Positions 1 to 64,000 of a stretch of DNA of 64,000 bases are shown here, in pieces. The translations under genes and the position numbers were made by a program. Each line of letters starts with the position of its first letter. Position 1 is the first letter of the stretch. The notes under the pieces were generated by a model. It was not told the DNA's origin, searched no databases, and worked only from the letters and a program-made list of their open reading frames with translations. The stretch lies in the NCBI GenBank assembly GCA_037176845.1, contig JAYKXP010000099.1, positions 62,001-126,000 of the forward strand, read 5' to 3'. The stretch is from Paramarasmius palmivorus. Lineage: Eukaryota; Basidiomycota; Agaricomycetes; Agaricales; Marasmiaceae.

Positions 1-2635
1 GCCCATACTCTCCGGATGATTCTTCTCTGCCGCAGGATCCACAGAAATTGCTTCCCGACCCCTTGGAGCTATCGAGGACCTCAGGCTGGCTAGGGATTTG
101 GTTACGTAGGTCCAAAACCTCAACAGTCGTTGAATTGGAATCCGTATGAGGGCTTTATTTCGTAGAAATAGTTGTAGGGCCTTGAAAAGAGGCTGTAGGA
201 ACGAGATGGCCATTGGTGATGGAACGTGGACTTTGAGGAAGAAGACACGCCAAACACCACAATACAGGTTCTTGAACTCATGGTGATGAGCGTCAGAAGG
301 TGTGTTGGAATCCAAGCGCTCTCTGCCAAAGTAGCCTAAGATAGCCCGAGAGATGGTGCTTTTTGACAGGGAAAATCCACGTGCGATATCGGATGTATTT
401 TCGATAAGCTCGGCCGAAAACCCCGCACTACCGCCTCAAATTTCACTGTCACTGTCCACCGGCACCAATGTCCCTTCCTCGCCCAATCTAGTTCACTAAC
501 GATAAATGACACGCCCAAGACATTGGATTTCTAGAGCTCAAGCGCTCAAGTCACGACCAAGCGTCCTACCGTATGGTGTTCTAGCTCCGAGGATATCTCA
601 CCAACGCAGCTCCGGAAGCAACTCCCCAAATATTGTTTTCCCGGCCTAGTCTTTCCCATAGCCTACTCTGGCTTCAAGTGTTGGGTTTTCTCTACGGTCT
701 TCTTCACACCTTCGGACGATGTGTGCAATCAGGCGTCGTTTGTGCCAGGTACGGCTAGTGTCGTTCTGCTCATCAACCAATCTCAACCTCATTTCATCTC
801 AGTCTACCCGTGCTCTTCCCCCTACGGAATTCGAAGAAAGAACGGGAATTTAAAGAAAGAATGAGAAAAAGAAGAGTGAGGTTGAAAGAAGAGACTGGTT
901 ATGGATCGAACACAAGGACAACGACAACTGCCAGCCTCTTGCTGCACTCGCATCCCAGCCCCGATGAGACGACTCGTACGAGCTCGCGGTCATTTACAAC
1001 AGGTCTTTTTTGTGAGCTCCTCCATTCCTCTACGTAGCCCTCGCTGATCTCAACATCACAGCAGTCTTAGGAATCACCACTCCCGTCAACTTTTTCACCC
1101 AGGACGACACCTGAAGACGGTACCCACCCCTTACACCCATCTCTCTTCCTGGTACTCCCAAGCCCACCAACGCCCCGTGCGTTGTTCCACAAAAATATTT
1201 CGTCCTCGCCTCACTCCAATCCACGAACGACACAGACGTTAAAACACGCTCAAAAGATTCATAGCAAGGTTCGAGCTCGATGCTACTGCATGCAGTTATG
1301 CCTTCGGTATCCTACCGATGCCATTGCAAACGAGGACAGCTTTGTTGGAATGATCGAGTTATAGAAGGCATTGGCGAGTTGGTTTCCCAAGGGTAGAAAT
1401 TCCGGTTTGGTTAGGTTTCTATATCCGCACCTTCAAGGCGAGTATCCTAGCCGCTATTTCTACTTCTCTTTTTGACGCCCTGGCCAGAAATTAGATATCT
1501 TCTACACTGGTGCACGACATATCGGCTTCAGGTTGGGTTCTCTCTACGAACCTTGGGGTCGCACTGCAGTAAAGATGGGATATATGATCATTGTAGCTTC
1601 TTAGGATGTCAAGGTCGCCGAGAGTTTCATGCACTCCTGAGGTCGATGGAGAAACTGCACCATCTCGGCGCTGGTCCTAGTAGCGTATAGTGATATTCTT
1701 TCCTGCTCATCGTGTACGTAGAGATAGTGATGGCGGGATACCAGAGCAAAACCATAAAGAGTTTTGAGAGGGCACCGGCGGAAAAATGAGAAAGGATACA
1801 TAGATTATCACCGCGCGTTCTTCAGACATCGAGTCGTTGAACTTGAACGCGTTGAACCGGCGGTGAGTGAAAGCCGGCTAACTGGCGCTTCGGGGCTCAG
1901 ATCTCAGATCTCAGATGTCCCTCAAACGCGTACTGTCACCTCGTCTGCCCTTTACCCCCAACTCCCCGCCCTTCCTGGTACCTCTATCCTCCGTTTTCTC
2001 CAAAGAAATGGTCGGGGATGGTAGTTCCGACTCTATTTAGTCCCCAGGTCCCCAATACACTCTCACCTTCTCCTCCATCCGTGCTTCCAGGGCCTCAATC
2101 CAAGAGCACGACACCATGACAGACGCAGGGGGGCTCTTCAAGCAGGCTTACCAACAGACGAAGCTTTCATAGAGAGGCAGAAAGAGTTCTCGAGAAACAG
2201 GAGAGCGACTCGGAAAAACGAGGACTATCCCTTTGCGCCCTCGATTCTACCACAAGACCACAACCTGCACCCAAAATACCGACTTGGAAGAGTTACACGA
2301 CAACAAGACCTTGTTTTATTGGGGCGTTCAAGAGGAAGAGTAACGAGGTGTGTTTCCAAATTTCAAAGTCTACAGTTTGACTGAACTGCTCGTATGTAGA
2401 ATCAACGACTCTTGAAGGCCCCGTCGCCAAATTTTGGTTCCTCTCTCGCTCGCATCTCCTCTCGAAGTACGTTGACCAGCTATCGGGCACCCATTTGTCG
2501 TACTGAAACCGTACTTTTGGCTAGAACGTGCACTTTCCCGTCAGCCAACAAAGAGCTCAATCTCGGTCTCGGTTCAACGAATCCTGAACGACGGAGGAGT
2601 TCAATATCACCCCGAGTTCGGTGGGAAACGATCGA
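1..2635. other. No supported gene
   Basis: Only short open frames without recognisable domains are present on either strand. Positions about 1893-1918 hold a short tandem run of the unit CTCAGAT. The part from about 1760 onward could belong to the decayed kinase that follows, but no frame in it matches the kinase convincingly. I see nothing else to report. Confidence 0.5.
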
Positions 2636-2639
2636 TATG

Positions 2640-3700
2640 CATGCCCCCATGCGACTGGTCAAGGAAGCGATACAAGGGCACAGCAGCTCCGAATCGCGCG
2701 CGCTTGAGGAAGGCTGGGTACTCGAAATCGCATCCAACGAGAAGGAATTCCCGGATCCATTGTAGGACGATTCTGCCTATGTCCCCGAGGATTATTACAG
2801 GGCCACCTATCCCGAGCGCGTGAGGCTCTTCCCGGCGAACCACTTCCCTGCTCTATCACTAGCTTCTTCCCACTCGATAGATGGCGAGGTCATCTCGGAC
2901 ACCCTGTTTTTCCAATTGACACGAGGTTTAATGTTCGGTGGCGAGGAAAGAAGGTCCATTGTCGGATCTTCTTCCATTTGGGAAACCGTTGCAGTGTCGG
3001 AGTACATCACCGAAGGCAAATCATCGAGCTGGCGATCATGTCTTTCACAAGAAGCTAGCAGGTCTACACTGCACTGTTGGAGATGTCCTGGCTGTGGTGG
3101 TAGACGGCGAGGTTCAGTGCTTTACCGACCTGAAGGACGGCGGTAGAGGTGAAGAAGGTTTGTTGGTCCCTTATGGTTGTACTGTTCGACATCGACTCAC
3201 GGATTTACCAGGGTACCCCATACTTTCTCGCAACTGAAATCGAATACTTCCTTCGAATGCTTTCAATTTCATTTCATTGCGAGATCCGACACCACTTCTT
3301 CCGCGACCTAGAAAGTCTGTGGTGGATGTTCTCTACTTCAAAGCATCGCAACGAGGACTCTGAAACGCGTAGGGAGACGTTTATGTATCTCTTCCCTCAC
3401 CGCCGTGACTTTCCCGTGTACAAGCAAACTCGGGAGTCGGAATGATCTCCTAGCGAGACTTGCGGCTGACTTTGAATTTTGGGTTGGGTTGTGCGAGGTT
3501 TGGGCGTACTGGCTTTCAAGTATGAAGAACTCGAACGTAATCGTGACATTCATGCTTCGGTGGACGATATTCACGAGCAGACAAGAAGACAAGGGAGGCG
3601 TTGGATTATGAAGCTATTCATTCGTATGATAAGGCTATCAGCCTGTTATGGCCTTCTAGAATTACAAGCGATAAGCGGAAGTGCTAATAATTTATGCCAG
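2640..3700 (+). pseudogene. Decayed fungal-type (FunK1-like) protein kinase
   Basis: Several landmarks of the fungal FunK1 kinase family occur in the right order but in more than one frame. At about 3060-3130 the peptide AGLHCTVGDV followed by VDGEVQCFTDL sits where the family has its catalytic HRD-x-S-x-G-N loop and the later D-L-E motif. At about 3195-3230 comes YQGTPYFLATE, matching the activation-segment 'GTP-x-FMA-x-E'. At about 3285-3315 comes HHFFRDLESLWW, matching the family hallmark 'H-DLES-W'. A possible C-terminal tail lies at 3575-3690 in another frame. HRD reads as HCT, so the catalytic Asp appears lost. Frame changes and the missing N-lobe suggest a relic, though unrecognised introns could explain some of the shifts. 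Confidence 0.55.
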
Positions 3701-3727
3701 ACTAAACATGTTGAAAAATAACCTGTT

Positions 3728-6700
3728 TTATACTGTCGAGCGCGGCGCCGACTGCAGTGCAATGTCGTTACCTTCCGGACCGTCATTAGATCCTTGCCCA
3801 CTTCCAGCTCCCCCAAAGCGGCCCAACGTAGTCACGATTATTGCCCTCCTCACAGCTCGCCGGAGTACTTCGGCCCACTTCCTCACGGGGAAGGTCATTC
3901 TTGTCAGGGCCCTTGGTGCATGCCTTGTCGGTGGCGGGCTCTCCTTTTTAGTCATCAGACCGAACTCGATTAATTTTTCCTTGATGAAGTTGATTGTTTT
4001 CCGGGCAATCTCATCGACGATGAAATTATTCCCTTCAACCAACCACTTGTCCAGCGTTGCGAGGATGTAGGTGCACCAGATGATTGGGAATACAGTGAAA
4101 ACCCATGCACCACCAAGCAAAAGCTTGATTGTAATAGTGGATCGCTGAAGACACATGATTGAGAAGCCGAGCAGAAATAGGATGACTCTGGAAATTCGTT
4201 TCAGTAGCGGACCTCATCGAATAAGTGCAACGTACCCCCACATCAGAAATGCATAGGGCACCGAATAAAGGACTGCCAATGGCTCCAGTCCCCTTCTGTG
4301 CTTGGCAAACGAATTTAAAAATATAGCCTTCGATAAAAGTGATCAGTGCGGTCTTATAACTGCCAGGGATATTAGGTCGAACGTACTGAGCCTTCGACTG
4401 CCTCTTTAGAGTTAGCCTTGTTCTTCCTGGTAAGCATTAGACCGATGATAATGCTACCAATACTAGCCATCACAGACAGATAACTGGCTATCTGTGCGGG
4501 AGACTTGTTTGGGCTGGGTGTATCTTCGTCGACGGACTGTATAGCTAAGAACGCCACATTAGCGTTCAGTACCACGGTACCCTGATCGTGTTAGTTAGCA
4601 CATTTCCGTAGTAACTAGCGATGACGCAGAAGACAAACGTACAAGTAGAATTAATTGTTGCCATTCGGTGTTCATGTCGTTGATGAAATCATTCCAGGAA
4701 GTAGCATGTAGAAACCCGTCAACCCAGAGTTTGTCCAACGCTCGGCGGTAGGTACTGGGGGCATAAAACAACAGAGGCGACAGGATGCGTAGGAACAGCG
4801 TGCGTGGAGCCTTGTAGGAAGGACCATAGTACACAGAGCGATCCCGGTCTAAACGAGCCGCTGGCTGGCCATGGAAGTTACAGAACCGGTGCCGCGCTAT
4901 CGAGTAGCAGTGAGGAATGGTCGTTAGACATCGATTCTGCGTCACGAAGTCATTGAATGGCATACCAAAAAGATACATCAATTTACCTGCAGTAGAAGTG
5001 AGAATTGGCCAATTAGGTGGATATACTTTATGGGTCACTCACTGTATACCGATACACACTTGCTACTCTCCGCATTCTCTGTTACAGCGATGAGCATGTC
5101 GACTGACCTGATAATTGGCGATATGGTTACTTTGGATCTCATTTACCATTCCTAGCATGTGCTGTAACTCGTCGACTTTGTAGGGAACAGTGGTAGTGAT
5201 AGATGTAAGAACATCTGTAGTGGCGTGACTTGAGCACAACGAGAGGGCTACAATAATGAGGCCTTACCGCCAATACTATGGTTGAGAATGTCTCTCAACT
5301 CATCTGCATGTGCTGACTGCAAAGTGAATGAATCGGGGAAAAATTGACAGTGCTGCCTGCAGGGGTATAAGTGAATATTGGCCACACATCGTTATTGCAA
5401 CGATTTACCAATATTGAGCCTCGATCGCGTGTCCTGAAGAGCGCCGTCAATGAAAGGGATTACACGAGAAGTCGGATTGACATACGGACATGCGAAAACT
5501 TGGAGACACCTTGAATCTCTGACCAAACGTGCAACGTCGAGTCGTTCAGCTCGAATTTATCGAGCCAGAACACAACTCTTGCAGCATGATTTACCAAATA
5601 ATATTCACATCGATCGAGTTTGTGTTGTTTGTCAAGGTGCAGGTCGAAAACGATATTAACATGCTCAGGAAGCCGGATGCTGTGGTCGCGTATATATTGC
5701 TCATAGTGCTTGATGAGCCGGGTCACAAGCGAAAGAATGTCTGGGTCGTAGATGTTGGCGTCAGTGTATAATTTCTGCAAGAGATGGAATGAGAAAACTG
5801 GAAGAAGCGTATTAAATAATGAAGGTCATACGTACCTTCGGTCGATGCATGAAATATCGAGCCCCTTCCAAGTGAACGAATTCTTCCCATTCCGAAGGTA
5901 ATGGGTCACTGCAGGAAGAATGTTGGTAGATGGTGGAATAAATCGCATGACTACGAACTCGTTATCAGCAAAGTCTATCATCATTGATGGAAGTTCATAT
6001 ATCGTCAGTTTCTTTGGTCTAATTATAATGCATCAGTTCACTGATCTGCATAAACAATGGTATGCAACGCACACGGTATCTTCCCTATCATATCTGCGGA
6101 ACTTTTCTGGACAAACTGGTCGAAAGATGGGATATGCAGCACTAAGGCCAGGACCATTTGATTGCAGCTGGCCGATTCCTTGTACAGACCGCGTACCTAT
6201 CGCAGAAGATGTAGCATGAGGGACCTCCAATACGACAGGCTCTGTTGCATCGTTAGCACGAGAAGGTGACTCCGGGACGCTGGGTCGTAGTGCAGAAGTG
6301 GTGGCGAGAGTGGGGGGTGACACATGCACGGCGTAGCCATCTTTTAGGGATTAATATGGTAGGCTGTTAGTAACTTTGAAGGACTCACTTCCGGTATTCC
6401 CAGAGGATGCAGGACCGAGCTCATACCGAGACGGATCCCGGCTCGCTGGTGACTCGCTCGCGTGAATTGTCGTGCTTCCTGATGGAACTTGCGGACCTTC
6501 GTCTGCCATCTCAGCCGCAGAGTTCCTGGAAGAACACATCTCCGTCCCTGGGCACTTTCGTGTCCAATTGCTTCGCAATTTTGCGGCATACCGTATCACA
6601 TACGACCAAAAGGTCAGTAATCGCCGAATCGAGGACCCAAAAAAGACATTTTGACGTAGAAATTGTCGCAGAAGGTTGTAGAGTGTCTGCAGAGTTGAGA

Positions 6701-6746
6701 AGGGCATTGGCGAAGTGGCTGTAGATGTCAAAGGACGAACACTCAC
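3728..6746 (-). CDS. WW-like multipass membrane protein A
   Basis: This is a multi-exon gene of unknown function from a family common in Agaricomycetes, and a paralogue of the gene at 32753-35823. The N-terminal exon (6746-6351) has a hydrophobic/basic helix (RRLLTFWSYVIRYA) and then a Ser/Pro-rich linker. Around 5900-5830 a degenerate WW-like motif reads LPSEWEEFVHLEGARYF. The next exon (5780-5460) contains VNIVFDLHL and YYLVNHAARVVFWLDKFEL. Downstream come NFHGQPAARLDRDRS (about 4870), LDKLWVDGFLHATSWNDF (about 4710), a hydrophobic stretch with ASYLSVMASIGSIIIGLML (about 4470), and a last hydrophobic helix and basic tail ending at 3728. The second Trp of a true WW domain is not obvious. An alternative start is the Met at 6707. 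Exon ends are approximate. Confidence 0.72.
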
Positions 6747-6789
6747 AAGGAAAAATAAAAGGCGACGAAGACTCCACGGCTCTACTTTT

Positions 6790-8572
6790 AGTTTGATGTT
6801 CTAGCCCATATTACCAGGGCGTAACGCCCACGAAGCATTCTTTCTCGAATCTTGAGGCGTTAAGGTTTATTTGCTCCAGAAATCACCTGTGTTGATTGAC
6901 AGCAGAACTGAAAGCCGGTCGCCGAAGTTCCAATCCGGGTTAAATCAGTTCTTTCCGCGCACAAAGCACATCTTCGACAGGAACAATTCGGCGTTGCATA
7001 GGCGCTGAGGTAGTTGACACTGTGTTTCACTTTGGATACCCATATGTACAAAGTATATTCCGATATGATCGTGCTTTTCAGCGCTTTTGCCCAGAAATGT
7101 TCATCCAAAGTGTGTCCTTCCCTGCGGATGATGAGGGGAGGAGAAAAATAATTGATGAGCGGAAGACGACGAGTGAATCAAATAAGTAAAACTCACACGT
7201 TCGGTCACCAATATCCAAATCCAACGATTCGACGCACCATTCCACCTTCCAGTCTGGCAGGGCAAGCAGGCACGGCCAGGATCTACTTCCAGGGGTTGTG
7301 ATTCAAGGTAGGGATATCCATCAGAGTAAACAACGACCCCACCCATACTATCATCCTATAATGAGCTATGATGAGCGTCATTGGTGGAGCACAGACTCTT
7401 TTCACCCACCAGATATCGGCCGCAAAGATACCACCGCCAACACCCCCGACAGACGCTAAAGAGGAAGGTCGTTTTGGCTACGCGAGAAATATGAAACAAG
7501 ACTCGTTTTCTTCGCGGAACGCTGTCTTTCGGAATTCTCCTGTTAAACCAGTCTACGTAAGGAGAACCAAGATTGCTTACCGTCTCTGTACGGCCAGCGA
7601 AACGTTTCTACTTCATAACGGTGCCCTACGTGCATAACTTCCTTTAACGTACGATTTGGTTGTAAGAGTCCGAGGGTGATGTGTGAAGGCAATGCTCGCG
7701 AAAAGATGGTTCAGACAGTAGACTCCGGAGACTACACGGCAAAGAGTCAGAGATGGAGCACCGGAGGAAATTGCTGATGTACCTTCAATGTCGACAAAAG
7801 ATTCCACGATGGGTGCCGAGTTCGAGCTGTGACGAAGGGACACCAACGATGAGAACTGCATTGATGTAGGATCGAACAAGGAAAGGTATCTATTCCTGGT
7901 TGGATTCGGGCTTGGGGTGCTGGGTGGGGGCGGGGAGGTGCAATTCCGAGGTGCATTTGACTATTGTTCCTGCAATGAGCCAGAACAAAGTGTAGAGGTA
8001 GACAGAAAGTGCGTTACCTTTTTGAAGACCCCTTACAGCCTCGTATCAATCCCCAACCAGGCAATAGTACATCTGTGCCTCCGTAGAAGGTAGAGAGTAT
8101 CGTGGAGGGCCGAAGCACGGATGCCCAGAAAGTTGCCAGAAATCTTGAGTCTTGACTCGACCAGCCTGAGCCGGCGACCACGGACCGTTCGTTGGTGCGG
8201 ATTTATCCGGCCCCGGCAACTCAACTATTGACCTTGGCATCGCCGCTTCTTCTCTACCTGAATTCTACTCAACTTGAACTTCCGCCTGAAGCAGCTAGGT
8301 ACCTGCAACCTCACAATGCGATCCTCTGTTCTGTCACCACTTGAACTCATTCATATACTACTCTGTCTGCAGTGGTCTCTCCAGTTTCCTTCGAAACCTC
8401 CGCAAGACCTTCGGATACGACCATAGTAGAATTCAACTCCGATAGCCCCAGCCCAGGCTATTCATTCCACGCTCACTCCAGCGATATGTCGACATGCTGC
8501 CTTCTGCTTCAGGGAGATCGATAAATACCTTTTGTCAGCTCTCGTCCTGGAGCCGCTTGCTTCCTTGCGAAC
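6790..8572. other. Intergenic region, no supported gene
   Basis: This lies between the divergently transcribed WW-like gene A (-) and the epimerase-like gene (+), so it should hold both promoters. Open frames at 7101-7346 (-), 6860-7108 (-) and 7368-7637 (+) show no domain and no paralogue in the window. The stretch 8240-8570 is pyrimidine-rich and is probably the 5' region of the next gene. Confidence 0.45.
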
Positions 8573-9930
8573 ATGGCTTCAGCCCCTGGATATCGTGTCT
8601 TTATGCTTGGTGCTACGGGCTATGTTGGATCTCAGTTCTTGATAGAACTATCCCGTTCCGAGAAGTCCAAGGCCCTTTACATTACAGCTCTTGTTCGAGC
8701 TCTTACGCCGGAGAAGGAAAGCAGGCTGAAGAAAATTCATCCAGCGATTCAAGCAATCGAAGGAAATCTGGATGATGAAGACATCATACGAGAGGAAGCG
8801 TCAAAGGCGGATATCGTGATAGACTGTGCCAGTTCTGACCACTGGCCTTCAGTGCGAGGTGAGCCTGGTTGTGTCGAGTGATTTCGACAGAAGGTGACGA
8901 TTACTCTCCCTAGCCACCCTTGCTGGACTCGAGAAACGATCCGGTCAGCAGCCAGGAAATCCGCCGCTATATATTCACATATCCGGTACTAGTATTGTTA
9001 GCGATAACTGCAAAGGCGAAGACGTGGAGCCTGTCGAGCACACCGACATCGGGCTCAATCTAGAACAACTGCCGCCAGCGAATCCGCACCTCCATTGTGA
9101 TATCCCTATCGCCCACGCCGGTACGAGGCGAGAGAACCCTGTTCGGACTATTATCGTCTTCCCCGGATGGATATACGGCGTAGGCGAAGGTCTGCTCGTC
9201 TCCATGATGCATATCGCTTGAAATTCTGACATTCATCAAGGAATACAAAAGGTCACAGTCGCGTACCGAATCTTTTTGGATCTTGCCAAGACGACCGGAT
9301 ATGTAGGAACGTGGGGAAAGGGTCACAATGGGACGAATAATATCCATGTGAAGGACGTAGCAAAAGCGATTCGTTTTCTGCTGGAAGCTGCTCTCGACGG
9401 AAAGGTTGGTGGTGTAGGTGCAGGTACCGATGATCTCTGTAAGTGTTCATTCGATCCATTGCATCTGTTGTCGTTGACATGGAACAGATTTTGTGTCAAG
9501 CAACGAGAAAGTCGTACCGAATGCTGAAATTATGTCGAGGATTGGCAACGTTAAGATCCTCGACCACTCCTTTACATTGTTTGCTGATTCCTGTTTCTAG
9601 ACGCTGTATCACGAAGGTCTAGTCGGCATGCCCGGCTCAAAGCCGTTTCCGGACGAGATCGTGGAGCCTTTCGGACCTCGTAAGCTATTCTTCATGCACA
9701 GAACGAACCACTCTGACATCAATCAACCAGTCGGCTGGTCTGCGCTTGGAGGGAACGTTCGCACTCGTTCCGATAAAATGGCAAAGTTGGGTTGGCAACC
9801 CACAGAGACGCGCAAGAAATCTTTGTTAGATTCGTTGCCCGAGGAACTAGATATTATTTTACAGGAAGTGAAGAACGCCGCAGGTGCTAGCATTACATCG
9901 CCGTTCAGACCTTCCGAAATGAGAAGGTAA
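8573..9930 (+). CDS. NAD(P)-binding Rossmann-fold epimerase/reductase
   Basis: The protein is predicted to be a cytosolic NAD(P)-dependent epimerase/reductase of the extended SDR or NmrA type; its substrate is unknown. The N-terminus FMLGATGYVGSQFL carries the glycine-rich G-x-T-G-Y-x-G nucleotide-binding motif. The chain continues with EGNLDDEDI, ADIVIDCAS, PLYIHISGTSIV and IIVFPGWIYGVGEG, all at the usual SDR strand positions. Deduced exons are 8573-8858, 8914-9189, 9241-9438, 9488-9549 and 9601-9930, giving 383 residues with every phase consistent. The classical YxxxK pair is not evident, which favours an atypical or NmrA-like member. The last 26 nt overlap the 3' end of the convergent gene on the other strand. 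Confidence 0.82.
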
Positions 9931-12093
9931 TCGTAGGTACCTCTTCCAAGTCCGAGGGTATCGTGTAGGTCAGATCGTAATAGCGTAGATCATTTATCGT
10001 GCCCGATCCATATTGGAATGTTCTTGTGCCGTTGAGAACGTTCCCTGAAACGCGAAGAGAAAGGCCAGGTAGCTCTCCAGTGCCATTTGCCAGGAAATCT
10101 GCAGGAAGGGTCACGAAGTTGTGTCCGGAGAACAGGAATGTCATGGTGTTGGAGCTTGGCCCATCGGACGATGGGAATGCTTTAGAAGGCGGATATGATA
10201 TGGTGAGATTGTTTTCCGTCGCGATGGCAGAAATGGTCTTGGATGTAGAGCGATGCTGGTAATGCAAGTCAGACAGAGACGTCTTCAAGACGATAAACAA
10301 AAGCTTACTAGCATCCAAGCGGTACTTCCGCTAGGTGTAGACCAGAGAATATTTGCAGGAACGAATTGGCTAGGGTTGCTAGCAGGCCCTCCGACAACAT
10401 TTTCGTCGACTTCGACTGCACCGACACTGAGCCCCGGACCTGTCCAGGAAGTATAGTTCCGTGGATAATCCGGGTTATCAAACGGAGGAGAAAGTGTTTG
10501 GGCGAAATAAGAGTGACCGGTGCCACTCAACGCCTTGAGCTGTGAGATGACAGAGTCAGGCACATAGGGATCGTGGAATTTGGATACGAGCGGTGTCCTG
10601 TGAACAATGTGACACTCAGTAGGAATCCAAGGTCTCGAAGAGACCAACTCACAAAGGCGATATAGCAGCGTCTTCGCCATGATTGCTGCCTATCAGCGGT
10701 ACCGGAATAGAAGCGGTTCGGTCTTCGATGCCTCCAATCAATCCCGTTATTTGCGAGCCCAATATCCCGTAGTATTGTTTCTGTATGACATCGCATCAGT
10801 ATCCTGCTTTGCGCCACCCGGTGATTTGCATCATACCAGATCGTATCCATAAGCTCGATCCCAAGCACCACCTAAGGCGGTCAAAGTCGGGTTCCAGTAC
10901 TGCCCGACGGATATCCAGGTTTTCTCGATGATTTCTTTGGCTCGCGTCACAATTACTGAGTCTTCCGGCATATACCCCCAGAGCGACAATGTGTAGAGCG
11001 TGACACCGGTGTATGTCCCAGAGTTGAACTTGAGCTACTTGTCAGGCTGAATAGTGGTATTCAAAGAATAAGCATGCGCACCTCGCTCAGAGTTTCGAAC
11101 TTGTCAAATTCAGCTATACCCTCTTCTGCCCACTTGTCTCCCCAGGATGTCATGTTCGCATCGCCCTGCATGTTACCGACATATGTAGCAGCCATGATTC
11201 TCATGTACCTTCGTAAGCACCCGTAAGCACGACAAAGAAGCTGTTCGGTACGAATTTGGGATCACCAGGGATTGCTATATATCGGGCGAACTGGTATAAA
11301 TCATTAGCGCGGCATTTTCAGAGGCTTCTTTCGATGCTCACGATTCTCGCCATCAAATCCAGCAACGCGGTAACCATCGCCAACCGTCGCGTTGTACATG
11401 CTCTCCTTCATGAGTACGACTAATTCTGGGTCAAGAAGATGCTGGAATTCCTCCATCACGATTATCCACGATGTGCAAACGAATAGACCTTGGTTGGGGT
11501 CATATGAGTTGTAAATCTACGTAAGAACATCAGAAGAAAGCTCCACGCCCGGATGGGGTCACAGACACATACTCTGGGTGGATATACATCGCTGGGATCC
11601 GGTGCGTCGATGTTGTTTTTGAAGGTACCATACCAGAGCTTTGAGGGGTCTTTATACTTTGAGGCCGAATAGTAACCTCAATACTGGGAGTAATAAGAGA
11701 TAGGATTGTTCAAACCTGATACGATATCCTGACATTAAACAGTGTCAGATGGTGCAAAAGAAGTCCAGAGAACTCGACCCACACGTCTTTGATCATCTGG
11801 GATGCGACTTCCACATCATCGTCCTCGTTACGTGCCAGTAGTCCTACTGCATACCAAGCCGAATAGCGGGGAGACGAGAACTATAGGACATATCAGTGGT
11901 GCACCATAATAGGGTATGAAGGGCCTACCAGAAAAGGCGGAGCAAATACGAGATCCAGCTGGTTCATGGAATAGTCGAACAACGCTCTTTGGTGCTCAGG
12001 GAGGTCATCCAAGAACGATGCTGAACATATTTGCAGTAAAGCGCTCACAGAGAGAGCCAGAGAGAGAGGGCGTAGCATTGCCAGGAAGAGCAT
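9905..12093 (-). CDS. Conserved secreted fungal protein, possible glycosidase-like toroid
   Basis: The start at 12093 gives a clear signal peptide (MLFLAMLRPLSLALSVSA, then LLQICSA). The mature protein begins SFLDDLPEHQRALFDYSMNQ. Later exons encode FSSPRYSAWYAVGLLARNED (about 11880-11820), KLWYGTFKNNIDAPDPSDVY (about 11640-11590), YNSYDPNQGLFVCTSWIVM (about 11510-11465), a segment with EDRTASIPVPLIGSNHGEDA (about 10720-10670), and a C-terminal part rich in predicted beta strands and N-glycosylation sequons ending ITFSFRKV at 9905. The repeated aromatic helices resemble an alpha/alpha-barrel glycosidase fold, but I recognise no catalytic residues or named family, so enzymatic function is inference. 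There are at least seven introns and boundaries are approximate. An alternative GTG-type extension upstream to 12147 is unlikely. Confidence 0.7.
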
Positions 12094-13107
12094 TCGGCGG
12101 TTCTCTTTGAGAACGAGATATTTATGTGTCCACAGGGTTGACGGCACGCGGTCCGTCGCTCCGAGTCCTCCTGATCTAGTCGCATGTTATCGTGTACGCG
12201 AGGTTGTCGCCGTGGCATTCAACGAATATCGAAAATGTCGTCGCTAATGATGTCCATGAGGTATCTTCTCTCTGACATTGGTATCTTGTACCATCCGTGG
12301 ACGCGTGCGACAGAAGGCGAATTTGCATTTTCAGCCTTTCTGATTGATGTGTTCGAAGTGACAGGGCAATAGCCAGGACTTGGGTAGGATATAAATGTTC
12401 CAGTGGAATGCTCTGTGAGTCTGTAAACCAAGAATTACGCCTGGACATGCGAACTTGCCGGGCGAATAATGCACCCATAAGCAAATGCTACATGCGAATG
12501 GAAACAAAAAAATCAACACAACCAGTATACACCCTAGAGTGATCTATGCCAATAGAGCAGAGGATAGAATAGATGGGAGATTATGGTATAGTGGCAGGGA
12601 CCGAGAATTCCAGAAAGAAATCTCGCACTGCAGATGCCTTGCAGATGCCAGGTACCAGTGAAACGCTCCTTATCATCGCGCCTCAGCGCCAGCGTTGTGA
12701 TTGCATCGAGCTCGGCTCAGGTACTATAGTAATTGCCGTACGGTAGGTCTTCAATATTATGGATTGCCAACGCCTGAATTGAACTTCGGAATCGTATTCA
12801 CCATAGGCTAGTGTTAAGATATTACTGCGAAACAATCAATATCGAATTCTTGGGACCTGGAATAACCACTTACACTTGATTCCCGTATCTTTTGTCCTTA
12901 GAAAGGCTCCGTAATCGCGCAGAGACGCACAGTCGCCTGGACTGGTTGATGATAGCACAGCTCTGAGATGCACGGCGTGACACTGACGCTGTCAGTCACA
13001 CTTGGTCACAAGCCACGTCTTCCGCTCTCTCTCAATTAAAGTGCCCAAATTTCGAGGCCTGTCTCAACTCCCCTTCTTTTTGACAGCCTCAGGCCAACAC
13101 TGCGAGC
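12094..13107. other. Divergent intergenic region
   Basis: This region lies between the secreted-protein gene (-) and the coatomer gene (+) and should contain both promoters. Open frames at 12176-12519 (-) and 12184-12372 (+) have no recognisable content. Positions about 13040-13080 are pyrimidine-rich just upstream of the coatomer start codon, a common feature of fungal core promoters. Confidence 0.5.
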
Positions 13108-16100
13108 ATGTCGGTAATGCTCACAAAGTTTGAATCTAAAAGCAACCGCGTCAAAGGCTCGTCTCGTAACAATCAAATTTCGTCTTCTGGCTAACATCAG
13201 TTTTCAGGGCTTGCATTCCATCCAACGCAACCTTTGCTGGCAGCGGCTTTGCACAATGGAAGTGTTCAGTTGTGGAATTATCGAATGGGAGTCTTAGTTG
13301 ATCGTTTTGACGAACATGAAGGCATGTCGCGCGTTTCCCAACTCTTGGTCGTGTTCTAAATCCCTTTGAAGGACCTGTGCGAGGTGTTCACTTTCATCCA
13401 AGTAGGGCTTTGTTGGTGACTGGTGGTGACGATTACAAAATCAGAGTCTGGGGTATGTGGTACATCGCTGTTACTTGACTCTTGACTGAGCACCTTTCTA
13501 GATATACGTCCCCAAAATCGACGATGTCTCTTCACCCTACACGGACACCTGGACTATGTCAGAACTGTACAGTTTCATCATGAAATGCCATGGATTGTCA
13601 GTAAACACTACTATTGTTGTTGATCCTATTCTCATCTTGTCCCAGATATCGACTTCAGACGACCAGACAATACGTATTTGGAACAGTACTTCCCGTAACT
13701 GCATTGCCGTTTTAACGGGCCATTCGCATTATGTCATGTCTGCCTTCTTCCATCCAAAGGATGATCTTGTCGTCTCAGCGTCAATGGATCAGACTGTTCG
13801 CGTTTGGGACATTTCTGGGCTTCGCAAGGGATCACCCAATACTGGCAACAGCCAATTCGAAACTTTCGATACCTTTTCGACTGTCAAGTACGTCTTAGAA
13901 GGACACGATCGTGGAGTCAATTATGCGGTCTTCCATCCAACTCTTCCCTTAATCATCTCTGCCGCCGACGACCGCACGATCAAGATCTGGAGGATGAGCG
14001 AGACCAAGGCTTGGGAAGTCGACTCCTGCCGCGGGCATTTCAACAATGTATCCAGTGCTCTCTTCCACCCCAAACACGAGCTCATTGTGTCTTGTGGCGA
14101 AGACAAAACCGTCCGTGTTTGGGATCTGGCCAAACGCTCAGCAATCCAAACTTTCCGTCGCGAACATGACCGTTTCTGGGTTCTCGCTTCACATCCCAAC
14201 CTCAACCTCTTCGCTGCCGGGCACGATAGCGGCCTTATCGTCTTCAAGCTCGAGCGGGAGAGACCGGCATTCTCTGTGCATCAGGACACCCTCTACTACA
14301 TCCGGGACAAATACGTCCGTTCATACGACTTCAATTCCTCCTCAGACATTGGTTTGTTGAGTGTTCGCAAACTAGGAAGTCCGTATGTCCCACCTCGTAC
14401 CCTTAGTTTCAACCCTGCCGAGCGGGCTGTGATCGTGACGACGTCAAGTGACAATGGGTTGTACGAACTGACCTCGCTGCCTGGACAGGGCCAAGTGAAT
14501 GGCGGAGAAGTGAAGGATTCAAGCGTTGATGGAAAGAAGGGATCAGGGCAGAGTGCGATCTTTGTAGCAAGGAATCGGTTTGCCGTCCTGAACAAGACGA
14601 ACCAGGTCAGTTTGGCGGCTTTTCTTCTTGAATTAGGCACTAAAACATATGTAGGTCATTGAAGTCCGAGACCTCTCGAATTCTGTAGTCAAGACAATCA
14701 AGCCGCCTGTGCAAACAAATGAAATATTCTATGGTGGAACGGCATGCTTGATCTTGAGTTCTACCTCTTCAGTCGTGCTCTATGATATTCAACAACAAAA
14801 GACTATTGCTGAAGTCAATACGCCACCCGTCAAATATGTTGTTTGGAACTCGGATTCTAGCCTTGTCGCTTTGATGAGCAAGCACAGTAAGCTCTACTGA
14901 AATCAGTCTCCTGAACTGGACTCACCGTTCCCTGTAGCCATAACTATCGCAAACAGGACGTTCAGTCAACATAGCCTTATCCACGAGACTATTCGGATCA
15001 AATCAGGCGCTTGGGACGACTCTGGTGTCTTCATTTATTCAACTCTCAACCATGTCAAGTATTGTCTTTCCCAAGGGTACGTCGAGGATATCGCATTCTT
15101 ATTCATGAGACTGACGATTTTCCTAGTGACCACGGTGTCATCTGCACTCTAGACAACCCTGTCTACCTGACTCGTGTCAAGGGCAAAACTATCCATTGTC
15201 TGGACCGTTCTGCTCGCCCTCGCACAATCACCTTTGACCCGACCGAATACCGCTTCAAGCTCGCTTTATTGAAGAACAACTACGAAGAGATGCTTTACAT
15301 TATCAAGACCTCGACTCTTATGGGCCAAAGTATCATTGCATACCTACAACAGAAAGGTTTCCCAGAGGTAAGGGTTCCGTCTTCCTGTTTCAGAACACTC
15401 CTAACAGACCGTAGATTGCTCTGCACTTTGTTCAAGACACAAACACTCGCTTCGAGCTGGCTATTGAGTGCGGTAATTTGGACGTGGCCATGGAAACTGC
15501 CAAGACTATCGACCGTGCTGAATGCTGGGATCGGCTGGCTCAGCAAGCGTTGAAGCAGGGGAACCATGAAGTATGTGCTATCTATATTGCAAAGGTTCGG
15601 AATGATTCACATTCAATGACCAGATCGTCGAGAAAGCCTACCAGAAGACCAAGAACTTTGACAAGCTGTCATTCTTGTATCTTGCTACCGGGAGTACCGA
15701 AAAACTCACCAAGATGCAGAAGATTGCTGACATGCGGGGAGACCCTATGTCTCGGTTCCACAACGCACTATACACCGGGGATATTGAGGGCAGGATAGCA
15801 GTCCTTCGGGACGTTGGGATGTGTGAGTTGTGTCCTCCCCAAAGTATTCTTTACTGACAACTACCTGCAGACCCCTTGGCGTACCTAACTGCAAAGACAA
15901 ATGGATTCGATGACCTTGCAGCGGAGATTCTGGAAGCATCCGGTTTAACTGAGTCAGATATCGACGATATCCCTTCGTTTGGAAAGTCAAGCTTGAAGCC
16001 CCCACCTGTCGTAACCCAAACAGGTAGCTTGAACTGGCCAACTGTCTCAGCCGGTGAAAACTTCTTCGACCGTGCTCTCGCTAATGGAGGTTTGGATGGA

Positions 16101-17411
16101 CCGGTTGAGCCCTACGTCAACGGAGATGTCAACGGTGGCCCATCCGCCATGACGGCTCTCGATGACTGGGCCAAGGACGAAGAAGCGCATGATGATGATA
16201 TTGACCCAGAAGAAGGTGGCTGGGATCTGGATGCAGACGCCGGTGATGCCGGTGCACCTGAAGATGAGGAACAAGCAGCTGTTGAAGAGGAAGAACTCGG
16301 CGAGGGTGCAGCACCCGGTGTGAGTGAAACAGACCTTTGGGTCAGGAATTCGCCGTTAGCAGCGGATCATGTTGCAGCAGGCTCTTTTGAGTCAGCCATG
16401 CAGGTATGTATATTCTAGATATTAATTTCTCTACCACTTGCTGATGACAACACCTAGCTCTTGAACCGACAGCTCGGAGTGGTGAACTTCGCCTTGCTGA
16501 AACCCTTATTCCTTTCTATCTATCGCTCCTCCCACACATATCTGTCACCTGTAGCCTCGTTACCCCCTCTACATCTTCACATTCGTCGCAACCCTTCAGA
16601 ATCCTCGCCTAGCAAAGTGCTTCCCGTTGCAGTGCGTTCTTTGCAATCTGTTCGCTCTGAGTTATCAGAGGGTTACCGAGCGGTCTCTGGCAACAAACTT
16701 GCCGAGGCCAAAGACATCTTCCAGTCTGTTCTGCGAGGGCTCTTGCTAATTGCCCTGACATCTGATGAAGAAGCAAGACAAGTAAGTTGATCTTATCTAT
16801 TGTAATGTTTTGTTTGCTGAACAGGTATTCCTAGTGGAGAGATACCGTGACTACTGCTCGTGAATATCTGCTTGGCGTCTCGATTGAACTGGAAAGAAGA
16901 CGGGTGGCTGAAGAAGAGCCGGATAATCTCCGAAGGAACCTGGAGTTGGCAGCCTACTTCACAAATTGCCAGTTGCAACCGCCTCATTTGCAAATAGCTC
17001 TCCGAAGCGCAATTGGCGTTTTCGCGAAGGCGAATAACCACGCTGATGCCGCTCGATTCGCAAGGCGTTTGATTGACCTCAAGCCCGATCCCAAGATCGT
17101 TGCACAGGTTCGAGTTCACTCGTCTTTGGAAATGAAGTCGATCGCTAATATGAACATTGTCAATACAGGCACGCACGAGAATTGCTGCAGGTGAACGCAA
17201 CCCTGTCAATGCCGTGGAAATATCGTATGATGAATTCACTCCGTTCGAAATATGCGCCGCAACCTACACACCCATATACCGAGGATCGCCTTCTGTACGC
17301 TGCCCATACACCAACGCCGCATATCTGCCTCAGTTCAAGGGCACCCTCGACCCATTGACATCATTGACGGAGATCGGTGCTGTGGCATCTGGTATACCTG
17401 CACCTTGGTAA
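13108..17411 (+). CDS. COPA: Coatomer subunit alpha (alpha-COP)
   Basis: This is the alpha subunit of the COPI vesicle coat, which binds dilysine cargo signals and acts in Golgi-to-ER and intra-Golgi transport. The N-terminus [14 protein letters not shown] leads into a WD40 propeller with typical repeats ([71 protein letters not shown]). A second propeller/solenoid follows (NDD-type [53 protein letters not shown]). An acidic linker (about 16140-16310) and the conserved C-terminus [14 protein letters not shown] end at 17411. Exons include 13208-13321, 13372-13452, 13502-13596 and 13646-14605, followed by at least seven more. The intron after 13321 starts with GC, and the first intron may too. 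Length matches the family. Confidence 0.96.
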
Positions 17412-18073
17412 AGGAGTTGATTTTGTTCTGTTTAGATATCTGCTTTTTCGGAGGATTCTTTGTACCTACAATCCAAAATTTCTTGCATCGATGAACAGCA
17501 ATCCTCATTTCGAGATTAGCCTGTTTCAACAGCATGGATGTGGTTCTTGAGTTCGATCGATTTTGAACATGATGGGAGCATGTTTTCAACATTTACAGGT
17601 CATGAAAGGCTAGTGAAATCACCAAGTCTGTATAGCCCTCCTGGATCGGAATACATTTGCCACTTCGAAGGCTTCGCGATTCTACCGCGGATGATATTGC
17701 TACTGCCTTCGGAATATTCGAAGGTTAGATAGAGTGCGCTGCAACTTTGCGGACCGGAGGTCATGAAGTAAGATTCAAAATCTAGTGAGGAGCTAAGATT
17801 ACAGATTGCGCTGATCCACGACCCATACAAGTACAATTGGACTAGAATACAATTTGAATTGGTATACAAAGGTATCGTCCAAGGCATGCTACTGATACAA
17901 TGACATTGGTCCAAGACTTCATGTAACTAGCGACTGTAGGAAACCGAGCTTATCGTTAACGTTGTTGCCGTGTCTCCAGTTCGCAAGAGAATGGTCAACG
18001 TAGTATTTGGCGTCCAGCTTCGGCCCTACTCGTGGCATACTGTACAGAGTGAATCAGCGTTTTTAGCGCGTAA
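17412..18073. other. 3' intergenic region between convergent genes
   Basis: The coatomer gene (+) and WW-like gene C (-) end toward each other here. The open frames at 17538-17732 and 17600-17914 have no recognisable content. I see only likely 3' untranslated sequence. Confidence 0.5.
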
Positions 18074-19714
18074 TCACACTGCTGACTCCTCTCTCGGTCT
18101 GCGCGAGAACAACGAGCGGAATGAGGTAACCGAGGGTACCGGTGTTTCCGTTTCAGAGGTAAGGCGTGCTAGGGATACCACCAAGCCGAGCGCAACAACA
18201 CTCAAACCGATGGCGCAGTACAGACCCGCGTAGGCAGCGAGGACGCACAGACCGTTTGCAGCCAAGAGACCAAGACCCCACAAATGGAAAGTCGTTGGGA
18301 GTGCGTATGCCACAGCAAGGATTTGGAAATCGTATTCCTCAGAATGGACGGTACTGAGATGTGCAAACTATCACAGCAGGAAACTATGAGTAACAAGATC
18401 CTGAAAGGAAATCCAAGTACTCACTGCTTCGCTTGCGGTGATGTTTTGTAGGGCCTTGTACCGGTGTACAAGAATGGTAGACGAGAGGATACTCGCTGAG
18501 AAGAATGCCAAAGAGGCAATGGCCAGCGGCGAACATTGCAAATATTGGAGCAAGATGAGGTGTAGCCTACAAAAAACCAATGTAAGCAATTGAAACCCAT
18601 AGTGATACGGAGAGCTTACAAGACACAGCAGAAGGCCTCGAAGGAAGTCCTACGCCAGTCACGTACGGAGCTGGTGATGAACGGTTGCCATTGAGCAATG
18701 TAAACTAGGCGGTCGACAAAGATGTCTTTCAGTTTGCGATTATAACGTCCCGCAGTTTTGAAGGTGAGAAGGTCACAAAGACCGAAAGTCTTTGTGGTCT
18801 CTGAGGTACCATAAATAATTGTCTGGTCACGAGAAAGTCTGGCAACTTCTTGCCCGTGATGGATTTCAAATCGGTTGCGGTAGACCGTTCGCCAAATGCG
18901 AGCTAATGTCACGGTCAGGGTGGTGTAATAAATGAGGCATTTGTACGTACCAAGAGCGCATACTTGGTAGCCATCGTGGGTGTGGTTCCGTGCACCCTTT
19001 GCAACTTCTAATAGTTGACGGCACTCTTCCAGAGACCAGAAGTAAGTAGAGGTCTTTGAGGTAATTTGGTCTGCAAAATGGAGATTAGTTTGCTGCGCCG
19101 GAATTGCGGGTGGAACCACCAACCTGTCACGGCATGAGAGAGAACACAGATCAGATTATCTGCAGATTTCGCAGGCAGTCCACCGAAATGCATGGGGAAA
19201 TATTCAACGTGGATCCAGTAGAGTTCTGCAAGTGCGATTTCTGTATGTAGTCCTGTCAAATCAAGATCCGGGTGACGTGTGATGACAACGAACTGAGGTG
19301 AGAGTCGGAATCCACATCCGGAAGCCCCAAGGACACAGTATCCACCTCCTCCAACCAGAATTGCGTTTGAGTGGCGTGGTTCACGAGGTAGTAGGAGCAT
19401 CCATCTTCTTCGATACAAATAAAAAGTTCAATACGTTCGGAAAGTGGGATTTGCTTTTCTTCGAGAATGGCTTCGATATGTTTGGACCAGTAGAGCACTT
19501 TTTCGAGGGTCACCGAATTGTAAAGATAGGACTCCGTGACAATTCGGAGCGGTGCATTGCAGAAGAAGTAAAGCTGGCCCTCGGGGTGAGTATATGGTGA
19601 CCAGCCTGATGGTAGATATGGTGGCCTAACAATGACTATTAGCGACCTGGAATACCAATGAAGATGTCTAGACCACTGACTCTGGTTCCGAGGTATATGA
19701 GTATGTAGGTGCAA
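18074..19714 (-). CDS. WW-like multipass membrane protein C
   Basis: This is a third member of the WW-like membrane family and more diverged than A and B. Near the N-terminus (about 19625-19570) PPYLPSGWSPYTHPEGQLYF gives a clear Leu-Pro-x-Gly-Trp...His-Pro-Glu-Gly motif, as in A and B. Next come IPLSERIELFICIEEDGCSYY and LVNHATQTQFWLEEVDT (19450-19340). Downstream exons contain LHTEIALAELYWIHVEYFPM and WSLEECRQLLEVAKGA, then hydrophobic segments (for example SPLAIASLAFFSASILSSTI) and a final Leu/Ala-rich membrane helix region before SARRPREESAV-like basic residues at 18074. A short first intron (GT at about 19661, AG at about 19632) joins His-Trp to Pro-Pro-Tyr. The true 5' exon could lie further upstream. 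Confidence 0.68.
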
Positions 19715-20316
19715 TTAAAACTTGTCTTGAGGCAGCGCTACAGCAAACAGCATTGGCAAAAATAGATCAGACGCTCGAATAAATGAAAACCCACAATGCC
19801 TTTTTATCGTAGCGCTCGTTCCATTGTGAAGTAGTGGGCCGCAGAACACCATAGTTAGAGGTCTCGTCAATGATGGCAATGGATTTCTCCTGGAAATGGT
19901 TCATGTCGAGTGGCGAGCGAAAGTATGGGTGCGTAGTATGGAAGCGAGCTGTCGATGGTTGTTATAAGGGTATTGCGGTGCACGTGTAACTTACTAACGT
20001 GAGATACACAGCCTTGATACCTGTGGATACCACGTCCACCGAGGGCGATGTCACTGCTTCTTATACGACTGTCCGCTAGCATAGCTATCCAAATGAGATT
20101 CCAGCGTTCATTTTTACAGGAATACAGCTGTACGTGTACTAAGAAAGGCTGGAATGAAGAGCCGCGGCCCTGGGTCAATTTAGACGCCTCGGGCGCTTGT
20201 TTGATATCATGCATTTGATATGGCCATCCGATAACTTGTTCTTCTTTCCTTCCTTCCCAAACACCTTAACGCCCTGAGATACCTACGAATTCCAAATCCA
20301 ACTATAACAGTCTCAA
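19715..20316. other. Intergenic region with an unassigned open frame
   Basis: A 115-codon open frame on the minus strand (20214-19867) has a GT near 19995 that could be a splice donor. It has no recognised domain and no relative in the window. It might be a 5' exon of WW-like gene C or a separate small gene, but I cannot support either. Confidence 0.3.
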
Positions 20317-20723
20317 TGTCTCATACGGAGGATAGGTGTGGTCTTTTCTTTTCTTGGTTACTGATTGATAAGAAACTGATCCGAAGTTTTGAATCTATTC
20401 AGAGCAGATTTGAAGCCCGCAGAGGAATTCGACCCCAACAAAGACTCTACCGTTGAAAGCGACGCTGCTCAGAGCGAACAAACACGTACCCAGGTAGAAG
20501 AAACCGCGAGGCAAACCGAGTCTACCCCGCCATCAGGCGATGCGCAGGGCAACGAGCAGGAAGTTTTAGACGATGACGAGCCTGTACCCCCAGAGTGAGT
20601 TGTTACCTTTCACGACGCGGGATTGACATCTCATGTTTTCTATCCATATCTAGCCATAGCCCACGGGGTAGAATCACACACCCGACATCCGGCTCTCAGA
20701 AACCCAGCAAACCTCCCCGATAA
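20317..20723 (+). CDS. Small acidic, probably disordered protein
   Basis: Three exons with consistent phases can be joined: 20317-20336, 20403-20594 and 20654-20723. The first encodes MSHTEDR, the second an acidic Glu/Thr/Gln-rich stretch (DLKPAEEFDPNKDSTVE and onwards to DDDEPVPP), and the third a basic tail DHSPRGRITHPTSGSQKPS ending in KPPR. The product is about 93 residues, has no hydrophobic segment and looks intrinsically disordered. I do not recognise the family. The second acceptor was chosen as the AG at 20401-20402, because the earlier AG near 20386 leads to a stop. Splicing at two independent introns with matching phase is the main support. Confidence 0.5.
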
Positions 20724-21404
20724 TTTCAAAGTCATGTACATAAGTTGATATGTCTGGTCCAAAGATGATGCTTTGTCTCGCAAGTTTTGCTGGCTCGGTT
20801 GCTTGAAATCGCCCAGCGCAGCACCATGTCGAATATCGGTTCTAACCGAAAAATCGGTGACACAGCTTTCGCATCTTCCATTCAGACATCTCAGCAGCCT
20901 CCTCTGAGCATTGTCGGTCTTACGCAGATACCGCTCCGACATTCGGTGGAAGTCTGGCTATTACAGCTATACGGAAAATCCATAGATTTCTTCGGAGCTC
21001 TTCCAGGTGGTGTCATCTCAGGTATTCGTGTTGAAGGTGTGAAACCAACATACAAGCCATTCATCATCATATGACCTATTTTCGTATATCTGCTTCAGCG
21101 CGCACGTCTTCCAGCGTCCCTGAACATACGGATACAATTTATTTTTTTTTATTCAGACCGAGGAGCGCCTTACAGCTCATCACGATGTAACATCAGCTTG
21201 ACACTCAGTGACCCGCGCGGAGACTGATACTACTGGAAACGCTGGGATGCATGAGTCCAACATGGGTTTATTCATCAGTTAGGCCCACTACCGGGGGAGT
21301 CGGCCTCGGACAAGTCGAGATCCCGAACATCGAACAGTCATGATGATACACATATACGCCGCCGTTCGGGTCCAAAGGCCTCGATGCGATGCCTGCTCGA
21401 GAAG

Positions 21405-21412
21405 TATAAAAG
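21405..21412 (+). promoter_or_regulatory. TATA-type element, distal, unit 1
   Basis: TATAAAAG lies within a block strongly conserved between the two duplicated units (GATGCCTGCTCGAGAAGTAT precedes it in both). It is about 670 bp upstream of the tiny gene's start, so it may drive an unrecognised transcript rather than that gene. Confidence 0.4.
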
Positions 21413-21979
21413 GTCGTACTCGTGACGGGCTAGGTTAGGCCAGAGCAGCATTTTTCGTTTCTCAAAGACGAAATGAGGGTACACGATTTCCTTAGACGAG
21501 CGTCACGAACCGTGCATATAGAGTGGAGAAGCAGCTTTCCAGGGTGTGTATTAAGGGTGTAGTTGGCGCCTAGCAACTATAGTATGGATTCAAGATTGGG
21601 CCTTCGAAATCCAAAGAAGCGGGCGGTTATCAATGATTTTGAGAACGATAGACGCCTTCAATAACTATATGCACGGTGCTTCTTGGGTGCCATTGAACCT
21701 GTCAAGAAGAAATTAGACTGTTGTTGAAAGCGTCTGATGCGGGATGAGCATCCACCTCATCTAACAGTTATTAACATCTATTGGTGCTATACCGATTCAT
21801 CGCCAGTAGGTTTAGAATCGGCGAAGTTGATACGGGATCATGGATATTAGATGAATTGTACATCCTCCAATCTGCGAACAGTTTCTACACCTCTGAAGTA
21901 CAGGAGATATAGCACATAAACGGCCTGTCTATCAATGCTGTGGCCATTTTTATTCTAATATCTGAGGCTTGGATTGCGG

Positions 21980-21987
21980 TATATAAG
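21980..21987 (+). promoter_or_regulatory. TATA box of tiny gene copy 1
   Basis: TATATAAG lies 100 bp before the ATG at 22080. The other two copies of this gene have an equivalent element 89 and 111 bp before their start codons. Confidence 0.55.
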
Positions 21988-22079
21988 ACACGGATCCACA
22001 ACAGTTGTAGATTACTCACCAAATACCCAAAAACTTACAAGCTTTACTCATCACTACCCGTCAAGCAACCCGACGACGC

Positions 22080-22423
22080 ATGACAGTATATCTCGTCAAA
22101 CGCCTTTATAACCATGTAAAGTAGGTCATCATCGCTCATCCTGGATGTCAAAGACGGAGATCTTACCTCTATACTAGGACGCATCTCGCGCTTGCCAGAT
22201 CAGGGTCCAAGGAAGGAGCTGAGTAGGTGTCTTCGCTTGATCAACGTGGTGGACTACGCTGACAATCTGATACTTTAGTTGGCTGGCAAAGAAGTTTGTG
22301 TAACACCTACCGGCTGTATTCCAAAAGGCTCACATCGCACCTTCTACCCCTAGGTTCCGCCCCAAAGGACAGCAGTCCAATACCGCAAGCGGTTCAAAGC
22401 CCGTCAAACCGAAGCCCAAGTAG
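22080..22423 (+). CDS. Tiny Lys/Pro-rich gene, copy 1 (splice donor damaged)
   Basis: This is a member of an unrecognised three-copy family. Exon 1 (22080-22120) encodes MTVYLVKRLYNHVK with a phase-2 GT donor. Exon 2 starts at 22178 and encodes THLALARSGSK. Exon 3 (22354-22423) encodes FRPKGQQSNTASGSK and then PVKPKPK before the stop. In the intact relative at 28755 exon 2 ends TCCAA|GTAAGT, but here the same place reads TCCAAGGAAG, so the GT donor is lost. Read-through would add EGAE and stop at 22226, giving a product of about 29 residues. Exon 3 stays open in the expected phase. Either a non-canonical donor is used or the copy is a pseudogene. Confidence 0.55.
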
Positions 22424-23466
22424 ACGGCCAAGGAGACGGATTCCGGATTGTATGCATCATTCCACATGCTGATAGGAGTAGCTTGACCATATGTATGCTC
22501 GATTCGCTCAATATCATGCTCTAGCCTATGAACATGTCTGATCTTCGCGGCTGAGGATTCCACAAAAGAAAAGAAAAAACAAACTCCGTACCTCGGAGCT
22601 GTCTGGAGGTGCCTTGACAAATTTCGCACACTCGAGATCTCCTTGGCGTTTTTTCAAGTTCTTCTCTGTAGCTGAATGCACTGGTTTGAGCTTGAAAGCT
22701 TGAACATTTAGAATGACTGCGTGTTTCAAGGATTTGCCCAGCCGATTTCGCGGCCAATTTCGATTCCTGTCTCCGTGTTAGACTATTCGCCGGGCCATTG
22801 ATACGCAGATAGTGAATAAGTGAATGCTCACCTCGAAGTATGAATCTGATTCTTTAGTTGGATGACAAACAAGAGCATGTGAGGCGTGAAAGCGCGCCGG
22901 GTGTCCAAATTGACGTTGTAGCCATAGATTGGCAGTAAAAAGTCAATGCCTGAGACTGGGAGGGGTACTAGGGAGCATCAGAACTGTCCACGCCCCAGAC
23001 TACAGGCCCTAATAATACCATCAATATCACCCGTACCAGGTTAAGGCGCTAGGCCCGAGTTCGTGTCATCTATCGATCCGAGGTCACAAGCTACAGCCGA
23101 ACGTCAAGTTGTTATAGTAGCTGCACCGCTGCAGGCGGTAGAGTTTTGACTGGACGAGGACGTTGAAGTAACGGTCCAAGGAGCGACCCAATTCAATGAA
23201 TCACGGGATCAGGCGAAATTCGAAATTGCCTGCCCCGGTCCGGCATTGAATTCGAGGTTGTTCGTTAGCGCGAATGTTATCCAGTGACCCTGAATATACG
23301 GACATGAGGTTTCTTGAATTCAGGACGAGGAGCGCCTTACGGCTTATCGCGATGTAACAGCAGCTCAACAGCAGCTTGACGCTCAATGACCCCCGTGTAG
23401 ACTAATACCAGCCCTGGGGACGATACAAGTTGAGATCCGATCCGGATGCGATGCCTGCTCGAGAAG

Positions 23467-23474
23467 TATAAAAG
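23467..23474 (+). promoter_or_regulatory. TATA-type element, distal, unit 2
   Basis: TATAAAAG is the counterpart of the element at 21405, with the same flanking sequence. It lies about 640 bp upstream of tiny gene copy 2. Confidence 0.4.
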
Positions 23475-24020
23475 GTCGCTCCCGTGATGGGTCAGGGGTA
23501 GCATTCTTCATTTCTCGAAAAATGAAGTTGCACCGATTTCCCTTGATGAGCATCTATGAGCATCCTGAACTGTGCGTAATCGTGTAAATACCCAATCAAA
23601 CAGCTTGAAAGGTGTTTTGAATTAAGTGCTTATTGTAAGTCCATGCTTCGAAAGCCAAATAAATGGGCGTTTACCAACAGGTATGCATTCCATGGAAGCT
23701 TTGAACAACTATGGGTACGGTATTCCTTGACTTCCATTGAACCTGTCCCTGTCAGAGAAGAGTATTAGACTATAGATGAAGCGTTATTGTGAACAAGCAC
23801 TTGCACACCTCATGTAAGAATTGTCGATAGCTATGGCAATGAATTCCATAGCCGCTGTCAAAAAACATAATCCTCTTGAGAACTCAGTATAACATTCAAT
23901 TCTGCGAACGCCGACCGAGTTTTTGCTGCTCTGACGCACAGCCCCCATACAGGAGATACAGCACCATGCAGTGCTGTCAAAATCTTGCATGACCTTCAGG
24001 TCTCGTAAATGACTTGATAA

Positions 24021-24028
24021 TATATAAG
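24021..24028 (+). promoter_or_regulatory. TATA box of tiny gene copy 2
   Basis: TATATAAG lies 89 bp before the ATG at 24110, at the position conserved in the other copies. Confidence 0.55.
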
Positions 24029-24109
24029 GGGCCCACAACGGCTGTTTTCGTTCAATCACAACCACTTGTTGACATTCTACACAACTACCCGCGATATCCT
24101 CCACGACGG

Positions 24110-24451
24110 ATGACAATATATCTCGTAAAACGTCTCTACAACCATGTAAAGTAAGTCATCATCACATCTTCAGCGTTCAATGCGGCGATCTCACCTTCAT
24201 ACTAGAGCTCATCTCGCCCTTGCCCGATCGGGGTCCAAGGAAGGTACTGAGTAGGTGTCTTCGTTCGATTGATATGGTGTATCATGCTGATATTTTGGTG
24301 CTTTAGCTGGTTGGCAAAGAAGTGCGTGCAATATGTAAAGCGTACCGGATATATCATAGACTAATGTTGCACCCCCAGATTCCGTCCCAAAGGGCAGCAA
24401 TCCAACACTGCGGTGAGCGGAAAGCCGCCGACTAAACCAAAGCCCAAATAG
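24110..24451 (+). CDS. Tiny Lys/Pro-rich gene, copy 2 (splice donor damaged)
   Basis: Exon 1 (24110-24150) encodes MTIYLVKRLYNHVK and ends at a good GTAAGT donor. Exon 2 starts at 24206 and encodes AHLALARSGSK. Exon 3 (24379-24451) encodes FRPKGQQSNTAVSGKPPTKP and ends KPK. As in copy 1, the donor after TCCAA reads GGAAGG instead of GTAAGT, and reading on gives EGTE and a stop at 24254. A different GT three codons on (at 24244) would put exon 3 out of frame. Most differences from copy 1 in the coding parts are silent or conservative, which suggests past selection on the protein. Confidence 0.55.
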
Positions 24452-25370
24452 CCTCTAGTAGGAGGGATGTTGTTGAAGGGGGGCTTCATTGGAAGCCATC
24501 CTATGCTAATACTAGCAAAATCATGTTAATTATCATAATCGATTCACTTAATGCTCTGCCTTATGAATATGTCTGGTCAGTTTTCACGACTCGAAATTCC
24601 AGAACGAAATGAGGTTCGTACCTTGCAACACTCTCAGAAACTGTTATTTGGATGAGCCTCGAAGGGAGTCTGTCAGGTTCTTCTCTGCACCCGGATGCAC
24701 TGGCTTTGAGCAACAACTTGTTTCGGGGATGCGCCTAGCCGATTTTGCGACGAATTCCGATTTCTATCTCCGTGTTTGACTACTCATCGGGCCATTAATA
24801 TGCGGACAGCGAATAAGTGAATGCTTAAATTGGCGCACTTCGAAAGATGAATCTTTCAGGATCGTGTTGATGGTTTGATTCTTCGCAGCTGGTTGGAGAA
24901 TAACTGCGTGTGAGGCGTGAAGTGCACCGGGTGTCCAAATTGACGTTGTATCCTGAGATCTTGTCCCAAAAGACCACAGTTCGAAATACGACGACCGGCA
25001 ATGGTGGAGAGCCAAATAGCAAAGCCTGGGGCTCGGAGGAGGATTAAACTTTGCCCACGATCCAGAAACTATATGATTTGTTTGTTATGTAGGTCATATC
25101 ACCCACATACCAAGGAAATGGTGCTAGGCCCGAATTCGCTTTATCTGTCAAACTTCGAGGTCTCAGCCGGATTTCGAGTTGTGATAGATTTGTGCGCTAT
25201 AATTGATAGGAACGTCTCCATATGTATCACGAGTGGGTGTAGTTGCAGGCGACAGATTTTTGACTACGACGTTGAGATCAAGGTTGAGTACGTTGAGTTT
25301 CTGTGGGCCAATCACGGGATCAGGCAATTGTGCCTGCCCTCGGCCGGCAAATTCCGCAACTTTTCGATTC

Positions 25371-25579
25371 ACATCTCGTCCAGGCCTAGCCATGTCGGCC
25401 TCTTGTAACCTGGACACTCCTCACATCGGTCTCTCCAAGGTCTTTCTGCCAAATGCTATGTCTTGGGCGTCTCACAGCGATGATACTGGGCTGCTCTGCT
25501 TCTGTCTAGACTGCTCTTCCAAAATCGTACAAAAGCTGGTACGACCAATGAACGACAGCACAACTACTCATCGAAGACA
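25371..25579. other. Short intergenic region upstream of COX8
   Basis: This stretch follows the end of duplication unit 2 and precedes the Cox8 start. No motif stands out. Confidence 0.4.
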
Positions 25580-25988
25580 ATGTCCACTCTGCCGCTGAAG
25601 CGTCTTACTTCTTCAATACCTCTCCGAGCAGCCCGTACTCTACAAAAATCACCCATTCGAGCAATTCATTTCGATCAGACCGCTAAACCGTTTCAACCAG
25701 GACAGGTCAAGGTGTGTCATCGTATTGACTGGGCTGCTCAATCCCTCCTCACTCAATGGTCGTTCATATAGCACCTACCCTTCGATCCAACGAATACAAG
25801 AGCTTTTAAAATAAAGTTCCTCGCATATTTGGGCACAGGATTCGCGTTGCCTTGGATAGCTCTTTGGTGGCAATGGTACGTTGAACTACATTATTGGTGG
25901 ACCACAAGCTGATACTCTCGTTTTTGGAAGGCACCGCCCAGGAGGACTAAAGAACCCCGATGGGAAGTGGCCTGGCTGGCTGCCTTAA
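25580..25988 (+). CDS. COX8: Cytochrome c oxidase subunit VIIc/Cox8
   Basis: This is a small accessory subunit of respiratory complex IV in the mitochondrial inner membrane. Deduced exons 25580-25713, 25801-25875 and 25931-25988 join with matching phase (2 and 2) into about 88 residues. The N-terminus (MSTLPLKRLTSSIPLRAART) is Arg/Ser-rich and acid-free, as expected of a mitochondrial presequence. The core AFKIKFLAYLGTGFALPWIA followed by LWWQW is the single membrane helix with the family's G-x-GF-x-x-P-[FW] signature, and the tail HRPGGLKNPDGKWPGWLP is hydrophilic. The alternative acceptor 13 nt downstream would delete AFKIK and is less likely. The exons are too short to stand out as open frames. 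Confidence 0.85.
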
Positions 25989-26143
25989 GTCGGCCTTCCT
26001 CGGCTTCTTTGATTTCTTAGCACCGATTAATCATCTCCCGCTGTCTGTACAATATCCCTTGTATAAGTATAAATCAATCTTCTTAATTTGCCCGTATATA
26101 AGTACAACCACAACCCAGCTGGATCACATCCCCCACACATATC

Positions 26144-27180
26144 ATGCCGCAAACCATCCTCCTCGTCGGCGGAACAGGCACCACTGCCACCCCGTTAGTC
26201 GAAAAGCTTCTCTCCACTACAGATGCCACTGTTATCCTCACGTCTCGCAAAGGAGCGTCTGGTATCCCTGCAAAACTTCTTGAATCCACAGCTACTCGCG
26301 ACCGAGTGAGAGGTGTTGTCTTCAATTGGAACGACCCGAGAACATATGGAAACCCTTTTACCATCACCGACACTATCGACGCAATGTACCTTATCCAACC
26401 ATCGAGCTGCACGGTAGTCGAAGACCCAAACTCGGTGTTGAACCAGGCACTAACGAAAGGATTGAAGCGAGTAGTATTGATGAGCGCGACGGTATGCGAG
26501 AAGGGAGGATATGGGCCGGGCAAGACGCACGCTTATCTTGAGAAATTGAAAGAACAGGGCAAGCTAGAGAGCTTCGCTGTCTTGAGGCCAAGTTGGTTCT
26601 TCTGTGAGTGCACCGCTTCGTTTTCGTTTTCATTCTCTAGTGAAGTAATCTGACAATCTTGTGTAGCCAACTTGACCGACGGATACGACAGCTACATCCG
26701 AGATCAGGATATGTTGGTGTCTGCAGCCCAAGACGGAAAGCTAGGATGGGTGGGAACCGAAGATATTGCGGACGCTGCCTACGATGCTCTTGTGGTACCA
26801 TCGAAAGAGCTCTGCGAAGAATATATCATCACAGGGCCAGAGTTGCTCAGTTATGACGACGTACGCATTCTGAATCTCCTTCCTTCAGCTTGAGCACTTT
26901 TAACCAGTGGTGCGTCCTACAGGTTACCGCCCTCCTGACCAACACCCTATCTCGTAAAATAACCCATCGAAGAATCTCTCTCGCCGACTTTGGCACCAGC
27001 GAACATAGCAAAGCGATGGGAGAAATCGATCTGCAGATTGCCGGAGGCTTGGAAGAGCGAATTTTTGCGCTCAAGGATGTTCCACCCACAAATGGTAAGG
27101 GAGGTGTGAAGCGTTGGATTGGCACCAGGCGTTTGGAAGGGTTTTTGGAAGCGAACAAGGAATGCTGGAGGCAGAGCTAG
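26144..27180 (+). CDS. NmrA-like NAD(P)-binding protein
   Basis: The start MPQTILLVGGTGTTATPLVE carries the G-G-T-G-x-x nucleotide-binding loop of the NmrA/atypical SDR family. Later motifs are MYLIQPSS, RVVLMSATVCEKGGYGPGK, FAVLRPSWFF and WVGTEDIADAAYDAL, the usual NmrA layout. Exons 26144-26603, 26667-26860 and 26923-27180 join in frame to give 303 residues. Fungal relatives are often labelled festuclavine/agroclavine dehydrogenase-like, but no other ergot-alkaloid gene is nearby, so that role is not supported; a general NAD(P)H-dependent reductase or redox sensor is as likely. The upstream stretch 26030-26130 contains TATAAGTATAAAT at 26062, a plausible TATA region. Confidence 0.85.
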
Positions 27181-28643
27181 GGATAGCCGATATGGAATAG
27201 CACCCAGAAATTTGTCTCATCCAGAGAGAAACTATTCAGGATGTTCGGAAGTTTGAACCTGCAAGACCCTGGCCAATGCGGCTGAATTCGATTTCGTGCG
27301 ATGCTGAGGCCTTAACGAGTAGACAGAATTGAGGAACACCTATAGCCTGAAGCTTATAATTAAGCGGAATTTGCCGACAATCGCCTGGTCCCAACCCTAG
27401 GGTTGATTTGCACCTTGGTCAAACCCTTCCAATTACTGCCATTCGGTTGTGTCTCTATCGCAGTCTGTGGGCGAGACAAAGTTGAGAGGAATATAGGAGC
27501 TTGGTGTGCGTTGAAACTCATCTCAAATTCGGAACGAGTTAATATAAATCCACGCCTTTTCAGATACTTCAGACTCGGGATCGAATCTTTTGGCCAGTAG
27601 GCTACCTGAAAAGACGTGCAGCCAAGTCACAGAGGACCGTTCAAAGCCACCCATGCATCTACTCTGGCTTTTTTCCGGCTTACAATGTTCCCGAAGAGAC
27701 GACTATACATAGTACATTGCCATCATGAGGGCTCTTCAAACTTCCAGTCTTGAGTGGTCCTTCTACTTCTTGGCAAACTCCCACGTCATGGTGTCAAAAG
27801 TCTTCTTACGGATACTTTGGAGCATCCTTAGTGCGCCCAGACTTTGAATTTAGCCCTAACCAATCCCTTTTGTCAACCGGCGGTGCGATATCGAATCGGA
27901 AGACTGATGATTTCAAGGTAAGTGCTATCAAACAATTGAGAAAGACAAGCGCCTTACGCGGCACGGTACAGGAGTAACAACATGGTGGCGCTGCATAGAC
28001 TATGCATATGATCGAACGCCCATAGGGATGACTGGAGATTTGGGAGTTGATTTCCCAGTGACCATCGACATCAGCTTCTCATCAAACCTAAACGCCTTCG
28101 GGCGTATCACTTCATCATCCATCGCACAGGTCAAACGCGAACTTCGGGGTCTATCAGGTACTCGTGAAGACTCCCAACGGCTCTTAGTTTCGGTCAGTGA
28201 AGATTCCGCCACGAGTTTACGAGAATCGAAGCATAAAACAACAATCAATACAACAATATCTGCAGCATTCCTGTGTGACCACTAGCGCCCTACCACGGAA
28301 CTCAATACAAAGAATACCACCAGGCAATTTGGAGAAGAACACGTTTTGATTGGAACAGCAGAAGAGACGCTGGTGCTACAGGTCTTCAGTTTCTTCAACC
28401 CCTCAAAAACACTGCTACAAGTCTGGCTTTACACATCTTTGCCTCCACTTCGTAAGTACAATCTTGCCTCAGAACTTCCAACTTGATATCCCAAAGGAAT
28501 AGATTAGGATAATTGCCTCATTGCGACCCGTTGGAGAGATGGCCGAGGCCCAGTGGTCGAGGCAGGGCAGCCTGACGTCGTCGAATCTCTGCACCGCAAG
28601 TACTATACCGAGGCACTTCGATGCTATGCACGATTCTTTTCAG
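27181..28643. other. Region with unassigned open segments
   Basis: Open stretches at 27750-27977 (+) and 28028-28285 (+) could be joined by an intron beginning GTAAGT at about 27916, and an open segment at about 28300-28450 contains GATGLQFLQPL-like residues. The first has no Met in its frame after the upstream stop, and I recognise no domain. This may be a degraded gene. A tRNA-like string near 28536 is treated under rejected items. Confidence 0.35.
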
Positions 28644-28651
28644 TATAAAAG
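28644..28651 (+). promoter_or_regulatory. TATA box of tiny gene copy 3
   Basis: TATAAAAG lies 111 bp before the ATG at 28755, matching the arrangement at copies 1 and 2. Confidence 0.6.
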
Positions 28652-28754
28652 GCGACCGGCTCCCTGTGACTCGATTCAAGAACCCTCAGCTCCTCATCAC
28701 TCCAACACACGCTCGCTGCGAAACCTATCTAAAACCTATCCTACTCATCAATAG

Positions 28755-29127
28755 ATGTACCTTGCGAAACGACTCTACAATCATGTCAAGTGAGTAGTTC
28801 TGATCAGCATTGAAGATCGCAAACTGATTTTGCTGTCGCTTAGGACTCATCTTAGCCTTCTCGTTACACACGGAAAAGCGGGGTCCAAGTAAGTATCTCA
28901 GTCCAAGCAACGTGTTCCGTGCTGACTATTTGGTCTCTTTTAATAGGAAGGTCGCGGAAAAGTCGGTGTGAAGCATATCCCGCCAATATCCAACCGCTGA
29001 CATCCCTTCCTCTAGATTTCGCCCAAAGGGCCCACCTTCAAATACCGCGACTGGGCCAAAGAAACCCCGGCCAACGAGGCCAAAGCGTGATGGAGAACCA
29101 GTTGATAATGTACAGACAGATGTGTGA
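28755..29127 (+). CDS. Tiny Lys/Pro-rich gene, copy 3 (intact)
   Basis: Three exons join with canonical GT..AG sites and matching phases: 28755-28789 (MYLAKRLYNHVK), 28844-28888 (THLSLLVTHGKAGSK) and 29016-29127 (FRPKGPPSNTATGPKKPRPT, then RPKRDGEPVDNVQTDV). The product is about 63 residues, strongly basic, with a Pro/Lys/Arg-rich second half and a short amphipathic start. The first 12 residues, the GSK end of exon 2 and FRPKG..SNTA are shared with copies 1 and 2, and intron positions are identical. There is no signal peptide or CaaX end, so a secreted effector or mating pheromone is unlikely. A basic presequence-like start would allow mitochondrial or ribosomal roles, but that is speculation. 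I do not recognise the family. Confidence 0.72.
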
Positions 29128-29228
29128 TGTAGGTGTTAATGTGGACACCCACGCGGCCAATTAACTGGCTTCGTTTACTCGGTTATGACATATCTTCTGC
29201 TCAAGTGGTATACACATCCTTGTAGACA

Positions 29229-29958
29229 TCACTCTTCTACAGACTCCAATTCCATCCCTTCGAATCTAACGGTCAGCTCTCCACCATCACCGCCTGTTTG
29301 CGGCAGTGGCATTGCAGCAAAAGCTCCGATCATGACTTCCTTTCCCTCATCTTGTCCTTCGAAGCCCCACGTCACCTGCCTAAAGGGCGTCCTGCCTTGA
29401 CCCTCGCCCTCTCCACTGATAAAGACCCATAGTCCATCAGGCTTTCTCTCCATCTCGACAGTGATTTTGGGGTCGCCCCAATGCTGGAGACTCCAATCCG
29501 CAAACGGATTGGCAGTGACCATAGATGCAAGCAAAGAGCCATCTTCCAATTCCATGCCAGCTTTGATCCACTGAGCAGGATCGGTAGAATTGGTTTGCGG
29601 AGATGTGGTTCCAGGATAGTAGAAGACTAAACCACCATGAGCGTATTGTGATTTCCAATCTGCAGATACAGTCACTCTAAACCGATTGAACGATTTCCTG
29701 GGGAAGCGTGAGATCACGCCTCGTTGACCGTGGATTCAGGCTTGTAAAACAGACTTACAGTGGAATCTTTGTCGCATAGATCACCCCGGTGAAATCGTCC
29801 CTTCCTCCAGCAGTCGGAGGTGTACGCCAGATATCCGTTCCTGGTCTCGCGGTGAGATTGAAAGCCTCGCCCGTGAGTGGGTTTTCTGGAACTGGAGGAT
29901 GATTTGGTGCCGCGTTAATGAGCGTGAATGCGAAAGCTGCTAGTTTGCCTAACTGCAT
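29229..29958 (-). CDS. DUF1349 family protein, tandem copy 1
   Basis: This is a concanavalin-A-like beta-sandwich protein of the DUF1349 family; its function is not established. Exon 1 (29958-29759) encodes NPLTGEAFNLTARPGTDIWR and DDFTGVIYATKIPL. Exon 2 (29697-29229) encodes SFNRFRVTVSADWKSQYAHG, GGLVFYYPG, QWIKAGMELEDGSL, WSLQHWGDPKITVEMERKPD and the C-terminus FEGMELESVEE. The single intron is phase 2 and falls at the same codon in all three tandem copies. The start MQLGKLAAFAFTLINA is mildly hydrophobic but short, and the third copy lacks it, so a cytosolic protein is more likely than a secreted one. Confidence 0.88.
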
Positions 29959-30442
29959 AACGTATTCCCTTTGAGGTCTGGGGCTCACCAGCGAGACCCA
30001 TGTCATATAAGAGAACAGTTACGTTTGTCACCGTAAGGGATACTGAGCGGAGACAATTTTCTAAACGGTCGTTCACTACCAAAAGAGGCAAATACAAACA
30101 CGGACTTTGGCGGAGGAGCTTTGCGAATCTTCAAAGCTTCAGCACCTTGTATTGCGGGGCCGTTAGGCCCGGTCGGCATAAACCTTAAACTAACCCAAGC
30201 GAGAAATGACCACCGCACCCCGAAGAAGGCACGATATCGTGAGGTGCGGAAGGAATTGTATCGACGCGGGGGGTTCAACCGAAGCGGACCTGTCACAGCC
30301 TATCTTCAATGAATCACTGGTTTACTGGAATAATGGTAATGTGGATTGGAATATCGACATCCTATAAGAGCACAAGTCAGTAATCTGGTCGTTTCCAGAA
30401 GAAAATAGAATTGCGGACCTTTGACTAGTACTAGTTGCTCGT
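29959..30442. other. Spacer between DUF1349 copies 1 and 2
   Basis: This is the promoter side of copy 1 and the 3' side of copy 2. Short open frames on both strands overlap and show no domain. CATATAAGAGA near 30003 is close to the copy 1 start on the wrong strand to serve as its TATA box. Confidence 0.4.
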
Positions 30443-31160
30443 TCATCCTTCAATAGTTTCCAATTCTAGCCCTTCAAAAGTCACCGTCAATTCACCGCCG
30501 TCTTCGGTACCTTCCTGAGGCAACGGCATTGCAGTGAACACCCCGACCATAGCTTCTTTCCCTTCGTCTTGTCCTTCGAAACCCCAAGTGACCTGCCTGA
30601 ATGGTGATCGACTTCGACCTTCCCCTTCGCCGCTGACGTAGATCCACAGACCATCGGGCTTCCTCTCGATTTCAAGGGTAATCTTGGGATCGCCCCAGGG
30701 CCTGAGACTCCAATCCGAGAAAGGATTTGTAGCGACCACAGACGCAAATACAGCATCATCCTCGAACTCGATACCAGTTTTAATCCATTGAGCAGGATAG
30801 GTAGAGTTGATTTGAGTTGATGTGGTACCAGGGTAGTAAAAAACTAGGCCGCCTTGTGCGTAGCGCGACTGCCAATCTGCCGAAGCAGTAACTTTGAGGC
30901 GATTGAACGATTTCCTGTCGAAGCGTTAGATCGTGTTTCATGTCTGGATGTGGGACATACAATGGGATCTTCGTCGCGTAAACCACTCCGGTGAAGTCGT
31001 CTTTACCTCCGGCAGTTGGAGGCGTACGCCAGATGTCGGTACCTGATTTAGTCGTGAGGGTGAAAGCTTCGCCTGTGAGCGGGTTTTGAGGAACTGGGGG
31101 ATGGTTCGGTGGAGCATTGATGAGCGTGAAAGCGAGAGCGGTCAGTTTTCCTAGCTGCAT
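30443..31160 (-). CDS. DUF1349 family protein, tandem copy 2
   Basis: This copy has the same two-exon structure as copy 1. Exon 1 starts at 31160 (MQLGKLTALAFTLINAPPNH) and runs to IPL at about 30963. The intron ends with CGACAG before GAAATCGTTC at about 30916. Exon 2 encodes SFNRLKVTASADWQSRYAQG, GLVFYYPG, QWIKTGIEFEDDAVFASVV, WSLRPWGDPKITLEIERKPD and FEGLELETIEG. It is closer to copy 3 than to copy 1 in exon 2, but shares its N-terminal extension with copy 1. TATATATA-like sequence near 31221 (minus-strand upstream) is a plausible TATA box. Confidence 0.88.
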
Positions 31161-31436
31161 TGTACCCTGATCCTTGCCTGTCCTCCGAAGTTTGAGGGGT
31201 TCAAAGAGACACGAGGGCCCTTATATATACACACGAGAAGAATCCGTGTTTGTCACTGTCAACGGTCATCAATGACCTTCGGGCTGATCAATGCTTGGCA
31301 CCAATTCAACTTTCCAGTACATTTTCATGCTTTGTAATGATACATCGAGTGTCATGTGTTACCTGGCCATGGGAACCAAGTCAACGATTTGGCCGAATTT
31401 GACGAGAAGGAACGTACCAGTCTTCATTGCTTGTAA
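31161..31436. other. Spacer between DUF1349 copies 2 and 3
   Basis: It holds the upstream region of copy 2, with TTATATATAC at about 31218, and the 3' side of copy 3. No gene is evident. Confidence 0.45.
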
Positions 31437-32140
31437 TTAGATAGTCTCTAGTTCCAACCCTTCGAACTTGACTGTCAGTTCTCCACCATCTGCTGCACCT
31501 TCCTGTGGCAATGGCATCGCAGTGAACACTCCGACCACGACTTCCTTTCCTTCGTCTTGTCCTTCGAAACCCCACGAAATTTGTCTGAACGGCCCTCTGC
31601 TTCGACCTTCACCCTCTCCGCTGATATAAACCCACAAGCCATTCCGTTTCCTCTCGATTTCGAGCGTAATCTTGGAGTCTCCCCAGGGCCTGAGGCTCCA
31701 ATCCGAAAAGGGATCAGCCACGACAACAGACGCGAACAAGGCGTTGTCTTCAAATTCGATGCCAGTTTTGATCCATTGTACGGGATTGGTCGAGTTCGTT
31801 TTGGGAGATGTGGAGTCAGGGTAGTAAAATATCAGGCCGCCCTGAGCGTATTGCGATTTCCAATCGGCAGAGATCGTTACTTTGAGGCGGTTGAACGATT
31901 TGCTATTTACGCGTCTTAAGTCAAGATGCACTGATAAAGAAGATGCACGACGCACAGTGGGATCCGCGTTGCATAGATCGGTGCAGTAAAGTCATCTCTG
32001 CCGCCTGCGGTTGCCGGGGTACGCCAGATATCAGAGCGCGGTTTGGCTGTTAGGGTGAAAGCTTCGCCTGTAAGCGGGTTTTGAGGGAGTGGGAGGTGGT
32101 CTGTGTGGGCGTTGGTGAGAGTGAATTTGGGCGTTGTCAT
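31437..32140 (-). CDS. DUF1349 family protein, tandem copy 3
   Basis: The start MTTPKFTLTNAHTDHLPLPQ lacks the MQLGKLAA extension seen in copies 1 and 2 and resembles the plain N-terminus usual for the family. Exon 1 runs to IYATRIPL (about 31960), and exon 2 covers SFNRLKVTISADWKSQYAQG to FEGLELETI at 31437. Conserved stretches are WKSQYAQGGLIFYYP, WSLRPWGDSKITLEIERKR and WGFEGQDEGKEVVVGVFTAM. It is transcribed away from WW-like gene B, so 32141-32752 is a shared divergent upstream region. Confidence 0.87.
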
Positions 32141-32590
32141 TTGGGCTGGTCGAATGGCACTCCAAAGGTTGGCTATCTGAAATATTTATACCAGAAGAAT
32201 TTGCACGGTTGATTCCTGTTGATGGTCGTGGGCAGATGACTTTTGCGGATTGTTCAGACCGATCCTTGGCACTAATCCAAGACTAGAGTTGTATTTTCCA
32301 TGCGTTTTGAATGACTCAACAGCCCGAACCCAGCGGCGTGAATCCTGCACGACTCATTTGTGTGAACCTGGAACCACGATCTTGGTTTTCCGTTGTCAGC
32401 CAGCAGCGTGCTTTTCGAGTAAAAACGTGAATTTTTGTCAGAAACAAATCCAGAAATGAACAAGTTGTATACAATACCTCAGCAGCGGTAGCACAATGGT
32501 CAAACAATGGTGGTAGAGAGTCAGGGTGAATTCTCCGATGATATTCCTAGGTTCTTCCGTGCATACAACCCTAACATGAGGTTCTGACCT
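32141..32590. other. Divergent upstream region of DUF1349 copy 3 and WW-like gene B
   Basis: No gene is supported. Overlapping open frames at 32250-32507 have no domain. The telomere-like run described separately lies at the gene B end. Confidence 0.45.
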
Positions 32591-32622
32591 TAGCCCTAAC
32601 CCAACCAACCCTAAACCCTAAT
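32591..32622. repeat. Short interstitial telomere-like repeat
   Basis: The sequence holds three near-copies of CCCTAA (CCCTAACCC, ACCCTAAA, CCCTAA) within 32 bases. CCCTAA/TTAGGG is the telomere repeat of basidiomycetes. It is too short and imperfect to prove a former chromosome end, and could be a binding site for a telobox-type factor in the promoter of the gene that starts at 32753. Confidence 0.5.
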
Positions 32623-32752
32623 GAATTCCTTTGGGCGTCGGACATCAATGCATCAACATGAGGCGAGCATAGAGCTGTGGAATTGCAAGGGACCCTGTCT
32701 GTGCGTCCTCTTCCTTTGCGTTCGTGGACTTGTCCCTGGAACGACCTCACCA

Positions 32753-35700
32753 ATGACTGCTCCAGTTCTACAGATCTTCCTCAAGGCTTTACAACGATTC
32801 TTACGAAACAACGCCCTCCTACGACTCCCAGTTCAACGACTCTTAATTCTTTGGTCGTATCTGACGCGGTATGCGAGGAAAATTCGGACCAAGGGCAGCT
32901 CAGATCCTTCAAGACATCCAGAGGATGAAACCTCATCTGAAGCGCCCAGTGTTGTGGAAGAACAACAGAATGAACAGGAACGATCCACCATCATTTGTGC
33001 GAGCGAAGCACCATCAAGCCTGCATCCATATCCCCCAAGTACGCTAGGTGCATCAGCATCTTCGCAAGATGTTCGAACCGAGACCTTGAGGCCCACTTTC
33101 AGCCGTTCCCACATCTCTTACCCCACGACTTCCGGTAACCTTAATGGATCGCGCACTGCCCTGACGGCCAGCCCTGCAGCATCGGTTTCTCGCCTTTCTA
33201 TAACAATACCACGTGCAGAGTCTACCCACTTGGCCGTGAATCAGGACGATGCAGCATCGGTGGCCTCTCGAATATCTATTATTGCACCCGATATAACGGC
33301 TGAGCCTACCCCATTAGTTGAGTCGCCCTCACAGGGGTACACTCTAACGGGCGAGGTTACTACATCCCCTGTCCAAGAGTCGGAAAATGTCACTTTGGCA
33401 GGTGAGGCCGTAGACTTGACTGGTCCAGGTCTCTGTGCGACATACGATGCCTTTTATACCGCCCTTCCGGAGAAGTTTGCCAGGTATGACCGACCGGACA
33501 TTATGTGCGTGACACCCGGTATTCTTTTGGCAGACTATGCTAACCATTTGACAGACCGTCGCAAGTGACAACATACGAACTTCCGCCTATGACGGTGCGC
33601 TTTGATAAGTTCGTACTCACCTCTGACACTTCGACACCGACTAACTTTTACGAAGTGGAAAACTTCCTCTAGGCTGGAAAGAGCTTTTGCATCCCGAAGG
33701 CGCCAGATATTTCTTGTATGAACCCAAGGTTTGCTTTCCCGGGTATTGAGGTATATCGCGTTTACTTACTTGACTTCCTAGAAACTGTATACTGACGCCA
33801 ACATCTATAATACCAAAGTTCTTTCGTATGTCACCAACCTCATCAGCCAATGCGACCAATATCTCCGCTCGCGCAACATCCGTCTCTCTTCGCACGTCAA
33901 CATTGTCTTTGACATATGTGGCGAACTAGATGAAATGTGGTGCCAATACTATCTTGCAGACCACGCCACGAGAACAGTATTTTGGTTGGACAAGTTTGAA
34001 CTCTCTGAAGAGAATTTTCATCTCTGGTCGGAGGTCAAAGGTGTCACAGAGATGTCACACGTTCGTAGGTCCATCTATCCTCACTCGATGGACCCAATTC
34101 ACAGATTTCTCGTTCAGGTCACGCGATCGAGGTTCAGTACTGGTGAGCTTCAATAAGCAAGCTACCAGGTTTAATCTCATCTTTCGCTAGGCATCATTGT
34201 GATTTGTTCCCGGACTCCTTTTCTTTGGGTCTGTCTCACGTCGATGAGCTTCGGGATATTCTAATTCACAGTATCGGAGGTGATTCTCGTACTTAATTTG
34301 CCCCGGTGCACTTCTCAAAGTTATTGATCATAGATGTCGTCACATCCTTAACGACCACGGTTCCTTACGAGGTATATGATCTGCAACAGATGTTGAAGGT
34401 CGCCAATAGCATTAGAAGTAAGTCATCATTCAAGTGTTGTTGACCAGGCACTGAATGCGCCGAATACTTCGATAGAGAACGTAGAGAGTAGCAAGTGTGC
34501 CTCAGTGTATAGTGAGTATCAAAACTTGGATAATAGCTGTGGGCTCACCTCCGCAATATAGGCAGGTTGATGTACCTTTTTGGTATGCTTGTCTCCGTTG
34601 TTCTATGGCAATCAGCGCTCACTCTTCACTAATAGCACGACAACGATTCTTCAACTTTCACGGTCAACCAGCGGCGCGTCTTGATCGAGATCGCTCTATA
34701 TATCATCCTTCTGATTACAAGCCCCCCCGCACGCCTCTGTTGCGCATCCTTTCGCCTCTGATGTTCTCCGCTCCGGATACCCACTGTCGAGCACTAGACA
34801 AGCTTTGGGTAGATGGAATAATACATGCTACTTCATGGAACAAATTTATCAGCAACATGAATACTGAATGGGAACAGTTGATTCTCTTCGTGCGTGTCCT
34901 TGAACATGTTTCTTTTTCCCGCGGAGCTGAGTAGGATATGATCAGGGCACGGTGCTTCTCAATGCAAACGTCGCATTCTTAGCCATCCAATCCGTAGATG
35001 AAGATACCGCGAACCCGGATCGGTCTCCGGCGCAAATAGCAAGTTACCTATCTGTAGTGGCTAGTATCGGCAGTGTGATTATTGGTTTAATGCTCCAGAG
35101 GAAGAACAAAATCAAGAACAAAGAAGCGGCCGACGATGCAGTACGTGACACTTCACACATATCACGACCTAGAGCAAACTAATACATCTCAAGGCCGTAT
35201 TCTTGCATTCGTTCATGAAAAACAGACTAGGATTGGAGACGTTAGCAATCCTATATTCAGTCCCTTACGCTCTCTTGATGTGGGGGTACGTCGCATTTCC
35301 GCCAGTCAATCAATGTCCTGACGTAAGGCCTGCCTCTTTCAGAGTCATCTTGTTCCTCGCTGGTTTCTCGTCCATGTGTCTCTATCATTCTGCTATTGGC
35401 ATCACACTTTTGGTCTGCGGTGCTTGGCTTATCATCGCACTCCTTGTAGTCTGGTGCATCTTCACCCTTGCTCAGTGGGACAAGCGATTCAATGCACAAG
35501 ACACGGCTTGGGACAAACTCATCATCGGAATACAGGAAGCTGTTCGCGCAACTACTGAGTTCTCCGAGCGGCAGCTGGTAGCCTTGGGGTTAAAGAACGA
35601 AAAAGAGGAGGAACCGGTTGTGAGGCTGACTGCACCGGTGAGGAGAATGAGCCTTCCGGTGAAGAGGATGAGCGAAGCGTTAAGAAGAGCGTCACGGAAG

Positions 35701-35823
35701 GCTACGATTTTCAGTACGTTCAGTAGATTGACAAGCGGTGAAAACAGACATGGGTCTGGTGGCTCCTCTGGGATACCACATCGGGATAGTAACGGGAATG
35801 AGCCTGCGAGTGCGCCGGTATGA
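32753..35823 (+). CDS. WW-like multipass membrane protein B
   Basis: A close paralogue of gene A at 3728-6746, in opposite orientation. Exon 1 (32753 to about 33565) has a basic hydrophobic helix (RLLILWSYLTRYARKIR) and a long Ser/Thr/Pro-rich linker ending near EKFARYDRPD. An intron from GTGACA (33566) to the AG before 33656 joins to KLPLGWKELLHPEGARYFLY, the WW-like motif. Then come KLYTDANIYNTKVLSYVTNL, NIVFDI and YYLADHATRTVFWLDKFELS, NFHGQPAARLDRDRSIY, LDKLWVDGIIHATSWNKF, ASYLSVVASIGSVIIGLMLQ, and two more hydrophobic spans including ITLLVCGAWLIIALLVVWCI. A basic cytosolic tail with PVRRMSLPVKRMSEALRRA ends at 35823. An in-frame upstream Met exists at 32621. Function unknown; membrane topology is predicted by eye. 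Confidence 0.75.
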
Positions 35824-36202
35824 CGTTGTACATCTATCTTTCCATATCTACCGCTTCCTTGGTTCACGGAACAATCTTTGTATCGATAGGTATCTCTGTA
35901 CGTTATTGTTTACTGCGAAACAGACTTCTCGGGTGGCGAACTACCCCACTCACGCCCATGTGTCTGGCTCTGGTTTCGCGATGCCCAAGTATAGATGCTG
36001 GAATTTTTAGTCCAACATGTGAATTCGATATTCGTACTATGTACAAAAAAGATTGTGTTCTAGTGGTACAATGGGTATAAAACGCGTATGTACTAGGTTG
36101 AAACAGTATGTTATTCCACGAGAGCCCACAAGAAATTGCTAACATGAGGCACTTCGCCAAGAAAGCTTTCAGCGCAACGACGGATATGCATCCCAATACC
36201 CA
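35824..36202. other. Short 3' intergenic region
   Basis: This lies between the convergent WW-like gene B (+) and the zinc-module gene (-). Nothing is recognised in it. Confidence 0.5.
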
Positions 36203-37061
36203 TCATCCTATTGCAAAGCAAGTCAATACCAGTTGCGAATCTGACTGTGGAAAAGCTCGAACGATTTTAGGCAGACCCATCGTCTCTCTTTTGATTTGAA
36301 TGGCTGCACATCGAGCCCGATGATGTTTCCAATGGCCAGGGTAGTATTTACGCGCCGGGCTCTTATCGAGGGACAGAGTACGGCCACAGCCCCTGCAGAC
36401 GACACTATGGGGCGTCAGTTGGGATCTCTCAATCCATGGATCATTTTCAAGAAGAATTCGACGTTGTGCCTCGCTTGTCAAAGGCGCACGTCTCGAGGAT
36501 GGTGATGGTGGGGAAGGTGGAGACGGGGGGCCGTAATTCTACACACAAACGGTGTCCATCAATGGTTGTCGCGTGGAACAGTACTGAGCCACTCACCAAC
36601 GAAATGGGAATGTTCGCGAACGAAGGTGATGCTGGTCTTTCCCATTGATTCTGTCCCACCATCATGGTGTACGGCGTTCTATCGGGACTTCGAGGGGGTG
36701 TTGTTACAGTACGATGAGCGTGCTGGGTAGTCTGAGGGTAGTGGCGATGATCAATCATCGTCGATGGAGGTGAATTGAATGTCTGTAGTCCGAGGCGCGG
36801 CGGTTGGGGCGTACTTGAACGCATGAGACCCGGTGGTATTGCATATTGCCCTGCAGTGGCGTTAGTGAAATTTCCGGGAAGTATTGGACTTCGTGAGCTG
36901 GACGTGGCAGCAGGACCAGTATCTCGATTCTCGGAAGCCCTTCCGCTATCGTCGTTGAGAATGGAGGCGACAGAGAGGCGGCGGCTTGTGGTCGTCATTG
37001 TACGGGGGTCAATGGAGGAGCTGTTGTTGGGTGAGTGCATTTTCGAGAAGCTTGAAGCCAA
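36203..37061 (-). CDS. Basidiomycete protein with CCHC-like zinc module
   Basis: Exon 1 (37061 to about 36599) encodes a Ser/Pro/Thr-rich, disordered N-terminus with SRRLSVASILNDD and RSPDRTPYTMMVGQNQWERP, ending ANIPISL. The intron starts GTGAGT and ends TGTAG at about 36542. Exon 2 continues in phase with PPSPPSPPSPSSRRAPL and then SEAQRRILLENDPWIERSQL followed by HSVVCRGCGRTLSL, and YYPGHWKHHRARC. The pattern C-x2-C...H-x3-H/...-C with the preceding 'LL-x-x-DPW' resembles a zinc-binding module common in basidiomycete proteins of unknown function. The 'SVASILN' segment recalls short regulatory motifs of nuclear proteins. A nuclear regulator is inference only. Alternative start: Met at 37040. 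Confidence 0.65.
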
Positions 37062-40000
37062 GGATGATTATTGAAACATCGCTATTGTATTCGGACACAT
37101 ACCTTCTCCTTGAAGGCTCTATCTCCGCCAAAGTAGGACCACAAGAGAGCAGGACAGGGGATGCGAAGGATGTCGCAAATTATCATGAGGTTGGGGAAGA
37201 GCGCATAAATTTTATGTCTGACAGAACAACGTGGTTCGCTAAAAATGGTTAAGTATAACCAGGATTCAGTATCGGGGCTTGAGTGCTGTAGTGAGTGATA
37301 ACTAGAAGCCACAGATGATGTTCGCGCTGATGCACATGTCGAACAGGGAAACAAAAATTACCACCGACCAACCCTTCTTGGTGCTAGTTTTAGACATAAC
37401 CTCATCCATCTCATCCATCAAAGCCAGGACCAGGTTCACAAACTAACTTCACTTTTTTTGGTTGCAAAAAAATCGTCCTTACCGCCGAACCTGCCATTAT
37501 GTACGCAAAACCAACCCTCTAGATCGGTGTTCGCAAATAACGAAGTTGTCACCCCTGTCACTTCCACGAGACCTCTTAACCGTAATAGCCCGCTTCGATG
37601 TCGAACCAATGGAGGGACATCACTGAAAATTTTCGAGATGGGGACCGGCACAAGCCGAGCCGATCTTAGCAGGGTCCTGCATTAGTGTCCAGTCAGACGT
37701 CAAGGCTTGGGAGACAAATATTAAGGAACATCTAGAAGGACGCTTTGGAACTTACTTGAAAGGAATTACGCGTGCTTTAGAACATCAGAGCTCAAAGCAC
37801 TAATCCCGGCGTCTGATTTACTTAAGTTCTGCCGTCCGAAAATACACGGCCATCTCGTGCACTCAGATTACTGTGAAGAGTTCACTACATTCAACGGCAC
37901 ACTGATACGACGCGAAGCGTCATGGCAACTAGACCAGTCGGGGTATCAACTTGCCCAAGGTGGGTCTGATGGACGACCATACATCTTTCCAGCTATGTTC
38001 AACACATCGTGTCCGTCTGCATAGGGTGGTCAGCGAGACCTCGGAACGAAGAGCAAAAGGACAGCTGTTCGTACTGACCCTGTCCAAAGCGTAGTGGACC
38101 CTAACAACAATAACAGTAAGCACGTTGAAGCATCGGAAAGTAATTGATCAAACCAGCTCTTCGAGGCGATATCCTGGCGACAAGTCCTGTGACTGTCGCA
38201 GACAATTTGGAACCTTGAAAGTGGCACGGAATTTGGGCAATACCACGGATAATGCCGTCACCTGTAAGCCGTGAACCAGTCCTGGATGCGTCCAGTCTAG
38301 ATGCCACATATCTCAATGCATGCAAGCGCAATGTGCCGTCGGGTCCACGCGAGGAGGGAAGAATGTATCCACGAGGGCGATATCGAGTATTTGACGATCC
38401 AGAACTTTAGCAGAGAAAGTACGGTCGAAGCCCATCGCGGTGGGGAGGTAGCCTGGCGATGTTGAGTTGCTTGCGCAATTACACGTGGAGCTCTTTACTC
38501 GCATCATGGCGGTCCGAAGCTTCTCGTCCAAAAGAGAAATAAATAACACTTTGATCAATGACCGGAGAACTGAGAGATTTGGGACCCTTTGAGTAAGATG
38601 CTAAATAGCGAGTTCGACCAGATGACGGCTGCTTTCCGATGGAACCATGTTCCAAGTTTCATAGTTCTGAATGCTTGTTAGAGAACGCAAAGAGAACGTC
38701 TAGCTTCTCAATGGTGAAAATAGGGGACCTTGCCCCACGTTTTCAGGCCTTCTATAGTTTCCGATATGTCCTTAATGCCCATGTGATGGCCGATCTCTTT
38801 CCAGAGGATGGAATTACGCTGGTTGTGACTACTTTGTCAATGCACCAATTTTGTAATCGTAACTGACAGTTCAACGCACATTTTGTTCTTTAATGCTACA
38901 CTGCCTCCAATCTAGCCTTTCAACGGGTTCCTGTGAATTGGAGTCGTAAGGCAAGTATGAGTCGCATGAATGTGGTGACCTCACCGTAGGCTGGAAGACG
39001 CATTGGGCCAGCGTGTAAGCGTATCATCATTCGCCTGATAGACAGGCAAGCGAGCTCGGAGAGGGCATATAGCGAATCATAAGAAAGTTACAAACTTGTA
39101 CCGAGAATGGAGCCAATTCATCCTAGAAAGGGCGAGACACCCTCGTGGATCATTGTGCATTATGCGAGACATCCCGATCAGCTGTCAAAGGACGTTAACA
39201 AATGTGGAGATGAGGATAGCGGTCTGGATGAGTTTGTCAACCTTGAGACTAAGAATTTCCACAGGAAGTGACCTTTTCACTCATAGACATGTCATTCGAT
39301 ACTCCATCAGTTCCAAGTAAAAGCGAGGCGATCGAAAGCTGAAAAACTCGTTAGCATTCCATACACGCGGTTCAAACGAACAACGCACTATTCCGTAGGG
39401 TTTCAAAAACGCCACCTGTGCTCCGAGCCGAGAGAAGAAAAGCGTATCGCAGAGAAGAATCGTAGAAACAATTTCTTGAGCTTGCGATGCGTCCAGTCCT
39501 TCGCTGACTTTCAACTCCCAAAAGCGCCGCCTCGCAAATTCCAGGCGGCGATACTCCAGAAACCTGCAGAAGACAGTATTCCAAAAGGGAGCGTGTAGTC
39601 ATCATTTTCCAGGCCATGGTTGTGAGAGAGCTCCAGACCTGAGCGAATGAGGAGTGTGACGTGGAAAAACGTCCTAGTGTAAACCTGCAAACCACACCAA
39701 TCAGACGATTTTCCCGCGCTGTGAGGGCGATGATTACTCACGATGTGTTTGGGACGTGCAGAAATGTGTAAAAACCAATGCTACCGGAGGATTTGCCAAC
39801 CTGAACGACTGGACTGGCCGTGAGCTCGAGTTTAAGACCGACGATGTTTCTGCCATCGCAGAGAAGGGGTCTTAATGCCGAGCTCTTTCTAGCCTTGACG
39901 CCCTTCTGAAGGTTTTCACTTGTTGATACGCGATTCTCAGAATGGCCCATGACCAGTATGTTGCTTGACGCAGCTTGAGGCTTGCGTACTTGAGTCAACG

Positions 40001-40203
40001 TCGCTGACGAAATTCGCGTGGGAAATGGCCACTGCACGCGATTTGACCGGCCCTCAACAGACCTTGGTTTGACCTACTTAGGCCGATAAAAACTCAGTGT
40101 CAGTCTTATAAGCATCCTGCAATTAGTTGTAAGTTGAGACGCTATCTCGGCAAGGGATCTCTACATGCATCGAAATACGACTACAGCACTCGGCACTCAG
40201 GCC
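37062..40203. other. 3.1 kb without a supported gene
   Basis: Several open frames exist but none has a recognisable domain. On the minus strand, 38558-38313 and 40037-39738 plus 39695-39372 could be exons of an unknown gene; the last two are separated by a plausible GTGAGT..CAG intron in matching phase. The sequence near 38400-38560 (minus) has a regular codon-like look but no identified relative. This may contain a decayed gene. Confidence 0.4.
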
Positions 40204-42639
40204 TCAGGGCTGAGGCCACTCTAGTACTATAGCCTCCTCCCCAGTAAGCGTTATAGTCTGGCGAATCTTCCCATCGTAGTCGAATAAAAGCTCGTACTCT
40301 CCTGGGAATAAAACTCCGTTCCCATTCTCATCCGTTCGCGCAATCGCTCCTAGGGTAACTCCCAACGTAGCGACAGCACTTTGGCCAGACGCAATACCCT
40401 TGACCCTAGTATACGCAACAAGTTCCTTTAGCGGTGCTGGGGCCGGGCCTGTTTCAGTACGTGTAAACAGCAAGGCGACAAAATCTGACGTCGTATCGCC
40501 TGTATTGGTCACTTGCACCTCAAACGTGTCCAATATCGAAAGGTCCAAATACGAGGTTTCGGCGCCGGCTGCAGTGAGCTCTTGGATATTGTATGACCTT
40601 GTTGAGTTGTCCACCCATGCAAAGTCAAATGTCGTGTAGTGGAGACCAAATCCAAACTCATAAACAGCTTGCCCTGTATACCATTTATAGGTTCGACCAG
40701 GAGAGCTGCCTTCCTTCGGCCGCAATGACATGTCGTTCATGGGTACTTCATCGACATATGAAGCTGGGTATTGCGTGACGGGGAGTCGTCCTGCTGGCGC
40801 CTGAGTACCGGTAAGGATATCGAGTAACGCCGTGCCACCACTCTGGCTTGGTAGTCCAGCCCATACCAGACTGTTGACCTAGAACTGAGGGCTCAAAAAC
40901 TGAAGCTCGTGAGATGTGATGGAACAACTTACCCTAACATCGCCCTTCAACCAAGAACTGTCAACTTGTCCTCCACCCATGACAACAACCACAAGTGGCT
41001 TCCCGACTTCCGCGAGCGCCTTTATCAAATCCAGCTGGTTGCCAGGCCAAGTGATCTCGTTCCGGTCTCGCTGTTCATCCTCAATACTCGTATCAATCCC
41101 GCCAACGAAAACCACCACATCTGAATTTTGGGCGGCTTCCAGGGCAGCGGCGAAACCGGAAGTATCGGTCGAATTGATAGCAGTTCCATATGCGAACGCC
41201 ACGTCAAAAAGGCCAGAGTCACGGAAAGCCTGCAAGGGACTTATGACAAAAGGCGCTGGCTGTGCGTAGTTGGATTGCATTTGGTTTGTAGCGTTGGAAA
41301 ATGGACCGACTAGCGCGACTTTGTTTGCTGAGCCGTTCAATGGAAGAGTATCGTCGTTTTTGAGAAGAACCATGCCTTCGACGGCAGCTCGATAGGCGAG
41401 TTGCTGCGCTTCTTCGGTATTAACGTTCGCCCAGCCTATTTCGCGATATGGCTGACGTTCGGGAGGATCGAAATACCCTGTTCTAGATATGGATGTCAGT
41501 AAGTGGACGAGATTGACAAAGTGCGGCCAAGTTACCTGATAAGAGAGTTATACTGCCTCGCCAAGGCACTCCTAATGTCCTCTTCAGAGACGAGCGACTC
41601 GTTCAATGCCTCCTGGAGATTGTTCTGTAGATCCGTGCCTGCATCGATATCCAACCCTGATCGAAGCGCCAGCGCACTTGCATTGACTATGCCAGTGTAT
41701 TGATGTCCCCAGGCAATCGTCCCCACAGCACCGTAGTCTCCGACGATCCACTGCTCATCTCCCAAACCCCATAGATCCCGTACAAGCGTTCGCAAAAGAT
41801 ATGAGTTGACACATGATGGTGTACCATTCACTTCATTGTAGCTGCACATAATTGATGCCACTTTGGCATCACGTACGCAGCTTTGAAAGGGTGGCGAATA
41901 GTACTCGGCTAGATCTTGAATGCTCAGGATAGCATTGAACGATCCTCGCTCGAAGCCACCCCAGTTCTCGAGGTCATATGCAGCCCAGTGTTTGCAGGCA
42001 GACATGACTTTGAGATAAGGCGTCGAGCTCACGTCGCCTTGCATACCCGTCACGAACTGCAGTGCATAGCGTGCGACATGGAGCGGATCTTCTCCCGGTG
42101 TTTCTTGTCCACGACCCCAACGAGGATCTCTGAAGGGGTTCACGTTGGGTGACCAAAAGTCAACCCCAGAACGATTGGCGTTATGGAAAGCGCGGGCTTC
42201 CGTGCTGATCACAGTGCTAATGCTGTGAACGAGCTCGTCGTCAAAAGCAGCGGCCGTCAGGATAGGTGCGGGGAAGGAGGTGGAATAACTGAATTCTCCA
42301 GAGCCAGAGAAGACGGAGCCAGGACTACCTCCAAAACCGTGCTATACGTATGAATATCAGTATAAGTCGTCGAAAAGTCAAGAGTTCACACACAAGGGCT
42401 TCGTTCCACCAATTATACGCCGGGATACCCAACCTAGCAACGCCAGGAGACTCGTTCCCTGTATTTGCAATGAGTTCTTCTACAGTGAGCTCAGCTACCA
42501 GAGCCCGAGCTCTGTCCATTGAGTTCGCATCGGGATCGCAGACTAAGTTCCCCCCAAGTGGCCCATTCTTGCTGCAATCAGGGAATGAGGCAAAAGAGAG
42601 AATCGCCAAAAAGCTGAGAATGAGGAAAGCTCGATACAT
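40204..42639 (-). CDS. Secreted GH3 beta-glycosidase (beta-xylosidase type)
   Basis: This is a predicted secreted family 3 glycoside hydrolase that removes terminal beta-linked sugars from plant cell-wall oligosaccharides. A signal peptide (MYRAFLILSFLAILSFAS) is followed by the (beta/alpha)8 domain with GVARLGIPAYNWWNEAL, VDFWSPNVNPFRDPRWGRGQ, MSACKHWAAYDLENW, IMCSYNEVNGTPSC and QWIVGDYGAV, whose Asp is the expected nucleophile. The second sandwich domain has MVLLKNDDTLPL, VALVGPFSNAT and VVVFVGGIDTSIEDEQRDRN. A C-terminal fibronectin-III-like domain runs from FGFGLHYTTFDF to LEWPQP at 40204. The 'PAYNWWNEAL' and Cys-rich N-terminus favour the xylosidase branch. Introns lie at about 42400-42340, 42250-42215 (approximate), 41530-41480 and 40930-40880. 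Confidence 0.92.
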
Positions 42640-43353
42640 GCATGTTAAGGTGCGCCAGGAATGTTTTTAATGCCAGGTCTGTGATGAAAATGTACCGAAA
42701 TATGCCCATCTCCCTAGTTCTCAAAACAGACGATCAGCCAGGTCCCAGAAGAAGACAGAGAAACATACTAAAGACCTAGCATAGCTTCTCCTTGTCCAGC
42801 GATGAATTGCGTCAAACATAGAATGGTCTGGTCGTGTGGACGGCTGGAGAATGATTATGCGAGAAGATGCGAAGGCGAATCGCCGAGAATACACCAAAGC
42901 CCGAAAATTGGCCAGGCTACCGTGCGAATTCGCGATTTAGTCTATTACCCTCAAGTCACCGCTCAGGCGCTCGGGCCTCAGGCCTCAGGCCTCAGGTGTT
43001 AGTGTCCTTCTAGAGACACGAGCGACGAGTGCACGAGGCACTACTCATAATGAATATGTTAGGTGAAGGTGCGTAATGCTCCCATTTTCTTTGTCTTCGG
43101 TGTTCTGACATGTCTTCTAGATATTACATTACATATTGTGCAACTCGTTATTCCGGTTCAGTAAATCATGTCATTGCGTCGTCGAGTGGGCTTCTAAGCT
43201 TCAATATCGTCTCACCGCACGTGAACCTTCATCGCATTCCACCTGTCAATAGGTGTCAAATCAATACTTAAAAGCCCTCAACCTCCGATTGCTGTGTAGC
43301 CCTTTCAGAGTCATACTATCTCTCCCCCCCCGTTTTTACCTTCGAGTATCAAT
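42640..43353. other. Divergent upstream region of the GH3 gene and gene D
   Basis: Contains a short tandem GCCTCAG repeat at about 42977-42999 and no gene. The pyrimidine-rich stretch at 43320-43345, just before the gene D start, is typical of fungal core promoters. Confidence 0.5.
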
Positions 43354-45665
43354 ATGGCTTTCAACAACTCATCTGGCTTCACTATCACAGGCGGGAGGTT
43401 TACACACGTAGTGGGGGATCAGCACATCAACCACGTCCAGGGTGATCTAGTGCAGTATCTGGGTCGGGAAGAAAGGGTGCCTACCATTTGGGATGAGGTA
43501 CGTCGATTCTTCGTTAACTAATCGAGCCCCTACTCATAGACTGCTAGTACACGCGGGTTCCGACAGGCAGAGTGTACATAGTGCGTACCGTTGGCGATAC
43601 AACAGTAAGAAGAGACCACGGTGAAACGGAATACGTTTGGAAGAAGATCGAAGCTCGTCGCAACATCAGCATTGTCAAGATTCAAGGAGAAGATACGTGT
43701 TCACATTTCGTATATGTTCGCTATAGCGGTCGTGATTGTTTCGAGGTTAGTACAGCACATATGTTTCTTGCCGTCATATGTTGAACATCACAATCGCATA
43801 GGCGTTCCAACGCGACTTTGAGGAATTCTCTCATGTCAAGTACGCCATGATTGTCCTCCCTTGCAGCCGATTCACTGAACTGGATATCTATCTAGGAATG
43901 CGAATGTTGTCCAACTGTTCGGCTATAACGACAGCCAGTCTTTTCCAGCTTTGTTATTTTACGAGGGTAGGAGGCGTTTTAGAATGATTCCATACTCGTC
44001 GCTAAATTCTGCGCTCAGAATTGGTTCCAGTAGCATTCATCTTTGAAAGAAACAACTTCTCATCACTTCTGTATACCTATTTCGAATATCAGGTTTGTCT
44101 CAGTCCCCATCTTATCTGACTTCTCAACTTATCTTTCGTTGCAGTTTGGTGTAGACCAACTTGGGGATGACAAAATAGTACGCAGGTTTTGTTTTGTCTC
44201 TCTGAAAGTAGCTGACAGTTTTCTAAGGATTTTGGTGATTTGTGGGTGCATGCGAGGTCTGGCCATTTACGAACAGGACCTTACGTCAAATACGCGTCGA
44301 CCCGGACTTACTTCGCGGCTGGGTTCGAGACCAACACAGAGAATAACGGCGCCCTTTCCATTCAGGCTTTCAGCGACCCCGAAGCTGTCTTTGATTATCT
44401 TAGGCAGTTCCTCTCCACACATGATATTCTTCGTGGCATTGCCTGGTCCAATCAACACACGACGGAATGGCTAGAGGAAGAAGAAGCAGTGTTCGTGTTT
44501 AGACATTTTCCCGGCACTATCTACAGGTGGACTAGCCGAGAAGTTATTGCAAGGTGGCCTGTAAAGGTCAAGGAATGGTTCTACGGAATCCCGTCTTCGT
44601 ATCACCTGCCCGAAGATGTTCTAAATAGTGGTTATTGTCTGAACAATCTCTCATTGCGGTATGTAAATGTATTCGAGGCGAGATCCACGGTCTAAGAGGC
44701 ACTTTTGCTCTAGGTACATGTTTACCCCAGCAGACATTTCAGAGTGTCCTAGCTTCAAAATACAATATCCACTTTATCCTAGATGGCGTGCTGCGGCAGA
44801 ATCTTGGCTATCGCAAGCGCATTGTGTGCTGAATTACCTTGGGATTGAGGAAAAGGAATGGCGGGACTGTTGTGAGCTTTCATGTCGTTGCCTATACATC
44901 ATCTCCTAACGGACGGGCCAGTTATCTTGGGAGCCCTTCTTCTTGACTTTGAGCGATCCTTCAAGCCCAGTCAACAGATCCGAGCCCTGGACAGGCCCCT
45001 CTACCTCTTCATCCGCCCAATTCCCTCTGTTTCGCAGTCACAGGAGATCTGGTCTTCCTGGGCAAAAGGAAATAAATGCTACTGGTCTTTTGACATCCAG
45101 GGAAAAGAAGAGATGTCGGAAGCTACGCAGGCATCCCTGAATCTTCCTACATACAAATGTCGTTTGGGGATTTCTCATAACTGGTGGGATCCTACTGCCC
45201 AGGTTTACAACGCCGTGAAAATGCTTCATCTCCACAACGGCTTTGATCCCTCGACGCCGAGCCTCAGCAAATCTCTTGATCTTCCTATATATGAACTCGA
45301 TGAGAATCATCCTTCGTTCGACGAGATCCGGGGTCCACAGCGTTATGTACCGGTTCCACGTCCCCTGTCGGAATTTATAGATTCTTTGGAGGGCAAGGCC
45401 AAAAAACCGTCGGGCGCACGCTCGACTTCCACTCATAATTCCTCTAGTGGGAGACAGAAACCGCCGGAAGAAGTCACAGACTCATATGTCATGGTGGATG
45501 AGGACACTCCGCTCGAGGAGGCATGGGAACAACAGCAGGGGTTTGCAAGCAGATTAAAGGTAAAGTACATTTCGTTACATACCACAATCAACAGTCTGTT
45601 AACGAATTACATACTAGGGTGCCTTTCATCGCGTTTTTAGTCTAAAAGACCCGCGAGAGGAATAG
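43354..45665 (+). CDS. Kinase-like protein D with 'GDQH' N-terminus
   Basis: One of three paralogues (D, E, F). The N-terminus SGFTITGGRFTHVVGDQHIN followed by HVQGDLVQ is a short beta-rich motif also seen at the start of many agaricomycete NACHT/STAND proteins. Next is a kinase N-lobe-like part: TGRVYIVRT, RNISIVKIQGEDTC and FQRDFEEFSHVKNANVVQLF, then PALLFYEELVPVAFIF. No HRD or DFG motif follows. The C-terminal half is family-specific: RTGPYVKYASTRTYF, FRHFPGTIYRWTSREVIARW, LDRPLYLFIRPIPS and LGISHNWWDPTAQVYNAVKM. A disordered tail with VMVDEDTPLEEAW follows. The last intron (about 45560-45619) joins LK to GAFHRVFSLKDPREE, ending at 45665. At least seven introns. Probably a pseudokinase or unrelated fold; function unknown. 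Confidence 0.72.
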
Positions 45666-45736
45666 GTCTTCGTCATCTTTAGAGCCCGACTAATGTTCTG
45701 GTATATTTTACTTCAAATATCTGTATCACGACTCCC

Positions 45737-47889
45737 TCAGTCAATATCCATCACATCTACCCAGGTCGAAGGCCTAATGAACGATCCATCCATGTCGAGG
45801 TCGTCAATTGCTTTGGTTATGTCGTCGATATCCATGAGCTCTGATTCTGCTTCTGTAGATACATTATAAGGGTAATAGACAAAGGTCAAGTAAGACGCGT
45901 ACCGTTGGCGAGTTCCATCTCTGCAAAACACGCCTCGTTGGGCTGACCAACAATTTCGCTTCTCGAGTAATAGCTGCCAGAATTGGCACTGTTCGGTGCC
46001 GGAATATGCGAGCCTTGTGAACGAAGCAGCTTCCGAACGGCGTCATAGACATCGTGCTCCCACCAAATATGCCTCACTTCTATCTCGACTTCGAACGAGG
46101 GAAGCCCCAGCGCGTGATGCATGTGTTCAGGTATCTCCTCCACTCCCAAAGGTTCGAATGACCAGAAATACTTTGTCCCTTTTATCCAAGCGTTCCACTG
46201 GGCCTTGTCATCGGAAGGGCGAGGGATTGGTCGAATGAACAGGTAAAACGGCCTGTTGCTCTGTGATAGCTCCGGCCTTTGACAGCCCTTTGACGTGAGT
46301 AGGAATTCTAGCCAAAAGCCGTCGAATATGGCTGTTGCAACGAGTAAGTAGGGGTGCTCTAGCATTAAGGGAGACGGACTCACCATAGTCTCGCCATTGG
46401 TCTTCTTCGATTTCGTGCAGTACAAAGGAGAGATTTGCCAGCAATAGCCATGATCCTGCGTAGCTCGAATTGTCCCGTGGTAAGGCACAACAAAGGTCAA
46501 ACGAACGCATAGCTGCGATGTTTGAAGGCGTTAACGTAAATCTGAATGCGTGTCTATGGATCAATTTCGACGAACGAAAGATGACTGTCATTGAGGCTCA
46601 CCGTACGCAGCCGCTCGGCATGTCGACTCTGCTTTCACGCATCGCCTCCAGGATCCCGATTCCGTCCAAGAGAACGTTATAACATCCTTCTCCGGCGGAT
46701 TGCTCCCGAAGAAGGACCTGCCGCGAGAATCTGTGGTAGATTGTGCCAGGTAAAGTGGTCAGCATCCACAGGATATCTTCATCGTCCACCCATTGTATGG
46801 CCACTCTTCTGCACTCGGCAAGCCCACGAAGCAGGTCAGGGATAGACAGAAATTTGATAAGATATTCGAGGACAACGCTGGAGTCGTATGTCTGAGGAGC
46901 GAGGAAATTTGAAGAATGATCGTCACAGGTGCTGTTCAAAGTGACCACAGCGTTATTGATGTGCCAGGAATCCTCCACATAGAGTCCTTTCCGTAACGCG
47001 CCGCTTGAGTCGACCCAGAGTTCACAGAGTGACTAACGTTGAGGTGTCAGTGTCGCGAACTGGGTACGAGGTGTTTTGGCGTACCACATTCTCCATGTTT
47101 TGGGCTATCCCACACTGCAAAAAAACAGATTGATGAACCCATTGTGCTTATGAGAATGGAGGTACGTGCGCACCTGATAGCTGAAGTAGGTATATAATAC
47201 CGACGAGAACCCATTCCGTTCCCAGATATGGGATACTGGTACGAGCTCTGATTGAAGTTCAGCGCTGGGATGACGAGTGTTGATGAAGTGTCTCACCATC
47301 GTAGAAGACGAGTGCTTGTAGACCTGGGTGGTCGTTGTAACCAAAGAGCTGGACCGATTCGATGTTCCTGCAGCCATTCAGATGAATTCCGACCGATACA
47401 CCTTAGCAACATACTTCACAGAAGAGAATCGTTGAAAGTCTTTCAGAAAGGCCTGAGGAGTGGGCATCAATATAGTGTATACTACAGGGACAATGTTACA
47501 GACCTTGGGAGCATTCGGGCCGCTGTAGCCAATGTGAAGGAAATCCGAGCCATCGATGCGGGCGATGTTGAGTGTGCATTTAACATTCTTCTCTTTACGC
47601 CATCTTCTCGCTTTCTGGTCGTATCCACTGGCATTCATAGTACCAAACGTTTTCCTGATGTAGACCTTGCCAGTCGGAACTCGCATATACTAATATTGTC
47701 GGGCGGTAAAAGCGGAGAATAGTAAAAACAATAAGGTTTACAGACCTCGTCCCATATCGATAGACCCCGCTTTCCTTGGTTCACATACTGCACGACATTT
47801 CCGTGATAGACGTTGTGTTGAGCACCAGCGACATTGTTGAATTGAGATTGTTCAATAACCAAATTCGAAGATCCCTGGAAGAAAGACAT
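45737..47889 (-). CDS. Kinase-like protein E, inverted paralogue of D
   Basis: The start at 47889 encodes MSFFQGSSNLVIEQSQFNNV and then AGAQHNVYHGNVVQ, the diverged form of the family's N-terminal motif. Internal landmarks match D: TGKVYIRKTFG (about 47670), ARIDGSDFLHIGYSG, SRQVLL-type and TLPGTIYHRFSRQVLLREQS (about 46750), NRPFYLFIRPIPRPSDDKAQ (about 46240), WNAWIKGTKYFWSFEPLGVE and VRHIWWEHDVYDAVRKLLRS (about 46060). An intron of GTACGC..ACAG (about 45899-45857) leads to the acidic tail ESELMDIDDITKAIDDLDMD and VDVMDID, stopping at 45737. It ends 72 bp from the end of gene D, forming a tail-to-tail pair. Intron sites are estimated from agreement with D and F. Confidence 0.7.
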
Positions 47890-50383
47890 TGTGTATAGTG
47901 CGGAGAGATGACCGTTGGTGTCTGCAATGTGCACATGTTCGCCATGAGGACGGGAGAAGACTTGAAGAACACGGTCATTGAACGGGCGTTGAGCATTGAA
48001 TATTGTTGTAAAAGTGAATAGGAGCTTCGATACAATGTAGGTTCAAGTTGTCGCATCCGAACGTTTCCTTTGGTTTCAAATGCCTGGATAGATTTTTTTC
48101 AGGAAAATAAGATGTGAATCTACAAATGCTTACCTCTTGGGGCATAGGTCCCTCCGACTAATTATCACTTCCCATTTCATTCGAGTTTGGGGGAGTTTGG
48201 GTAGCTGATGGACGGACTGAATGATCAGCGACCACGAAACTGGATATGCGATGATGGTTCAAGAACAAGGTGACGCGTTGACGCGTTTTGGTCTCGGAAT
48301 CGGATGCACTCCTCCAAGATCACACCGTTCGTCTTCTACCGAATTCAACTCCCTTAGACGGACAGAGAGCTAAGCATACTTATAGCCAGGATGTGGACAC
48401 ATGGTACATTCGATGTGGTGCGTCTCTTTTCTGCTCGAATTCTACACTACATCCATTCAGTTACGGTCCCGATTTTGGCAGCATGTAAAGACCCCTCGAC
48501 TCGATCTTGCAATTGGAAGAAACCTGTTCCCGGCCCCATATATGGTTCTCGTTACAAGGAAGGCGGCTCGCTACCGCACATCACCTCGCACTTCAGAGCT
48601 TCAGAATCATGGAGCATTCCCTAATCAGTCCGTCGAAAACTTCCTTCCCCTGTCCTCCCCTCCTTTCGTCATCTGTTTGGGAATTTCGCGCTAGTCCAGC
48701 TTCGCTTGCATTAGCCCATATTTCCTAAAAGAACCTGTTTCCGGCTCCCTATGGCCTCTGCGCCCTCGAGACTCGTGTTGCTGAACTGGAAGATTAAAAT
48801 CCATCAACAAAAAATTCACGTAGTCACGCGTCTCCCTTCATTATTGCTCTGTATTGCTCTCTCCCTCCTCTCTCTACCCCCTGTCGCTTCACACACTTTC
48901 GATAACATGCCACCCAGTCGCGCAGCTCGTTTCCCAAACGCCTGGATCCTGTTCAGATCACATGAAAACATATTAGGCCGGCGTTGGTGGATTTAACCCC
49001 AAGCACCAAACACCCCGAGATATGGAGAAATCTGGATGAAGAAGAGTGTATATTTTGGGAGCGAGAAGCCGACGCTGCGCTGCTGGCACATACGGTGGCA
49101 CCATATACACAGGCTGCCTGAGGAGAAGGCTGAGCAAGAGCGTCGCAGGAGAGAACAAGAAAGGACAGCAGGCACATCCCTATGCCAGATCTTGCCCTTC
49201 TCCGGGATCCGGCTCAACATCGACATCCCCTTCGTCTTCTTATCCGACTTCTCCATTTGCGGAAGCTTATGCTACGATGTCGGGAATACCCAACTCTGGG
49301 CTCCATTTCTCAAGCAATAGAAATGCTTCTGTGGGATGTTGACAACCCCCAAGCCACCGGAAACACCATGTTACTCAACATCCCTCATCCCCAGCATCCT
49401 CAGAGCTACCTCCTTCCGGCCCCGTTGGGTAAATCCTGGTGCATCGCAGCTGCAATCAGACAACGCTGTGCTGATCTCCGTCATTCACCAACTCTATCCA
49501 TTTCCTGGGGGAATCAACCGGAACATCGCAATGTCAATTCCCTAATGCGAGGCTGCTCCTCAGTCATCTGTTTCTTAGTGCAAGGTGCGTTCATTATTTC
49601 TGTTGCTCTCTTTATCACTCATGCGTAGCACTGCAGCAAAACTTTTCACCCGACATTTTGCGGACGCCCTCGCCACAGGACGTGAATCTCAAGAAGGACG
49701 TCTCGGGAAGTGACCTTGTGTATGAATCCTAAGGTCATTGCGGGATCTCAACACACAGGTCATGGTACTTCTGTATTGACCGCAGGGCAGTCAACCAACA
49801 GCACGAGTGCTGGCAGTGGTACGATGAGTCCCTTCGTTGACGGTGGTCTCTACCCCAAGCAGGTGCTGGGCCTTCACGCTATCAAGAAGTAAAACACGCG
49901 TACGCCACCGGACCGAGCAAGCCCATGCCTATATGGATTCTACCGTGGTTGTCAGCGACTAACCCGACTCGTTTGATGGCTTGTACTTCATTTGGGAAGG
50001 TACCGATAAGGCTTAAAATTTCTGCACCAGTACCATATTCTGGCAAGTTAGCACCCGGTATGCCAACCACAAGTCGAACCGGTCATTATGATCATACCTG
50101 CTTTGCTTTTTCCCTATACCCTGGTACTCATAACCTTATCACCTCTGCAATACTCTTTTCGTGTTTACGATCTGCTTTGTCAATGATTATCTTCTAGACC
50201 ACCTTTCTTGTATCTTCGCCTGTGCAACGCCTTATATTTGACCCACTCGATCCTTTGTTAGGTTCTTTCCCGGGCTTGGATTTCTTTAACTAAACGCTAT
50301 TCGACATAGTCACCACTGTCAATACTGTACATATGTTACGCTCGAAGATGTTAAATAAGAATCAAGAAGGATGTAACTTCCCT
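47890..50383. other. Region with decayed F-box-like fragment
   Basis: No intact gene is supported. Positions about 48600-48715 are clearly similar to 54905-55040 (for example GAATTTCGCGCTAGTCCAGC versus GAAATTTCGCGCTAGTCCAG), so this is a stray piece of the F-box/LRR sequence found there. Around 48990-49330 a Ser/Thr/Pro-rich open frame contains SGSTSTSPSSSYPTSPFAEA, and further short frames follow to about 50200. Their coding status is unknown. 50200-50383 is probably 3' untranslated sequence of the DUF2235 gene. Confidence 0.45.
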
Positions 50384-52739
50384 TCAAGGAAAGTCAATAT
50401 CAGCCACCCATTCTACCTTGTTGCGCTTCACCCATTCATCAATTTGACTCGCACGCTTATCAACATCGCCCGGTTCCGCTTTAGGCCAGCTACGAGCTGA
50501 ATGCCCATCCTTCGTCTGAGTCAACCTAGCTCTTGGTCTATATCCCTCCTCCTCGATCATCCTTGTCCGTACGCTCTTGTGTACCTTGACTGTACTTTCC
50601 TGCTCTGTTTCCCCCGAAAGGGGGAAAGGTATAATTCGTCCTGTCCCAAGATTGAGGCCCAAGCGCCTCCACGGTCTGCGCATCTTGTCTTCTTTTGGAT
50701 AGATCCTCATCCAAGGAGTGATCTCGAGTAACCACCAAAATCGATTATTGCGAAGTCGATCATACATTGGAGAAACGGCATCTTTGCGGGCTTTTTCTAT
50801 CCTTTCTATGGATGATGACATTGTATCCCTATGGTTCTGTGTGCTGTAATCGTTCCGTTTCGTTTCGATGACTTGGGCCGCCGCTTCGGGCGATCGCGAA
50901 GAGGAATTATCTGTGTTCCGTTTGTTGCCCTGGCTACGTTCTTCTCCGCCATCTTTGTTGTTACTCTCGTCCCACTCTTTAACCGGAATCGAATCTGGAT
51001 CAATCCCAATACTGCGCAGTTCGTTGGCGCTGAACATGATCCCTGTCTCGGCCTCGAAGCATTCGCGGACCATCCACCGTAGTGGTATCTGAGCGAGATT
51101 GACTGTTTCTGTGTCTTTAACTGAGCCGCCACCGACATCTACAGAGCATGGGTCATGCAGCGCATATGCTTTCGACTTCAATGTCACTTACCACAATGAG
51201 CTCCTGCGAACCACACCTAAAAAGAATTGAGTTACAGTAAACTTGTAGCCTTCACGCCGCAGTCATGTGCGTACCTCCTTCACATCCGGTGTACTAACAA
51301 CATTCTCTTCGTCGAACGCCTGTTCGTACTGTCGACGCTGCTGGTTTCGATCTTTATGTTTGGATATCGGGGAAAGATGACGCCATAGTTTGCGTGGTAG
51401 TTCGCAATACCCAGTGCTTGTATGTTCCGGTTGCCGCGAAAAATTCCACAGACGAGCTTTGAACTTCACGCGACGCTCATCTAGCGACACCGCATGTCGA
51501 AACTTTCGGATGTTTGCATTTGTGTCGGTGAATGGTAATCGACGAGGAATTATGCCGACAGATTCGACAGTGTCCCTGTAGATCCGTTTCACCAAGACAA
51601 TATCGATACACATCATCAATACGACATACCACACTCCTATGAATTCGATCTGCGCACGCACAGAAAACACATTCCTGAACTTTTCGGACTGTTTGAAGCC
51701 GGTTGAATCCGAGCGAGAATACATCTCCCAAGCGAACGGTACTTGTTGAACGTTGCATGCTGGGATAATTCCAACCTGCATGAATGACGGTTAGGGAGGT
51801 ATAGCTTCGTGGCGCATGACTTGTAGTGCTGAACCTTGTATATCATGCCAGCCAAGCTAAGTATAAGGTTTTGAGTGAGTGGAAACACCTGTGCCTTGCA
51901 TGAAAACTAACCATCGCGCAGTATAAGCTCCTCGTGAAAAACCAAATATGCAGATCTTGTCTCCTTCGATATCTGTGGACATTATCCCATAAGTCATCGC
52001 CGCTACCAAACACTGGCAGTCAAGTTGTTCCTACAATTCTGCATGAGAAACTCGTATCCACCTGCGAGCAAGCTCACTGGCTCAGAGTATGTCGTGTCGA
52101 TAATAACGGTTGATCCTACCTAGGACATGAGAATGTAGGTTCCATGCAATAGCTTGATCCAGAAGCTGCAAGCGCCAGGTTCGAACTGATGAGACAAACA
52201 GGGAAAGTATGTCTTAGGCCTCAATACATACCTTGGATGTTTCCCGGGATAAACGAGAAGTGAGATGGGCAGCAGTGTAAGTGCCAATTCCTGCCTGCTA
52301 ATTGATCAATCGTGTGTTCGATTGGTCAAGGCTAATGCAGTGCTTACCTGGTAATAGACCATCTGCTTGTTGCGGTCACCTTTCTTTAGAAGACCAAAGA
52401 ACTTGACAACGTTGGAGTTCTACAAATTCTTTTCAGTCACATTTGAACGCTTGAGTTCGGGGCCACCAACATCTTCGTCAAATCTAGTCGGGGTGATCAG
52501 CACATCGTGTTCTTTTAAGATGCAGGTACTGCTTACTGGTCACCCGTTCCATCGAAACATAGGACTAGTGTTCGAGCTGTGTGACCATTCGATAGTACCC
52601 TTTCATCTTTAACGGGGGGCGGTTTGCTGTCATTGCTGGTTGTTGGAGGGGTAGAGATGCCAGTACTCGAATCTAATAAGGTAGTCTTCTCCGTGGCTTT
52701 AGACCGAGAGCGAAGAGTGTTCAAGAATGGAAGGCACAT
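50384..52739 (-). CDS. DUF2235 (Tle1-like) alpha/beta hydrolase
   Basis: This belongs to the DUF2235 family, whose bacterial members include the Tle1 phospholipases; in fungi the substrate is unknown. The N-terminal part has TLVLCFDGTGDQFDED, formed across an intron (about 52537-52485), and SNVVKFFGLLKKGDRNKQMV with YYQAGIGTYT. Further motifs are DQAIAWNLHSHVLGGYEFLM, the nucleophile elbow IFGFSRGAYTAR (about 51930, G-x-S-x-G), FIGVWDTVESVG with a likely catalytic Asp, and VWFAGAHCDVGGG with the catalytic His region (about 51200-51150). The C-terminal third is charged and disordered, then FWWLLEITPWMRIYP, and ends at VEWVADIDFP. About eight short introns. Met at 52739 is preferred to 52802 because the latter adds a poorly conserved stretch. 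Confidence 0.88.
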
Positions 52740-53980
52740 GTTACTAGTGCTCTGAAGGAACAAGACGTCTTTTCGCCTGGAAAATTTATAGACGACAACC
52801 ACGCCAGTTCAGCGTGTAGAAGGACCGTAAACTTCCAATCTCGGGCGACTCACAGGGGCTGTCGATGTTAAAATTAGAAGAGAAAGAGGCGCTCAGAGAA
52901 GCTACGAGTTACATACCTGCTGGCATCCATGAGGGCTTGAGATCCAAGTGACCGTAATTAGTGCCCTTGGTTAAACGCCAGAGCACAAGACCTAGCCATT
53001 CCTTATAGCCCCAATGCCGATTATTTCCAAGGATAGTTGTTGAGAAACAACTATATCTCAATTCTGTAAGATGCCCCAAAAGTCTCCCACACCCGGACCA
53101 CGGACTACGGTGGAAACGCCACAAGATTGATCAGATTTGGGTTATGAACTCCCCAAAAACAATCCGCGAATCCATGAAACGCTGATAGCGCATGTTTTGT
53201 GACACTTCTTTGACAGGCAACGAATGAATCCTTGACGAGCTGGCCTCACATGTGAAGCTCCTGTGTAGATAGAGGTCCAAACATGCGGTTTCCGGCAAAT
53301 CAATGGACATATTTCCAGGTGGGTTAAATGATGTCGATATTAGAGACCAGAAATTCCAAACAAGCGATACTGAGCCCGGGCGAACGCTCAGAGAGTGTAT
53401 GGAGCAGAGGAGAAGATTACGCGGTGCACTGCCACAACTTTGGGAGTTTTTCGAGCTGTTCAAGTTGTCTCGAAATCCACGAGCTCCACATTGGCTCCAC
53501 ACAACACTCGCTCGCGATCGAAAGTCGAGTACGTATATACAGTAAGTAGAGAAACTCTTCGGTACTTACTTTGCCTATTTTCCACTGGTACGAGTTACTC
53601 ATGGTTGATAGCCCTCTTTTTTTTTTCTAGCTTTGACGGCGCAATCTTCTCACCTGAAAGCTTACCAACCGCTCCATGAAAGGAAACACCATCACCTCGT
53701 ATAACGGCGAAGAACTTTTCGATACCTCAGCGAAGCTCGGAAGGATAACAGGGAAGTGTCAAGTGGAAGGGATGAGGTTTCTTGCTGCGATTAGAACGCT
53801 GGTGAAGTCGGTTGAGGAGTACGTGCCATTGTTATCGTCAAATAATGGGGTACCGCTAGCGATCCTATCGAACAGATGGCGTGTGGACGTGGTGGTTTCG
53901 TCTCCCAAGCTCTGGTCTTCCTTTCCAATTGACATTCCTCATTACTGAGGAGATGAATATTTTTTTTCTTCGTCACCTCG
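52740..53980. other. Intergenic region with F-box-like remnants
   Basis: Upstream region of the DUF2235 gene, followed from about 53290 by plus-strand open pieces such as LPQLWEFFELFKLSRNPRAP (53430-53490). These resemble the early LRR part of agaricomycete F-box proteins but cannot be joined into an intact frame. Confidence 0.4.
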
Positions 53981-53989
53981 CTGCTACAC

Positions 53990-54865
53990 ATCACCTCGCT
54001 AGCCTCTACAAGGAGCGCTCTTCCCCGCTCCTATTTTCCTCATCGCGGAGAGAAATCAGCCCGTCGAATAATTCTTTCTTCCATCACGTCTTTGGAAACT
54101 CTTTGCGCTCTTCCCGTCTCACTGTGGAAATGGAATGTTTTCGCATTCAGACCAATGGTGGTGCATATGCCGCTAGATATGCTCACACGCCAGCACTCTC
54201 AAGTACAGACTTCTCGTTCAAGTCTTTCAACGACCTGACGCTACCTTGGACACAGCTTCAGGTACTCGCCCTTCGAATTTCTGAATATTGGATTGGGATG
54301 TAATGTCGAAGTCGTGTCGAAGTAGATGAAGCACTGGTACTACGCAATATCTTTTCACCATCCATCTTGCTCAACGATCCGGACGACGGTTACCAGCACC
54401 TCCCCTCCCAGTATCCCTGCCGCCTTGTCTGTCATCGATGACATCGTCATGAAACGTAACCTAGTCGTCACCTACAACGTCTTATTGTTGACCACAGTTG
54501 TTTTTCGAGTCCGATCAACTTTCTTCCCTAGTTGCCGGACCTGAAGCTGATTGTGTACAAGGACGGGCTGGATATCGATGCTCTGTCCCATGCCATTATA
54601 CCGCAATGGCAGCCTGCGGCAAATATTGGTGTGAAGTGTCTACAGTCGGTGGAAATCATGGAAGGGGATACCAACGATCCGGGCTTAGAGTATTTGTGTC
54701 GGCTGGAGAGCTTGTATATTAGTGTATCTTGAAATCTTTGACTAACCAAGTTCTACTGGGCAGAAAGTAAACGAAACTCCATTCGATTCGCGAATTGTCA
54801 ATTGAAAGGGTCAGGTGATGCCATTCACGCAATCACTGACCCTAACCCGGACGTCTTTCCTCCTC
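53990..54865 (+). pseudogene. Decayed F-box/LRR protein, tandem unit 1
   Basis: Fragments in plus-strand frames resemble the LRR half of agaricomycete F-box proteins. FKSFNDLTLPWTQLQVLALR (54220-54290) fits the family's 'LPW-x-QL-x-x-L-x-L' repeat. The last stretch LPDLKLIVYKDGLDIDALSH continuing to DPGLEYLCRLESLYISVS (54532-54732) fits the usual C-terminus. The pieces lie in different frames with stops between, and no F-box is left, so I call it a pseudogene. It is duplicated at 54895-55885. Confidence 0.5.
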
Positions 54866-54894
54866 CACGAATCAGAAGACGACTCGCTTTAAAG

Positions 54895-55885
54895 CTTCAA
54901 AGCTTCATGGAGCACTCTTCCCCATTCCCATTGTCCCTCACCGTGGAGTGGAATCAGTCCGTTGAAAACTTACCTTCCCCTGTCCTTCCCTCCTTCCGTC
55001 ATCTCTTTGGAAATTTCGCGCTAGTCCAGCTTCGCTATGAAAATGGAACTGCTTTTTTTCGAGCATTCAGCAAGTAGAACACAGGGAGCAATGCAATGCT
55101 ATAGCAGCTTCGCACTCAGACCAATGATGATGTCCTGGTTCTATTCGCAATTGTGCCAGCACTCTCAGCTGCAGACTTCTCGTTGGAGTCTTTCAGCGAC
55201 TTGATACCACCTTGGACACAGCTTCGGGCACTCACCCCTCGAATTTCTGACTGCGAAAATGCTATTCCTATCTCGAAGTAACGCGGTGATCTTGAAGAGC
55301 CCAGATTCCGCTCAGATTATTGGCTGTCGGATGGGAGTATCGAAATAGATGAAACCCTGGTACTTAATTTCTATCTTGCTCAGCGATCCGGATGACGCTG
55401 ACGGGCTCTTTCTCTTCCAGTACTTGACTCTGCCTTGTCTGTCATCCCTCGAAATCAATGATCTACAAATTCTTACTGCAATCCCAAACTGTTCACTCGA
55501 AGCGAGATGATACACACGCAGAGTTTCCTCCATCGGTCACAATGCAATATAACGCCCAAGAAGCCTGGACGATGATCAGGCCATGGCATTCCTCCATGTT
55601 CTCCTGATGCTCAAATCCCTACATATTCTTGAGGATCGAAGATGGCTTATGAAACGTAATCACCCCACTCTTACTGTAACGTAGGGGAAGGGGTTACCAA
55701 CGATCCGGGCTTGGATGATTTGTATCGGCTGGGAAGCTTGAGAGCTACCGGCTTTAATATTAGTGCATCTTGACGTTTTTGACTACTCACTAAGTTCTGG
55801 GCAGAAAGTGAACGACCATTCAAATGATCTGGTCAGGTGATGCCTTTCACGCAATCACGACCTAACTTGACCCTAACCCTGACAG
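54895..55885 (+). pseudogene. Decayed F-box/LRR protein, tandem unit 2
   Basis: This repeats unit 1 in the same orientation with divergence. Matching anchors are CAGCACTCTCAGCTGCAGAC (about 55154, versus 54191), CTTGGACACAGCTTCGGGCA (about 55212, versus 54245), CCAACGATCCGGGCTTGGAT (about 55697, versus 54673) and TCAGGTGATGCCTTTCACGC (about 55833, versus 54811). The protein trace is more broken than in unit 1. The only longer frame, 54802-55077, covers FMEHSSPFPLSLTVEWNQSV to VQLRYENGTAFFRAFSK. Confidence 0.5.
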
Positions 55886-56561
55886 TTCCTCCTTCGCGCT
55901 ATCTAAAGCCTCAACCACGCCCAGCGCTCAGTCCTCAGTAGCGAGCTCGGTACTGGTTGGGACCACATGCTGCAGAAATCTATATAAGTCCTAGGAACAA
56001 ACGTCAAATCCTCTCATCTTAAGCCATCATACTGTTTGCTTGAAGAGCCAAGGCCTGCCAGTGCACCAGCAGTTCAGAAATTCTCGTTCGCAACTGCGGA
56101 GCCGCTCAACAATGTTTAGCGCTCACTCTTTTTGGTAAGTCAGTCTGCGTCTTACTACCACCAGATTTTACTGAATTCAGATAACGTAGAGATACCTTTT
56201 CAGCGGGGCGATGACGCATTACTATACTGCAATCAGGCCTGCGCTCGTGGGCCATCTCACTCCGTAAATGGAAAATATACCGCTCGGAAGAATGACGGAG
56301 AGAAACAAGATATTTCAACCAATAATTCGGTTTGCTGGTGATATTCTGTTTTTCAACTGAGAGAATTTCCTTATTAGGCAGTTTCACTTAGAAGATTCCT
56401 GGTATATCGCACCTCTTTTCAGCTATTGACTGATATACGCCATATCCGCACCCAATTCCTCCGAGCGGAATATTTTCCATTTACAGTGTGTCTTCTGCCG
56501 CACTATTAAAGGTCAGCTAAAAATAATCTCACGCGCACTCCTCTCCCTCGCATACCCAATC
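55886..56561. other. Upstream region of gene F
   Basis: No gene is supported. Open frames at 56106-56387 overlap on both strands without a domain. The stretch just before 56562 is pyrimidine-rich. Confidence 0.45.
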
Positions 56562-58700
56562 ATGGCTTTCTACGCTTCATCTAACTTCACGATTAACGGT
56601 GCACAGCTGGCGAACGTAGAGCGAGATCAGCATATTGTGACTGTCCACGGCAATCTAGTACAGTGTACTCACCAGAAAGTACCTGCTTCGACGATTTGGG
56701 ACGAGGTATGTCAACGTTCTTTTTTTAAACAACATCAGTCTAAAAGCGACCACAGTATATACGAGTTCCCACCGGCAGGGTTTTTATCAAGAAGACCATA
56801 GGCAGTACCAATGTCAAGAGACGAGATAAGCAACATCGAGTCTGGCAAGACGTCGATGCTCGTCGTACCATTAACATTGCCCGTATTCAAGGCGAAGATA
56901 AGGAGGCGGAATTTTTGTACCTGACCTACAGTGGGGGCGATGCCTTCAAGGTAAGGAAAGATACCCACATAGATGGACTTGCCATCTGACTTATCCTCAC
57001 ACAGGCCTTCAAATGTGACTTTGAAGAATTCTCACAGGCCAGGTAAGCTGTTTAGATATCATTTGCGTGACATAGGCAAACCGGCAATTAAGAATGTGAA
57101 TTCCGTCCAGCTCTTTGGCTATAGTGGCTGCGTCGGCGTTCCGGCCCTGATCTTCTACGACGGTGAGATTCAGCCTTGCAGTATTGATGAAGCGCCCTGA
57201 AACCATTCTCGCAGCCCTCGTGCCAGTAGCGCATATCTTCGAGAGAAACGATTTTTCACCTATCCTACATGTATACTTCAATCATCAAGTACGTTCAAAG
57301 CTATTAAAAACTGGTTCTTACTGATATCGCTACTTAGTCTGGGGCGGCAGGAATTCCTCAAGGTAGTGTGAGTTAACATACTGCTATTCTCCAATATGCC
57401 ATTCAAATCAAATCTACAGACCTTCGGTGAACTATGGGTGGAACCAATATCCGGAGTATTGCAAACAGGACCGTATGTTGAAGATTCCTCCAACCGACAT
57501 TTTGTCGCGTCTGGGTTCGGGGCAGACTCAGTGATTGGTGATGGAAGCATGCCCCTTTTGTCTCTCGAGAAATTCGGGAGTTCCATCACCGTCTTTGAGT
57601 ATCTCAGCCGGACACTTTCAGCCCAGGCGATCATCCGAGGTATTCGTAGATCGTACCGGTTCCACAGGGAGGTAGTAACCGAAGAAGAAGCTATAGATAT
57701 GTTAAGTTCCCTTCCGGGTACCGTCTATAATAGGACCTCTCGCAATATTGTTATGCGATATCCTCATAACCAAGGGGCATGGTGCTTTGGTTTATGGAAG
57801 GCGGGAGACGGGATGGATACAAGCCCAGAAATTATGGAAGACGGTTTAGTACGGTCTGTTTCGGTCTGTTCATGATCTGTACAACATGTGCTAAGTAAAT
57901 GGCTCAACAGGTTCACCGTCGTACTTTCGGAACTTCGACGCTTTCAACAACTTTACCTCTATTACCAACTTGTACCCGGAGATGATTGGGACGTCTTTGC
58001 GGACTCATGGATGTCACAAGCCCACTCGAGTCATTTAGGGATCCAAGATGGCGAATGGGAAGATTATTGTATGTGATACTACGGCCTCTTTTCAGTGAGC
58101 CTCCTGACTTCCCCTCATAGCCATTCTATTCAGTTTTTGGCTATGCTTTCGTGCCGAACAGACACATGGCAAGGCGAATACAAGTGTTCTGGATAATAAC
58201 ACTGACGGACCCTTATACCTTTTCCTCCGAACAATTCCTTGTCATTCAGATTTCAAAAAAATCTGCTGGAGCCCTTGGTTACGCGGTAAGAAGTACTTCT
58301 GGTCTCTTGACCCTTCTGGGCGAGAGGAGATGCTAGAAAGTACCCGGCTGTCGCTCCAACTCCCTTCGTTCACATTACGTATTGCCATGGATCATGCTTG
58401 GTGGAATTATAATGCTTATGATGTCGTACGACGAATACGATGCTCCACTGGCACTCTTACGAAGGACCTCCGAGTCGCTTGTTCACTTGGACTCCCTATA
58501 CTTGAGATGGCAGATGATAACACTCGTATTAAGGAGATAGACGGTACGTGGCATTCGTTATCGAGATCGTGTACTTAATATATCCTTCTAAAACAGAAAT
58601 TACTGGTAGCGAATTCGGTCAAGAGATGGATGTTGACGACAAACCCACGATACCGTACTCGGAAATTGGAATTCATTTGAATGATATGGACGTTGATTAA
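56562..58700 (+). CDS. Kinase-like protein F, third paralogue
   Basis: The N-terminus ASSNFTINGAQLANVERDQH then IVTVHGNLVQ is the family motif. Exon 1 ends at SDE-type TIWDE (56706), joined across a GT..AG intron to TRVPTGRVFIKKTIG. The N-lobe-like part has RRTINIARIQGEDKEAEFLY and FKCDFEEFSQARNVNSVQLF. The family-specific half has LQTGPYVEDSSNRHF, LSSLPGTVYNRTSRNIVMRY, LGIQDGEWEDYC, GPLYLFLRTIP, KKYFWSLDPSGREEMLEST and MDHAWWNYNAYDVVRRIR. The last intron (about 58542-58596) leads to the acidic tail EITGSEFGQEMDVDDKPTIP and HLNDMDVD at 58700. It lies 9 kb from the D/E pair, in the same orientation as D. No catalytic kinase motifs were seen. Confidence 0.72.
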
Positions 58701-59132
58701 CACCCGCATCCTCCAAGTTCCAAGGCTATTCCTCGGGCATTTTACTCATCGCCTTCACGGCGCCAGTGAGAGCGGCCAAGCTGCAACTAGACAGCCACAA
58801 GGCCGACGCTTTCCGGGAGAATGCAAAGGGACTTGCACTGGTAGCCGAAGACGACGCTCCACCGTACATAACTTGAGCATTGTGATGTCCTATTCAGTAG
58901 GTACATAATGCATAATATTCGACGCTTTCAGTGATCTCTCTGTTCGGATGCGATCCTTTGCAGAGTATGTAGTATGTTAATTCCCATCCGATTGGTCCCC
59001 AATTTTGCGTAACTAGGTAGTCGCTCACCCGAATTGCGTCGAAAAGTTACCTACAGACGCCTCTTCATCGTCTTAAAAACCGCAGGAATGTGTTCATCTC
59101 CTTACCAGTCTTCGCATCACCCACCACATACG
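58701..59132. other. Intergenic region
   Basis: This is the 3' region of gene F and the upstream region of the CFEM gene. No gene or clear regulatory element is seen. Confidence 0.5.
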
Positions 59133-59509
59133 ATGTTGCCCAAGTTCTTTGCCATCTTCACCCTCCTCGCTATATTACTGCCAACGCTCAGACCAACGAA
59201 CCATCAGGATGCGTTGAGCTGTGTGGCTACCGAGCCCTCATCCTCACTGATTGCAAAGACTTGTGAGTGCTGCCCCTCTTGTGTCTTGCTCAAGTTCTGA
59301 GTAATTTAGCAACGACACCAAATGCATCTGCAACTCCGATGCATTCAAAACTACTGTCACTAAATGCCTCAAGGCGAAGTGTACACCCGCGGAACAGATC
59401 GAAGGTGCTGAGTTATTTCAAGAGCAATGTCAAGGCCTGGGTACGTCGTCATTATAAGCCACATAAGGCTACAGGATTTCTGACGAGTAAAGTCCCCTCT
59501 TCAGAGTAA
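59133..59509 (+). CDS. CFEM-domain secreted protein with apparent frameshift
   Basis: CFEM proteins are fungal secreted or GPI-anchored proteins with eight cysteines, several of them heme-binding. Here the ATG frame gives a hydrophobic signal peptide (MLPKFFAIFTLLAILL). The mature part follows in another frame: ANAQTNEPSGCVELCGYRAL, ILTDCKD, then after an intron (59273-59309) FNDTKCICNSDAFKTTVTKC and LKAKCTPAEQIEGAELFQEQ with a last Cys. After a second intron (59441-59474) the end is GFLTSKVPSSE. All eight Cys and the Asp preceding C-x-C are present in CFEM spacing. No ATG precedes the CFEM frame, and no intron reconciles the frames, so one base seems lost near 59178. No GPI signal is seen. 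Confidence 0.72.
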
Positions 59510-59701
59510 ATGATGTCTAGTCACCTTTACCCAACAAATTGATACTACGCCAGTTTAGAGGCTGGAAGTGAAATATTGTCTTTAATAAGTACGCGTGTAC
59601 ACTTTTCTTTTTGAAACGTGAATACTTCATTCAAAGATGCGTATCGTACACATGGGGGTTCCACATCTTTTTAGTGACAAGCCGAAGCAAGTCGGAGTCA
59701 T
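59510..59701. other. 3' region between convergent genes
   Basis: Lies between the CFEM gene (+) and the malic enzyme gene (-). Nothing is recognised beyond AT-rich sequence. Confidence 0.4.
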
Positions 59702-61685
<1,984 letters not shown>

Positions 61686-62921
61686 TGTGAGGGTTAAGAC
61701 TGCGCTGGGAATGGCTTTTGTCCACAGGAAAACAGGCTTCCCCACTTTTTGGGGATCGTGCTTATGACTCAGACCGAAAAGAATATGCACTGGTTGGAAC
61801 CCGTGATGACGGCGTTGAAATTCAAAATGTGTACGAGGACTTTCAGGATTCAGCAAGCTGGTCTGGACCTTCTTGGATCCGCAAGGTGAAGTTCTTTGCT
61901 CCGATAGCAACCGAGACAGGTCGGAGAAGAAGTGGTAGAGAAGAGATAAAGGATTGCCAAAGTGCCACCTCCACTGTAGTATTCCTCGCAACTTGGCCAT
62001 AGACTGCGATACTTCAGGATTTACATCCTGTCAACACGAGAAGGTGAGCATCTTAGGCTCATCGACTGGAGATGCTCAGGTGAACCGGTATTGTTCACCT
62101 GTTCCTCGCCCTCGTTTCTTCCAATTCTTCGCTTCCGACAACGCCCTACTCTCGACGTCACTTGCCAATTCCTGGTATCACCTGAGCGACCTTCCGAGCC
62201 TTCCGAGCCGCGTGTTTTCTCTTGAATACTGAGGCATTGAACGACCGTCAACGACCCTCCAAATTTGAGTCATGTGTACACCAAAGCCCGACTAAACATG
62301 CTTCTGGATTAACGATCCATTTTATTTTCCGGTAGAAAGGAAGAAATGACGCCAGTTTTAGGACGGAAGCGAAGTGGAGGTTAAAACGAAGTTTAACGTT
62401 ACAGTATCAAGGGATCATAGACTCAAGATAAGATAAGAGCTCAAACCACATGACAAGGACGCTCCTACCTTAATCTTAATCCTTCGATGTGGATACTCCC
62501 CACGGCAGATACACCTTGGATTAGATTTTTGAGTGGGTCTTGGGCCTGGCTAAACCACAAGGCATGTGTTTCCTCTCAGCGAAGATATCCAACCAGATCT
62601 AGAGTCCTCCTCTAGCGTTCAACTTAACACAACGAAACTGGCATCGATATTGAACAATAAACATAAATTACACAGCTAACGACTGAGATTGAGAGTAAAA
62701 TTGAATGAATAAATGAGATTGCTGTTACCGAGTACCGTAAATTGTGTAGATAGAGAGGTGAAAAGAAACGTGAAAGGAATGCAGGACTAGAGTAACCAAA
62801 ACACAGAGAGGCTGGAGAAAAAAACATTTTTTGAGACTGACAGATTAAGAACGAAAACCAAACATAAAAGGATCAAATAAACCCCATAATCCACCCCCAT
62901 CGCCGAAGGAAAACATTTCTA
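61686..62921. other. Intergenic region
   Basis: Upstream region of the malic enzyme gene and 3' region of the polyglutamine gene. The open frame at 61590-62000 (-) overlaps the malic enzyme first exon in part and has no domain. The stretch 62600-62900 is A/T-rich and looks like 3' untranslated sequence. Confidence 0.5.
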
Positions 62922-63267
62922 TCATGATTCATCAGGCGACTCTATCACCGTACCCTTTTTCGACTGGCCAGGGTCTGAATCGTGCCTTCCCATAGGCATT
63001 GGTCTCTTCACGCCATCGGAGTTAGACATGGACTGTGTCCTCACCATCTCTCGCTCCTTCTCCTTTGGCAAAGTGAGACCTATCCCACTCGAAACAGTAG
63101 AATCCGATGCGGGAGTCGATCCAGCAACGGAGGCAGAAGAAGCCGCTTCGCGCGCTTTCTCCTCGCTACTCTTCATAATCTCGCCTTCCACACCACTGCC
63201 GCCACCCAACCAACCATCGAAATAGCCTTTCGGCTCTTGGGGGTAATGTTGTTGTTGTTGTTGTTGT

Positions 63268-63305
<38 letters not shown>

Positions 63306-64000
63306 AGGCGGATGCGCATAATGCAAAGGTGCTCCAACTGCAGGATTGATAAAGGGATTGAACGCCGGTCCAGGGGACATCGCCAATCCAGGAGTGAAAG
63401 GCGTCATCATATGTGTTGGCGGCTGATAGAACATATGCGGAGGCGGATGAGGTGGATGGTTGTTGTTCTGAGGTTGAGAAGTAGATGAGGCAGATGCACC
63501 AGCAAAGTAAGGATTGTCGTCATCTCGTTTGTTGCCTTTCTCTGGACTTTCTTGCAATGTTGTAGGTGGTACAGGCAGTGGAGCTGTAGGTGTGACAAGA
63601 CCCATCATAGGCATACCAGGTGCATAGCCTGGACTGTGAAGGGGTGCGTAACCAGGGCCACCAAATGGAGGGTAATAAGGCGAGGCCGCTGGACTTGCCG
63701 GCCCAGGCGCAAAGAACGAAAATGGCGGCATGGAAGGTGTGATGGGCGGTAGTCCATGAGGCGTCATCGGAGGTTGTGGTCCGTACATCGGACTCATAGG
63801 TGCTGGTCCATAATAAGGACTGACAGGATATGCACCATATTGCGGGTAATGACCTGACGCGAAAGATTGTGGTGGCGGCAAAGATATCGTCCCCGGATGA
63901 TGAGGATGATTTTGTGAATGGGTTTGTTGTAGATGTGGTCGTATTGGACGCGTCGGACTCGTTAGCTGAGGTGGCACAGGTGACCCCTTCTGTTTTTCCA
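62922..64000 (-). CDS. Pro/Gln-rich protein with polyglutamine tract, 5'-truncated
   Basis: The open frame runs from the right edge of the window to a stop at 62922, so the N-terminus is missing. The visible part is low-complexity: Pro/Tyr/Gly-rich repeats (YGAYPVSPYYGPAPMSPMYG, HSPGYAPGMPMMGL), a glutamine run of about 20 residues, and YFDGWLGGGSGVEGEIMKSS. The C-terminus is charged (TQSMSNSDGVKRPMPMGRHD, IESPDES). No folded domain is seen here, so any RNA-binding or transcription-factor domain must lie upstream. The frame is open across the edge with no likely start codon, which favours a coding exon continuing outside. Confidence 0.75.
63247..63305. repeat. CAA/CAG microsatellite coding for polyglutamine
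   Basis: On the minus strand this reads as mixed CAA and CAG codons, about 20 glutamines. On the plus strand it is (GTT/GCT)n. One half is pure CAA, the other alternates CAG and CAA, so the tract is unlikely to be a perfect-repeat expansion and may vary in length among strains. Confidence 0.9.

What the first reader, a model, noticed from the sequence alone, without database searches (positions are those of the whole stretch)
22080..29127. Undescribed three-copy family of tiny spliced genes
Three loci (22080, 24110 and 28755) encode the same exon pattern: exon 1 (Y)LxKRLYNHVK, exon 2 THLxL...GSK, exon 3 FRPKGxxSNTA and a Pro/Lys-rich tail. Intron positions and phases are identical, and each copy has a TATA element 89-111 bp before the ATG. 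Conservation falls in the exons while introns diverge. The protein of about 63 residues is too short and too split for standard gene finders, so a wider family may be missed in genomes. I do not recognise it.
Basis: partly seen in the sequence, partly recalled or inferred. Interest (0 to 1): 0.8.

Follow-up and report, generated by a model that had tools for sequence, protein, structure and literature searches.

The report
Three tiny four-exon fungal genes
A mushroom-type fungus carries three copies of a tiny, heavily spliced gene for a small, highly charged protein that matched nothing in the collections searched; the pattern of changes between copies shows the protein itself is being preserved, though what it does is not known.

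Summary
All three copies (22080-22423, 24110-24451, 28755-29127) are intact spliced frames.

Coding is strongly supported. Over 42 ungapped codons, copies 1 and 2 differ at 21 bases, 17 in third positions, with 2 amino-acid changes; chance gives 13.4 on average, never 2 or fewer in 20,000 trials. None of 1,611 non-exon slices of the duplication shows such phase bias. Copy 3 is older but keeps exon 1 and the first 11 residues of exon 4 nearly unchanged.

No relative was found in Pfam, the PDB (copy 3), about 5.8 billion proteins, viral contigs, prokaryote genomes or elsewhere in its genome. Other mushroom genomes could not be searched. The product is basic (pI 10.5-10.7), lacks cysteine, CaaX and any signal-like stretch, so it is no pheromone precursor or hydrophobin. 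Most likely it is an intracellular orphan microprotein that binds an acidic partner; that function is inference. Splicing and expression remain untested.

The parts
22080..22423 (+). Copy 1, whole gene from ATG to stop: exons 22080-22120, 22178-22222, 22279-22293, 22354-22423; 56 aa
   Evidence: joined exons give one open frame of 171 nt; introns 57, 56 and 60 nt, GT...AG
24110..24451 (+). Copy 2, whole gene: exons 24110-24150, 24206-24250, 24307-24321, 24379-24451; 57 aa
   Evidence: joined exons give one open frame of 174 nt; introns 55, 56 and 57 nt
28755..29127 (+). Copy 3, whole gene: exons 28755-28789, 28844-28888, 28947-28961, 29016-29127; 68 aa
   Evidence: joined exons give one open frame of 207 nt; introns 54, 58 and 54 nt; in-frame stop directly before the ATG
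22279..22293 (+).
   Evidence: 13 of 15 bases shared with copy 2, both differences synonymous (codons)
24307..24321 (+). Microexon of copy 2 (15 nt)
28947..28961 (+). Microexon of copy 3 (15 nt)
   Evidence: the 15-nt exon is the only in-frame candidate of 6 nt or more shared by all three copies (a 3-nt candidate is also shared)
21980..21986 (+). TATA element of copy 1 (TATATAA), 100 bp before the ATG
24021..24027 (+). TATA element of copy 2 (TATATAA), 89 bp before the ATG
28644..28650 (+). TATA element of copy 3 (TATAAAA), 111 bp before the ATG
21097..23074 (.). Unit 1 of the tandem duplication that carries copy 1
23267..25149 (.). Unit 2 of the tandem duplication that carries copy 2
22722..22929 (.). 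Block downstream of copy 1, as conserved with unit 2 as the exons are; holds a stretch (22843-22873) like the end of intron 2 plus the microexon, without a GT donor
24719..24959 (.). Same block downstream of copy 2; microexon-like stretch at 24861-24910

Best explanation
These are three paralogous protein-coding genes, each with four exons, for a small basic protein that is an orphan as far as could be searched.

Shown: intact frames with one shared exon architecture, and strong purifying selection on the protein.

Inferred: each is transcribed from its own TATA promoter, and three short introns are removed. The microexon (5 codons) and exon 2 (15 codons) are both multiples of three between phase-2 introns, so either could be left out without a frameshift.

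The protein stays inside the cell. It has an N-terminal stretch of about 20 residues without acidic residues (YLxKRLYNHVKxHL), a linker that varies in sequence but not in length, a conserved FRPKGxxSNTA block, and a Pro/Lys-rich, probably disordered tail. With a net charge of +10 to +11 it most likely works by binding an acidic partner (nucleic acid, ribosome or membrane) through the two conserved blocks. I give that last step about 0.3.

Copies 1 and 2 arose by an old tandem duplication; copy 3 split off earlier.
For: Open frames and splice sites in 3 of 3 copies. Copies 1-2: Sd 19.0, Nd 2.0, pS 0.61, pN 0.02 over 42 codons, differences by codon position 4/0/17. Permutation 0 of 20,000 for copies 1-2 and for copies 1-3. 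Exon 1 plus the start of exon 4 (22 codons) of copies 1-3: pN 0.07 against pS 0.92. Phase bias absent from 1,611 non-exon slices, maximum 0.55 against 17/21. In a scan of the whole duplication, 28 of the 30 best-listed windows lie on or overlap these exons and the other two score 0.

Microexon: without it the intron would be 131, 128 or 127 nt, whereas the nine modelled introns are 54-60 nt and four neighbour-gene introns 55-63 nt. Of 108 background pseudo-introns of those lengths, 19 hold some in-frame microexon of 6-39 nt, 6 a 15-nt one, and 1 a 15-nt one with a GTNNGT donor, as the three copies have.

TATA elements. Charge and composition.
Against: No transcript or peptide data could be consulted. 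In the scan the minus-strand reading of exon 4 scores as well as the plus-strand one (7 synonymous, 0 non-synonymous), so that exon alone does not settle the strand; exons 1 and 2 and the splice sites do. The start context is weak (C, C and T at -3; a preference for A there is recalled). Between copies 1 and 3, exon 2 is only loosely constrained (pN 0.49, pS 0.74) and the microexon shares 2 of 5 residues. A 3-nt in-frame internal exon is also possible in all three copies. The tail after SNTA diverges: 23 of 36 bases match between copies 1 and 2. The highest hydrophobic moment is no greater than in shuffled sequence (596, 589 and 724 of 2,000 shuffles reach it for copies 1, 2 and 3; in copy 2 the best window is not even the N-terminal one), so an amphipathic N-terminal helix is not demonstrated. 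No search gave a lead to function.
Confidence: 0.8

Rival explanations
1. Three-exon genes as the first reader drew them: the 15-nt microexon is not used, and the products are 51, 52 and 63 aa (arithmetic).
For: Frame is kept without the microexon because it is 15 nt between phase-2 introns. Between copies 1 and 3 the microexon keeps only 2 of 5 residues. Other small internal exons are also possible in each copy (7, 5 and 9 candidates of 3 nt or more).
Against: It would need 127-131 nt introns where the four neighbour introns measured are 55-63 nt. The same 15-nt length, TAG acceptor and GTNNGT donor occur in all three copies, which is rare in background (1 of 108 for YAG plus GTNNGT). Both microexon differences between copies 1 and 2 are synonymous.
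Confidence: 0.15
2. Mitochondrial microprotein: the N-terminal 20 residues, basic and free of acidic residues, act as an import sequence, and the mature peptide is the short basic remainder.
For: No D or E and 3 K/R in the first 20 residues of each copy (sequences). A COX7C gene lies nearby, but that is no functional link.
Against: Hydrophobic moment not above shuffles. The N-terminal block is among the most conserved parts of the protein, whereas cleaved targeting sequences usually vary (recalled).
Confidence: 0.2
3. Basic nuclear or ribosome-associated protein whose Pro/Lys tail works as a nuclear-localisation or nucleic-acid-binding tail.
For: pI 10.45-10.67 and net charge +10 to +11; Lys/Pro tails, in copy 3 also Arg-rich.
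Against: No AT-hook or other Pfam match reported at E up to 10 (the program's filters drop most matches above about 0.1). The tail is among the least conserved exon parts between copies 1 and 2.
Confidence: 0.3
4. Chance pattern or decayed sequence in a duplicated non-coding segment.
For: Other blocks of the duplication that show no coding signature are equally conserved (81-83%). Fragments like intron 2 plus microexon lie downstream of both copies.
Against: Codon-position bias and amino-acid conservation far beyond simulation. Copy 3, outside the duplication, keeps the same frame and splice sites.
Confidence: 0.04
5. Mating-pheromone precursor or other processed, prenylated or secreted peptide gene.
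For: Size range and tandem copies.
Against: No cysteine in any copy, hence no CaaX motif; no hydrophobic signal-like stretch (highest 19-residue mean hydropathy 0.25-0.43).
Confidence: 0.02

Closest known systems
Conserved small open reading frames of fungi (survey of 31 fungal genomes, PMC7394265; listing, start of abstract and passages seen)
   Same: Proteins of at most 80 residues, often left out of standard annotation, judged by conservation.
   Different: By the passages seen, the new frames of that survey came from getorf and sORFfinder run on intronic, exonic and intergenic sequence, apparently as uninterrupted frames; a second set came from existing annotations and could hold spliced genes. 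This gene is split into four exons, the first three of 15-45 nt, so a search for uninterrupted frames would not assemble it.
Microexons of P450 genes in Phanerochaete chrysosporium (PMC1184071; passages seen)
   Same: Basidiomycete exons of 2-10 codons; that genome's P450 genes also have frequent introns of 45-55 bp.
   Different: Those lie in long enzyme genes; here the microexon lies in a gene of 56-68 codons.
Xlr2 microexon switch of Trichoderma virens (PMC11121469; start of abstract and passages seen)
   Same: A microexon in a filamentous fungus.
   Different: There alternative inclusion with different functions is reported; here nothing is known about inclusion.
Basidiomycete lipopeptide mating-pheromone precursor genes (recalled)
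   Same: Tiny genes, often several copies close together.
   Different: No CaaX end, no cysteine.

Membership tests
Functional small ORF / microprotein gene | Product below about 80-100 residues | tested here: met
   56, 57 and 68 aa
Functional small ORF / microprotein gene | Selection on the encoded protein | tested here: met
   dN 0.02, dS 1.26 between copies 1 and 2; 0 of 20,000 simulations
Functional small ORF / microprotein gene | Transcribed and translated | not testable with these tools
   No expression data for this organism were available
Functional small ORF / microprotein gene | Relatives in other species | tested here: inconclusive
   None among about 5.8 billion proteins for the alignment and for copy 1, although that set holds agaric proteins (control); unannotated DNA of other fungi could not be searched
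Fungal microexon | About 3-30 nt, usually a multiple of three (definition in the passages), flanked by GT-AG introns | tested here: met
   15 nt in 3 of 3 copies
Fungal microexon | Included in mature mRNA | not testable with these tools
   Needs spliced reads
Basidiomycete mating-pheromone precursor | C-terminal CaaX | tested here: not met
   0 cysteines in each of the three proteins
Hydrophobin | Eight cysteines and a signal peptide | tested here: not met
   0 cysteines
Small secreted protein | N-terminal signal peptide with a hydrophobic core | tested here: not met
   Highest 19-residue mean hydropathy 0.28, 0.43 and 0.25; a hydropathy proxy, no dedicated predictor was run
Mitochondrial presequence protein | Basic amphipathic N-terminal helix | tested here: inconclusive
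   Basic and without acidic residues, but hydrophobic moment within the range of shuffles
Any Pfam-A family | Profile match | tested here: not met
   0 families for 3 of 3 proteins at E up to 10 (filters drop most matches above about 0.1)

The most novel reading that the evidence does not exclude
A class of very short, many-exon microprotein genes exists across mushroom-forming fungi and escapes both gene finders and searches for uninterrupted small frames because the early exons are too short. In this family a frame-preserving microexon (and a frame-preserving exon 2) between conserved end modules lets one gene make two or more isoforms.
Probability: 0.25. Interest if true: 0.6.

Novelty: new member of a known kind. 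Interest (0 to 1): 0.36.

Why it matters
It is a well-supported example of a gene type that annotation can easily skip: four exons of which three are 15-45 nt, and a product under 70 residues. If relatives exist, the exon pattern given here is enough to search for them, and it would show how many such genes fungal annotation lacks. As it stands it is one orphan family in one genome; orphan small genes are common (recalled), so the surprise is moderate.

Tried and rejected
Rejected: chance pattern. RNA gene: no Rfam match at gathering scores in the window and no tRNA; the exon substitution pattern is codon-like. Multi-copy element: DNA searches of the own genome with the two flanks of copy 1 and with the copy 3 region found only the two duplication units and the query itself. 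A weak extra match on contig C15 (E 0.326, 37% identity) is the end of a 120-residue open frame that reads FDPAGRP where the family has FRPKG; taken as chance, not disproved. Pheromone, hydrophobin and secreted-protein readings. The conserved blocks near 21140-21230, 21383-21504 and 22722-22929 were covered by the coding scan and gave no strong signal. Reading the reverse strand of 22722-22929 by eye led nowhere. Of 11 alignment tests, 4 beat all 200 shuffles (copy 1 and copy 2 each with the block downstream of it, copy 3 with copy 1 and with copy 2); 7 did not, among them copy 1 with the block of unit 2 (49 of 200 shuffles as good) and copy 3 with that block (38 of 200), and the upstream blocks against the genes. 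Paper searches for the motif YNHVK (0 papers), for microexons in basidiomycetes (6 papers) and for small-gene surveys (0 papers, 38 papers of which 12 were listed) showed no description of this family in titles and abstract starts; I looked at passages of three papers. Only these searches stand behind that statement.

Limits: all three protein searches are used. Queries with copy 1 or copy 2 did not bring up copy 3 in the own genome and the copy 3 query did not bring up copies 1-2, so copies that far apart could be missed. A blended query did find all three, by the last part of the protein only, and nothing else.
Full report
What was checked. The three loci were read directly and the exons joined in a script. 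With it the genes have exons of 41/45/15/70, 41/45/15/73 and 35/45/15/112 nt and introns of 57/56/60, 55/56/57 and 54/58/54 nt, all GT...AG and all splitting a codon after its second base. The products are 56, 57 and 68 residues. From the shared tyrosine (residue 4 of copy 1) to SNTA the three proteins align over 42 residues without a gap.

Is it coding? Copies 1 and 2 differ at 21 of 126 bases, 4 in first, 0 in second and 17 in third positions, with 19 synonymous and 2 non-synonymous changes. Placing the same base changes at random gave on average 13.4 amino-acid changes and never fewer than 6 in 20,000 trials. Copies 1 and 3 differ at 52 bases with 15 amino-acid changes, against a mean of 28.9 and a minimum of 18. 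Outside the exons, none of 1,611 overlapping slices of 126 aligned bases of the same duplication has its differences concentrated in one phase as strongly (maximum 0.55 against 17 of 21). In a six-frame scan of the duplicated unit, 28 of the 30 best-listed windows (of 536) lie on or overlap these exons; the other two score 0. The minus-strand reading of exon 4 ties with the plus-strand one, so exon 4 alone does not fix the strand. Copy 3 aligns with copies 1 and 2 better than all 200 dinucleotide shuffles in each of two tests. This is strong evidence for a protein under purifying selection. The two end modules (exon 1 and the first 11 residues of exon 4) are most constrained (pN 0.07 against pS 0.92 between copies 1 and 3); exon 2 is loose in sequence (pN 0.49) but fixed in length.

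The microexon. Without it the introns would be 131, 128 and 127 nt; the four introns of the neighbouring COX7C and NAD(P)-binding genes are 60, 55, 63 and 62 nt (families, the second below its curated cut-off). Among candidate internal exons of 3 nt or more with introns of at least 45 nt on both sides (7, 5 and 9 in copies 1, 2 and 3), the 15-nt exon with a TAG acceptor is the only in-frame one of 6 nt or more present in all three; a 3-nt candidate with an AAG acceptor is also shared. Of 108 background pseudo-introns of the same lengths, 19 hold some in-frame microexon of 6-39 nt, 6 a 15-nt one and 1 a 15-nt one with a GTNNGT donor, as the three genes have (one search is the same count with the genes included). 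Microexons of 2-10 codons are reported for nearly one-third of the P450 genes of the basidiomycete Phanerochaete chrysosporium (PMC1184071, passages). A passage of PMC11121469 says work on fungal microexons is limited (passages). Inclusion here is inferred.

Surroundings. Copies 1 and 2 lie in a tandem duplication of about 2 kb. Synonymous sites differ at pS 0.61 and several flanks are at 50-58% identity, yet three blocks without coding signature stay at 81-83% (73 of 90, 91 of 109 and 169 of 207 aligned bases). One of them, downstream of each gene, holds a stretch that resembles the end of intron 2 plus the microexon (27 of 31 bases in unit 1; above all 200 shuffles within each unit, but not between copy 1 and the block of unit 2), so the family may have had further copies or partial copies. 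Copy 3 lies about 4.3 kb downstream of copy 2, beyond COX7C and the NAD(P)-binding gene and before a DUF1349 triplication. Each copy has a TATA element 100, 89 or 111 bp before its ATG.

Relatives. No Pfam family at E up to 10 for any copy, no PDB chain for copy 3, the only one sent, no protein among about 5.8 billion for the three-sequence alignment (11 candidates) or for copy 1 (2 candidates) at E up to 10. As a control, the spliced 97-residue COX7C next door found two agaric proteins in that set (Marasmius fiardii and Moniliophthora perniciosa), so fungal proteins are present, though a gene missed by annotators would not be. No relative in viral contigs (307 stretches matched a pattern, none confirmed) or prokaryote genomes (32 matched, none confirmed). 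In the own genome (68.3 Mb, 393 contigs) only these copies appear, apart from one weak match on contig C15 taken as chance. The single-copy queries did not find across the copy 3 divide; a blended query did.

What it is and how it works. I conclude that this is a real three-member family of four-exon microprotein genes, undescribed as far as my searches reach, in an agaric near Marasmius/Moniliophthora (placement only). The proteins are basic (pI 10.45-10.67, net +10 or +11) with no cysteine, no hydrophobic signal-like stretch and no CaaX end, which argues against pheromone, hydrophobin and secreted-protein readings. An intracellular protein that binds an acidic partner through two conserved blocks is the most likely mechanism, at about 0.3. 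Mitochondrial and nuclear/ribosomal versions cannot be told apart here. Novelty is that of a new member of a known kind, the unannotated small orphan gene, with an unusually fragmented structure.

Noticed in passing
21140-21230, 21383-21504 and 22722-22929, with partners in 23267-24959: Three blocks of the tandem duplication keep 81-83% identity although they show no clear coding signature and several flanks are at 50-58%; the second holds a TATA-like AGTATAAAAGG. They may be regulatory elements or an unrecognised transcript.
   Followed up: partly
29229-32126, minus strand: Three tandem segments 70-74% identical in DNA; two of them were scanned and match DUF1349.
   Followed up: partly
44240-44695 (+), 46598-46978 (-), 57396-57875 (+): Three reading frames share a motif like LPGTxYxRxSRxV and a preceding LSxxxxxRGI-like stretch, seen by eye; an unidentified family.
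   Followed up: no
4595-5038 (-), 34497-34934 (+), 18616-19122 (-): Reading frames sharing FNFHGQPAARLDRDRS-like sequence, the third more diverged, seen by eye. Short inverted DNA matches also link 32747-32844 with 122-219 and 33780-33913 with 5643-5776.
   Followed up: no
25580-25988 (+): Spliced COX7C (cytochrome c oxidase subunit VIIc) gene with introns of 60 and 55 nt, used here as a control.
   Followed up: yes
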